A stretch of 64,000 bases of DNA from Lunularia cruciata (lineage: Eukaryota > Streptophyta > Marchantiopsida > Lunulariales > Lunulariaceae), in assembly GCA_948567375.1 (NCBI GenBank), contig OX419759.1, positions 3,821,303 to 3,885,302 of the forward strand, written 5' to 3'. The notes beneath the pieces are model-generated. The model was not told where the DNA came from and made no database searches. It was given only the letters and a program-made list of their open reading frames with translations. Positions 1 to 64,000 of the stretch are shown piece by piece. Position 1 is the first letter of the stretch; every line of letters begins with the position of its first letter. Position numbers and translations under genes: made by a program.

Positions 1-772
1 TAATGCGGGAGGGAACACGTCGTTCTTACCAAAAAAGAATTGAGATTTAGTTTTGTTTACTGTATCCATATATCCACACATATAAGTCTAGGTTCCAACC
101 TACATATTTGCATACATTCGTAATCCTTTTAGATTGAGTGAAACGTGGCCTCTATGTTAAGGACCTTCAACTACGGTGTCTACTTTCCTGTGGGACCTTG
201 GACTACGTTGACAGTCGAGGAATCACTTGTATTGCCTCACAATTGTAGATCAGAGAGTGGAGATAAGTTGTTACCTTAGTAATAGATCAGAGTTGTTGCT
301 TTTATTTCCCTTGATCTCTGTTACAGTATAAGGAAATTCCATGCAACTCTGACTTTTAGACTCATTCCTAAGAGAGGAGCTATGTGTGCATGTCTGCCGG
401 TGTAAAGTAGGCACATTGATTTCATTAGTCAACTACAAGCTTCATGCACGTGTAATCGAAAGCGTTTCTTGTACAACTTTGGGTTGCATCAAAATACGTT
501 GAAATTTAACACGACTCCATTAAACCTCAATTCTGTGCAACTACTAGACCCATAAACTTTTCCGTGTCAATGAAGGAAAAGCAAACTTGTATCCCTCTCA
601 AATCCACCTCAGTAACAACAGACAAACCTGGAGTCCTGCCACTCAAGCCACTCTCATCCTTGAGGTTATGACCACGTTCTCAGAGGAAAATCCAGCAGCA
701 CACCAGTTCTGCAACCAATCAGCGACAATTGTTGTTCAGCATGCATTGCACTGTGATTGCCACATGGCAGGA
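1..772. other. Intergenic, no gene seen
   Basis: No coding region, RNA gene or mobile element is recognisable here. Short open frames exist but none has a known motif or a splice pattern. Confidence 0.5.
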
Positions 773-1901
773 CTGCAAAGCAAAGCAAGCAATCTTAGGG
801 CGGGCATAAGTCAAGAATGTGGAAATTTGACATGACTAGGATTTATGCCCGTTTAATGTTGGGATGTGCATTAATGTTCCATAGAGATAAGAAGCGTATT
901 ATACGTATGTATAAGAGTAAAGATGCGAGTTAAAAAGTTAGGTTGCTGAGGAAAGGCAGGCCTTAACCAGATCAAATATAGTTCATCACACATAGCTTCT
1001 GATTAGCTTTAAACATGCTTCCGATCCTTTCACCCTGCATAAAGGATGTCTTCTTTCGTTAATTGTGAGACTCATATCGTTAGACCGTGAGGTTGCTAAG
1101 ATCTCACTGTGTTTTCTTCCATGCACGATATCTGAGCTTGACATGATCTGGGTTGGGGAGGAATGGTATTTGGAAACTTTGGAAACTTTGGACATGTTCT
1201 CATTCCGGCAGATTCCATCAAACAAGCCAATATGGGTTTCCTAACAATCTCGTCGAACGTTAGCACTGAGGTGTAGATATTTGTTCAGTCTAATACTCCT
1301 ACACTTCAACCGCAAGCATTCTCTTCAAAGCAAGCAATGGATCTTAAGACGACTGTCAGTCAAGGATGTCGTGGAAAATTGACCACCATGACTTGATTTA
1401 TGTCCAGGAATGTTGGAATGTGCATTAAAGTTCCACAAAAGTCTTTGGACAAGATATAAGAAACGTGAACAGTATAATATGGATAAGAGTAAGATGCGAG
1501 TTTAATATCTAGGATGTATAGGAAAAGCAGACGAACTGTTTTAACCAAACACCAAATATAGTTCATTAGTCATAGCTTCTGATTAGCTTTGAATATGCTT
1601 CATGTACTTTTACCCTGCATAAAAGTCTGTCTTCAATTCGTTAACCGTGAGACTCACATATCGTTAGACACTGAAGTTGCTAAGATTTCACTGCAATCTC
1701 GTGTGTTTTGTTGCATGGACGATTTCTGAGCTTAATATTATCTGGGTTTGTGAGGACATGTATTTGGAAACTTTGGCATGCCCCCGCTTGGGTAGAATCC
1801 ACCAGACAAACCAATATGAGTTTAACAATCCCGTCGTACATTACTTAAGACATTAGCACTTAGGTGAAAGATATTTATTCACTCTAATACTAAACTTGAG
1901 T
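773..1901. repeat. Diverged direct tandem duplication, two copies of about 540-580 bp
   Basis: Copy 1 is about 773-1310 and copy 2 about 1322-1901. Shared blocks occur in the same order in both: AAAGCAAGCAATCTTAG / AAAGCAAGCAATGGATCTTA, AATATAGTTCATYA, CATAGCTTCTGATTAGCTTT, CCCTGCATAAA, GTGAGACTCA.ATCGTTAGAC, GTATTTGGAAACTTTGG and a terminal TAGCACT.AGGTG. The copies differ by many substitutions and small indels, so the duplication is old. No coding function is visible. It lies 1.6-2.8 kb upstream of the ABCG gene. Confidence 0.8.
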
Positions 1902-3300
1902 GGCCGCTAAATCGCTGGGAAATCCAGTGATGCATTTCAAACGAGGATGATTCCAAATCAGCTTTGGTTCGTACAAATTTCTCGTGTTTCCCAGCAGCAG
2001 TGGTCTTGATGATTGGGACTCTTTCTTAATGATGAGAGTTAAAGTAAACATCACCAACCCCCGATTATGAAATACAGCCCATCCTATTCACATCATTCTC
2101 TCTCAAGTTGCAGATGAACGATTGACAGGATGTTGATAAAAAGTCACGAGACATAGTGGACCGGACAAAGTGGGAAGAAGATTTACAGTAATTTAAACAA
2201 TCCAGTTGTGCATTCACTTACTCCTCTTGCCCCCTGCTCCTGCTGATTGACGGTCTGGTTATTCTCTAGTGACCAAGGTAGTCAGAATACTTGAATGCAA
2301 TCAAGCTGGGATTATGACTTAGACGCTTAAATGTAAATGAAGGGGGATGATCCGAAATCAACTTGTCATTTGTCACAGATACAGTCTTTCTTACGTATTG
2401 GACACGACGATTTATAGTTTGAATTTTGATGGCTTCTGGTTCAATTCCTCCAGATGTTCTAGAAAGAAGAAGTGAAGAAGCCTGTCGGTGTTATCCACTT
2501 CTTTCGCAAGGCGCGGAAGAGGACCAACGAGACAACCTTCTGGAAGAGTTCGAGCCCACAGCATCGTCTATGGACGAATTTCGCTAATTGCAAACAGAAG
2601 CAGCAGCTGCACCAAGATTGTGTGCGGAATCTGAACAGAGTGCATGGAAGATAACCGAGCTGGTCTTTTGCAAATGCAACACGCGGCGCTGAGTTTGAGT
2701 TGACAGAACGAAAAGACTTGCTAAATTCGAATCCAGTCTACGTCACCATCAGGAGGTTTCCGAAGAAATTTGGGAACCGCCACGTTAGTGTGGAAAAACT
2801 TTTCCTTAAGAAGGAGCACAGGGACGCCCGATAAGGAAGCGTCAAACTTTTACCTTCTTACGCGCTTGGTTGCGAATTGGATACACGAATGTGTTCCTGC
2901 TCCAATTTCTGCTTAATCCGCCCACCAAAGCCTCTTATAACTGGTGACTGGGATCCCTTTAGATTCTAGAAGTCCAGATAGAGAGTAACGCGCCGATGAG
3001 AATTTGCCATGCTGTCGCGTGGATCTGCCGATAACCAAGAGCCCGCCGCTGGGTGTGTTGTCTACAATTCCCTTCTAGGCCAGAAATGACCTGGACTCCG
3101 AGACTCAGTGGTGAATTCTGAGACCAGAGCATCTTTTAGGATAGGGCTGAAGTCACGACAAAAGACCTCTTGACGGCGTAAGTATTCTACGGACAGCTAC
3201 TGCTTTCAGCGCAGTTTCCCGTTATGGTAATTTGCTGGCTGCGGTATTCTTCACTCTTAAGTCTGAGTCCCAAACCGTTTCATCGATCTTTAGAATTGAC
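1902..3300. other. Upstream region of the ABCG gene, no gene seen
   Basis: This stretch lies between the tandem duplication and the probable core promoter. A 60-codon open frame at 2472-2654 (+) has no recognisable motif and I do not call it. Distal regulatory DNA or old transposon debris is possible but not shown. Confidence 0.4.
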
Positions 3301-3303
3301 AAG

Positions 3304-3312
3304 TATATATAG
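3304..3312 (+). promoter_or_regulatory. Candidate TATA box of the ABCG gene
   Basis: TATATATAG lies about 235 bp upstream of the chosen ATG at 3544, which would give a 5' leader of roughly 200 nt. It is the only good TATA-like motif close upstream. Many plant genes lack a TATA box, so this is weak evidence. Confidence 0.3.
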
Positions 3313-3516
3313 AACTCCAGTCTGGTGTGGACTTCAATTGCAGGGGAACAAAACGTTCTCTCGTGCACTGGGATTGACAGTTTTCTTCTGTAACGGTTGT
3401 TCTGAACGCGTTCGGTAGCGCTGAAGGGGGTAGTAAACTTACGTCGTTGCCACATTCCAACCGTTCAGAGGCCGAATTCTTTGAGTGACAGGCGACGGAG
3501 AGGATCGATATCGTGC

Positions 3517-3534
3517 ATGCAGCTGCTGCAGTAA
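3517..3534 (+). promoter_or_regulatory. Minimal upstream ORF in the ABCG leader
   Basis: ATG CAG CTG CTG CAG TAA encodes the pentapeptide MQLLQ and ends 9 nt before the main ATG at 3544. If it is in the mature leader, ribosomes would meet it first, and the short spacing could reduce initiation at the main start. Its presence in the mRNA depends on the unmapped transcription start. Confidence 0.35.
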
Positions 3535-3543
3535 ACAACAGTT

Positions 3544-6500
3544 ATGGTTGCGGAGAAGGGGACGGAGTATGAAGCTCCTCCATCTGAGGGAACGGGTAGG
3601 AATGGAACTGTTGAGAAGCAGTATATCGGGGCCGAGTACCAGGAACCGCCTGTTGACAAGTTTCCTGAGGGGCTGACGAGATCCAGGAAGGAGGACTGGA
3701 CGGTAGATGTGGAGTTGCCAGCGACTGATGAATCCGTTCGAAGACCGAAATTCCAACCTCCCATGCCTATTACTCTGAAGGTAAATAGTTGAAATGTGGT
3801 CGACGAGTGTTGGTAAATTTCGTGACGATGTTCATGTATGCAGTTTTGCACTTCGGAATTCGTAGGATATGCTGGAGTCAGATGGGGATTCTTCTGAAGC
3901 GAGTTTGAGATTTCTTCCTAACAGTCAAGGCGCATCAGTTCTTTGCATTCGTTTCTTTTTACGATAATCATTTGATTGGAGATTCGCTGAGACAAGAAGC
4001 TTCTCGGGTTGAATTCAACTGTAGATTTTGCATCAAGAACTAGCGTAATTCCAGAGAACCAATGGTGGACTTGAATCATGTAATCTGGACGCCAAAGATG
4101 ATTAGTTAAGATTTGGTTTCTTTAGTTAGCAAACAAAGTGCTTATCCTTTAATCAATCATCTGAGAATGTTCAATATTTTGGTCTCACAGTTTGAGGACG
4201 TCCAATACAGTGTGAGTCTCAAACCACAGACAACATGGTGGGATTACAAGAGCTGGGGGAAGAAGCTGGGTCGCAATGTTCCAGACAAAGTCATCCTTCA
4301 GAATGTAATGGGTGTAGTGAAGCCTGGGGAAATGCTCGCCATGCTTGGGCCCTCGGGCAGCGGAAAAACAACACTGCTGAATGTTTTAGGGGGACGCATC
4401 AAAGGTAACCTTACAGGAAACATTCTTTACAACGACTTGCCGTACAACAAGACACTGAAGAGGAAGACGGGATTCGTTACTCAAGATGACGTCCTGTATG
4501 CGCATCTCACAGTGAAGGAGACTCTGGTATATGCTGCAATTTTAAGATTGCCCAAAGAGTTCACCAGAAAGGAAAAGATCCAGCGAGCAGATGATGTCAT
4601 CATGGAACTTGGACTGGAGAAGTGTAAGAATACCATAATTGGTGGTCCTTTCCTTAGAGGAGTATCTGGCGGAGAGAGGAAGAGAGTCAGCATTGGACAC
4701 GAGATGCTGATTGATCCGAGTCTTCTACTGCTAGATGAACCCACATCTGGATTGGACTCTACTATTGCCTTGAAAATTATCCATACTCTCCAAGATTTAG
4801 CCAAGGGTGGCAGAACCGTCATCACCACCATCCACCAACCCTCCAGTATCATATACCACATGTTCGACAAGCTGATACTGCTTTCAGAGGGCCATATCCT
4901 GTACTATGGGCAGGGGAGCCAAGCCATGAGCTACTTCTCTTCCATCGGCTTTTCGCCGTCATACGAAACCAATCCTGCGGATTTCTTGCTCGATCTTGCA
5001 AATGGTAAGACCTCGGAAATTGCTATACGTTCGCATGATCAGCAGACACTTCTGTTTCGGGTGATACTCGTAAGTTTTATCAGATCTGGTCCGAGTTATT
5101 TTGTTTTTGTTTGCCCAAACCTCGGCTGATAATTAGCTCCCACGTGTTTTTCATTTTCAAGAGTTCGGACATTCACGCTGGAAGCTTGTAGCAGTTGACA
5201 TATTTTTCTTATAAATCGATTCTGTTATCAGGTATACAACATAAGATCGATTCTGGAAACGGGGAAGAGTACTCTCCCAACTCGAAAGGAACTGGGCAAG
5301 AAAGCCGGTTTAAGGATCAAGGTGATATCCGAAAATTTCTGAGAGAAACTTACGCGAAGAAGTTGCTTCCACGAACCAGGACGAGTATGGCCCATACGCC
5401 AGAAGTAACTTCCGCACAACTACAAGGTAATTCGGTGGTTGCACGGTCTTAAAGTTGGATAGATTGAACAGCTTCTGTGATACACCTGCTAAACCTTTTC
5501 CGATGACAACCATGCAACTTTAGCGGGGTACTTGTTAAGCTGATTCTCTTAACAAAACCGCCTTTCACCACGTGTACATTATCTGCAACTTCTGCGTAAC
5601 CAAACTTCTCTTCTTTCGTGCTATCATATCTTATCATGCCAGAATCAGTTCTAAGCAGATTACTTTACCTCAAAGGAGGATGGGAGAGATACTCTGAGCT
5701 ATAAGCTATGTTTCATATTTTTACTCGGAAGTAGGTGATATTTGTATTACTTCAGATGCGGAAGGAGTGGACTAATCATGTTCGAATAAAGAACAATTCG
5801 CCATTTAAACGACCAAATTAATTAATTTGCTTGCATTGTGCAACAGCTTCTCAAGAGAAGACCAAGTGGCCTACAAGCTGGGTCCAGCAGTTTTCGGTAT
5901 TGGTTGTCAGAAGTGTGAAGGAGAGGAGACATGAAGTCCTTTCTGGGCTTCGTATATTTCAAGTACTTGCTACGTCCATAATCGTTGGACTTCTTTGGTG
6001 GCAATCGTCACCTCGCAACATTCAAGATCAGGTACTTAAGCTTGTCTTAAAATTAGATAACCAAGGGGCAGTGATTCTTCGAAATCATTCGTGCAACTGT
6101 TAGCCTTCCGAAGATTATCACAGTGAAATGATTTTTCAGCGCTGTAGCTCCTAAATTTGCTCTTTTGACTTCTCGGTGGTCTAATCTCGGCGCAGGACTA
6201 TCTTCGAATGTAGGAAGTGACGGCTGGCGGAATGAAAGCAAATATCTGACCTTGTTTATTTCTGTCCTGCAGTCCGGATTGCTTTTCTTCATCACAACAT
6301 TTTGGGGTTTTTTTCCTCTGTTTTCAGCCATCTTCACCTTTCCTCAAGAGCGGCAGATGCTCGCAAAAGAGCGTGCATCGGGGATGTATCGTCTCACAGC
6401 CTATTTTTTGGCACGAACTGTTGGTGATTTGCCCTTGGAACTCGTATTGCCGATAATATCAGTAATTATCATTTACTGGATGACTGGTCTGAAGGCAACT

Positions 6501-6917
6501 GCAGTAGCATTCATCCTCACTCTCCTAACTGTTTTATTCAACGTCCTCGTATCCCAGGGTCTTGGATTGTTGCTGGGTGCAGTGATGATGGATGTGAAGA
6601 AGGCAACTACTCTTGCATCCGTTTTAATGCTGACTTTCCAATTGGCGGGAGGGTACTTTGTTACGAACATTCCTGCATTCATTGCTTGGATAAAGTGGCT
6701 GTCATTTTCTTACCACGGTTTCAGGTTAGCAATAGTTGCTCAGTACACTGAAACCCAAACCTACGATTGTGAGACCGGTCAGTGCCGTGTTTTCGATTTT
6801 CCACTGATTAAATCGGTGGGAACAAATGAAATTGGCTTTTCAATAATGGCCATGTTCCTCATGCTGTTCGGGTTTCGTTTCCTTGCATATCTTGCCTTGA
6901 GGAATATGAAGAGGTAG
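3544..6917 (+). CDS. ABCG-subfamily (WBC-type) half-size ABC transporter, five exons
   Basis: The product is a plasma-membrane-type ATP-driven exporter half-molecule that would work as a dimer. Proposed exons are 3544-3780, 4191-5004, 5232-5426, 5847-6031 and 6273-6917. All introns are GT-AG and the phases join in frame, giving 691 residues, a normal length. Exon 1 ends PITLK and exon 2 opens FEDVQYSV, the usual join in this family. The nucleotide-binding domain has Walker [10 protein letters not shown] (about 132-140), Q-loop TGFVTQDD (172-179), signature VSGGERKR (237-244), Walker B LLLLDEP (257-263) and H-loop TTIHQPS (291-297), followed by [12 protein letters not shown]. The membrane domain starts in exon 4 ([16 protein letters not shown]) and has about six segments plus [21 protein letters not shown]. 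Overall it resembles the AtABCG14/21/22/25 clade, whose members move hormones or act in guard cells; the substrate here cannot be read from sequence. No lesion is seen. Confidence 0.93.
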
Positions 6918-8280
6918 TAATAGATTCAGAAATTTCGGAATTAGCAGAATTGAATCCTGAGATTTTTTCTCGCAGTTTTGTAATCTATTAGCGGCCCTCA
7001 CCTCAAATCTGGGTAGTGTACATCAACCCATTGACTGTCAGAATGTAGGTGAGCAGTGTAGTTTAGGAAATCGGCATCGTTCTTTACTCTGTTCCGCAGA
7101 GGTTGATGCGAGCATTGCTCGCGTTGTCAAATTCTTTTTGTCAATCAGGAGTACGCCTGTAAATAATTTTTGTAACAAACAGCAAGTGAATTCATGGGTT
7201 GTACTCAACCCTTTTTCATTTCAATTGGTTTTTCATAGTCTCCAAATTGTCGCGTTGCGATCCCTTTTCTCGTCATGTAAATGACCTGAGTGGTTTATGA
7301 AAGTTCATAATTTGCTAAGCTCAGCGTCACGTTAGTACGTCATGTCAAGTATGTCACAATGCTGCGCATGCAATACCGGCTGCGCTGGAACTGCTCAGGG
7401 TGGACAAGATGAACGAAAGCTGCTTTTCTTAGTAACTATTTGTCTTACTTTGTCTTGGACCTCGAGGGGAAAAAGTTCCATAGGCATACCACATTGCTCC
7501 ATTCGTGCTACTTCACGTGGAGGGTTCAGCGCATCTAAGTCTGTTACACTCAACGCTCCTTTCCATTGTCAATGGATTAACTCTAACAAAACAGTTCTCT
7601 TTCCCCGTCCTTGCCAGTGCTTACAGTACACAAACTTTGTGAAAACGTAGTAGACATGACAATTTCTTCCATCGTTTAACACAAAGTCAACGAATCGGAC
7701 TTTTATTGCTGTGTGTAAGGGATATTCCTGAACATACATTGTAACTACTGCGAAGACTGGAGAGGGGATTTGATTCTCTTTCGGTCTTTCGGATTAAGAT
7801 TTCTAAAATCCAGTTCCTATAGATGGATCTGTCGCCTAGAAATCTTCTGTGGGATTTATGTCTTTGGTAGAAAGATCTTTAGTAGTTGAGAGCGTACCAT
7901 GAGGGGTTTCATAGTTTTCAGGTGCCAGCGGACAGACGATCATGTTCATGTCAAGTCAGAACGCTGTGTGAACCAAGATTTAACCTATACTGTATCAAGT
8001 GAAGATGAATGTGCACATAGCCTTTAATCTCTCGTTATGAACACTAGAATCCAAATTTGTTATCACTTCAGATATCCATTGAAACTCAGAACGAATTTCC
8101 ATCAACAGAATTCGTTACATCAGCCGACGAATCCAGATTGATAATGTTTCTCAAGCTGCGTTCCCATGGGATATATTTTGTTTTACCGCAGCTACATTTC
8201 ATCCAAGAATTGCACCCAAAACGACCGGCTCAAATTGGGGGAGCGGTTAAGAAACAAACAAAATAACCGGAGGTTAAAGG
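6918..8280. other. ABCG 3' region and intergenic DNA, no further gene seen
   Basis: The first few hundred bases probably hold the 3' UTR; TGTAAATAATTTTTGTAAC near 7158-7176 resembles a plant polyadenylation region. The 102-codon frame at 7342-7650 has no recognisable domain and no splice context, so I do not call it a gene. Confidence 0.4.
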
Positions 8281-8339
8281 TTTTAAAAAATGAGTAAACT
8301 TGCTAGTGTAGGTTACAAGGCCAACAACTCAATCTATAA

Positions 8340-8665
8340 ACAGTATTTACTATGTCACACAAAACATTAAAGCAATGAACATGGACATTATATGAGCTAT
8401 ATACTTAACTTGATCAACGTAATGTCATGCACATCATATGAACGATATTTATAATTTTAAATAGTCGTTCTTTCACATAAGAAATTAAAGTAATGAACAT
8501 GGACATTATATGAAATATATTTATAAGTTTTATACAGTCGTTCTGTCACACAAGAAATTAAAGTAATGAACATGGTCATTATATTAACTATCGACTAACT
8601 TGATTAAAGTAATGTCGTGCACAATACATGAACTAGATTTATATGTTTACTTGTCGTTCGGAAAG
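8340..8665. repeat. AT-rich tandem repeat, about 3 diverged copies
   Basis: AAAGYAATGAACATGGACATTATATGA recurs near 8370, 8488 and, with TGGTCATTATATTA, near 8564. Each is followed by related AT-rich sequence including GTCGTTCT and CACANAAGAAATTAAAG. No coding capacity. Confidence 0.7.
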
Positions 8666-8812
8666 TTACATGTTCATCAGTTTAATATAGATTTTAGATT
8701 AGTTTATTCTTCAGGGTAGATTAACTAAACATGCAAACCGGAATTTAAAGGAGTAGCCTACTTTGGAGATAATTAAAAAAGGATACACTAATTTCACCCT
8801 CATAAAAACAGA

Positions 8813-8985
8813 AATATTGATTCATAATAAGACTCAAAACTAACTATGGTCTAAAAGTCATTATTACAAATATTTAACTATAATGGAAGAATTCAAATGA
8901 ATATTGATTCATAATTATGACTCAAAACTAACAATGGTCTAAAAGTCAAATTACAAATATTTAACTAAATTCAAGAATTTAAATG
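8813..8985. repeat. Tandem duplication of about 87 bp
   Basis: ATATTGATTCATAAT.A.GACTCAAAACTAAC.ATGGTCTAAAAGTCA.ATTACAAATATTTAACTA occurs at about 8814-8900 and again at about 8900-8985, with few differences. Confidence 0.8.
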
Positions 8986-9670
8986 ATTTTCCAGGTGTGA
9001 AATTGTTTTTAGTGAATTGAATCTAGCAATTAAACTTCCACAAACATAGTAAATAAGAATAGTACACATTTTTTGAAATAAAATAAGAAACATTTCTAAT
9101 TAAGAAAGAGAGACTCATACCAGTCTCAAATCCGTTTATTATATTATATATTTCAAAGTTCAGGATACTTATCAAATAACTCACGTAAAAAGAAGAGAGA
9201 CTCATAGCAAATCTGAAAATTACTTAGTGTTAACCAAAATCGACCTGTTAAGTGATGAGGCATGAAGATTAGAGTAGGGGGTTTCAGACAGAGTTATTTG
9301 AAGTTTTATAACTTTTCATATAGATAGTTCCGAAGCTATGACTAAATTGGTATGGGTTGTGAACGGGAGATAGAAAAGGTCTCGCTACGGAGTTCGTGCC
9401 ACGTTCCTTATTATTAGCACACTCCATATGAGGTGGTTTGTAGAAAATAAGGGATAAGGAACTTTTTGTTATCACTCTATAGTGTATTGATTACATATAA
9501 GGGTTAATAAATTATATCATCTAGGGTTATCGTGAAAGTGGCAACCACCCATGGTAATCAAAAGTTGACAGATTTATGCACTAGATGACCCGGAACAAGA
9601 TTTTTGACCACTGAGGAAAATTGGAGGGACCATGAGTTGAAAGATTTGAATGCATGCAAAAATTGACAGT
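8986..9670. other. AT-rich intergenic DNA, nothing recognised
   Basis: No motif, splice pattern or repeat of note was found in this stretch. Confidence 0.4.
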
Positions 9671-9676
9671 GGAATA

Positions 9677-9780
9677 AGATTTGAGAGACCCATAGCCAGA
9701 GTTGGAAGGGGGAGTGAATTTTGACAACAGAAGAAGATTTGAGAGACCCGTAGCCAGAGTTGGAAGGGGGAGTGAATTGG
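9677..9780. repeat. Tandem duplication of about 53 bp
   Basis: GAGAGACCCRTAGCCAGAG followed by TTGGAAGGGGGAGTGAATT occurs twice in a row, once near 9682 and once near 9738, with almost no change, which suggests a recent duplication. Confidence 0.75.
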
Positions 9781-9957
9781 CTTGGAATGGGAAGATTTGA
9801 GTGCGGGTTTTGGGAAGGTTAGAAGGAGGAGTGTGTTTTTTTGAAGGGTTTCTCTCCAAAATTCTCAATTTCATTATTAAAAAAGTTTAATTTATGATTG
9901 TTGTCTCTTGGTACGACTATGAAATGTATGCACTTGTTCCCCCTTGAGTGATGAAAT

Positions 9958-10250
9958 GAAAATTATGAGATTGTTTGTTTTCTATGCGTAGAGAATAGAG
10001 ATTCCACTTTGCCAAGATTTATGAGGTTATTTTTTTGTTCTATGCGCAAAGAATAAAGATACCCCTTTGCTGGAATTTATGAGGTTGTTTTTTTGTTTTG
10101 TGCGCGGAGAATAGAGATGCCCCTTTGCCAAAAATTATGAGGTTGTTTTTTATCTGCGCACATAGAGAATAGAGATGCCCCTTTGCCAAAAATTATGAGG
10201 TTGTTTTTTTATCTATGCACATAGAGAATAGAGATGCAACTTTGCACGAT
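9958..10250. repeat. Minisatellite, five units of about 58-60 bp
   Basis: The unit contains TTATGAGGTTGTTTTTTT, then a TATGCGC-like segment, then AGAGAATAGAGATGCCCC and TTTGCCAA. Unit starts are near 9963, 10018, 10077, 10134 and 10194. The last units are the most similar to each other. Confidence 0.85.
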
Positions 10251-10400
10251 AAGGAGTTATATGTGGTGAATAAAAATCCAGAGTCAAGTCATGCTGAGAG
10301 GGAGGTGAATAAACACAAAGAATGTGATGTGACTTTGCCCGATAAGGAGTTATATGTGGTGAATAAAAATCCAGAGTAAAGTCATGCCGAGAGGGAACAC
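10243..10400. repeat. Tandem duplication of about 93 bp
   Basis: CGATAAGGAGTTATATGTGG, then TGAATAAAAATCCAGAGT and AAGTCATGCYGAGAGGGA, begins at 10247 and again at 10340. It abuts the 58-bp minisatellite on the left and the transposase relic on the right. Confidence 0.8.
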
Positions 10401-10479
10401 TCGTGTAAAACTAAGTAAAAATTATTAGAAAATGTATTCAATGGATGATTCAGTTAGATTTGGAGATATCGCTACAAGG

Positions 10480-11744
10480 ATTAGAAGATGAAGATGAAGA
10501 ATTAGGAGGAGATTTAGATATGCTAGTACTTTTTATTAGTGGGTGGGAGTATGCACATACTCATTGATACTTGGAACCCCATGTTACTTACCCTCGTAGT
10601 AGAGAGTTTGTGATGGAGTATTTTAGAAATCTCAATACTGAGGCTTTTTGCCAGCTTACTAGAATGGATGTCAATTCTTTTTCAACATAAGTGGATTTGA
10701 TTAAGACTCACACAATTTTGAGAAAAGGTACTAAAGAGAGCAAACACCCGTGTGGATCCAAGTTGCCCTAGCCTTGGATAGATTTGGGCATCACAAAAAT
10801 GAAGCTTGTGTTGCATGGGGTTTAAATACTTGTGTTTGGGGCATTAGTGCTGGTTCAACAATTGCTTTTACTGATAGAGTTATGACAACTATATTAGATG
10901 TGATGAGGAGTCAAGTTGCTTGGCCCAAGCTCGAGGAGAGGAGGAGGATATCTAATGTTTTTACACACAAAGGTTTTCCTGGTTGTGTTGGTTTGGTAGA
11001 TAGAATATTGTTTCCTCTTGCAGCTCGACCAAAAATGGATGGGAAATATATTTCAGCCACAAGGGTTCATATTCTATAAACGGCCAAGTGATTTGTGATG
11101 ATAAAAAGAGAATTATACATTTTTTTGGAGGTAAGTGTGTGTTGTTTTGTTAGATATTTTCTCAATGCATTGGTGATCCTCTTTGTATGGTTTACTAAAA
11201 GTATAAGTTGATTTTTTTATTTGCATGAATACCTGAATCATGTCATGACATGACTTTTTTGAAAAAATCATCACTATGGAATGATTTGAACCAGAGAGTG
11301 AGTTGTTGCACTTTTGAGGCAAAGAAGTGCCTTTTAGGTGATGTGGGTTATGTACCCATGCATCACCTAGTACACGCTTTCAAGCAAGCTTAATCAGAGG
11401 ACAAGCTGGAGTTTAATAAATATTTGGCAAAGGCAAGAGTGATAAATGAGCATTGTATAGGAGTATTGAAAGCTAGATTGCATTCTCTTTGTGAGTTAAG
11501 AGTGCAACTCAAATACAGTAGTAGAAATGCTTATTTGTTAAAGTGGATGTCAGTGTGCATTATTTTACATAATTTTTTTATCAATAGGTCAGACCTTTGG
11601 TCAGATGACAAAGGCGGATTTACAAAGGAAATAGAAATAGATTCAGATATGTCTTTTCATGGTATAGAACTTGGTAGAGAAGAAAATAGATCAAGGGTGA
11701 TGCAACAATGCATTGATTATCACAATGATGATACACTCAATTAA
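10480..11744 (+). pseudogene. PIF/Harbinger-type (HARBI1-like) DDE transposase relic
   Basis: Translated fragments match the plant/fungal DDE_Tnp_4 family in order: REFVMEYFRNLNTEAFCQL (from about 10598), QVALALDRFGH and GISAGSTIAFTDRV (10750-10900), GFPGCVGLVDRILFPLA carrying the first D (about 10974-11025), NGQVICDDKKRI (about 11080-11115), SCHDMTF carrying the second D (about 11235-11255), CLLGDVGYV (about 11328-11350), and ARVINEHCIGVLKARLHSL carrying the E (about 11430-11485). GGAGGTAAGT near 11131 looks like a splice donor before the SCHD block. Frameshifts and stops (for example before YLEPHV) make it inactive. No terminal inverted repeats or target duplication were identified. Confidence 0.75.
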
Positions 11745-13100
11745 ATGAGTTTCCATATAATAAATTCTTTATTTTTAAATTACTCATCCCATATCCCATA
11801 TTCTTGTAACTTAGACCATGAATGTATCTTTATGTAATATTGGAATAAGAATTCATAGGATGCAAAAAGAATTCTTGGGAGATTAAACTATACATTTGTA
11901 GTGCCTGTGCTGACACTTACACGGTGTGGTGTGGTGTTGGGCAAGTTTACACTTCAAAGTAGCTATATGTTGTTGGAAAAAATATCAAGTGGCCCCATGA
12001 CGCTTGTAGCTGCTGGTAGACGTAGTGAGATTGTGCTGGTACACACATTGGGGGTTGCACTCCAACTTGAATTTTTTTTTTCTTTGCACCAATTGACACC
12101 CATTGGTGCCGCTAGTAAGGTGCCACACGATGGCACTTGTCGATGCTAGAAGACGCAAGGGACCGCTCTCCTAATGAAAATATTATTGCACCCGTTGGCG
12201 TCAAGTGGCGTTGGTAGGCATTGTGCAATAATTGTACGCTTGTGTGCACCCGTTGGCGACATGGAGTGCTGCATGTTGCCGCTGAAGATTTCAGTTCTTT
12301 CCTCTCTTATATTGATTTTTCCGCCAAATGTGCACATTTTGGATGTTTGGATATTCAAACTTTCTTTCCAGCATGGGGCTATATAACAAATTCAGATTTT
12401 AACAGAAGTCATGTCACTATGTGGGTGGGTGTTTGAAGGAATCATATTGCGAGTGTGTCATTTTGTGAGTGTGTGGGTGTGGGGTGTTTGAAGGAGTCAT
12501 TTTGTTGCGTGGGGTGTGCTCAAAGGAGGCAAACTCAAAGGAGGGATGCAAACTCACTGTTGAAGGAGAGAGTTGGAACTTTTAGAGGAAGAGCAAAATT
12601 AGCATTCAAGAGGAAGAGAACATTTGAGATGTGAGAGAAATAGCAGGAGAGAAGGAGAGCATTTGAGAGATAGAGAAGAGAGATTTTCCAAGAAGAGCAG
12701 ATTGAATTTGAACCATTGCAAAGACCTAGAGATATGAAAAGATAGTTGACGGGCCTGACATGAGAAATACTCAAGAAGGAGATTGGCTCATAGCTTTTCA
12801 TACCATTCAACACCCAATGAATTTCATCAAGTGGTGCTGGTTGGACAAACATCAGATTTGAATTGCTATCTTTGGAATTTGAGAGGTTGATATAGACATA
12901 ATTGGACTCAAAATTACACTTGGACCTCACTACCCATGTCCGGAGGTATTATTCAAACCTTCTTAATTTTTTCTCTTCATTTCTCTCTACTTTCACACGT
13001 TCCAACACCTCAGGATTGTGATTTATACATGTTAGGCCTCCAAATTGTCAGTGCCTCCCAGCCCTGTCCCATAGCGCCTCCCAACATCCCCCACCACCAT
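11745..13100. other. Intergenic DNA, no gene recognised
   Basis: Contains GT-rich stretches (about 12430-12530) and a purine-rich segment (12540-12720, GGAAGAG/GAGAGA-rich) that could be an old LTR or leader, but no partner copy is present. No protein motif was found. Confidence 0.35.
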
Positions 13101-15683
13101 CCAGCACCAACCCTAAACCCTAAACCCTTTGTGTGAGTGCCTACCAATGACTCCAAGCGTCACCCAATGGCATTTGGCGGTCCTTCCCAAAAACCACTAT
13201 TCCGTAGCAGCTTCCAATGTTGTTGTGCCTTCGGGATGTGTTGCCAGGCGCTAATGCATGGGATTGGATGACCTCTCGATGCCCTACAAGGTGGGACTGT
13301 CCATTCATGCCTTTGGGCATTGTCATGTTGTGGTTTGCATTGCCTGTAAAAAAGTGACTTATCATTTTTATCTCCACATTAGTGGGGTAAGTTGTCTTCC
13401 ATATCCAACGGATGAGATGCTACCATGTGAGAAATCTATGTACATGTATGTGATTAGCCATGTGGGTTACAATCTTATCATGTTTGAGGGCTCTGATGAA
13501 TAAAGATGAGGGCGAGTGGAGAGAGGAGGGGGGTGTTTTAGTCAAGGAGTCTCGAGGGGGAGGAGGATGTTGAGAGTGAGAGTGATAACAATGCGTGAGT
13601 GGTAGAACATCAGAGGAAGAGTTTGAGCATGAGCTATCCCATGCTCCCAATTTGCCACTCCCAAATCCTTTTCTCATCAAGTTTCAGATTTTGCACCGTG
13701 ACTGCTTACGAGACTGGTTGGTGGTACATTTCTGGGCGGTATTTGTGGAGTCGGTGATGGGAAACCTGAATCCTATTGTCCTTCCGGTACTTACTTATGA
13801 GCATATCTATGACTTGACAATATATTTGCTTTTATATTTGGGGAATTTCTAAATTTTTGCTCATAAGCTTCAAGGTGAAGTTGTGGGATCCATTTGTAAA
13901 AAAGTAAAAAGACTAAAGGACAAATGTGCAAGAGATTGAGTCCCAAGAGAAAAGTCTGGAGTTTTTTGACCATCGAAGGAGTTTGGGAAGGCCATTGGGG
14001 GAACTAAGGATATAATTGAAAAGAGGAGCTAACATGCTACAATTTGAAGATAGAAATCACACAATTTAAGCTGATTATGAGAGGGATATGATCAATTGAA
14101 TCAAGGGGGGTAAAATTCATACCTAGGAGCACAAAGTAGGCAGTTGAGTGAGCTTCTTAAGACATTTTCACTATTTGTCAATAGGATTGGAGAGTAGAAA
14201 AAGTGCTTACAATACTAAGCACAAGAAATTTCAGTTTTAGATCAATCTTAAATTAGATCTAGTTGATTGAAGTTGAAGCTCTTGAGGTGTAAGGTGATAG
14301 AGAAGAGCTAGTGACCAGGTTTGGAGTTTTGGTCATTCTCCAAGTTGTTGTTCGAGATGCCTTATGAAAATTTCTAGTCTTATTGTTGGTTAGGATGTGC
14401 AACTTTATGTGAAGGTTTCATATGAATTCTTCAAATAGAGAATTCACAGTTTTGGATCAAGTATACCTGGCTATAGAGCTCACAAGTTAGCACAATTCAG
14501 GAATTGATCCATATCTAGAGATTAGTGTTGGATTAGGCTATCAAACTTTACAGAGTGTTAACCAAGAACACAATCAACTATTGTGGAATTAGTTGGCTCT
14601 GGACTCATAGAAATTGAGATTGGATACAACAAGTTTTAATGAAAAGACTATTGTAAGCTCGGAGGAGCATTTCTTTCTTCAATCCTAATTGAATGTCAAT
14701 TCTCTCACTTTTGTGACTATGATTGAGAGTTCAGATTTCTAGAGTGTTTTTTGAGGATCAAGTTTACATCTGATTTAGAAATCAGGGGAAAGTTGGCAAG
14801 AAACAGTGGCAAAACCCTAAAAAGGGGATTTTGAAATTAGTGTGAGAGTTGCAAAAACCTAGCTAGCTTTGAGAGCTTTTAAAGGGAGTTGTAGTGATCT
14901 AATTGAAGTATATTTTATATCATCGGAAATTTTAGCTCACATGCTTTTTATTGAATTCTAGAACATTTGAATCCAAGCTAAAAAATTATTTATATTCATA
15001 CAAGGTGCACAGATTTTTCCCCATCAAGAAGACATAGGAAATCCCTACATGGAATAAGAATTTGTTGAGATCTGAAGTACAACTTGGAGGAGACTTGGAG
15101 TATAGGTTGAAATTAGCTTGATGACAAAGCACAAATGCTCTTAAAATCTTTTCCAACCAAAAAGCATAGAGAGTTATTGCCACATTCTTGTGATTGGATC
15201 CTCTTTGTGCTTGCATGCTTGTTTGTACACCCAGTTGGTTTGGATTGGTGTGCGCGAATTGCGTTTAGGTTCTTTCCTTCTAGGAGTGCTATGTATTTCT
15301 CCTTGGTAATGTTGGAAGTGATGACAAACAGACCTAGAGTGCATGTTGTGATGATAGGTTAGGTTGCCCATCACTACCCTACCTGATAGCAAGAATACTA
15401 GTTACAAGAGTGGAGGGTTCTAATTGTTAGGTAACATGCATGTTCAGACAAGTAGTTATAGGTTTACCTACAGCCTCTAATTTGCATTCTCCACAGCTAG
15501 GCACCTTGTGTGTTCCCAGAGAGAGAAAAGAAAAGTATGACAACATCCTTGAGCGGCGACAAGAGGCCCCCAACGGCATTCGCTGTTTTTTTCTTGTTTG
15601 GGGGCAGCTTTGGGTGGCGGCGAGCAGCACCTTGTGTCTTGAGTCTATATGATTGAGATTTAAGTCAATTTTCTTGGTGGGTT
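13101..15683. other. Intergenic DNA, no gene recognised
   Basis: Several frames of 60-85 codons exist, for example 13595-13852 (+), but none shows a known domain. A short plant-telomere-like run (CCCTAAA twice) lies at about 13111-13127. Confidence 0.35.
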
Positions 15684-16320
15684 TTGCAGGTCCTTCCATG
15701 TATGGATTTTGTGAGTTCATGGAACAAGGTCTCTTGCACAAATTTGGTAAGAGGAAGACAATTTCAATTGACCATATATATAATTAGAGATGCACTTGCC
15801 ATGTCAAAGGGGAGAACACCAAGATGGAGGACAATTCCTTACATAGTTGTTTCAGACTGGTTTCCACAAAGGGAGATAAAAAGATATCTTGCAATGCAAT
15901 GTGTATATCCTGAATTTAGAGCTTTCTTCTAGTTGATGTGTGCACTTGTTGCACCCACTATTAGGCCCAAGATTGTACATGGGCATTTGGTACTCAACAC
16001 CGAGACCAAGTTGAGGAGATTTGTTGTGGAGGATTATGATTGGGGAGAGTTAGCATTTAAGCTATCATTGCAAAGGTGTGGAGTTTGCAAACCAATTGAG
16101 TAGTCCTAAGGGACATAGATTCAGGGTCATGTTCCTTGGGCAAATACTCACTCATCTCTTTGTGGAGAGATGTTTCATTCCAAAGGAGGACAAAATGTAC
16201 CTGAGTGATAGAGAGGAGGAGATTATACACAAGGGAGACCATGAGGATGCTCATGAGGATGCAAATAGCTCGGATGAGGACAAGACTACTGATGATGGGG
16301 AGGATGAGGATGGTGAGTGA
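15684..16320 (+). pseudogene. Unrecognised broken coding relic with an acidic C-terminus
   Basis: One frame reads from 15684 through a single TAG at 15930-15932 and on to about 16071 (segments RTPRWRTIPYIVVSDWFPQ and KLRRFVVEDYDWGELAFKL). A shifted frame then continues 16078-16320 (HRFRVMFLGQILTHLFVERC) and ends in a strongly acidic tail (SSDEDKTTDDGEDEDGE). This looks like one protein broken by a stop and a frameshift. I do not recognise the family; a transposon-associated protein is a guess. TTTTGCAG just upstream (about 15682-15689) could be an intron acceptor. Confidence 0.35.
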
Positions 16321-16345
16321 TTAATTAGGTTTGAGTTTTGTTGTA

Positions 16346-16347
16346 TA

Positions 16348-16378
<31 letters not shown>

Positions 16379-16380
16379 AT
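16346..16380. repeat. AT dinucleotide and poly-T tract
   Basis: About ten TA repeats are followed by about 16 T. Simple sequence repeat without visible function. Confidence 0.85.
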
Positions 16381-16591
16381 AATGTTGGATAACATACAAA
16401 GTTTTTTTAATATACCATTACCGGATTTAATAAATGAGTTGATTTAAGAAGCTTTAATTAATGAACTTGTGAACTTGGTGTATTTCTGAAATTGTAATAT
16501 GAATTTGTACTTGATGGATAACTAAATGTACAACTTGTGAACAAGTGTTCAATAGATTCATGTTGAGACACAACCCTTCACCTTTGTTGAG

Positions 16592-16791
16592 NNNNNNNNN
16601 NNNNNNNNNNNNNNNNNNNNNNNNNNNNNNNNNNNNNNNNNNNNNNNNNNNNNNNNNNNNNNNNNNNNNNNNNNNNNNNNNNNNNNNNNNNNNNNNNNNN
16701 NNNNNNNNNNNNNNNNNNNNNNNNNNNNNNNNNNNNNNNNNNNNNNNNNNNNNNNNNNNNNNNNNNNNNNNNNNNNNNNNNNNNNNNNNNN
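16592..16791. other. Assembly gap of 200 N
   Basis: Exactly 200 undetermined bases, so the true length is unknown. Open frames drawn through it are meaningless. Confidence 0.98.
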
Positions 16792-17455
16792 TTTTCTGAA
16801 TGGCTTTTGCAATTCCCAACATGAATCTGTGCAAAATGCTTGGGGTCCTCCAAATAATCCAATATTTGGCTATAATGGTGCATTTCCATGCAAAATAGTT
16901 CATCCTCCTTTGTTTTGACCGGCGCACATGAAGCCAACCTCAACAAATCTCAAAATCTCACTAATGGTTGTTGAGGTTGAAAATCCAAAGATGACTCTAT
17001 AGGTCGTGGATCAGCATTGAAAAGTGAGTCTCCTGCACTAAAACAAGGTACTTGATCTCCCATTGGAAAAAAATTATTGCACTCCTGGCGTCAAATTCCT
17101 TAACCCCTAATCAATTTCTTGGTTGCCGCACAGTGGTGCTGATCATTTCCCACACCAGTGTGAAACTACAAAATAGTTAGTTGCCTGACAACTCGCACAT
17201 TTGCTCGGGAGGGTGGTGAATTTGAGTTTAGAATTTTGAATTGTTGAGGTGGGGCTTTGGATCTTGAAAGCGTAAACCAAATCATAAATCATTTTGACTC
17301 ATCTAACCATGTGTCTATCCTCTTGAGAGAACACGTCACTTTGTCTGACAATAATTTATTTAGTTATGGCATTCCTAAACATCCAAAACTTCAGGCTTGA
17401 GTTTTATAAATGAATGCAATTTGGATAAAATATACCATAACTGAATTTACAGAGC
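16792..17455. other. AT-rich intergenic DNA, no gene recognised
   Basis: A minus-strand frame next to the gap (MLRLASCAPVKTKEDELFCM, 16946 downward) has no recognised domain. Otherwise nothing was found. Confidence 0.35.
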
Positions 17456-17680
17456 GTTCCATTATTACACTCTACACAGTTCACTAAATTATATTATGAA
17501 GTTTGTTAAGAATCCTTTAGAGCGTTAAGTTATTACACTCTAGTCCGGTTACAGAGTTCACTAAAATATATATCGGAATTTGTTAAGAATCCTTTAGAGA
17601 GTTCAGTTATGACACTCTAGTCTGGTTACAGAGTTCACTAAAATATATTACGAAGTTTGTTCAGAATCCCTTAGACATCC
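17456..17680. repeat. Tandem repeat, three units of about 77 bp
   Basis: Units at about 17456-17524, 17525-17601 and 17602-17678 share ACACTCTA, CAGAGTTCACTAAAATATAT and GTTAAGAATCCTTTAGA. The second and third units are closest. Non-coding. Confidence 0.8.
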
Positions 17681-18268
17681 GTCAAATCAATTTCTGAAAC
17701 ACCCTAATGTGATGTTACTTTAGTGTTTGTCTCATTAACCTCTCGTTGTTTTGTCATAAACGGACTCGGTAATCACCAGTTAGGTTTTCGTTCGCTCTCA
17801 AATCTGCATTTTCGCCTTCACAAGAATCAATTAACGGAGGCTAACAAAGACTGTTGAGAATGGATGTACGATGGACAGAAATGAGGAAATTTTGCCAACG
17901 GGACGGGGCGTCAGAACTACAACTGCAATAATGCAATTATGAATGCAATAATCTTTTTGTTAGAATTTTATTTAATGTGGTAGTATATGTGACATTTAAC
18001 AGTTGTTTTGTTTTGTTGAAATTACCTTACAGATGGTAATATATGTGGTGGGTGTCGTTCCGATGATGTAACATGTGGTATATGATAGTATATGTAACAT
18101 GTGATAGTTGAAGTTGTATAATTTGTGCTATATACTATAGAAGTTAAGGTTTGCACATAACACTCAATTGCGGCACTAGTTAATATTAGAGTATTCAATA
18201 TTTATTGATATGATTGTATGTAGGTCTTACCTTTTAGTGAGAAGAGTCCTATTTCATTGAGATGCTAA
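17681..18268. other. AT-rich intergenic DNA, no gene recognised
   Basis: Contains scattered GTGGTATATGATAGTATATG-like AT-rich words near 17980-18110 but no clear repeat unit or coding signal. Confidence 0.35.
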
Positions 18269-18400
18269 TGGAGCAATAAAAAAAGCTTGAGGAATAAAAA
18301 CATGAGAGTAGCAATCAGAAAAGCTTGAGGAATAAAAACATACGAGTAGCAACCAAAAACGCTTGAGGAGCTATGAAAAAAAACATAAGAGGAGCAATCG
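18269..18400. repeat. Short tandem repeat, three units of about 45 bp
   Basis: GGAGCAATAAAAAAAGCTTG, AGTAGCAATCAGAAAAGCTT and AGTAGCAACCAAAAACGCTT mark successive units, with GAGGAATAAAAACATANGAG between them. Confidence 0.7.
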
Positions 18401-18797
18401 GGAAACGGCCTAGCAACATGGCTAAATGTGTCAATTAAAGTTAGTAAAGATAACTTGAACATCAACAACTATGTTTATCATATTTCTGATTTAGTTAAAT
18501 AATTTAATAGCATTGGAGTTCAGATTGAAGATTAAAATCTAATTCTACCATTCAAGGTCTATGAAAGGAGTACACTTTTGGGGACTAGTAGAAATCAAGA
18601 CTTATTACTAGAAGACTTATTTTAAGAAGAAAAATTATAATTAAATGGTTGAACTCCCTTGCAAAATTATACGGAGAAGGACTTTTACTCCAAAGATCAT
18701 CAACTAGTGATGATTCACACACTTCTATAACAACCAAAAGTAATAATAGTGGTTCGTTCACTCTAGGTGTTCAAAACCATGTACCCCAGCAAACTAC

Positions 18798-18990
18798 TAT
18801 ATTCAGTTCCAAAAGCCATTTTGTGAATTTATTATCCTGAATACCAATGATGTTATACGTATTTAGTATCACTCAATCGGTATTATCCATTATATTCAGT
18901 TCCAAAGAACCATTTTTTGAATTTATTATTCTGAATACCAATGATATTTTAGGTACTTAATATCACTCAGATACGTACTATCTCATTCTA
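18798..18990. repeat. Tandem duplication of about 95 bp
   Basis: TATATTCAGTTCCAAA, then CCATTTTTTGAATTTATTAT, CTGAATACCAATGATNTT and TATCACTCA occur in two successive copies beginning near 18798 and 18891. Confidence 0.75.
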
Positions 18991-19739
18991 AAATCTATGG
19001 GTGAATTTAGTGGTTCAGAGAAGTCATTCGTGTATCTACAATAACCAAGATCCTAGTTTTTGTTGGCTTATGTACTAAACTTATAATGAAAGATTTTGAA
19101 ATTTTGAATACTTAAGATTGTGTTTTTTGCAACAAATATAAGAAATGTACCATCCACTTAGGGTAAAAATTTGGATCCAAAATATGCAAAGGTTTAGGTT
19201 AGACTTTGAGATATCCGATGCTACAAATCAAAATACGATGTACATCTCGACTGCCATTCCAGATCTTGGGATGCAGCATAGAAGAATAGATCACACCAAC
19301 CTTAATAAGTTTAATATATTATATATTTCAAATCCAGTAACTAATTTTCTAACATTTCTTGATCCTTTACCAGGAGAGATGTATGAGACTTGTCAATTTA
19401 ATAACCTTCTTGGTCCTTTGCCTCTAGAGATCCATGAAACTTGTTAATTTAATAAGCAAATGCAATAACCTTTCAACGTATATTGATATGAAAATTACTT
19501 CACATAAAATTTGATTTATTCTAAGTTTTATATCCTTCATCGATGATATTCTAAGATTTACTTTCTAAATATTAAATAAAATGTGTTTTTAATTTTTAAA
19601 TTTCTTTTGGTGAAGTACATGAGAACATCTTACATCCATATTCCACTGAGAGCACTTGAGAGCTATTGAACCAAGTGCTTAGAGTATATTGTTGACAAGA
19701 TCCAAGACTTGCGCTAATCCGGTTTGAAGAGAGGATTCT
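18991..19739. other. AT-rich intergenic DNA, no gene recognised
   Basis: A 100-codon plus frame (19145-19447) contains a short internal repeat (LDPLPGEMYETCQFNN / LGPLPLEIHETC) but no known domain. Confidence 0.35.
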
Positions 19740-21300
19740 ACAACATGAGAGAGGTCCTTATCGGCATAGCGCTCAAAACTCTAGCGATATTCAACTGGAC
19801 ACAACGACATTCGACCCGAGTATAGGGACAGTCGCAGACGGGTTACTTACAGATATTTCAGGATTGGAAAACTATACCAACATATATCAGGAAGAGATGA
19901 AGTTAGATGGTTGATTCCCACATCCCTGAAAGTCCGGACTGGATTATAACTTGAATCTAAAAGGCTATCTTAGCTTTACGTGTCTTGTATATCTAAGTAA
20001 TTCAGTCAGATTTGGGCACATCGTGGGACTCACAGTCTGTTTAATTTTTGGCAGTTGCCGTCGATTATTGAAAGTCTCAAACATTCGTCCTGAAAGCGCA
20101 TTGTTGCTGAGATTCCTGAGAAGTACAGGATCGATCGTTTAAAAGGGTGCACTGAACGAGATTAAGATTCCATCCGCAATCAATTTTTCCTGTTGAGAAT
20201 CCTAAGATTGATCGAATGGATGTCCAAACCTTAAGCTGGTCGGGTTTCGACAAGTACTTAAAACATACGAAAGATCCTGACAAACATACCGCAGAAACTC
20301 TAGCTCTATGAACCAAAACACGACGACTTTCGACCAAGATCAATTAAGTATACATTTATCTGTAGACGGATTACTTACAGATCCTCCTTAAATCTCTGAA
20401 AGTCCGGTGACTATTTTGTATAAATCACTGTCTTAGCTTGTTCAGTAACTGTAAGCTCCCCGAGAGCTATTCGCCAAAGTTGCATCCGCTTTTTTTGTTG
20501 ATCAGATTTCTGGAAGCTTTTGTGACATATCAGATCAACACTATTGTCTGGCATGACAAGGGCCAGAGTACCTGCAGGAAAAGATCATACGGAGTACATA
20601 GAGAGAAATGACTCGATAAACGATTCTGAAACAAGCGAAAGGCCCTGTCAATGATGCCTAAACACTCAAAAATTGTAGCTATATGAATCAAAACACTAAG
20701 ACATTTGACCGTGATCAACTAATATTGATGCACTTTCAGACGGATAACTTACAGATACACCAGGCTTGGAAATGAAGGGAAAGAGCACCTGTCAGATTGA
20801 TGGATCCCAAATACTTGAAAATCTGGTGGAATGTTTAGTCTAACAGATTGTTTAAGCTTGAAGTTCATGAAACTAAAGCTCCCTGGAACGAGCAAAGTCC
20901 ATTCAAACTTTTGCTAATTTCTTGGAGTTTATGTCACATGCTGTATCCATGATATTTACTGGCATGAAAAGGGCCGAGGTAACAAGTGGGCAAAAGATCA
21001 GACGGAGGACGAAGAGTGAAATTCTTATGATTGTGACGTCTGGATGATCAGGGAATAGAACCATGTACACCGCTCAGAACAATAAATTGATATTTTGGAG
21101 CACAGTGGAACAGGCAATTGCGAAGGTCCAGTATTTGTAGTTTCTGAGGTAATGGTGAGGTTTCCCATGTATTCTTTGGCGGCCTGAGAAAAATGGTTCA
21201 TGGGACATACGTGTATGCACCGTCCGATGTTCTTTGCATGTGCTCCACAGGTGAACGTAAGGCTTGACAACGTGATCAAGATATTACGAAGCTAGACATT
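19740..21300 (-). pseudogene. Possible leucine-rich-repeat gene relic, tandem repeated exons
   Basis: Three diverged direct repeats of about 370-530 bp share, on the plus strand, AAACTNTAGC.ATATGAA.C, ACNACATTCGACC and GACGGRTTACTTACAGAT (near 19837, 20365 and 20739). On the minus strand each unit ends in an ATCTGTAAGT.A splice-donor-like motif, preceded in two units by LRR-like words: INHLTSSLPD...FPILKYL (before 19850) and INLTGAL...FPSLVYL (before 20760). This resembles genes in which each repeat is one exon. Frames are broken and most positions are uninformative, so the family assignment is tentative. Confidence 0.3.
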
Positions 21301-23990
21301 TGAACAACTTACAACTTGATACTATGTGCGGGCTCTCTGCTAGAACAGATAATCCGTCCATTATTTGCAGGGATCCCCGGGGGTCCAGTTCTTCAAACTG
21401 AACGGTTCATGGAGTTGTCGGAGTTCATATTCTGGACAACAGTAGACAAATGCAGATTGTAAGTACAATGCCACCTTGAACTTCTAGACCTCACGACAGA
21501 GCCTTTTGCAAAGTATGAATCCCAGTAATGTAAATCCTCGACAGGATAATCGAGTCTGGAGCAATGGGCATTTCTCACCATCTTCAACAGCCAGGACAGA
21601 GCTTGCTCGAGTACATTGACACACCATACAGATAATGATTATGATAAGCTGACGTCTATTTCCCCATGATGCAGAAAGTTCTTGAGTAGAGTGCGAATCA
21701 AGTGGATAGAAATTTCAGCGGCTGGAGCTGTCCTGGTTTTTATCGTGTCAACATCTTTCTTTCCTGAATATGGAGCATAGTCAAATTTATCATTCTTCAC
21801 AGTCAATTGTATAGTAACGCTGGACCATCTGCACCGAGTGGTTCAGCACTATAAGTGGACTTGGATTGCTCCTACACTGATGAAAAAGTCACGAAAGTCT
21901 TCAGTAGGTACACTGTCGGAATAACCAGACAGTATTAGCCCAAAATCATCTGCGTCTCAGTTGCTTACAGGTTATTGATCTCGGAAACCCTGCTACAGTA
22001 AATTTATTTTCTCTTGACATCTTTAAGTATATTGCATAGATGGAATATATTGTTTAATAATTTTTGGAAAATGTCGAATGAAGCAAATTTCCTAAAATGA
22101 GTGACTTTGTATTTATTTGTATTGTGCCCGTATAAAATTCAAATATTGGGTTTAAAAAAAAGAAGGGACTCTTGGAACCATGGACTTTGTCTTATATTGA
22201 ATTAAATCCAGTTTTTTTTAAAATCAAGGTTAATTAGAATTGAACCCTAAACTCTAAAACGTTACATCTCTGAACCTTGAGAATTAATAGAAGGGAGCTC
22301 CACGAAGCACTCTTGGCTCAGTTTCGTGACTGTCTTGATCTTTTCTTGATGCTAGTTAGTCTCTAAATAGAAGCATGTTTAATTAAGTTGCAAATGCATA
22401 ATGAGCTACAGAGTTTTGGGCGTTTCTGCCCTTTCTCTAGTCCGCCACTGAGTATTTTTTTTTCCATACAGGTTGTATACGGAATCCAAAACAAGACGTA
22501 ACACCATGGAAATACTTTTGTTCGTAAAAAAAGTGACTTAGAGGTGAAGAAGAAAAACCTTGAGATCGTAGAGTACATCGAATGGCTTCGAACTCACCTC
22601 TAATTTATTTGGTCCAAAACGCAAAGGCAGATGATATGTGAGCCTTAATTGAGCGACTTCAACGAGGTGGAATCACGATATCCTCGTGTCTTTCCGAATG
22701 TTGACGTCACTCGGAAGACTTGAAAGTAATTTTGGAAAAGTATAAAAGAAGATCCACATCGAGAAAGATAACTAGAGGGATAGGAAAATACTGTAACTTT
22801 TATTTGGATAAAATAAAATCTAGGAGATAAAATAGGTCAAATAATAAATTTCTATATCCTAAGAAGGAGGAACTTATCGTAATGCAGATAGACTTATGTA
22901 AGTCAAACGGAGTACATACCATCATAGCATCCACCTAAGTTATATTTCGTGTTATTGCTATAAGATACTATGATATTGCACCTGCTAATGTTCTAGGTAA
23001 AGCAATATGCACTTGTTGTCTAAAGTAAGTTACAAAATAGTAAAGTGTAAGGATATCGGGAGCAATGCAATATGGTAAGTTCTTGCACAATTCATGATAA
23101 GCATGTTAAATGCCATATCCTAAGTACAATATAACTCCAAGGTTAGAAGAATAAAGAGGTGACCTTGCTACATTCCTTTATATTTGAAGACTGTGGTTGC
23201 TCACACTCCATTGTTGCATATTCCTCCAAACCTATATTGCATGTTGCATATGTAAATATAACCTCTGCTATTATCACCTTATTTTCTTGAACTATATAAG
23301 AGTTTGCACTAACTCATATAGTTTGGAATACATACAAATATTACTTTCAAGTGAAGTACACACTTTAATGTATATGATATCATAATGGGTAACTATAGTA
23401 TATCCTTCAAAAGTACAATAAATAATTGGATACTTATTGCATCTAAGGTAGTATTACACATACCATTGAGTAATGACTATGTAAATAGGTGGATCTATAA
23501 CATCCACTGGTACATATATGCTCTACTTACATAATTAATATGTTAATAAAATAGTGGGATAATATTATTTCTATGGATTTTACTTAGGCTTCTACATTAG
23601 TCATGCTTAGTTGGATCCAATCATAACCAAGATAGAAATGACACCATTTTAGAAGAAGTTCAAGGAAAGTATCATTATTTTTGATTCTAGTATATTTACT
23701 TTGTATTAAATTTTAGATGTTTTTCTTTGAAGAAAGAGTTGAGAATTCATGGGTGCAGAAGTCTTTTTTCTGCACTTGCTATGTGCACTTGTGTGCAAAA
23801 CTTGTGCAGATTTTTCTATACTCCAAGGATAGTACATTTAAGAAATCATTGACTTAGTTTTTTGTCAACATAAAACCATAAGCTTAAGAGATCATTCCTA
23901 TGAGTTTGGATATTTATTTAGATTTTTTTTTCATGGTAAATTCAGTTACTTTAGTAATAAATACTAATCAAATTTTGTGTGTAAGTATTT
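21301..23990. other. AT-rich intergenic DNA, no gene recognised
   Basis: No supported coding region, RNA or repeat structure. Short frames at 22363-22578 (-) and 23197-23385 (+) look random. Confidence 0.4.
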
Positions 23991-24720
23991 AAGAATTATA
24001 TAAATAAGAGATGAGGAGTTACTCATCATCGTTTCATTTACAATTACCTTTATCTTATTGACTTCTCTAATGAACAATAACTTAAATCTTGGAGGTGCCA
24101 TGCAATTTTAGCCTTAAAGTAGTGTGATTGAGTTTGGTTCCACACCTTCTTCGTGCATGATGTGCTACTTTAATAGCCATAAGAGATTCATATTGAGTGA
24201 GAGATAAACCACCTTGTAGACCAAACTTAATCATAGCTTCATCAAAGCTTCATTACTAGAGCAAAAGTAATTGGTGCAAGTTGGGTACCTTAATGTTAGG
24301 TCAAACTAGGATCCAAGGACCTAAACCTTTCTAGAGCAAGAACAAATACATACACTTATAGCAAACAAATGGATGGGTCAACTAGGAGAGAATATACAGT
24401 TGGTTGAAACTATTTATATCATCAAGTAAGGCTACAAACCTCTAATCCAATCAAGAAACAAAGAGACAAAAGATGTAAGATCATCTTTTTCATGAGTGGA
24501 GAATCAATTTCTCAGTGCAATAGTCCCTTGAGAAGAAAGGATCTTTTTTGCACCTCCAATGTATTACTTCTCCAAGATTAACCTACCAGTAACTACAACA
24601 AAGGAGGAAAGCAAAGGTGCCAAGAATGACCAACTGTCCAAAACACTCTCCCTCATAGACAATAGGCCATTCCTCCACACAAAATTGGTAAAAGATGTAT
24701 ACCTATGCATTATGGCTATG
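23991..24720 (-). other. Left flank of the nested elements, possibly 3' part of a LINE relic
   Basis: A minus-strand reading at about 24080-24245 stays open with a protein-like composition (IKFGLQGGLSLTQYESLMAI) but has no family I can name. The copia insertion starts at 24721. The other flank carries a minus-strand LINE reverse transcriptase, so this stretch is expected to be its downstream portion. That is inference from position. Confidence 0.3.
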
Positions 24721-25137
24721 TGTTAGAAAATACAGTCCCCAAGACCTCTCACAATAGCACATCTTAAAGCCAATTAAACATAAATCAGAGGACTAACAAT
24801 AAATAAACTGGTTCACTCCTTGTCCCAAAAGCTACCTCCATGGTTGAAACAGGCTCACACCAGCCTTTGAACCTTTATTTCTCATTGCACATAGATATAT
24901 ATGCACAGAAACAAGATAGTCCCTCAGCACTATCATCTGACTTAACTCCTGAATACTGACTTGCAGGACTTCATGAGTATTGACAGCTCAAGATATCTAG
25001 TCACTTTAATACTTAGCTTAGTAATGACTGAAAATATCTAGACAAGTGACTGTCCCTGTCCTGACTGCATGTTTCATCAATCAAGTTCACTCTTGCTCTT
25101 GATTAGTCAAGTCTCTCATAACAAGCCAAAAATAACA
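24721..25137 (-). repeat. Copia 3' LTR
   Basis: 417 bp, matching 62369-62783 along its whole length with scattered substitutions and small indels. On the minus strand it runs TGTTATTTTTGG...TATTTTCTAACA, with canonical TG...CA ends. Confidence 0.93.
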
Positions 25138-25239
25138 ATCTCCATCTTTTGCCTGTATCTACCATATCATCCCAAAGAGCAACATTGAACGTTAAGCAAG
25201 TTCATGCATAACTTGATCTTCTCAACAGGAACAGGTTTA

Positions 25240-26374
25240 GTCAACATATCATTTGTGGACCTTGGTGCCAATCTTTTGCAATGTGATCTCATTGCTTGTC
25301 ACAACTTCCCTGATAAAACGATGTCTCACATCAATATGCTTTGTCCTTGAATGATATACTTGATTCTTGGCCAAGTGAATAGAGCTTTGGCGATCAAAAA
25401 AGAGTGTGGACTTCATGTTAGGGAGTCCTACATCCTTGGCTAATCTTTGTAGCCATATTACCTCTTTGGTAACCTCAGTTGTTGCCATATATTCCGCCTC
25501 TATAGTTGAAAGAGCAACAATAGATTGGAGAGTAGACTTCCAACTTATTGCACCACCAAGTGTAGAAAAAATCTTGTTGTAGACCCTTTCTTATCCAAGT
25601 CTCCAGAAAAATCAGAATCTACATACCTTGTAATTTCTCCTTCTTGGTTCTTCTCCATATCAAAAGTAATGCTAATATTTATAGTCCCTTTTAAGTAACG
25701 AAGTATCCACTTCACAACTTCCCTATGTTGTTTCCTTGGATTTGCCATGTATCTACTCACCATACTCACAACATATGAGGTGTTTGGTCTAGTGCAGACC
25801 ATAGCATACATTAAACTCCAACAACACTAGCATAAGGAATACTTGACATTACTTTTTTCTCCTCCTCATTTGATCGACATTGCTCCAATGATATCCTGAA
25901 ATGACTTACCATTAGAGTGTTCATTGGTTTTGCTTTTCCATGCCAAACCAAGCAAGTAATTTTTCCAAATATCTCTTTTGAGATATCCATAACTTTCCAT
26001 TGCTCCTGTCTTGGTGGATTTCAATCCCAAGCACCCTCTTTGAAGAACCCAAGTCCTTCATATCAAACTCCTTACCAAGTTGTGCTTTCAATTTCTCCAC
26101 CTCAACCATATCCTCCACAACAATCAGCATATCATCCACATATAGTACCAAGATGATTAAATCAAATACTCTAGGTCCATGTAGCTTCTTGAGGTACACA
26201 CAAAAATCTGATTCACTTCTGTTATATCCATGCTTCAACATGAAAGCATCAAATTTCATGTACCAAAGTCTTGTACTTTGCTTTAGTCCATATAAAGACT
26301 TTTGTAACCTGCAAACTAGGTTTTGGTTCCTTGGTACCACAAAACCTTCAAGTTGATGCATGTAAATCTCCTCC
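25240..26374 (-). pseudogene. Copia reverse transcriptase C-terminal part and RNase H
   Basis: Begins inside RT with EEIYMHQLEGF, then LQKSLYGLKQ and the catalytic YVDDMLIV (YVDD codons at 26131-26142), VLGIEIHQDRSNGKLWISQ, then MYAMVCTRPNTSYVVSMVSR and ILRYLKGT (25811 downward), and the RNase H tail HSRTKHIDVRHRFIREVV. It occupies three frames, 26376-25921, 25811-25545 and 25488-25249. The upstream part of RT (about 45 residues) is absent because the junction at about 26375-26390 joins it directly to gypsy A. Confidence 0.9.
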
Positions 26375-26390
26375 AATCAAAATCAACCAG

Positions 26391-27530
26391 CATCAAAATC
26401 AACCACACAAGGTAGTTCAGGATCATATGGTTGGAGAATGGGTCTTGAAGACACCATATGCTTTGACTTTTGAATTGCTTCTTCATGGTGGTCCACTGGA
26501 AACTTGAGTTCTTTCCTAAGAGGTCAGGCAATGGTGCAGCCACATGAGCATAATAGTGGATGAACCATTGGTAAAAATTGGATAGGTCCATTTGATATCA
26601 CTCTTATCATTTCTCCAATTGACAACAAACTTTCACTTCTTGGTCATATGTGGATCCATTTTGTCTTCCATGTTTTGAAGTTAAAACCATCTTTGGCCAA
26701 TCCATTGAATGCGCATACTTCTATAGCATCCTTTGGGGTGGGCCAATCAGTAATGGCCTTGATCTTCTCTTCTTCTATCTTGATCCCCTCTGATGAAATC
26801 TTATGACCCAAGAAGGTAACCTCTTTTTGCCAAAAGGCACACTTTGAATTCTTGTAGTAAAATTTCCATTGTCGTAGTCGTAGTTGTCTTAGGACTTCTT
26901 GCACATGATTCACGTGTTCTACCTCTGTCTTGCTATAGATTAAGATATCATCCAAGAACACCACCATGGACCAATCCATAAGTCCCTCCAACACCTGATG
27001 CATCTGATCCATGAAGACTATTGGAGCATTAGTGAGTCCAAAAGGTAGAACTCTCCACTCAAAATGCCCATACCTTGTGGGAAAGGCAGTCTTTTGCACA
27101 TCTTCTTGTTCAAGAGGAATTTGCAATAGCCGCTACAAAGATCTAGCTTAGAAAAGTAGCATGCTCCATTTAGTTGATCAAGCAAGTCATCAATCCGAGG
27201 CAAGAGATATGCATTCTTCATTGTTTTCTTATTGAGCTCACGGTAATCAATACCGTGAGCTCAAAGTCCTCCATCCTTCTTTGGAACAAATAGTACCGGT
27301 GCTCCCCAAGGAGAGGTACTATGATATATGAAATCCTTCTCCAAAAACTCTATAAGTGTTGTTTGCAACTCCTCCAACTCCTTTGGTGAGAGTCCATAGA
27401 TCAATCTACTCACTAGAGTATTCCTTGGCAATAACTTGATCTTGAAGAGCATACCTCGATCGGAAGGTAATCCCTTTGGTAGATCATCCGAAAACACATC
27501 CGCAAACTCTTGAACTATCTGATCAACCAT
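26391..27530 (-). pseudogene. Gypsy A reverse transcriptase
   Basis: Fragments in order: FADVFSDDLPKGLPSDRG (27500s), GAPVLFVPKKDGG (about 27300-27262), [20 protein letters not shown] (27200s), [20 protein letters not shown] (27080s-27020s), catalytic FLDDILIYS (about 26955-26930), FLGHKISSEGIKIEEEKI (about 26820) and a broken connection/RNase H start ending at the copia junction. Frames change several times, so it is dead. The Ty3/gypsy type is clear. Confidence 0.9.
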
Positions 27531-27818
27531 TGCTTGATGAAGTTCTTGGCCTTCCTCAGATTGTTCTTGTGCAATTGGCTTGATTCACATTACAAATACA
27601 AACTTTCCTTCCAAGGACTCATCTCTCTTCCAAGCTTGCTCCATGGTTGACTTCTTGGCAAACTTCCCATCTTGTGATTCATCTCCCTTCCAGATTTGCT
27701 CTAGGGCTACCTGCTTGACAAACTTCTCATCTTGGGACTGACTTTTCTTAGGTGTCTTACTCAGAGGTGCCAGACAACCTAATCAAAATTTCATACCTTG
27801 GTGTTATACTTGAATTTG

Positions 27819-28160
27819 TTATCGGGTCCAATAGAATTGAACCTTATTACATTCAAGCCAAGGTAGACCTAGAATGATATCATAGTATAGAGGTGCCACA
27901 ACAAACCTCATACACTCCAAATACTCATTCCCAATCTTGAAGGTAACATGATGTGAGGTGCGGAATGTAGAACCCTTTGTACCATCCGCCATCATCAAAC
28001 TACTTTCAAACACTAGCTTGATATGAATATGCAATTCTTTTGCTACTAGCATAGATATGCAATTCTTTGAACTTCCAAAATCAACCAAAATCCTACAACC
28101 TCGATTAGATATCATACCTTGCAAGTGAAGCAATTGCATAAGTTGAGCCTTCAATCCCAT
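27819..28160 (-). pseudogene. Gypsy A aspartic protease region
   Basis: ILVDFGSSKNCIS matches the retropepsin active site with DFG in place of the usual DSG, and YDIILGLPWLE is the typical downstream motif. The 113-codon frame is open. The altered active site suggests loss of activity. Confidence 0.8.
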
Positions 28161-28760
28161 TGGAACTAATCAAGTTCCTAATAGGCGGCTCAAAATCTAC
28201 TATTGGGATTCCTCATTTCCTTGATCATTTTGTTCCCCAATCTCCATCTGGGCAACTTGTCGAGGTCGCCCATTCCTAAGTGGACATTCAGCAATGCAAT
28301 ACACAACTTGGTGACAATAAAACCTCCATTTTGTCACAATCTTTCTCTATCTGCTATACCAAGTGGTCTCCGTTGGATAACATCAATCTCGATTGGTGCG
28401 GTTCTTCCACCTGTGCATAGTGTACTGGTAGGCCTTGTGTAGGTCAAAGTTGAGACCAAGTTGTTGCAACCAAGGAATCAAAGCGCTAAGCCAATTGCAT
28501 GGCTTCTTCTACATTTTTTGGTTCCCACATGGTCACCTCCAATTTGGTTTGTGACTTCAATCCATGCACAAATCAATCCAGAAATTTCACCTTCTTGTAT
28601 ATTTGGAATTGGCATAATGATGTTCTGAAATTGTGTGATGTAGCTCCTTACGGAGCCAACTTGCTTCAACTTTGCCAATTTATCTTGTATGGCTTGGGTG
28701 GCATTTATAGTTTGAAACTGCCCCAATATTGTATTCTTGAACTCTACCCATGTCAAGATT
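28160..28760 (-). pseudogene. Gypsy A gag with degenerate zinc knuckle
   Basis: TWVEFKNTILGQFQTINATQ and LAKLKQVGSVRSYITQFQN are typical of the Retrotrans_gag domain. A degenerate CCHC-like stretch follows (YCHQVVYCIAEC, about 28320-28285) with the first Cys and the His changed. Confidence 0.8.
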
Positions 28761-29360
28761 GGTGCAATAATCTGTCGTTCAGCTCACTCCACTCAAAATT
28801 GCCACCAAAGTTTTGCCACACCATCTAATTGGCTAGAGGCCAAGAGAATTTTTTTTCCGTTCACCTTGAAGATTGGTGGCTTTAGAGTAGCGTTTGCAGT
28901 CAAACACAAAATTCACTACCATGGCCAGAAGATTCTTGCCTTCAAACACCTTGGGTTTTGGAAATCAAATGCAATCTGCTTCATCTTGAATTTGCGCTCT
29001 CACTATATGTTCTTGTTGTTGCTGATCTCATTCATCCAACAATTGAGTAAGGTGCTCAATTTGTTGCTACATCATAAGGATAACATTCGGTATTGCCGCC
29101 ATAGCTACTACTCTATCCCACTATTCCCACTCTATCTAATTAATTAACACATAGATGCAACACGTCCACCGTTCTCCATAAGTTACAACCGGAAGTATCA
29201 AGGGTTCCTTAGACATTGTGATCATATGTAAAAAATCTTGCCCAAAGTGCAGGGTGATAAATTGTATGAAAAAATGCTTGGGTAATATTTGGACATGAAA
29301 ATCCCAATGGTTTGGCGGAAGTGGATTTGGTGGTCCATAAATTCCATCCATCCCATTTCT

Positions 29361-29373
29361 ACTCTGATACCAA
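29361..29373 (-). other. Gypsy A primer-binding site
   Basis: On the minus strand TTGGTATCAGAGT directly follows the 5' LTR, matching the initiator-Met tRNA primer site used by most plant LTR elements. Confidence 0.85.
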
Positions 29374-29797
29374 TGTAAAAGACCAAGACCAAAGAGAGAA
29401 ATAGGAGAATGGAAACTCACATTGGGGCACTTGAATGAGGGAAAACTCCAAATACCTAGCATGAGCTTTGGCTTTGGTATTTATAGGTAGCATACAAGGC
29501 CCTTGAGAAGCTTCTCAAGAAGCTTTCTTGAGCGCTTTCTTAGAGTGCAAGCCAAGTTAACTATGAAGCTTCTCAAGAAATTTCCTTCTAGAAGCCGTCT
29601 ACTTGGCATGCAAGCTAAGTTAGTTAGAAGCTTCTAGAAGCTTCCTTCTAGAAGCTACCTGCTTGGAGCACAAGTTAACTAGTCTGGAAGCTTCCCAAGA
29701 AGCTTTCTAGATGCTTTTGGAATATTCGAGGCTAATTTGGCTTATTCTATACTTTGTTAGCCTTACTAACTACGTCGCTAAACTCCATATTGTTACA
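29374..29797 (-). repeat. Gypsy A 5' LTR with heat-shock-element cluster
   Basis: 424 bp with minus-strand ends TGTAACAA...CTTTTACA. A TATA box (TATAAATA on the minus strand, 29478-29485) lies about 310 bp from the LTR start. Upstream of it are repeated GAAGCTTC/TTCTAGAA palindromes. The best run is GAAGCTTCTAGAAGCTTC at 29627-29644, a perfect four-block nGAAnnTTCn array, and weaker copies lie at about 29506-29530, 29563-29595 and 29646-29653. The motif matches the heat-shock factor binding consensus; actual heat response is inference. Confidence 0.8.
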
Positions 29798-31413
29798 AAT
29801 ACCTTCTTTTTGGCTATAACTCTTTGCTACAAGCCTTGCTTTGTATTGATCTCCATCTTATTTGGAAGTCCTTCCTCCCTCTAGAATATCCATTTGCAAC
29901 CAATTGCCTTCTTTCCAATAGGAAAATTTTCAAGTCTCCAAGTTTTTCTTTCGGCCAAAGACTTCATCTCCTCTTCTATTGCACAATGCCACTTTTGACA
30001 TTCTTGATCTTGCATTGCCTCTTCATATGAAGGCTCACCATTCTCCGTAAGAAGAGCATAAGCTACAAATGAATCATCAAATCTCTTTAGAGGCCTTCTA
30101 TCCCTATTTGGATACCTACATTCATGAATCACTTTTGGACTTTGCTCTTCTAATGGTTCACTTGGTAGATCTACAAGAGGTGAAATGTCTTCATTTCCAA
30201 GATCAATATCTATCTTATAAAAATTTGACTGAATTTGTTTTTTATTTTCTTTTGCTATAGTAATAGTCTTCATTGTACAAGTCTCATCAAAAACTACATC
30301 CCTACTCACAACAAGACAACAGCTTTCTAGATCACATAATCTATATCCCTTTGTATTCTTCTCATATCCCAAGAATATACATTTTCTAGATTTGGGATAT
30401 AACTTTGTCCTTTGTTCTTGTTGAATATGAACATAAGCTATGCCTCCAAACACTCTAGGTGAAGAGTAATCAACATGCCAAGCTGTCCATTTTTCCATAG
30501 GTGTCTTACACTCAATAGCAATAAAGGGAGAAATTTTTACCAATAAATAAGCCGTATTTATAGCTTCTGCCCAAAAACTCTTCTCCAATCCAACATTTCT
30601 TTAACATACTTCTTGCTTTCTCCAATAGTGTATGATTTATCCGCTCTACCACACCATTTTGTTGAGGGGTACCCAATATGGTAAAGTGATATATTGTCCC
30701 TTCACTCTTAAAATATCTATCAAACTCTCCAGATTTGTATTCTCCACCATTCTCAAATCTCAAACACTTCACTTTCCTTTCAGTTTGTTTCTCCATCATC
30801 ACCTTCCATTGTTTGACAATAGAGAAGATTTCTGATCTTTTCTTCATGGTGTAGACCCATACTCTCCTAGAGTAATCAATCATCAACCAAAGATACAAAA
30901 GATAATGCTCTAAAGTTTGAAGCTATAGGTGTAGAACCCCAAACATTAGAATACATATAGTCTAAAATTCCCTTTGTGCAATAAACTCTTGTGGAAAAGC
31001 TTACCCTCCATTGCTTTCCTGTTACACAATGATGACTGAATTTTAAATTACAAATTTTAAGGCCCTTCAGAAGTTGTTGCTTGGACAACTCACTTAGACC
31101 CTTTCACTCATATGACCCAAATGTAGGTGCCATAATTGAGTAAGATCTTTGGGATCTTCATTTTCAAAAATAGTACCTACCACTCCTCTAGTGATTATCT
31201 CTCCAACAAGGTCATAAAGATTTCCTATCTTCTTGCTCTTCATTACAACAATGCTCCTTTTGATACCTTGAGTGTTCTATTTTCTGCTCTCCACTTCCAA
31301 CCATTTGAGTCCAAAGTGCCTAGTGATATCAAATTCTTCCTTAACTCAGGAACATGCCTCACATTAACAAGAGTCCTCACAATATCATCAAACATCTCAA
31401 TGCGTATTGTACC
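29798..31413 (-). pseudogene. Copia integrase and start of reverse transcriptase
   Basis: From 31413 downward: IRIEMFDDIVRTL and VRHVPELRKNLISLGTLDSN (GAG-pre-integrase region), HLHLGHMSE with the zinc-binding His pair (about 31125), DDYSRRVWVYTMKKRSEIF with the first catalytic Asp (about 30890), RFENGGEYKSGEF where the usual Asp is Glu (about 30760), GTPQQNGVVER with the catalytic Glu (about 30675), then AEAINTAYLLVKISPF, RKCIFLGY, and the RT start KAIGCKWIF (29881 region). Stops and frameshifts occur, and gypsy A interrupts RT at 29797/29798. Confidence 0.9.
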
Positions 31414-31517
31414 TATTGTGCATATATACATTGCTATAAAACATACATCACTATCAACATCATACACTATAGAAGCACAACTCACACATAAGTCATACAT
31501 AAACTCTAAAGTGCCAC
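31414..31517 (-). repeat. Extra copy of the gypsy C 3' internal segment outside its LTR
   Basis: These 104 bp nearly repeat 31969-32076 (shared words ACATACATCACTNTCAACAT, CATACACTATAGAAGCACAA, CATAAACTCTAAAGTGCCAC). They lie between the partial 3' LTR and the TACC target duplication, where the end of the LTR should be. Confidence 0.8.
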
Positions 31518-31968
31518 AATAATCAGATCATTTACAACTCAAATCAATCAAACTCAGATCAATACTTGATCTGATCTTCAACAACTTGTGAACAATTGGG
31601 CATTGTTTACATTCAAGCCACACCGACCCTAGCTAAGAGACTCCAAGTGATGCTCACCAGCTTTTTGTCCACTCTAGCCAGGAACTTGAAGGCTCAACAT
31701 CAGAGAAGTGAGTTCTCTAGAGTTGCACTTCCAGGGTATACCCTTGATTTTGACCTAGGTCTCATCCCAATGGTCCCACTGGTGGCACACTTGACGGTGG
31801 AGATGGTGCAAGTGACGGTGGGTCCCGCCATGAAGTCAGTACCCTAAACCTAAAATCTGACCATTGGAAAGTAGTTTATGAGTAATTGCCCAAGTGCTTC
31901 TAACAACTATCACTAGAACTCTAGTGTCCGAGCAATCTAGATACAACACTACAAATGGTGTGATAGTT
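31518..31968 (-). repeat. Gypsy C 3' LTR, partial
   Basis: Matches 60759-61200 throughout (CAGATCATTTACAACT, TCAATACTTGATCTGATC, CTAAGAGACTCCA, AAATGGTGTGA). The homology stops at TAATCAG, where the right-hand copy continues for several hundred more bases to its primer site. The distal half of this LTR is therefore missing and replaced by the 31414-31517 segment. Confidence 0.8.
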
Positions 31969-32246
31969 GTCGTGCGTATATACATTGCTACACAACATAC
32001 ATCACTGTCAACATCATACACTATAGAAGCACAACTCACATATAAATCATACATAAACTCTAAAGTGCCACAATTGCCTTCTAGCTGGTGGTTAGGTCTC
32101 TCTAACTCCATATATCCATCTACTCCAAGTATATGGTATACCCTATGATGGGCAAAGATCAAGAGGCCGGGTGCTATGGAGCCCTATCGTTAGTCGCTTG
32201 TCTGTAATCTTTATCATATAAAGAATGAATTAGCTATAGGCCAAGT

Positions 32247-32380
32247 ACATCTAGGATATAACCATTGTCCCTGAGGAACCACCATGAGGGGGGGAATCAT
32301 ACATGCAATATGCCATCCTCTCAAACAACAATCACACACTACATAGTAGCAGCTCCACCAGAAGAGCCACATAACATACA
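32247..32380 (-). pseudogene. PHD-finger-like zinc module after the gypsy C integrase
   Basis: The integrase tail (VLPFGVLVLEGRYGVVWKDH, CAPCHLPN, 32572 downward) is followed by CMLCGSSGGAATM (CMLC at 32369-32380). After a small frameshift comes VCDCCLRGWHIAC (32339-32301), then GQWLYPRC ending at 32247. The pattern C-x2-C, C-x2-C, W-H-x2-C, W-x3-P-x-C is that of a PHD finger (C4HC3) with seven of eight ligands. The missing one is Tyr where Cys is expected (TAT for TGT, a G-to-A change). PHD fingers read histone H3 tails. Its place is where chromoviruses carry a chromodomain, so an integration-targeting role is plausible but inferred. Confidence 0.7.
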
Positions 32381-32549
32381 CCTCAAGCTTGCACTTACAT
32401 GTGCCAAGCTTGGTTCCATAGTACCATCAATGTTTGGGAGGTGGCATGGCGCACACTTGTGCACATGATCCTTCCAAACAACACCATAACGTCCTTCTAA
32501 CACAAGGACTCCAAATGGCAAAACCTCACACACTCTCAAGATAGTGCGG

Positions 32550-33820
32550 CCCATCAAAACATCAAGTGTCATTGGTGTTGTCTATTGTAGATATACATAG
32601 TCTCCTGGATGAAAGCAATGGATCAAGGGTCTATAACCTCCTTCTCAAATGGTAGCATAACATAAAGTGTCTCTATGCTGAGCAATCACCAAGTTCTCAA
32701 AGACCATCTGCATCACTCTCCAAAAGATTTCTGCCTTTTTGAGAACATGCACTCATCCATACATTTGGGTCAACCAAGTCCAAGACTACAATAATATCTT
32801 GACAAATGGCTGTAGGTAAATCTGGATCTTGTCCATAGAGTAGAAAGTATAGAGAGAAGGATGCTAAGGAGGTTTGCCGGCTGAATCGATAGCCCATGGC
32901 AAACCAAGGTAATTGGAGATCCCAATCTCCCAAGTGGCCTCTTTGCAAACCGTACTTTCACAATCCTCTCTTCACTATCTGAACCACTCTCTCGGCTAAA
33001 CCATCTGCCTCAGGGTGATCTTGGGAGGTAGTATGGTGATCAATCAAAGCCTTGTCACACAAGACCTAAAACTCCCCTAAGAACTCTATACCCTAATCAG
33101 TCAAAACCTCAATTGGTGCACCAAAATGACTAAGAACTTGATCCAAGAACGAGTAAGCTGTCCCTTCACTAGACTTGTCACGAAGTGCCACCAACTCAAT
33201 CCACTTGGAGAAGTGCTCCATCATCACCAAGACATACCAATGATGTCTCATAGTTAGTGGTAAAGGTCCAGTAAAGTCCAAACTCCAATGGTAACCCAAT
33301 CCCATCATACGTAATGGGTGTAATTGTGGTGTAGGAGCATTGAATGATGCTCTAACTTGGTCACAAACCACATATTTGGCAACAAATTGCTGTACCTCGG
33401 TCTGCATACCACGCCACCAATAATGACTCTAGAGTAAGCTATATGTACACTTTACTCCAAAGTGTCCTAGCTCCTCATGAGCATGACGGACCAACTCTGG
33501 TCTCTAAGATGGAAGTGGTACTTTTTGCACTCTACCATCCTCCCATACATGCAAAAGGTATCTGCCCTCCAATCTGAACAGTCTGGCTTGTTGAAGAACA
33601 CGGTCTCTCTCCTTGGCCCCAATTGTGCCACCCACAACACCAATGCAAAGATAGTCAATCACTAAGATATCATCATAAATGTTTTGTTGAACTGTACCAA
33701 TACCTTCACTCTTTGGATCTATGACCTCAATAACTCCTCTTATATGCATTGAGAGAGATACCACCAAAGCCTCAAAAAATATACAAAGAAAGGCAGATGC
33801 ATGCCAACCTGGCACCATCT
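32550..33820 (-). pseudogene. Gypsy C integrase
   Basis: Order on the minus strand: RLEGRYLLHVWEDGRVQKVP (about 33580-33510), a zinc-binding region ending FVAKYVVCDQVRASFNAP (about 33390), LHPLRMMGLGYHWSLDFTGP with the first catalytic Asp (about 33280), VMMEHFSKWIELVALRDKSS and FGAPIEVLTD with the second Asp (about 33095), then broken frames to LGRTILR-like sequence before the PHD-like module. Several stops and frameshifts. Typical Ty3/gypsy integrase core. Confidence 0.85.
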
Positions 33821-33963
33821 CCTCATCAGTCTCACCATGCCAATGTGCTTTGGTCTGATCCTAATGGCTGGGACATGGGTTTCTACTCAACCCATCTACA
33901 TTCCAGGTTCAACACTCCAGGTCTGTGAACAACCGTGAAATCATACTCTTGTAAAATCAAAGT

Positions 33964-35060
33964 CTATCGTGCAAGCTTCCTTGAAAGCTTATCAAACTCC
34001 ATCAACCAGTTCAATGGCTGATGATCAGTGCTGAGAGTGAAGAGGTCACCAATTAGATAACATTGGAAATGTGCTACTACCCAAACTGCTGCCAAACACT
34101 CTCCCTCATATGAACTATACTTTGCCTCTGCTGAATTGTTGGAGCAACTAGCATAGGCCACCACAAACTCCTTCCCCTCATGATCATGCTGGGTGATCAC
34201 CACTCCAAACCCTAACATACTCCAATCAGTATGAACCTGAAACGGTCGTCGTCTGATTGGTCTCCTCAAAATAGGAACAGATGTCAACCTCTCCTTGAGC
34301 TCTACAAAAACTCTCTCCTGCTCATCTCCCAAACACCACTCTTGTGTAAGCTTGGTCAGCTTTGTCAAGGCCTTGGCAATGGCACTAAATCCTCTAACAT
34401 AGCGGCAATAGAAGTTTGCCAACCCAAGAGATGCTCGCACTCTACTCATATCCATAGGCCAAGGAATACGTGCAATAGCCTCCACCTTGGTTTGCTGAAC
34501 ACCAAGTCCTCCAGGGTAGATAGTGTGACCCAAATACTCAACCTGCTTGTGGAAAAATCTACACTTCCCAGGATGTAATTTGAGGCCATGAGATCTCAAC
34601 CTCTCAAACACCTCCAACAACTCTCTCTCTCTCATGCTCCTCCACAGTAGTGTTATAGATCAAAATGTCATCAATATAGCACCAAGCAAAATCCAATCTA
34701 GCTAGGATCCTATCCATGACCCTTTGGAACTCAGTAAGAGCATTCTTTAACCCAAATGATAAGAACCTCCACTGATATAGCACATCCTTGCCATGAGGAT
34801 CAATAGCCTAAAATGTTGTCTTGGACTTATTCTCCTCCTTGATCGGCAATTAATGATATCCTGCTCAAAGATCCAAAGTACTAAAGACCTTTGCATGCCA
34901 AATTGCATCAAAAATCTCCTCCGGTGTAGGCATGGCATACCAATCATCCCTGGTCTATCGGTTGATAGGATGCTAATTTCTACACATCCGCCTATATGTG
35001 TAGTTGCCATGCATATCCTTCTTGGTTGGCATCACTGTCGATGATGCATACTTTCCATGT
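33964..35060 (-). pseudogene. Gypsy C reverse transcriptase and RNase H
   Basis: RT begins after the methyltransferase linker with MPTKKD-like sequence and NRQTRDDWYAMPTPEE-like sequence spread over two frames (about 35060-34900), then catalytic CYIDDIL (YIDD at about 34667-34678). A 223-codon open frame (34635-33964) follows: LRSHGLKLHPGKCRFFHKQV, VEYLGHTIYPGGLGVQQ, LGLANFYCRYVRGFS, then RNase H with FQVHTDWSMLGFGVVI, YSSYEGECLAAVWVVAHFQC and STDHQPLNWLMEFDKL. The best preserved block in the element apart from parts of the methyltransferase. Confidence 0.9.
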
Positions 35061-35485
35061 GAAATCTCTACCAAACCAACCTCAAAAAGGTCACTACTCC
35101 GGCTTTGAATCAATATCCTCTCCATATCAGTATATCGATAAGGACGTCAGAAAATTGGTGTATTGCTAGTCAGCTCAATCCATATACCAAGTCCCTTTTG
35201 AGCACTCAAATCCTTTATACTGAAGGTGAAACAACTTGTGTGGCTCCTCAAGAACCTCCAAACCCCCCGTTTTTCCTCGCTAGTAAGCTTGGGTTCAAGA
35301 TCTGGCTCCCAAGTATCCTTTATAATCGTAGTAGGAGTGGAAGACGTACTAATTGGATGCTACACTAGGCCCTTGGGAGCAATAATGTCATGCTCCCAAC
35401 CACTAGAGGTCTCAACCTCTGTGTGAAAAACTCCCTCCACTCTGGCTACAAGCTCCACAGTCCTCTAGCTGCATCCCAAGTGGAT

Positions 35486-36220
35486 TGTAATACTCCGAGG
35501 ACAAGAGAAGAGAGAAAACACAAATTGCACACTCAACATTCGATGCCCCAAAGGAGCATCTTCTCTTTATTATATAGACAAAGAGGATCTCCTCCAAGGA
35601 AGCTCCACCATAGGATTAGGGACACAGATAGGTGACATGTCAGCAAGCTCCACCCTTGGATTACTTACTTGGATGGGTGACCTGTCTGGTCTAGCTCCTA
35701 TCTGGTTGGTCAAACAAGCTTTGACCGGAGGGAATCTTTTAGGGAATCTTCTTGTAGGAATCTCAGAATCACATGAGTAAGGTACCATTGGAAAGCTCTC
35801 GACGAGACAAAGTAGGGGGGAGGGAAGACCAACCTCTCCTTATTGAGGGGGAACTTGCACATTTTCGAGGCCTAATTCATCCTATTAGGCCTCTAAAATT
35901 GCCTTCAAAGATTTCAAGCATATTTTGGTTCCTACGCTATTAGTAGAAGTCCCCTTTTGGTGAACCTCTTTCTGATCTGTTTAGTCCATCATGTGTAACA
36001 TCCTTCCAGATGTTACCAAACCAATTCTCACCTTTAAATCATATGTCTAGCTATTGGTTCTAAGGTTCTCAAGTCTATTTTGGTTTTTGCCCTATTAGTA
36101 GAAGTACTCTTTTGGTGATACTTCTATCTGATCTATTTTGACCATCATGTATAACATTATTCTAGAAGTTACCAAACCAATTTTCACATCTAGATCATAT
36201 GGCTAACCCTTGGTATTACA
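35486..36220 (-). repeat. Gypsy D 3' LTR
   Basis: 735 bp, plus-strand ends TGTAATACTCCG...TTGGTATTACA. Aligns end to end with 41350-42085 with scattered substitutions, most visible around 35810-35870. A minus-strand TATA-like CTATATAATAAAGAG lies near 35562-35576. Confidence 0.93.
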
Positions 36221-36240
36221 GACCTCCCTCCTTTTAAGAC
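36221..36240 (-). other. Gypsy D polypurine tract
   Basis: On the minus strand TTAAAAGGAGGGAGGTC sits directly before the 3' LTR, as expected for plus-strand priming. Confidence 0.85.
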
Positions 36241-37511
36241 GCACCGTCCTCGTTGCGCAATTGTTGCTCAAATGCTTGTACCAACACCAGTGCATGTGCC
36301 AAATTGGCAGCGGGTTCCTAGGTTGCTTCATAGAGGGGGTAACCTTTCCATTTTACTAGACATTCAACCCGCGGATGGCAAGTACCACGCATGCATTTTT
36401 GGAGAATCCGCTCCACTTCATATTCCTCTATGCCATCAATGAATGTCGGACAAGGTCAAATGTCCTGTGTGGAAGGACCTTGGCCTGATCGGGGAGCATA
36501 TCTGCGTAGTAGGGAGACATGGAACATTGGATGGATCTTCATATGTGGTGGTAGCTCAAGGTGATAGGCCACAGCGCCGATGCGACGAAGAATCAAGAAA
36601 GGCCCAATAAAACAAGGTATGAGCTTACGAGATCCAACTAATGTGAGGTTGGTTGTCGATAGCCACACTTGATCCCCAACATTGAACTCCATGTGCCGAC
36701 GGTGTGCATCAGCATACTGCTTTTGTCGATTTTGTGCAATCTGTAACATGTGCTTGGCGCTCTCCACACCTTGTTGGATTCTAGAAACAAATGTGTTGAT
36801 TGCATCAACCTTAGTAGTCACTGGACGGATCTTCATTAAGCTAGAAGGTGTGAAGGGATGCTCACCATACATGAGGAAGAATGGAGTGACCTGGGTGGAG
36901 GCATTCACTGAATTGTTGTAAGCAAATTCCACCAACGGTAGTAGGGTGTCCCACCTCTCTTGCTCTTCTAAGGTGAAGCCGCGTAACATGTCTTCAATCG
37001 TGCGATTAGCCCGCTCTGTTTGGCCATCTGTTTGTGGGTGGTAAGCTGTAGACATGGCCAACTTGGTTTTGAAGAAACCAAAGAGTGTTTGCCAAAACAA
37101 ACTGGTGAATTGGGTGCCTCTATCGGTGATGAGTACTCTAGACAAGCCATGATGAGCAAAGACTGCATCTAAGTATAGTTGAGCTAGTTGTGGAGTGGTC
37201 ACCTCCTTGGTGGTAGGGCGTACATGAATCATTTTGCTGAGCCGGTCCACAAAGACCATAATGGAGTCAAACCCTGAGGTGGTCTTGGATAATTCACAGA
37301 CAAGATCCATACTCACTTGTTCCCAACGTTGGGTAGGAGTGGAGAGAGGTTGAAGGAGCCATGCATGAGGTTGATTAGAAGCTTTGTTCTGTTGACAAAG
37401 TAGGCAGCTATGCACATAGTCCATCATGTCGTTGCTCATCTTGGGCCAATAGTAATGGCGCTTGACTGCATCCAAGGTCTTGTCTACTCCGACATGAGCT
37501 GCAATGGCCAA
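36225..37511 (-). pseudogene. Gypsy D integrase with C-terminal chromodomain
   Basis: The 351-codon frame 37511-36456 contains the zinc finger region (AIAAHVGVDKTLDAVKRHYY, CLLCQQNKA), the catalytic core (QVSMDLVCEL, MVFVDRLSKM, LITDRGTQFTSLFWQ, AYHPQTDGQTERANRTIED) and the C-terminal GPFLILRRIGAVAYHLELP. After a stop near 36456 the same reading continues with a chromodomain (EEYEVERILQKC, CLVKWKGYPLYEAT, about 36435-36320). There the conserved Trp codon is TAG. Chromodomains in this position direct integration into heterochromatin in characterised chromoviruses. Confidence 0.92.
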
Positions 37512-37779
37512 ATCATGACATTCCGCTAGAATGGTGGTGCGTAAGTCCAGGACATTTGGGATCCATAATCTGCCATCCCAAAAGGTGAGTCCTTGGGTGC
37601 TGGTGACACCTTTGGACGATTGCGCTTCTAAAATCTATGGATCAGTTTTTGTAGCAGCTAGAATCTCTTGCCAGAATTCAGGGTTAATCTTAACCTTTGC
37701 CACCAAGTTGTTGGCCATTGGCATATGGGTGAATGCATCTGCCAGTTGTTTCTTACCTTCCACGTAGGTGATTGTCCTG

Positions 37780-39133
37780 TTGAAGCATTGTCACCACTTT
37801 GCCCACCAAATTTGGCGACGAGATAGATCCTTCTACGTCTTGAGATAGACTAGAGGTTTGTGGTCTGTCCTACTACAAATGCCTTCTCGCCCAGGTAGTG
37901 CTTCCAATGCTTGGTTGCTAGAACGATGGCCAGCTCTTCCCGTTCTGTGGTATGGTAGTTGTGCTCTGCCGGTAACAACTTTTGAGAGAAATATGCAATT
38001 GGATGCCATCCGTCATGCCACTCTTGTTGTAGGACTGCTCCTATTGCTACGCCTGATGCATCTATAGCCAACTTGATTGGACGTTTTGGGTCATATCACT
38101 TCAAGATTGGTGCATGTAGCAAGGCGGCCTTCAATTTTTGAAAGGGCAACTCTTGTGTGGTTCCCCATGTCCACTTCTTCCCCTTGCCAAGTAGTGCCGT
38201 TAAAGGCTATGCAACCTTGGAGAAGGTCTTGACAAATCTACGATAGAATCCCGTCAACCCCAAGAAGCTCTTAAGTTGAGTCTGATCTTCTAGGGCACTC
38301 CATTTTTGAATGACCTCTATTTTATCTGTCAATACTTGAATGCCCTCTGCACTTACTCTATGCCCTAAGTAGTCTACTTCAGACTTGCCAAACTCACACT
38401 TTGAGATTTTGGCGTACAACTGATTTTGTCTTAGAATCTGGAGGACCTCTCATAGATGTTGTTTGTGTTCTGTCATTGTACTACTATATACTAAGATATC
38501 ATCCAAGAAGACAATAACAGACTTATCCAAGTAAGGACAAAATATGTCATTCATTAGGCTCATGAAAGTGACAGGCGCATTGGTGAGGCCAAAAGGCATC
38601 ACAAGATACTCAAAGTGGCCATACTTGGTTCAAAAGGCAGTTTTGTACACATCCTCCTCTGCAATTTGGATTTGATTATAACCGCTTTGCAAGTCCAGTT
38701 TGGTGAAGTATCTCGCTCCATGGAGTTGATCAAATAGGTCATCCATGCGAGGTAAGGGGTATTTGTTCTTCAATGTTTGCTGATTGAGACCCCGATAGTC
38801 AACGCACATGCGCATTGTACCATCCTTCTTCTTCACAAACAAGACATGGGCCCCATATGGTGATACGCTAGGTTGGATGAACCCTTTCTGTAGCATCTCC
38901 TCAATTTGAGTCTTACACTCCTCCAACTCATGAGGTGATAGGCGATATGGGGCCTTACAAGGAGGTGTCTTCCCCGGGAGTCTCTCTATTTTGTGATCTA
39001 CTCGCCTTTTAGGTGGTAATCCTGAGGGTAGATCATCGGGAAAGACATCTTGAAACTCATCTACCACATCCTTCAATTTCTCAGGAATTTTTCCAGCAAG
39101 TTGTGCACTTTGGACTTCTCTTATTAGACCCAT
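37780..39133 (-). pseudogene. Gypsy D reverse transcriptase and RNase H
   Basis: RT starts in the frame 39133-38630 ([60 protein letters not shown]), passes a stop, then continues with FLDDILVYS (about 38515-38490), [20 protein letters not shown] (38419 downward) and [16 protein letters not shown]. RNase H is at 38071-37850 (LAIDASGVAIGAVLQQEWHD, YHTTEREELAIVLATKHWKH). Several single-base stops. Confidence 0.92.
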
Positions 39134-39226
39134 AAAACAACTATTGATCTTACAGACAATTGTTGTCCCTACGACATATAGAGGCAGTTTCTGCCTGTGT
39201 GATTTTTCTTTAATCCCAATGATTGA

Positions 39227-39562
39227 CTATTGGTGGGTTCTCACTACTTTCTTCCTCCAATCCACCATTGGGTTGTACTGCTCCATCCATGGCATGCCTA
39301 AAATTGCATCATAACGGGCTAACTGTATCACTCGCCACTCAATTGCTTCCTGATATTCTCCTACAGAGAGGGTTACCCGTCTAGGTAATGATTCAATCCT
39401 CTCTGTTTGCCCATTTGGTAACTCTACTTCTTCACTTCCATCTCTCTCTAGATCCATTCCCAATCTTATTGCAACAGAGCAAGACAAGAAATTCTCTGTT
39501 GCTCCCGGATCTATTAATACTCTCACTTGATTACCTTCTAGGATTCCATTTACGACAATCAA
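39227..39562 (-). pseudogene. Gypsy D aspartic protease
   Basis: VRVLIDPGATENFLSCSVAI carries the DPGAT form of the retropepsin active site that is common in plant chromoviruses, and YDAILGMPWMEQYNPMVDW is the downstream motif. Open for 111 codons. Confidence 0.88.
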
Positions 39563-39699
39563 GTGTGAGGTTGCCTTTCGGGATCTTTGCGCATTATTCT
39601 TCTTCCTTCCCTCACTTCTCTGCTTCTTTATTGAGCCAGTAAGGCCGCAAGGTACATTTACTGGCGATCTTTGTTTTCCAAAGTGGTTTCTACCTCCTC

Positions 39700-40740
39700 C
39701 TCTTCAATGTACCTCTCCATGTTGTTCAAAGATTGTCTGTACAAAGGCCGAGGGCCTCTAGGGAAACGAGTGCAACAATTGGTAGATATGTGCCCAATAC
39801 GGCCACAATTGTAACAACGGTGTTGTTCTCCTCGAGTCCCTTCTCCTCGTGGGACTCCATCTCTTCGTTCTTCTACCCGCCCCCGCTCTCCTTGAAGCGG
39901 CCGTGCTCCTTGATCCTGGAATCAAAGGCTGCCCAATTCCATCGGTACTAGTCCACCCATGTGTGGCATTTCTGCCCGATAATGTTGAGGTGGAACTACT
40001 CCTTCACCTCCACCTAATGCTCCTACTATTCTTTGCGCACAAGCAATGGCTTCAAATACCGTGCGAGGGTTTTGCACCATGACTTCTTGGCAAATCTGCT
40101 CTTTCAACCCTCGTTTGAAATTGTCAAGAGCCTCTACTGGACTCATGTTGGTAATTGCGACTTGTAGATCCAGAAATGCCTCCACATACTCATGTACGCT
40201 ATTCTTCTGTCTCAATCCACATAGTCGGGTTTGAGCCATCGGCACAGAATCCACCGATTGGAAATTCTTTAGCAGTCCTTCTTGCATCGCTGTCCATGTG
40301 ACCTCCCTTCTCTCGGCCAGCATGGATCGTTCCCAAGCATCATACCATGTGAGTGCTTTATCGGTCAAGTACCCACATGCAAACACGCTTGCAGCATGCT
40401 CTGTGATCTCTGTTGAGAACAATCAAAAATATCAATTCATTCTTGAGATCCAATTTTCCACTACTCCCATCATATGCTGCCCCTTGTAAGGCTTGATGTT
40501 GCAGGTCTTCTTCATCCGGAGTAGCAATGTGGCTTCATCGTTGATAGGGTTTGTAGGCACAGGTGCCTCTCCAAGTACTTCAGTCGCAAGTACTGGGTTT
40601 TGAGACGGCTCTTCTCCTTGCATAGCTTGATCGTTCTTGAGGATCTGCACTTGACTTTGTAATGTCTCCATGGTCATCTTAATCTCTCGAAATTCATTCA
40701 GCATCCCTTGCATTCCTTGCACCAGCTCTTGCAACTACGG
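39700..40740 (-). pseudogene. Gypsy D gag with CCHC zinc knuckle
   Basis: Two frames, 40734-40432 (a coiled-coil-like start, FREIKMTMETLQSQVQILKN) and 40422-39922 (AASVFACGYLTDKALTWYDA, EVTWTAMQEGLLKNFQ, KNSVHEYVEAFLDLQVAI). The knuckle CYNCGRIGHISTNC (C-x2-C-x4-H-x4-C, about 39770-39815) is intact. Confidence 0.88.
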
Positions 40741-41331
40741 ATCCATGGTTCCTGCAACACCCAATTGCTAACATCTACTTCAACACAGAGTCAATATAAT
40801 CACTCTGGAAGGTGCAAAAATTATCGGAACTACCATTGGGATCTCAGAAGCTATCACTCGTTGAAAATACTCCTCACCAAAATTCCTAACCACAAAATCT
40901 CTAAACATCACTTTTGGCCTCACTACATAACGGATTTCTACTTGAGTGTTGAAAGGGAGAGGATTTGGGACATTCATATCCATATTATCATAATAGAATA
41001 TAGATTGTCAAATCCCACTCTCTATCATATATCACCACAGGTAGAATCACCGGATTTGGTGAGTTCATCACTCTGTCCATGAATTCCGCATCAAAGTGAT
41101 AAACTAGCAATACCCTCATCTACTCACGCTAGATGTACATAACCTTGATGTGGAATGGGTTTGAAAATGGAAAGCTAGGTGCGGGAAATTGTCTCCTCGG
41201 CGCATCCATCCCATCCGCTCTCTAAAGCCCTTCCTAAGTCTAGCGATTACTCTATATTCTCCACCTCAAATTACTTAGTTTCAGTAGTTTGTGCTATTCC
41301 AAGAGGGGTGATCCACTCTCTTGGACTAGAA

Positions 41332-41348
41332 CACTCGCTCTGATACCA
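41332..41348 (-). other. Gypsy D primer-binding site
   Basis: Minus-strand TGGTATCAGAGCGAGTG follows the 5' LTR, a full initiator-Met tRNA match. Confidence 0.9.
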
Positions 41349-41349
41349 T

Positions 41350-42085
41350 TGTAATACTCCAAGGACAAGAGAAGAGAGAAAACACAGATTGCACACTCAA
41401 CCTTTGATGCCCCAAGGGAGCACCTTCTCTTTATTATATAGACAAAGAGGATCTCCTCCAAGGAAGCTCCACCATAGGATTAGGGACACAGATAGGTGAC
41501 ATGTCAGCAAGCTCCACCCTTGGATTACTTACTTGGATGGGTGACCTGTCTGGTCTAGCTCCTATCTGGTTGGTCAAACAAGCTTTGACCGGAGGGAATC
41601 TTTTAGGGAATCTTCCTGTAGGAATCTCAAAATCACATGAGTAAGGTACCATTGGAAAGCTCTCGACGAGACAAAGCAGGGGGAAAGAAGGCTAGCCTTT
41701 CCTCCGTTGGGGGGGAATCTGCACATTTTCAAGGCCTAATTCATCCATTTAGGCCTCTAAAATTGCCTTCAAAGATTTCAAGCATATTTTGGTTCCTACG
41801 CTATTAGTAGAAGTCCACTTTTGGTGATACCTCTTTCTGATCTGTTTAGTCCATCATGTGTAACATCCTTCCAGATGTTACCAAACCAATTCTCACCTTT
41901 AAATCATATGTCTAGCTATAGGTTCTAAGGTTCTCAAGTTTATTTCAATTTCTGCCCTATTTGTAGAAGTACTCTTTTGGTGATACTTCTATCTGATCTA
42001 TTTTGACCATCATGTATAACATTATTCTAGAAGTTACCAAACCAATTTTCACATCTAGATCATATGGCTAACCCTTGGTATTACA
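41350..42085 (-). repeat. Gypsy D 5' LTR
   Basis: 736 bp partner of 35486-36220 with the same TGTAATAC...GTATTACA ends. Confidence 0.93.
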
Positions 42086-42366
42086 TGGACCAAGGGTGTA
42101 ATCCAAGCAGCCCACGCTCACCTAGATGGACTCCAAGTAGACCACTCTCCCTAGTAGCTACTGGTTGTGTCCCAAGAATACCATATCCACTCGGTCCATT
42201 ACCAATTTTCACATCTAGATCATATGGCTAACCCTTGGTATTACATGGACCAAGCGTGTAATCCAAGCAGCCCACGCTCACCTAGATGGACTCCAAGTAG
42301 ACCACTCTCCCTAGTAGCTACTGGTTGTGTCCCAAGAATACCATATCCACTCGGTCCATTACACCC
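42036..42366. repeat. 163-bp tandem duplication across the gypsy D / gypsy C junction
   Basis: The last 45-50 bp of the D LTR (ACCAATTTTCACATCTAGAT onward) plus about 115 bp of gypsy C flank are repeated directly with almost no change (AAGGGTG versus AAGCGTG near the start of the flank). A second LTR end therefore appears at about 42248. The duplication must post-date the D insertion. Confidence 0.9.
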
Positions 42367-42389
42367 AGCATGTGCCTAAATCGTCTTGA

Positions 42390-43500
42390 TAGGCACAAGG
42401 CTCACAAGTGTTCGAGTGGTGATGCCTATCAAGCACATCCTACGCTACTCTACCAACCCAAGGCTCATAATCCTGGTCAAATAGTTCAGGTCCATAGCCT
42501 GACCTAACACTTGATGCCTAGATGCCTTTGACACTACTGGAACAACGGTAATATTGGTGCAAAAACCCATTGCCCGCTCTCTCTCATCAACGTTAGGCTC
42601 CACCAACTACTATAACTATGAGTCCCAAACAAGTCCAGGTCTTCCCTCTCAAAAAGCATGAGAGCCTGGGAAACTCATGAGTGTGGAAAATGCAGCTCTA
42701 AACTATCCAACTAGGTTCACAACAACCATAGGTGACCTATCAGCCACTACCACTATTTGAGACTGACTCCCAATATCCAAGATATCATCAACAAGGATGT
42801 GGTCAAGTCGTTGAATCTCATCATAAGCACATTGTAAAACCTCTCTGGGTAAGAGGTTTGTCCACCAAAGACAAAGATGATGAGCCCATGATCCCACTCT
42901 GGTTGCATCTAACAATACAACAAGTCCCATCCAAGAATGGACTTGATGTGTACTTGCCACCACTCAAGTGCAAGAATCACACATCAAAGGAACGTTCTCC
43001 AAAAGGTTAGTTGGAAAAATGGACTAATGAACCTGGAGATGTCGTAGTATCCGTAACATCTCCCAAAACACACCAAAATGAGGATCTTGAAGACCCAAAC
43101 CTCGGCCCGCACGTGTATGTCCCTGACATGGCTATCCAGAAATCACCAAGTGAATAGGCCCATGTCTCTCTAGATCATGTACCCCCAGTAAAGAAATGTC
43201 TACTGGTAGGACCTTCTGGTAACCTCTGATTGCTAACATCAATAATAACTCTGGATACCGATAGGCCAAGTGTGCCATATGATGTAGAGAGACTCGCCTA
43301 GCAATTTCATCTCTTGCTGCATACAAGTACCTATGTACTTGTATACCCGCTTGTAATACCACAACTAGTTTGGTGCTAATCCCACCAAACAACTCCAGTA
43401 GACATATCCCCTCTACTGGATATTGCCAAGCAATGAGTGCGATATCCAAAGGTGTCAAAGTAATAGACTCTAGAGGCTCATCCTTACACTCATCTGCCAA
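42390..43500 (-). pseudogene. C5 cytosine DNA methyltransferase domain inside gypsy C
   Basis: The reaction of the family is transfer of methyl from S-adenosylmethionine to C5 of cytosine. Visible on the minus strand: motif I GICLLELFGGIST (about 43410-43372), AGIQVHRYLYAARDEIARRV (about 43350-43291), RHGPIHLVISG then a TAG (43132-43134) and the catalytic-loop motif IV PCQGHTRAGRG (Cys codon 43126-43128), motif VI ENVPL (42985-42999), motif VIII-like AHHLCLWWTNLLPREVL (about 42870-42820), ERERAMGF (about 42590-42565) and a C-terminal LGQAMDLNY (42484-42510). About 310-340 residues, close to a complete catalytic domain. The start is open for 122 codons (43500-43135) and the middle for 86 codons (42963-42703). 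The TAG replaces the Trp of GWPCQG, and further stops and frameshifts follow. It lies between protease and RT, so it is part of the polyprotein. Confidence 0.87.
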
Positions 43501-43779
43501 CGGTACAAAGGCTCCACTCCAAGCCTATTGCACCAACTGATCTACATGTTGCTATAACACCTCATCTAAACTCCACAATGAAACATCCAAGGTGGATGGA
43601 ACAATTCTACTCATGCTCTAAATCTGAGTTATCTCCTCTGATACTAGAGTATCCTCTGCATGGGCGTTCCCCTCCAACAAGTCACTAGGCCAAGTAACTG
43701 CACCACTAAAAGCTAAAACTGATGTTTCCATGGTCCCGGACTGTAGTGAGCCAAGACTATTACTACTAAAGCATATTGG

Positions 43780-44160
43780 TAGGAAACATACCCATCCCTC
43801 CCCAGACTGCCAACCTGGTCTATAGGAGATTGTCTCCTCCCAATAGTCAATACCATAGGGTATAACACTGCTCCCCCAACTAGCACATCAAATGACTCAA
43901 CTATTGTTATATAAGCCTAAGCTCTCACCACCGAGCTATCAGTCGGATGACCAGGCTGAACCTAGACAACAAGCTCCCCATGTGCGATGTACTGTGTTGA
44001 ACTACCACCTAGAGATGTTTGGATCTGAAATGGATACCGCTCTACATTGGTCTTCCGTAACTCCCGATCAACTACAATAGTCTTCCCCAACATAAGAGGT
44101 TGTGCACCAGAGTCTAACAAGACTCTCTATGGTGTATAGACCTTCCCTGAAGGTCCCACC
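43780..44160 (-). pseudogene. Gypsy C aspartic protease region
   Basis: VLLDSGAQPLMLGKTIVV (DSG at 44106-44114) is a retropepsin active site, followed by VERYPFQIQTSLGG. Downstream frames are broken. It is directly upstream of the methyltransferase. Confidence 0.75.
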
Positions 44161-44164
44161 AAAC

Positions 44165-44909
44165 AGAAAATCCCCCTCTAGTTATCCAATGGAACAACAC
44201 CAGGTGTGAACCGCACTCTCTCAAAGGTCGGTCTAGTTGGCAACTCCTCCATTCTAGCCGTTATTGCCTACCATAAACCACTGGTTGCTGAACGGATCCC
44301 ATGCTCCTCAACCAAGTTAGTTCAACTATCAACCACCTCTGCTCTAGTAGTAGGAACCGCATCATCCCTATTCTCACAAAGCGTGGCAACCAACCAAAAT
44401 ATTGGGGTTGGGTCAACTCCCAATGTAAACATGTCACTGGTTGAAAACAAAGGGCACCACATAATCAGCTGAGCCGCCCCCAACATTGTGCTAGACTTAG
44501 TCTGTGTAGTAGCAAGTAGTTGACTAGCAAGTAGTCCATCATGCACTCCATCACCACCTATCACACTTGCACTTGGACATCTAGGAGCAATGGATGTCGT
44601 TTGCAATACCTCAGATAGCATGAAAGACTGGAGAATTCTGACCTGTCTCCCAACCTCTCCTCTTTGTGGGTCCAACTCCATTGATGCTCCTCTAGGCTCT
44701 AGAGCACGTACTGGCACTCCTAGTCATTGCTGCAAATGCATCCACCTATGCTGCTCTGCACATGAAGTCCAAAGTATCTCTGTCACTCACATATGAGGTG
44801 GAAGTATCAGCACCCGAATCTGATCTCCTTTGAGCAATAGCCATACTAGCCAATCTCTACTCCAATTGCTCAAACCGAGTTGCCATAGTTGTATCAAAAG
44901 TAAGGGTAG
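44165..44909 (-). pseudogene. Gypsy C gag-protease linker region
   Basis: The reading near 44909-44770 (MATRFEQLEQRLASMAIAQR) continues from the gag side of the solo LTR; the frame 44717-44322 has no domain I can name. The opposite-strand frames here are shadows. Confidence 0.5.
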
Positions 44910-45564
44910 TGTAATACCAAGAGCTAGCCATGTGATCTAGATGTGAAATTTGGTTTGGTAACATTTAGAATGATGTATACATGATGGTCAAAATAGATAA
45001 GTTAGAAGTATCACCAAAAGAGTACTTTTACTAATAGGGCAGAAACCAAAATAGACTTGAGAACCTTAGAATCAATAGCTAGACATATGATTTAAAGGTG
45101 AGAATTGGTTTGGTAACATCTAGAAGGATGTTACACATGATGGACTAAACAGATCAGAAAGAGGTATCACCAAAAGGGGACTTCTACTAATAGAGTAGAA
45201 ACCAAAATATGCCTGAAATCTTTGAAGGCAATTTCGGAGGCCTAAACGGATGAATTAGGCTTCAAAAATGTGCAAATTCCCCCTTCCTCTCCAAACAAGG
45301 CTGGCCTTTCCTCCCCCTCCCCCCCCCCCCCCCCCCGCTTTGTCTTGTCGAGAGCTTTCCAATGGTACCTTACTCATGTGATTCTGAGATTCCTACTAGA
45401 AGATTCTCTAAAAGATTCCCTCCGGTCAAAGCTTGTTTGACCAACCAGATATGACCTAGGATCCTCTTTGTCTATATAATAAAGAGAAGGTGCTCCTTTG
45501 GGGCATCAAATGTTTGAGTGTGCAATCTGTGTTTTCTTTCTTCTCGTGTCCTCAGAGTATTACA
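44910..45564 (+). mobile_element. Solo LTR of the gypsy D family, opposite orientation
   Basis: 655 bp that are the reverse complement of the D LTR, with ends TGTAATACCAAG...AGAGTATTACA. Flanks GGTAG (44905-44909) and AGTAG (45565-45569) share GTAG, a probable target duplication. No internal domain is present, so it is what remains after LTR-LTR recombination. Relative to full D LTRs about 80 bp are missing next to GACCAACCAGATATGACCTA, and it holds an 18-C homopolymer (45319-45336). Confidence 0.88.
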
Positions 45565-47089
45565 AGTAGGTACTACACCCCTACTAGGTGTAGATCCTCT
45601 ACCACCACCTCTACCACCTCTTCCTCGATGAATTGGAGCTCTTCTACTACATACCATAGCAGCCTTATCACTCCATAACTTTGGGTGTAGGTCAAAACAC
45701 CAATCACTAGTGTGACCAAATCTGTGGTAATGCTCACACTGCCTCCGTGTTGGCTGTGATGCATTAGAGGTATTAGGTCCTTTGCATTGAGTACACTCTT
45801 TCCTATGGTGAGGTCCACCACAAGTCCAACAAGCAACACCACTACTCACTGGCTATTGTTGACCCAAAAATGAAGGTAAAGGTCTAACTACAATAGGCCT
45901 TCTACTTGCTCCATAGGACTTGTGCGGTCCACCTTGTCCTCAAAAACCAATTGGGCATGGTGCACTCTATTGTACTCTAGAAGAACTCACAGCCATGGAT
46001 GAGGTCTCCCCACCAAATCCAGATGTCACAACTCTCTCCTCCACCATGTTGAGCTCAATATGCTCAGCTAAACCAAAGACCACTACCAAAGTAGGCAAAG
46101 TAGCATGTGACAACATAGCATCACAAACTCTATGTTGCAACTCCTTGTCCAGTATCACATACCAAAACTAGATTTCTTGGACCTCAATAACTCCCTGAGT
46201 GAAACTAATCTGCCATCTCATGCGGGTATAAGCCTCACGTAAGCTCTCTCCAGCCTTCCGCTAGAACTCCTACAAGCTTCTCAACTTGTCAGTTCACACT
46301 CCCTAGTAGTTCTATCTCAAATATTGGAAGAACTCCACCATGGGGTTAAACCCTAGTACCACACCACCTCTTGCAATGGTACATCCACTCATGGTAACAC
46401 TAACTCCAGCTAGTGCACATCCACTAGCTCCACCAACACTACTTAATTTGGAACTCATAGGTACAGCCAATCTACTCTTGGCCACCAAAATTGAAGTGAT
46501 AGAGATATAATTTGGAGACCAATACTATCTCCATAACTCAATCTCCTCCAAATGAGCTCTCTTGAACTCATGGTAGTCATCCATCAATGGACCTTCCAAA
46601 TGTTGAAACAACCCTTTCCATGCCAGAAAGGGTATAAACAACATCAAGTTCCACATCTATTGCAGATCATACCAACTATCAAACTCTTGGATGAAGTCAT
46701 CCAACTCAATGGTACCCATTGTACCAGAGTAACGCCTAGGGCCCTTGGAGGCCCCATAAATCTCAACCAAGTACCACAACAACGGTGTAGACACAACAAG
46801 TGCAATTTGAACTCCAACTCTTGTGTTGAACTCCAACTTAGAGTGAATCTCCTCCCTCACTGGGACCTAAGAATAAAGGTTGATATCGAGCACTACTCCA
46901 GGTAAACCCACTACATACCGTAGGGCTATCTCCTCTAGAATCCCCAAGAACTCCGTCATGACAAAGTAATTGTAACTGCAACCGCAACCGCAAACTACAA
47001 CAGCAAGTACTCCACCAAGTGCCAACACTAACCAAGCACCACCAAGTGCAAACACTAACTAAACACCACCAAGTGCCAACACCAACCGA
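45565..47089 (-). pseudogene. Gypsy C gag with two cysteine/histidine knuckles
   Basis: Reads from the 27-bp repeats at 47089 through EFLGILEEIALRYVVGLPGV, REEIHSKLEFNTRVGVQIAL and MGTIELDDFIQEFDSWYDLQ (46720-46660), AGESLREAYTRMRWQ (about 46260), ELQHRVCDAMLSHATLPTL (46140s), to the knuckles CWTCGGPHHRKEC (C-x2-C-x4-H-x4-C, about 45828-45790) and CEHYHRFGHTSDWC (about 45744-45700). A Gly/Arg-rich tail (RGRGGRGGGRGSTPSRG) ends at the solo LTR. Multiple stops. Confidence 0.82.
46985..47089 (-). repeat. 27-bp coding minisatellite in gypsy C gag, left part
   Basis: CACCACCAAGTGCCAACACN repeats at 27-bp steps, encoding LVLALGGAR-like nonamers on the minus strand. The array continues beyond gypsy E at 59858-59960, so E landed inside it. 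Confidence 0.85.
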
Positions 47090-48129
47090 TGTCGTGGGGA
47101 ACATTTGGTCTTGAGAGTGCACTGAGCAAATGGCTACTTGTGCTTAGTTTTCCTTATTGTCTTTCTTTTGGATTTTCCCGTAGAGTGACATTCCTTCCCT
47201 ACTCCTGGATTGTCGGGAATTTGTCTCTATATGAACTTCTTGTTTCAGTTTCCCTTAGGTTGGCTCTCCCTGAAGGTTTTGTTTTATCCTTGACTTTTGC
47301 AAAACTAATCTTTTCATGCGAGTCTGGTGTTATGGTTTCTACCTCTGCTTGGTCTCATATTCTATTTTCAAGTCAAGTTCAAGCTATGGTTTGAGATCTG
47401 GCAGTTCATAGACCTAGTTTAGGTGGCCCTTTGATAAAATAAAATAAAATAAATAAATGACAACTAAGTGATCTAACTGAACATAAACTCGGGCACCCAG
47501 ATCATTTAATTATGCTATTCACTTGGACCGGACTAAGAGCTCCTAGAATGGAGTTTTCCTCAACTCTAGTCACAATTCATAACACAAATCCGCTTCCAAG
47601 ACTCATTATTCACAAGAATTTCAACAACAAAGTTCACAAGGTTGGATAAGTCAAATAGTTCTAGTCAAGGCAATGCCTGCGCTAAGGTTGCAACTGCTCA
47701 TCAACTCAGCTTGGCACTTCACATATACTCTGTCCGACAGCAGACAAGGCAACTCACCCTCCGAACCTCTTCATTCTCCTATGCCTTGTTTTGCAAATCA
47801 GATTCACTCCATTCAGACAGGCCAACCAACTTCAAATATTTTCTTGCCCTTGCTCCAGATGAACTGATCCACTTCAAAATTCTCCTCCTCTTCTTCTTGA
47901 CTTCAAGAGATATCCTTTGGCAACTTGTGCAGCAAATCCCCTTCAGACCTGCAAAACTTCTCTATTGTCTAAATCTCATGTCCTCTTGCTTCCCTGCAAA
48001 ATTTTTTTCTCTTCAACTTCTACCCAAACCCCTTCAGACTTGCGAAAATTTCTCTTCTGTCCAAGCACTTCTTCTCCTGCACATTGTTCATTCCTTTGAG
48101 AGAAAACTCTTTTTCTCCCCTGCACTTTC

Positions 48130-49460
48130 AAGCATTCCCTACAACATTTCAAAAATCTTTCAGCCCTAAGACTCTCTTGCAAACTTCAAAAATTCACCCA
48201 CTGGTCCCATCTTAGACCTCAGGCATCTCAAAAATCCATCCCCTGGTCCAAGCACAGCTTACATCATTTCAAAAATCTTTCAACCCTTAACACTCTCCTG
48301 CAAACTTCAAAAATTCACCCACTAGTCCTATCTCAGACCTCAGGTATCTCGAAAATCCTTCTCCTGGTCCAAGCACAGCCTATAGCATTTCAAAAATCTT
48401 TCAGCCCTAAGACTCTCCTGCAACTTCAAAAATGCACCCACTGGTCCAATCTCAGACCTCAAGCATCTCAAAAATCCTTCCCTTGGTCCAAGCACAGCCT
48501 ACAGCATTTTGAAAATCTTTCAGCCCTCAACACTCTCCTGCAACTTCAAAAATTCACTCACTAGTCCTATCTTAGACCTCAGGCATCTTGAAAATCCTTC
48601 CCCTGGTCCAAGCACAGCTTATAGCATTTCAAAAATCTTTCAGCCCTAAGAGTCTCCTGCAACTTTGAAAATTCACCCACTGGTCCAATCTCAGACCTCA
48701 GGCATCTCAAAAATCCTTCCCCTGGTCCAAGCACAGCCTACAACATTTCAAAAATCTTTTAGCCCTCAACACTCTCCTGCAACTTCAAAAATTCACCATT
48801 GGTCCGATCTCAGACCTCACGCATCTCAAAAATCCTTCCCCTGGTCCAATCACAACCTATAGCATTTTGAAAATCTTTCAGCCCTCAACACTCTCCTGCA
48901 ACTTCAAAAATTCACCCATTGGTCCTATCTCAGACCTCAGGCATCTCAAAAATCCTTCCCTTGGTCCAAGCACAGCCTAGAGCATTTCAAAAATCTTTCA
49001 GCCCTCAACACTCTCTTGCAAACTATGAAAATTCACCCACTGGTCCTATCTCAGACCTCAAGCATCTCAAAAATCCATCCCTTGGTCCAAGCCCAGCCTA
49101 CAGCATTTCAAAAAATCTTTCAGCCCTCAACACTCTCCTACAAACTTTGAAATTTCACCCACTGGTCCTATGTTAGACCTCAGGCATCTCGAAAATCCTT
49201 CCCCTAGTCCAAGCACAGCCTACAGCATTTCAAAAATCATTCAGCCCTAAGACTCTCCTGCAACTTTGAAAATTCCCCCACTGGTCCTATCTCAGACCTC
49301 AGGCATCTCAAAAATCCTTCCCCTGGTCCAAGCACATCCTACAACATTTCAAAAATCTTTCAGCCCTAAGACTCTCTTGCAATTTCAAAAATTCACCCAC
49401 TGGTCCTATCTCTGACCTCAGGCATCTCGAAAATCCTTCCCTTAGTCCTGTCTCCACAGA
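48130..49460. repeat. 119-bp minisatellite in the gypsy E 3' LTR, about 11 units
   Basis: The unit includes AAAATTCACCCACTGGTCC, TATCTCAGACCTCAGGCATC, AAAATCCTTCCCCTGGTCCA, AGCACAGCCTACAGCATTTC and AAAATCTTTCAGCCCT. Successive units start about every 119-120 bp from near 48190 to 49389. Non-coding; 119 is not a multiple of three. Confidence 0.92.
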
Positions 49461-49549
49461 AGGCCTTTCTCTCCAAAGTTCTCCTCTCCTTCTATGTCTG
49501 TTCAGGCCCTTTTCTTCAAAAACCTCTTCCTACAGTCACCTCTCTCAAA

Positions 49550-49815
49550 GCCCTTTTGATTCCCTTTCCTTCCTATCCATGCTCTCAAAGCCCTACACAG
49601 CCAAGTATATCTCTTGAAAATCTTCTCTTGCAGCCAATTCACCAAAACCCCTTTTGATTCCCCTTTCCTTCTTGTCCATGCTCTCAAAGCCCTGCACAGC
49701 CAAGTATATCTCTCCAAAATCTTCTCCTGTAGCCAATTCACCAAAACCTCTTTTGATTCCCCTTTCCTTCCTGTCCATGCTCTCAAAGCCCCTGCCCAGC
49801 CAGGTGTATCCCTCG
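49550..49815. repeat. 98-bp minisatellite in the gypsy E 3' LTR, about 3 units
   Basis: TTTGATTCCCCTTTCCTTC, TGTCCATGCTCTCAAAGCCC and GCCAATTCACCAAAACC recur at about 98-bp steps. Confidence 0.85.
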
Positions 49816-50332
49816 AAAATCTCCTTCTGCAACCCTCTATATAGAACCCTTTCCCCCCAAAAATCTCCTCATGCAGCCCTTTGTCTAGAACCCTTTCCAC
49901 TCGAAAATCCTCTCTTTCCGAGCTGAGTTCCTTCACTCCTCTATCTTTTTCTTGCTGTTTTTCCCCCCAAACCTTTCATTGTCACAACTCCTCTAAAGCC
50001 TCCCAAGTATTTCCAACTCAAAGACTCCTTTTTGCTCCTCTTCTAAGGCAAATACTCCTTCATTCCAATAACTTAAAACATAACCTAAGCTAGTGTAACC
50101 CAACATTATTTCTTGGCTCAAGCCACATTAAAAGACTCCTTGAGCTAATAACACCATAACTTTTCTCGGCTGCACAATAATATAGGAAATATCTCCCGCA
50201 ACAAGGTAGCATAAAACTACACCTGAGACATATTGACATAAATCCATGTTCCTTACAACAACTAGAAGAGAAAAAGAAAGTTTATCACACCAAAAGCCTC
50301 AAGGGTACACATGGGCTATATTCCTGACTACA

Positions 50333-50350
50333 TTCACCCCCACCAATCTT
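50333..50350 (-). other. Gypsy E polypurine tract
   Basis: Minus-strand GATTGGTGGGGGTGAA abuts the 3' LTR. Confidence 0.75.
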
Positions 50351-50387
50351 GTGCAGCCACCGGTCTGCACCAGCAAGTCCATTGTGA

Positions 50388-51881
50388 TCAATATGAGCTT
50401 TCTTCATTGGCATCTTCGAAATCACCTCCAGAGCCAAAGTCATGATCTCTTTCCTCCTCGGTTTGTAATCGCCTCTTGAAAAGTTTAACCCTTTTCCTTG
50501 CATATGGCAGACGATGTTCAGTACCATTTAGCTCTTGCACACTATAGGTGGAATTCTTGTGAACTTTGGTAACAACAAATGGGCCATGCCAACGGCGGGC
50601 AAACTTCTTGAGGGTCGAATGATGTATGTCTAGGCTGTTATCAAAAATCACCACCCAGCCCCCTTCACTGATAGGCACTGGTCGCAGTCGGTGAGTCTTG
50701 TCAAAGTATACTTTGTTTCTCAGCCGCACTTCCTTCACCTTCTCGTGTGCCATTTGTATCCTTTGTGGTGTCAGATTAAAGTGCTTGATTTTGAGCATTA
50801 TCAATTCTTTTGTAGACACATTGTCCTCCCACTGAACAGTTCTCCAACTAATGATGTCCTCTTCCACAGGCATAATAGGTAAGTGCCCTGATACTAGTTC
50901 AGCAGACGGCATTCGAGTCATTGAGCTGCAAGTTAACCTATCAACCATAAGCGCTAAGGGCAGCAAATCAGGCCATTTGTAGGTCTCACCTTGGCAAGCC
51001 TTCACCAAAGCATTCACTATTGGCGGATGACCTTGCTCATTCTTACCGTTGGCTTCCGGATTGTAGGCAGTAGTCAGGTTCAGTTTGATGTTGAACTTAG
51101 CAAAGAAGTCAGTTGCTTCCCTTGCATCCAACTCACCTTGATCTGCCCTCATCCGATAGAAACATCCGTGCTTGGCAACGATATCCTCTAAGACAAATTG
51201 ACACGCATGTTGGGTATCCATAGACGACAATGCTCTTCCTTCCACATAATTAGACAGGTCTTCCCTAGCTAGTACTAGATATTTAGCTCCTTGAACTCCT
51301 AAAGGCATATGAACCAAGTCCAAAACCCACTGAAAATGGAGATTTAGCGGATAAGTAGGTTTCAAGCCATCTCTGTGCCTTACCTTGGAGTAGATTTGAC
51401 AGATTTGACAAGTTTCCACATACCATCGTACCTTTGTGTAAATACCTGGCCACCAGTACAAACCCCGGATGCGCTTGTATGTACCCTGAACCCCATGATG
51501 TTCGGCAGCATCCACGTCGTACAACTCCCATAGCACTCTTTGCTTCATCTCCTCATCTCCCAACACTCTTAGTGGAACTCCAGAGCTGCCCTTGGGCCTT
51601 CGCCAGAGATACCCGTCCTTCAACAAGAATTTTTCCGATCTCCTTCTAATCTTCTCAAACTCTTCCCTGGTCCATTCAGAGTTCTTCTCTAGAGAACTAA
51701 GATACTTCCCAACCACCAGAAGATCATCCTTGTACAGTTCTTCTCTAAAGGGTAAGTTCAATTCCAGCTCATGCACATCCACCATACAATCATTTTCAGC
51801 TCCTTCATAACATGCTCTAGACAACATATTAGCTACCGGATTGTCCTTCCCAGCTATATACCTTAGCTCTAGATTAAACAT
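50388..51881 (-). pseudogene. Gypsy E integrase, 497-codon open frame
   Basis: Starts in the RNase H tail (LELRYIAGKDNPVANMLSRA), then the zinc region (DAAEHHGVQGTYKRIRGLYW, CQICQIYSKVRHRDG), the core with LDLVHMPLGVQGAKYLVLAR (first Asp), RMRADQGELDAREATDFF (second Asp), LTTAYNPEANGKNEQGHPPI (Glu), and the C-terminal ARRWHGPFVVTKVHKNSTYS with an acidic end (DHDFGSGGDFEDANEESSY). No chromodomain is seen. The frame itself has no stop, so this part is well preserved, but it lacks an intact upstream pol. Confidence 0.9.
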
Positions 51882-51896
51882 CCAAATGAACGCTAT

Positions 51897-53309
51897 CTAG
51901 CGCAACATGGCAATGTCTGGAGTGTCACAGTTGGCAACCATTCCAAGCAGTGGCAAGCAATCTGTCTCTAGGATGACATAGGTCCCTATTAGGCAGTTTC
52001 TATCCTGTCTTAGTGCTATCTTGGCACCCCACAATTCCCATTTGATCTGAGGGTACCTCCGTTGCTGTTCCATGAAGATCCTTGCTCCAAACCTTGCTGC
52101 AAATCTGCTGCCGTTCTCGTTGTCTTGGCCCACAGCCCAACCAACAGCCTAGGGACTTGAGTCAACCATAACTATAATTGGTCGTCCACAGCGGTAGTCA
52201 AGCGGGTGGAGCACAGGCGGGTTCTACAGCGCTTTCTTCAGTTTTGCCATAGCAACCAAATGTTCCGGTCTCCAAACAAACCTGATCCTTTTCCTCAAAA
52301 GCTGGTAGAGCGGCTCTACAACATGACCAAAGTGCGGAATCCATATACAGTAGAAAATGCATGCCCCTAAGAACCTTCTTACCTCCTAAACTGAGGAACA
52401 GTCCTTGATCTTCCCTATTATGTCCACCTTTTCCGGATTTGGCTTCCTTCCATACAAGCCATACAAGTGTCCCACCACAAGGATTTCTCCAAGTCCAAAT
52501 GCTGACTTCTCTCCAGAGAGAGTCACCCCCGCTTCCATCAACCTTCTCAGTATCGCCTCTACATCTTGAATATGATCTATGACAAACCCCCTAATTCCTC
52601 CATCCACCAAAGTTTCATCTTTCTCGCTCTTTGTGCAACCCTTGACAGGTATATCATCCAAGAATGGACGGGTCTTCTCAGGGATAAAAGACTGCAAAAT
52701 TCAATTCATAGCGCTTTGCATATGCGCCACAGAGTTAGTAGCCCTCATTGGGAGAGTGCACATATGCATCAGCCCTAACGGTGTTCGCATCATAGTTATG
52801 TCCCGGCTCCCTTTAGCAAGCTGAAACTGATCATAACTTGAATACAAATCTCCTATAGAATAGATTGCCCTTCCTGCAAACTCCTCAGCAAACTCATCCA
52901 CAGCCGATCCAACACCAGAATTCCGGATTGTTACCTTATTTGGCGGTTGCATATCCTATATGAACCGCAACTTACCATTCTTCTTCCGAACAATGAACCA
53001 ACGATTTGAGTATGGCGCTTTTGATGGTTCTAAAATCTTTGCCTGAACTTTCTCCTTCAATAGTTCTGTCAGCTGGGGCAAAAGCGCCTTTGGCACTGGT
53101 ATTGGTCTCAGATCCCATGGTACATGCGGAACTTTGAAAATTATCATTGGTGTGATTTCCTGCGGGTTCACACACCCAATCTCCTTGATCTTGAAAGCAA
53201 AAGCCTTCCCACACTTCCCAATCATTTCCTTAAATGCACGGTGCTCAACTTCTGTGAGCAATCCATCCCCTCCGACCGTAAGCTCATCCAAGGTCTCTTT
53301 AGTAAACAA
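51897..53309 (-). pseudogene. Gypsy E reverse transcriptase and RNase H
   Basis: RT: PVPKALLPQLTELLKEKVQA, SNRWFIVRKKNGKLRFI (53309-52956), DLYSSYDQFQLAKGSRDITM and MRTPLGLMHMCTLPMRATNS (52952-52701), the catalytic FLDDIPVKG (about 52662-52636), RRLMEAGVTLSGEKSAFGLG and GHLYGLYGRKPNPEKV. RNase H fragments at about 52200-51897 are poorly conserved (QRRYPQIKWELWGAKIALRQ, YVILETDCLPLLGMV). The FLDDIPVKG variant and the DQFQL block mark a lineage distinct from gypsy A, C and D. Frames are interrupted near 52952 and 52697. Confidence 0.88.
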
Positions 53310-53327
53310 ATGACCAATGTGCTTTTC

Positions 53328-55147
53328 CTACCTCAGTCTCGGTTCCTCTTTAGTCCTACGTATCAAATCAGAAGCATCCAATGGCAATGGGACAGCAATA
53401 GGACAAACCTTTTTGTCCACTATTTTGTACTTAGTGTCACATCTCACTTCATGAACCAACCTTGAAAGTGTTTCATGAAGCTCCCTTCCTATTTCAATCA
53501 CGGGTTCTCCTTTCTCCATTACCCCGATCACCTTCTGGACTGCCCTACCTTCTCCCCAATCCTCCACCAGTCCAATGATAGTCTTGCTATCATCCATTTC
53601 CCTTGCTGTTTTCAGAACTCTCTCTTTCCCTTTCATTCTCTTCTGCAAAATTCTCGTGGTACTCCCTACATGTGCAAAGCAAACAGTTCCACCACTCTGG
53701 ATTCCCACATAGGTCCTATCAAAACAGTCTTCCTCACTGATCTCTTGCGGTGGAATGTAGCATAGGGCGCCTTGTCCCTCCACCTTCTCTGACAAGATGC
53801 CTAGTGGAAACCATACCTTCCAGTAGGCTTTTTTGGATCTCTTAACTCTCTCCTGTTCCTGTTGCTGCCCAGCAATACAATAGGGAATTGCACTATTCTG
53901 GCCCTATTCTGACTTTTAACCTTCAACACGTGAGTCCCATTGTTCAGAACTTTGCTCTCCATTCTAAACTGAGTAATGAAGGGCTGTCCTAGGATCACCG
54001 GGTAGGACAAGGTATCATGCACGAACACATTAATAGGCTCTACCACATTCCCTATCTTGATTCTGACATCTTGACAAGCTCCCCACAATGCATTTCTGGT
54101 TCTATTCACTGATTTTACCTTCCAATCGATGTCACGGTCCACCTTCCATTGCCCTTCATCGTAGACCGCCTTTGACACGAGATTGACCTCAGATCCTGAA
54201 TCAATCAACGCTCTCACCGGTGCTTTCACTCCTTGCATCTCAATCTTGCACTCGCTGCAACTTCTCGCCCAAAAGGAGTCTTGCACCTCCTCTGACAAGG
54301 GCACAAAAGACGTCTCATCCTCAAGTGCAGCATCATAGACATGTGCTTCTCGGGTCTCATCCTCTGGTTTTTCTTGTTCAAGCTCAAGCCCAAAAGTTCC
54401 CACCTCTCCTTCAGCCTCACTCCTGTCCTCGTACAGCAAGGATGTGTGCGGTCCTTCCTTGTAGAATTGTTTCTTCTTTGCCTTGACAAGGATAAGGTCC
54501 TGCACATCCTTCCTCAAGCTACCAAAGAACTCTTCGTTTGTGAAACCCCTCACCTCTTGCTTCCAGAACTTTTTGGCAATCTCTTGCGGATCCAATTCCA
54601 TTTCTATGTCCCGGCTCAACAGCCAACCCGGCCCCTTCCTAGGAGATCTCTCTCCCTGCTTTTGGTTTGCTGCCCCTTCTGTGTCCATTTGTGACTCTTC
54701 TCCAATGCCCAAATTCTGATCCTTGCTCTTTTGTGCATCGTTGAACTGCACCTCTTTCCTTCTAACCTGCCTCCTCTCCGGTTCCACTCGCTGTTGCTTT
54801 TCCCTTGGCTGCCCTTCACTATCTGCCCGTTGATCAGATTTTAGTTTCTCTTCCACCATAGCATCCCAAGTGGCACCAATTTCCGCAGTGATGGCAGTTA
54901 TTACCACCGGCACATCCCACCCTGATTTCCTCCCGACCTGCTCTGCTAGTCTCTTCTTCTCAACTTCTCCTAGGTCTGCACATTGCTTCACTTCACTCAT
55001 TGCACTATACACACTAGGCTCAAATGCAGCGACTGCCATACTTACTTCACGTTTGCCCATGTGTCTTTCCAGCAAAGCCTTCATCCTTCCCCTGTTACCG
55101 TTCAGCGGTATTGGCTCCCCAATATCATAGAAGGCTATCTTCTTCAT
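53328..55147 (-). pseudogene. Gypsy E protease and flanking polyprotein
   Basis: A 448-codon frame (55147-53801) has a charged, low-conservation N-terminal half (EKQQRVEPERRQVRRKEVQ) and a retropepsin with VRALIDSGSEVNLVS and SYPVILGQPFITQFRM. A second frame (53795-53328) carries the protease-RT linker. The two are separated by a short break. Confidence 0.82.
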
Positions 55148-55204
55148 CCCGGGTTCTCCAACAAACTTCGCCCACTATTTGCATACGGTTTCTGATAGCT
55201 CTTG

Positions 55205-56158
55205 TCAATCCCTTTTGGCATGACTCTTACTATCACACCACATGCACCCATAGGGTTGCCTCCTCTCTCCATCCGTCCTCGCAGTGCTACTCCCACTCTG
55301 CAACTGGTCGACCTTGGTGGTCAAAATCTTCAACCCCTCCATCAGTTGCGAGATCTCATCCGCTACTGCTTCTTTGGGCATCTCACTCACTTGATGTCCC
55401 TCCTTCCCTCTCCCAGACCCAACCACGTTACTCCGAATAGGCACTTTGGCTATTGCTTCTTCATTCATCTCTCTCTGCCTCCACCTACGGCTTTCCCAGA
55501 CAACCGCCTCCTCAATCTTTCCCCACTCTACCGCTCCCAACCAATCAGGTTGGAGCAAATCGAGTGCATACTCCAACTCATCCCGCAAACGACTATCCGC
55601 AGCTCGTAGAAAGTAGTTAGACCTTTGTAGTCTAATGGCCTCAGCTTCACAAGCTGACAGATGCCCCAGTCTCTTGTTAAACTCTCTTAGGAGATCTTGA
55701 GGCCCCAAGTTTTTACTCCTATCATTCACCCAATCCAAGAACATGGCCTGGGTGACCCGATCTGCATCTTGCAGCAAGAATTCCTCTTTCATCATCTGGG
55801 AGAACTCCTCCCATGTCTCCGCCCCTCTCACCAAGCCCTCAACCACCTTCCTGATTTTGAGTTCAGCCAACATAGGAAACCTAGCAATGGCAATGTTCTC
55901 ATCCAAATCATGAAGCTTAACCTCTCTCCAGTAGACCTTCAGGTACTTGGTCACGTCCTTACCATCAAATTCCCCTTGCTGATCTACCACAATGCGCAAA
56001 CACTTCGTGACTTGTGAAGACCACGCTTTCACCTCTCTTGCTTTGTCTTGATCCTTCATGGCTCTCATGGTTGCCATGACAATCAGTGAGATCTCTTGTT
56101 CCCTTGTCATAGCTGTAGATGAAGCCTTTGGGCCCATCTCTACCTCAACACAGCTCAC
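55205..56158 (-). pseudogene. Gypsy E gag, 317-codon frame
   Basis: Gag-like features include FDGKDVTKYLKVYWREVKLH, WEEFSQMMKEEFLLQDADRV and LREFNKRLGHLSACEAEAI. The C-terminal CMWCDSKSHAKRD is a CCHC knuckle whose last Cys codon is a TGA stop. The frame before that is open from the first Met. Confidence 0.85.
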
Positions 56159-56249
56159 TACTGTCCACTTAGATCAGTCCAATCTGTCCTTGTTCCTTTC
56201 CCCAACTCCAACTAGTCGTAACGTCTAAGCACAAGCCTCGAGATTCCCT

Positions 56250-56266
56250 AGCATGGTTGCCACTTA
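56250..56266 (-). other. Gypsy E primer-binding site candidate
   Basis: Minus-strand TAAGTGGCAACCATGC follows the 5' LTR. It is not the initiator-Met type found in the other elements here, so a different tRNA primer is likely; I cannot say which. Confidence 0.5.
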
Positions 56267-57299
56267 TGTCGTGGGGAACGTTTGGTCTTGAGAGTGCGCC
56301 GAGCACATGGCTGCTCGTGCTTAGTTTTCCTTACTGTCTTTCTTTTGGATTTTCCCGTAGACTGACATTCCTTCCCTACTCCTGGATTGTCGGGAATTTG
56401 TCTCTATATAAACTTGTTGTTTCAATTTCCCTGAGGTTGGCTCTCCTTGAAGGTTTTTTTTATCCTTGACTTTTGCAAAACTAATCTTGTCAAGCGAGTC
56501 TGGTGTTATGGTTTCTACCTCTGCCTGGTCTCATATTCTATTTTCACATCAGGTTCAAGCTATGGTTCGGGATCTAGCCGTTCATAGACCTAGGTCAGGT
56601 GGCCCTTTGATAAACTAAAATAAAATAAATAAATGACAACTAAGTGATCTAACTGAACATAAACCCGGGTGTCCAGATCATTTAATTATGCTATTAACCT
56701 GGACCGGACTAAGAGCTCCTAGAATGGAGTTTTCCTCTAGTCACAATTCATAACACAAATCCGCTTCCAAGACTCATCATTCACAAGAATTTCAACAACA
56801 AAGTTTACAAGGTTGGATAAGTCAAATAGTTCTAGTCAAGGCAATGTCTGCCCTAAGGTTGAAACTGCTCATCAACTCAGCCCGGCACTTCACGTATACT
56901 TTGTCCAACAGCAGACAAGGCAACTCACCCTCCGAACCTCTTCATTCTCCTATGCCTTGTTTTGCAGATCAGATTCACTCCATTCAGACAGGCCAAACAA
57001 CTTCAAATATTTTCTTGCCCTTGCTCCAGATGAACTGATCCACTTCAAAATTCTCCTCTTCTTCTTCCTGACTTTGGGACATATCCTTCGGCAACTTCTG
57101 CAGCAAATCCTCTTCAGACCTACGAAAATTCTCTATTTTCTGAATCTCCTGTCCTCTTGCTTCCCTGCAAAATTTTGTTCTCTTCAACTTCTGCCCTAAC
57201 CCCTTCAGACTTGCAAAAATTTCTCTTCTGTCCAAGCACTTCTTCTCTTGCACATTGTTCATTCCTTTGAGAGAAAACCCTTTTTCTCCCGTGCACTTT

Positions 57300-58975
57300 C
57301 AAGCATTGCCTACAGAATTTCAAAAATCTTTCAGCCCTAAAACTCTCCTGCAAACTTTGAAAATTCACCCACTGGTCCTATCTCAGACCTCAAGCATCTT
57401 GAAAATCCTTCCTCTAGTCCAAGCACAGCTTACAGCATTTCGAAAATCTTTCAGCCCTCAACACTCTCCTGCAAACTTTGAAAATTCACCCATTGGTCCT
57501 ATCTCAGACCTTGGGCATCTCGAAAATCCTTTCCATGGTCCAAGCACAGCCTACAACATTTCAAAAATCTTTCAGCCCTAAGACTCTCTTGCAACTTCAA
57601 AAATTCACCCACTGGTCCAATCTCAGACCTCAGGCATCTTGAAAATCCTTCCCCTGGTCCAAGCACATCCTACATCATTTCAAAAATCTTTCAGCCCTCA
57701 ACACTCTCCTGCAACTTCAAAAATTCACCCATTGGTCCTATCTCAGACCTCAGGCATCTTGAAAATCCTTCCCTTGGTCCAAGCACAGCCTAGAGCATTT
57801 CAAAAATCTTTCAGCCCTCAACACTCTCCTGCAAACTTTGAAAATTCACCCACTGGTCCTATCTCAGACCTCAGGCATCTCGAAAATCGTTCCCCTGGTC
57901 CAAGCACAGCCTACAGCATTTCAAAAATCTTTCAGCCCTCAACACTCTCCTACAAACTTCAAAAATTCACCCATTGGTCCTATCTTAGACCTCAGGCATC
58001 TCGAAAATCCTTCCCCTGGTCCAAGCACAGCCTACAACATTTCAAAAATCTTTCAGCCTTAAGACTCTCTTGCAACTTCAAAAATTCACCCACTGGTCCT
58101 ATCTCAGACCTCATGCATCTCAAAAATCCTTCCCCTGGTCCAAGCACAGCCTAGAGCATTTCAAAAATCTTTCAGCCCTAAGACTCTCCTGCAATTTTGA
58201 AAATTCACCCATTGGTCCTATCTCTGACCTTAGGCATCTCAAAAATCCTTCCCTTGGTCCAAGCACAGCCTACACCATTTTGAAACTCTTTCAGCCCTAA
58301 GACTCTCATGCAACTTCAAAAATTCACCCAATGGTCCAATCTCAGACCTCAAGCATCTCGAAAATCCTTCCCCTCGTCCAAGCACAGCCTACAGCATTTT
58401 GAAAATCTTTCAGCCCTCAACACTCTGCTGCAACTTCAAAAATTCACCCATTGGTCCTATCTCAGACCTCAGGCATCTCAAAAATCCTTCCCCCGGTCCA
58501 AGCACAGCCTACACCATTTCAAAAATCTTTTAGCCCTAAGACTCTCTTGCAATTAAAAAATTCACCCATTGGTCCAATCTCAGACCTCAAGCATCTCAAA
58601 AATCCTTCCCCTAGTCCAAGCACAGCCTACAGCATTTCGAAAATCTTTCAACCCTCAACAGTCTAATGCAACCTTCAAAAATTCACCCATTGGTCCTATC
58701 TTAGACCTCAGGCATCTCGAAAATCCTTCCCCTTGTCCAAGCACAGCCTACAGCATTTCAAAAATCTTTTAGCCCTAAGACTCTCCTGCAACTTTGAAAA
58801 TTCACCCACTGGTCCAATCTCAGACCTCAGGCATCTCAAAAATCCTTCCCCTAGTCCAAGCACAGCCTACAGCATTTCAAAAATCTTTCAGCGCTAAGAC
58901 TCTCCTGCAACTTTGAAAATTCACCCACTGGTCCTATCTCAGACCTCAAGCATCTCAAAAATTTTCCCCTAGTCC
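57300..58975. repeat. 119-bp minisatellite in the gypsy E 5' LTR, about 14 units
   Basis: Same unit as 48130-49460. AAAATTCACCCAYTGGTCC recurs at about 57360, 57480, 57600, 57720, 57840, 57965, 58084, 58200, 58320, 58440, 58560, 58680, 58800 and 58920. Confidence 0.92.
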
Positions 58976-59084
58976 TGTCTCCACAGAAGGCCTTTCTCTC
59001 CAAAGTTCTACTCTCCTTCCATGTCTGTTCAGGCCCTATTCTTTGAAAACGTCTTCCTACAGTCACCTCTCTCAAAGCACTTTC

Positions 59085-59350
59085 AATTCCCTTTCCTTCC
59101 TGTCCATGCTCTCAAAGCTCTGCACAGCCAGGTATATCTCTTGAAAATCTTCTCTTGCAGCCAATTCACCAAAACCCCTTTCGATTCTCCTTTCCTTCTT
59201 GTCCATGCTCTCAAAGCCCTGCACAGCTAGGTATATCTCTCCAAAATCTTCTCCTGTAGCCAATTCACCAAAACGCCTTTCGATTCCCCTTTCCTTCTTG
59301 TCCATGCTCTCAAACCCCCTGCCCAGCCAGGTATATCCCTCAAAAATCTC
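59085..59350. repeat. 98-bp minisatellite in the gypsy E 5' LTR, about 3 units
   Basis: Same unit as 49550-49815 and the same number of copies. Confidence 0.85.
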
Positions 59351-59857
59351 CTTCTGCAACTCTCTGTCCAGAACCCTTCCCCTTGAAAATCTCCTCTTGC
59401 AGCCCTCTGTCTAGAACCCTTTCCACTCAAAAATCCTCTCCTTCCGAGCTGAGTTCCTTCACTCCTCTAAATTTTTCCTGTTGTTTTTCCCCCAAACCTT
59501 TCATTGGCACAACTCCTCTAAAGCCTCCCAAGTATTTCCAACTCAAAGACTCCTTTTTGCTCCTCTTCTAAGGCAAATACTCCTTCATTCCAATAACATA
59601 AAACAGAACCTGAGCTAGTGTAACCCAACATTATTTCTTGGCTCAAGCCACATTAAAAGACTCCTTGAGCTAATAACACCATAAATTTTCCCGACTGCAC
59701 AATAATATAGGAAATATCTCCCACAGCAAGGTAGCATAAAACTACACCCAAGACATATTGACATAAACCCATGTTCCTTACAACAACTAGAAGAGAAAAA
59801 GAAAGTTTATCACACCAAAAGCCTCAAGGGTATACGTGGGCTATTTTCCCGACGACA

Positions 59858-59960
59858 CCGAGCACCACCAAGTGCCAACACCAACCGAGCACCACCAAGT
59901 GCCAACATCAATCGAGCACCACCAAGTGCCAATACCAACCGAGCGCCATCAAGTGCCAAA
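59858..59960 (-). repeat. 27-bp coding minisatellite in gypsy C gag, right part
   Basis: CGAGCACCACCAAGTGCCAA at 27-bp steps, about four units, encoding LVLALGGAR-type repeats on the minus strand. Continuation of 46985-47089. Confidence 0.88.
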
Positions 59961-60297
59961 ACTAATGGAACATTGTCCACTAATGTAACTCTAACCAATA
60001 CAACTACACTAGGGGCAAGGGTGACTTGTAACCTGCCATCACAACACGTATTCTCACGGTTTGTAGGTCATCACTTTTTGCCTCACCAAAGAGAAACAAA
60101 GATAGTTTGATTGGTCATCACTCTAGTCTCACTATCGAGAGCACACTAGAGCACCAACGTTCAAAATTCAAGGCACCTCACACAAACATGAAGCAAAGAA
60201 TGGAGGGGGTCCAATCACAAGAATGCTAAACAACAACCCTCCATCTCATAAATCAACACAAGACTGACTCCACCACCATTTGGCATTTGATATCATT
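59961..60297 (-). other. Gypsy C leader and gag start
   Basis: Lies between the gag repeats and the 5' LTR. A degenerate primer-site-like TGATATCAAATGCC (minus strand, 60283-60296) resembles TGGTATCAGAGC with several changes. No clear protein motif. Confidence 0.5.
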
Positions 60298-61200
60298 AGA
60301 GTACCTATCTACTTCTTGAGCTACAAGGATCACCGAGGATCAAATTCAAGTTCTTCTCACCAAAATCTGAGGTAACTCCTTCACAAAATCTTTTGTAAAA
60401 TCTGACATAAATCCCTAAAATTGGCTGACCATTAAATCCTCAGCTAACTCTTTACTTGAGCCAAATTGGAAAATTGGGTTTTGTCCAATCTTCAATTCGT
60501 GAGGATCTCCTCCCAACTCCACCTTCAATTTCAGTTTCTGAGCTCAACTCGTAACAAACTGGTCTTGAGCTCAAAATCACCACTATTGCTTGAAAATTGC
60601 TTCTTCCCTTGCTCCAAAATTTTCTAACACTTCCGCACACACTCTCTCTTAGGGAAATCTGAACTACTTGATCAAGACACCATGATCCATTGAGCTTGGA
60701 GATATCACCAACACTTGTAGTTCCTACACCCAATTTCCCCTTGACTCACTTCTTTAATGTAATCAGATCATTTACAACTGAAATCAATCAAACTCAGATC
60801 AATACTTGATCTGATCCTCAACAAATTGCCAACACATGGGCATTGATTGCAATCAAGCCACACCCACTCTAGCTAAGAGACTCCAGGTGACATTCGCCGG
60901 CTTTCTGTCCACTCTAGCCAGGAACTCGAAGGCTCAACATCAAAGAAGTGAGCTCTCTGGAGCTGCACTTCTAGGGTATACCCCTGATTTTGACCTATCA
61001 TCCAAATTGTCCCACTGATGGCACACCCGACAATGCGGACAGTGCAAGTGACGGTGGGCCCCACCATGAAGTCAGTACCCTAAACCTAAATTTGACCGTC
61101 GGAAAGTAGTTTATGAGTAACTGCCAAAATGCCTCTAACTACTATCAATGGAACTCCAATGTCCAAGCAATCTAGATGCGACACTACAAATGGTGTGACA
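60298..61200 (-). repeat. Gypsy C 5' LTR, inner boundary uncertain
   Basis: The outer end is firm: minus-strand TGTCACACCATTTG starts at 61200 next to copia TACC. 60759-61200 matches the left LTR 31518-31968. The inner end is placed beside the degenerate primer site near 60297, making the LTR about 900 bp; if the LTR ended at 60759 there would be no primer site next to it. Confidence 0.65.
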
Positions 61201-62280
<1,080 letters not shown>

Positions 62281-62352
62281 CTTTGCTGTGAACTTGCTTC
62301 TGGACCCACTTCCCTGCACCTTCAGATCTCAAGACTCTTTTAAGGACCAAAT

Positions 62353-62368
62353 AAGCTTTGATACCAAT
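62353..62368 (-). other. Copia primer-binding site
   Basis: Minus-strand ATTGGTATCAAAGCTT follows the 5' LTR, an initiator-Met tRNA site with one change from TGGTATCAGAGC. Confidence 0.88.
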
Positions 62369-62783
62369 TGTTAGAAAATACAGTCCCAAGGACCTCTCAC
62401 AATAGCACATCCCAAAGCCAATTAAACAAAAATCAGAGGACTAAGTAAATAACATGGTTCACTCCTTGTCCCAGAAGCTACCTCCACGGCTGAAACAGGC
62501 TCACACCAGCCTTTGAACCTTTATTTCTCATTGCACATAGATATATACACACAAGCAGAGATAGTCCCTCACCACTGTCATCCTATTGAACTCCTGAATA
62601 TTGACTTGCAGGACTTCATGAGTATTGAACACTCAAGATATCTAGTCTCTTTAATACTAAGCCTTAGTAATGACTGAAAATATCTAGACAAGTGATTGTC
62701 CCTGTCCTCACTGCATGTTTCATCAATCTAGTTTGCTCTTGTTCTTGATCAGTCAAATCCCTCATAACAAGCCAAACATAACT
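62369..62783 (-). repeat. Copia 5' LTR
   Basis: 415 bp partner of 24721-25137. Its outermost base is changed (plus-strand ATAACT instead of ATAACA). Confidence 0.92.
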
Positions 62784-62789
62784 TTATGG

Positions 62790-63720
62790 TCCAATGGTAT
62801 CACCAAATACTCTCATGCAATTTCTATCAAAGGTGATAAGAAGGTTGAAAAAAGAGGATTATGCAAGCAAATTCAGTAAAGTTGGTCACAAAGCAATATT
62901 AAAAATAATATACCAAATAACATCAATAGATCCCTTAACAAAAGAAGGTCATGCACATGAAGGATATCCTTGCCATGGTAGGATCTAAATAGAGTTTGAA
63001 AAAATCCTTAGGCCCAATTGGCACTCCGATGATACATAAGTCATCTCTACATATAATACATCTCTTTGGAAGCTAAAGGTTATGAGAAATACCAAAAAAT
63101 ACCTTACACTTTTGACACCTTGACTCTCAAGTCTACAATATGAAGCAAGGTAATAATGTGGTCAAAGGTCTGCTTGATTTGGCCTCCAAGATCCACAATG
63201 TGTGTATATTTTACCAAGGAAGGAAAGAGTCAATATAACATGGCTGAAGTAGGCAATAAAAGAGCTAAGGAATAAGCTATTGCAAATAGAGGTCCTCTTA
63301 AGAGATCTCCTTATGGTGGCTGATTGAAGAAGTAGTGAGTCCCTCTTATGAGAGTCATCCTAGTAGTGAATAGAAAAGGGAGAACTACAAAAGTATTACA
63401 AAGAAGGAATAATAATTATCAAGGATACATTGGCCTACTCAAGCTCTCTAGAGATGGATTCATGTGAGACAATATAAAAAGTATTCTTAACATCCACTTG
63501 CAATACAGCAAAATCTAGGTGGATATGAGCTCAAAACCTCTTGATGTAGCAATTTCAAATTGATGTGGACTAAGATTATATTGTAAGTGAGAACAATGCT
63601 AAAGGAAAATGGTACAACTAACAAGGCATTTTAAGACCTCACCAATAGCAATAAGTCTAATGCCTCTTGTTTCTTATTCATCACAAGAAGTTGATTGCCA
63701 GAAGTAATTAAGTAACTTAC
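62790..63720 (-). pseudogene. LINE-type reverse transcriptase relic
   Basis: Minus-strand fragments follow non-LTR RT order: LIAIGEVLKCLVS (about 63665-63625), VLQVDVKNTFYIVSHESI (motif A-like, about 63510-63440), GDLLRGPLFAIAYSLAL (motif B-like QGDPLGPLLFA, about 63315-63260), FPSLVKYTHIVDL where the catalytic Asp-Asp has been lost (about 63230-63190), LRVKVSKV (about 63125-63100) and IIGVPIGPKDFF (about 63040-62995). Frames are broken throughout. The copia element is inserted in or just beside it. Confidence 0.55.
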
Positions 63721-64000
63721 ATTGCAATTTCCTTGCTACCAATGCAACCACTTTGACCAACTTTGTAAAATATAGAAGTATATCCACTTAGAGAGAATTT
63801 ATAAGATGCTTATAAACTCCCTTGACAAGTCTCCCTAAGGAGAGGCATAAGACCATGCATACACATGGGTAGATTGAAATTTATAAATATATTAGAGCTC
63901 AAAGGTAATATTCCAAGACCTCTAATGGTACTCTCTCTCTCTTTCTTTTGACTAACAATAAAATTGGTATAAAGAAGAAAGAGTCTGCCTAGTTGGATAA
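63721..64000. other. Right end of window, upstream part of the LINE relic or flank
   Basis: AT-rich with no motif I can assign. By position it would precede the RT domain on the minus strand. Confidence 0.3.

Follow-up and report, generated by a model that had tools for sequence, protein, structure and literature searches.

How does a retrotransposon come to carry an enzyme of the very kind that hosts use for silencing? The same paradox has been met in dinoflagellates and in one charophyte alga (PMC5890265, text available in part), and it arises at a locus of Lunularia cruciata, which lies within a stretch of 64,000 nucleotides, here called the window. The original prediction for this locus placed a C5 cytosine methyltransferase domain inside a Ty3/gypsy polyprotein, between the protease and the reverse transcriptase (RT). 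The placement is borne out by a match to the Pfam family PF00145 and by the recurrence of the same order in many genomic copies. Judged by identity and anatomy at the sequence level, the window almost certainly contains one old, dead member of an abundant, split-repeat family of the Ty3/gypsy type in a land-plant genome.

The methyltransferase element in the window

The motifs LELFGG, PCQG, ENVPL, AHHLCLWW and LGQAMDLNY, predicted to follow one another at 42390-43500, do so in a single minus-strand register of the window translation. Between a point shortly ahead of LELFGG and one 21 residues beyond LGQAMDLNY, this register contains nine stop codons, of which eight precede LGQAMDLNY; the methyltransferase of the window copy is therefore a dead pseudogene. 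Searched with X at the stops, the translated stretch narrowly passes the PF00145 cut-off (E 8.3e-5; 22.6 bits against 22) with a match that covers one part of the domain only, and the two ORFs of the stretch, given alone to Pfam, yielded no match. The corresponding domain of another copy, L009, aligns to the window by tblastn across 319 of 320 aa at an identity of 81.8% (43404-42448, E 1.5e-164), which excludes a chance resemblance.

Mapping of L009 on the window, combined with the repeats within the window, delimits the whole methyltransferase element to 61198-31418, from A1 to the end of B2. GGTA flanks both outer ends, and the element is interrupted by two later gypsies and a 659-bp insert. 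Its parts and insertions are as follows:

60760-61198, minus strand: A1, the left split direct repeat, with GGTA outside; 86.7% identical to A2 at 31520-31963
47089-59857, minus strand: younger gypsy in the 5' part of the element, with long LTRs at 47089-50332 and 56266-59857 (pair about 91.5% identical)
45868-46794, minus strand: gag region; 75.7% identical to L009 gag, 309 aa
45682-45831, minus strand: CCHC zinc knuckles with the motif CWTCGGPHHRKEC; 82% over 50 aa
44910-45567, no strand: stretch of about 659 bp not in L009, a gap between matches ending at 45568 and starting at 44909
43842-44189, minus strand: aspartic protease-like region (DSGA), motif-based; 81.9% identical to L009, 116 aa
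42448-43404, minus strand: DNMT3-type C5 methyltransferase domain, broken by stops; from motifs, PF00145, the PDB match of the L009 domain and tblastn
35484-42085, minus strand: younger gypsy (gag-PR-RT-IN) between methyltransferase and UAG, with LTRs at 35484-36220 and 41348-42085 (95.4%)
35360-35362, minus strand: in-frame UAG dividing gag-PR-methyltransferase from pol, here TAG CATCCA; from the junction comparison across copies
34366-35179, minus strand: reverse transcriptase of the element; segments 81.6% and 92.0% identical
33919-34308, minus strand: RNase H; 82.3% over 130 aa
32949-33593, minus strand: integrase (H2C2 + rve); 85.6% over 215 aa, with Pfam on the relative L013
32244-32386, minus strand: C-terminal PHD finger, frameshifted in the window copy; from L009 mapping, with PF00628 at E 7.4e-10 in L013
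31968-32074, minus strand: B1 repeat; 94.4% identical to L009 B
31520-31963, minus strand: A2 repeat; 76.7% identical to L009 A and 86.7% to A1
31418-31520, minus strand: B2 repeat, the right end, followed by GGTA; 94.2% identical to B1

The DSG motif, taken from the start for the protease of the same element, indeed belongs to it (44189-43842). The RT originally assigned, that of the gypsy at 36-41 kb, does not: this gag-PR-RT-IN block has its own LTRs and a 5-bp target duplication (TGGAT/TGGAC at 35484-42085, read by eye) and hence is a nested, younger gypsy, while the RT that matches other copies lies at 35179-34366. The larger nested gypsy at 47089-59857 has CCGA at both flanks (read by eye).

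Several further observations concern the window itself. The long LTRs of the larger nested gypsy (47089-50332 and 56266-59857) hold arrays of tandem repeats of about 120 bp, their ends, TGTCG...CGACA, are similar to those on the outer side of the A and B repeats, and the CCGA duplication fits the NCGN preference reported in the moss Phygy lineage (PMC6317226, text available in part). A 160-bp tandem duplication (99%) at 42041-42360 extends across the junction of the nested-gypsy LTR and the methyltransferase element. Fragments at 25921-30588 (minus strand) resemble a copia-type and another gypsy element, with a gypsy RT match at 27123-26692, and an assembly gap of 200 N is located at 16592-16791. 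The ORFs at 4113-6917 (plus strand) resemble exons of an ABCG half-transporter, an adjoining host gene; the ratio of observed to expected CpG is 0.77 at 3500-7500 versus 0.39 in the whole window.

Family size, gene order and split repeats

The genome searched comprises 565,766,749 bases in 74 contigs. It contains 35 matches to the dirigent family, 34 of them over the cut-off; this family is not known outside land plants. With PF00145, at least 123 matches were scored among 2,161 candidates of a first look, some of them in host genes. The best 123 of 13,390 candidates from a search with the methyltransferase protein, among them the query's own locus, all have at least 96% identity and cover at least 324 of 325 residues. 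The exact 15-base A2/B2 junction occurs 3,315 times in the genome and the exact 28-base UAG junction 671 times, against none for the reversed-pattern control of either; these numbers are not those of complete elements, since they may include partial or solo-like remnants and miss diverged copies.

The twenty copies compared more closely come from the PF00145 list. Their selection by methyltransferase score, and in most cases by the length of the open frames, tilts the sample towards intact copies. The less decayed copies have the order A1, gag, CCHC, protease motif, DNMT3, UAG, RT, RNase H, integrase, PHD finger and B1-A2-B2. The longest frames comprise 1428 aa (gag, CCHC, protease motif and methyltransferase) and 1037 aa (RT, RNase H, integrase and PHD). 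Four frames were submitted to Pfam, which recognizes RVT_1, RT_RNaseH, Integrase_H2C2, rve and PHD in ORF2 of L013, DNA_methylase in all three ORF1 frames and, weakly (E 0.07), Retrotrans_gag in one of these. The three ORF1 frames gave no protease family by Pfam, and the protease assignment thus rests on the DSGA motif. With gag weak and the protease called by this motif, the succession of gag, protease, RT, RNase H and integrase is that of Ty3/gypsy. The PHD finger resembles those of CHD4, KMT2D, PHF12, KMT2C and KDM5.

Across the coding part, through methyltransferase and pol, the 19 other copies align to L010 in unchanged order with 96.5-98.95% identity. Individual copies vary: the initial 1,489 bases are missing from L017, L026 has about 680 extra bases, and L012 has no open frame across the methyltransferase motifs. 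Viral contigs scanned with the methyltransferase and with the RT gave no confirmed relatives outside the genome.

The repeats are arranged as A1-internal-B1-A2-B2 with ends TG..CA, in place of full-length direct LTRs at both ends, and because of this arrangement the element is a gypsy by its genes, not by its repeat layout. Among the 14 sampled copies for which the DNA upstream was retrieved, 12 have A1, which completes the A-B-A-B pattern; L010 retains only a fragment of A1 and L016 has none. Identical 4-bp flanks lie outside A1 and B2 in ten of the 12 copies (by eye), the exceptions being L013 and L021 with mismatched flanks. The TG..CA ends and the 4-bp duplications, which include that of the window copy (GGTA), are the features of an integrase-type insertion. 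A1 and A2 are 94.9-99.8% identical in 11 of the 12 copies, 89.4% in L013 and 86.7% in the window copy. By hand count, the A2/B2 junction is found in 18 of the 20 copies, the G-run GGGGGGCG precedes B1 in 16, and the palindrome GACAGCTGTC lies at the B1/A2 junction in 13. We infer that a cDNA with LTRs of B-A type forms a two-LTR circle, which the integrase would open at the palindrome GACAGCTGTC to give A-int-B-A-B.

The ends of some copies are more complex. Positions 8342-9842 of L019 hold tandem copies of the B1-A2-B2 end region, and extra A-type repeats occur in L040, upstream of L025; the repeats of L019 and L025 look as though one element had inserted into another or the two had recombined. 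Upstream of L013 (L031), a second stretch of the element, about 91% identical, lies in direct orientation, and L013 is without matching target flanks.

Nature of the enzyme and its possible role

The L009 domain matches DNMT3A best in the PDB (E 7.4e-12), as well as DNMT3B (2.3e-8); outside DNMT3, the matches are M.HaeIII (6.5e-4), DRM2 (0.014), HhaI (0.02) and DNMT2 (0.044). By this one PDB search the element domain is closer to DNMT3 than to DNMT1, CMT, DRM, DNMT2 or bacterial enzymes. With canonical DNMT3 (animal DNMT3A/B, bryophyte DNMT3) it shares the motif order I-IV-VI-VIII-IX-X without the DRM rearrangement, yet it differs by its long branch and by having no PWWP or ADD domain by Pfam in the three ORF1 frames. 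A DNMT3 of a moss is named in PMC10952607 (text available in part).

By eye, the genome holds two DNMT3-type loci, one DRM-type locus and one CMT/MET-like exon. The DNMT3-type loci L001 (C7:31.99 Mb) and L004 (C1:51.67 Mb) are multi-exon, canonical host loci with 98 of 132 aligned residues identical, and a host DNMT3 exon matches DNMT3C/3A at 1.7e-16, which confirms one DNMT3. Together with the dirigent matches, these loci and exons point to a land plant as host, most likely a bryophyte in view of its DNMT3 genes. In pairwise comparisons of the element domain, 55 of 161 residues agree with DNMT3A (score 150), 37 of 120 agree with L001, a host DNMT3 (score 101), and 40 of 105 agree with the host DRM stretch (score 98). 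The domain therefore does not derive recently from the host genes identified. A tree of five short sequences (DNMT3A, two host DNMT3, host DRM and the element) places the element on a long branch without close kinship to the host DNMT3 genes; the node of DNMT3A and DRM has a support of 43, and the tree does not settle the affiliation.

The position of the enzyme within the polyprotein is defined by the stop between the two frames. These meet at a single in-frame UAG in all 23 copies compared (the 20 sampled plus L005, L007 and L008), and CARYYA follows it in 22; the older window copy has kept the UAG, followed by CATCCA instead of CARYYA. As the UAG stands between methyltransferase and RT, the enzyme belongs with Gag, ahead of the stop. 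In plant viruses, among them the tobamoviruses, UAG-CARYYA serves as the type I signal for readthrough (PMC5382211, text available in part), and recoding between gag and pol is common in LTR elements, by frameshift in the cases covered by PMC5009743 (likewise in part). From the conserved junction we infer that termination at the UAG of the element is leaky.

The explanation that we regard as the best overall, at just under an even chance of being right as a whole, combines these parts into one life cycle of a DNMT3 gypsy. If the UAG is leaky, the abundant product would be Gag-PR-methyltransferase, and a rarer one would add Pol. Together with Gag, the methyltransferase would enter the particle in the quantities of a structural component, and it might methylate the cytosines of the new cDNA, or of the circle formed from it, before integration. 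A new copy would then be born silent-looking and be tolerated by host surveillance. The PHD finger on the integrase would probably tie the complex to histone H3 tails and bias the landing site. The permuted order of the repeats would follow from a circular intermediate that is opened at GACAGCTGTC, the B/A palindrome. Two concrete components of this mechanism that lend themselves to testing are the UAG and the PHD finger.

The original prediction also proposes that the element methylated DNA itself, whether to have its own copies tolerated or to limit competitors. Taken separately, self-methylation of the cDNA would be the most likely role of the enzyme, if somewhat doubtful, and the decay of the window copy offers a comparison. 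Relative to L009, the window copy has undergone transitions at 35% of CG, 27% of CHG and 7% of CHH cytosines, and with three other copies as reference the decay is similar, CG exceeding CHG and CHG exceeding CHH. The LTR pairs of the two nested gypsies give 31%, 21% and 5%, and 37%, 24% and 4%, for CG, CHG and CHH, respectively, a comparison that is weak either way, as LTR pairs are unpolarised and the sample without methyltransferase consists of two window gypsies, none of them young. Because these neighbouring gypsies share the order, the decay of the window copy is ordinary plant-type methylation damage and no special mark; CpG loss is thus unsupported as a footprint of self-methylation. 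The ratio of observed to expected CpG is 0.45-0.46 in six young copies versus 0.42 and 0.35 in the two nested gypsies.

Alternatively, the domain may be a passenger without enzymatic activity, or a module that binds nucleic acids and has been retained for a function like that of Gag; we consider this unlikely. Stops within the domain are common, occurring in 8 of the 20 sampled copies and, by hand count, in 45 of the best 123 of the 13,390 protein-search candidates, and the test for selection is compatible with such a passenger: the ratio of nonsynonymous to synonymous variants in the methyltransferase is 26:23 for shared variants and 70:41 for singletons, a difference in the direction of constraint that falls short of significance (p 0.29, or p 0.07 when CpG changes are left out) among twenty young copies that are too similar for this test (96.5-98.95% to L010). 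Among eleven segments with uncorrected p values, shared nonsynonymous variants are fewer in gag (p 0.001) and PR (p 0.003), and nine exceed 0.05, including RT (p 0.16), IN (p 0.80) and PHD (p 0.56) along with the methyltransferase. The motifs of the enzyme argue against a passenger: GWPCQG is intact in 19 of the 20 copies, LLENV and LGQAMDLN in all 20, AHRLRLWW in 19 and DERERAMGF in 18, and 78 of the same best 123 candidates have no stop in the domain. Motif I (LFGGISTG) is unaltered in 13 of the 20. The preservation of the catalytic motifs IV to X in 18 to 20 of the 20 copies would permit activity without proving it.

An active enzyme might also act in trans, methylating host or competitor DNA or perturbing silencing instead of modifying the element's own cDNA. 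Much of it would be made, given its place on the Gag side of the UAG, and the copy number is high, as reflected by the 3,315 A2/B2 and 671 UAG junctions. Yet the decay of neighbouring DNA resembles that expected from ordinary plant CG/CHG methylation, and the host has DNMT3-, DRM- and CMT/MET-like exons of its own; action in trans appears rather improbable. That a host gene fragment came to lie beside or inside a gypsy copy by chance is practically out of the question and, as a single host gene adjoining a gypsy, refuted, since many other gypsy copies carry the domain, the order recurs genome-wide and is collinear through methyltransferase and pol in 19 of the 20 copies aligned with the 20th, and the element domain agrees with the host DNMT3 exons of L001 at no more than 37 of 120 aligned residues. 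For the preferred reading of a packaged enzyme that methylates its own cDNA, the many young copies represent a tractable system for testing whether self-methylation aids the persistence of the element.

Known relatives and the land-plant setting

The category of retrotransposons with a methyltransferase was rightly attributed in the original prediction to charophytes and dinoflagellates. Elements with a C5 methyltransferase have been reported in dinoflagellates and Klebsormidium (de Mendoza et al. 2018, PMC5890265), and a paper from 2025 repeats the streptophyte and dinoflagellate cases, naming LTR Copia and DIRS elements (PMC12344493); both sources were available in part, and statements on the algal elements below refer to that text of PMC5890265.

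The closest known element is KnitGypsy-Dnmt3 of Klebsormidium nitens (PMC5890265). By description, not by tree, the Lunularia element is of the same type: both have the gypsy domain set, a DNMT3-type domain in the polyprotein, intronless copies and, according to the legends of Fig. 4c and Fig. 1e, DIRS-like A-coding-B-A-B repeats. The Lunularia element differs by its land-plant host, by hundreds of copies or more, by the in-frame UAG with CARYYA before the RT and by the PHD finger that ends pol. The main text of PMC5890265 mentions neither PHD nor Marchantia, and its sole passage on a "stop codon" concerns premature stops in Symbiodinium LINEs. What is new about it is the host, a land plant, together with its abundance, the UAG and the PHD finger. 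The KnitGypsy DNMT was without activity in yeast, a result that the authors call inconclusive (PMC5890265).

SymbioDIRS-Dnmt3 and SymbioLINE-Dnmt of Symbiodinium are likewise retrotransposons carrying a C5 methyltransferase, and SymbioDIRS shares both the A-coding-B-A-B layout and the DNMT3 type (PMC5890265). SymbioDIRS uses a tyrosine recombinase and SymbioLINE an endonuclease, whereas the Lunularia element encodes an integrase of the DDE type (rve) and is flanked by 4-bp target duplications. It therefore falls outside the DIRS order, which is characterized by a tyrosine recombinase and no target duplication.

Among the known plant LTR lineages (Neumann et al. 2019, PMC6317226, text available in part), gypsy polyproteins and 4- or 5-bp target duplications are shared features; split A-B-A-B repeats are not among the features noted there, and the main text of the survey mentions no methyltransferase, PHD, Marchantia or Klebsormidium. 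A land-plant transposon review from 2022, as far as available, contains no DNMT3, Klebsormidium or liverwort, and a literature search by title or abstract start, with most subscription journals outside its range, found no land-plant DNMT-gypsy element. Thousands of junctions in a land-plant genome contradict the printed wording of an absence from land plants; if the host is a bryophyte, the narrower printed statement on tracheophytes still stands.

More tentatively, and with appreciable doubt, we propose a lineage of integrase-bearing, split-repeat DNMT3 gypsies that would have persisted from the charophyte algae through to land plants, or passed between the two groups, and become one of several main invaders of the Lunularia genome. 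Its two-tier programme would keep the methyltransferase with Gag by a leaky UAG and place a PHD finger on the integrase, and the integrase would open a circle through which the element passes. If this proposal holds true, the element would carry a DNA-methylation writer and a likely histone-tail reader in separate products. The genome of Lunularia cruciata is reported to have been enlarged by Ty3/Gypsy bursts (PMC9985172, text available in part), and, as a guess, the DNMT3 gypsy family may be one of these; the main text of that paper mentions no methyltransferase, DNMT, PHD or methylation. The capture of a nucleic-acid-modifying domain has a parallel of another enzyme class in an orchid Ty3/gypsy element, which carries an m6A RNA demethylase domain (PMC9289625, text available in part).
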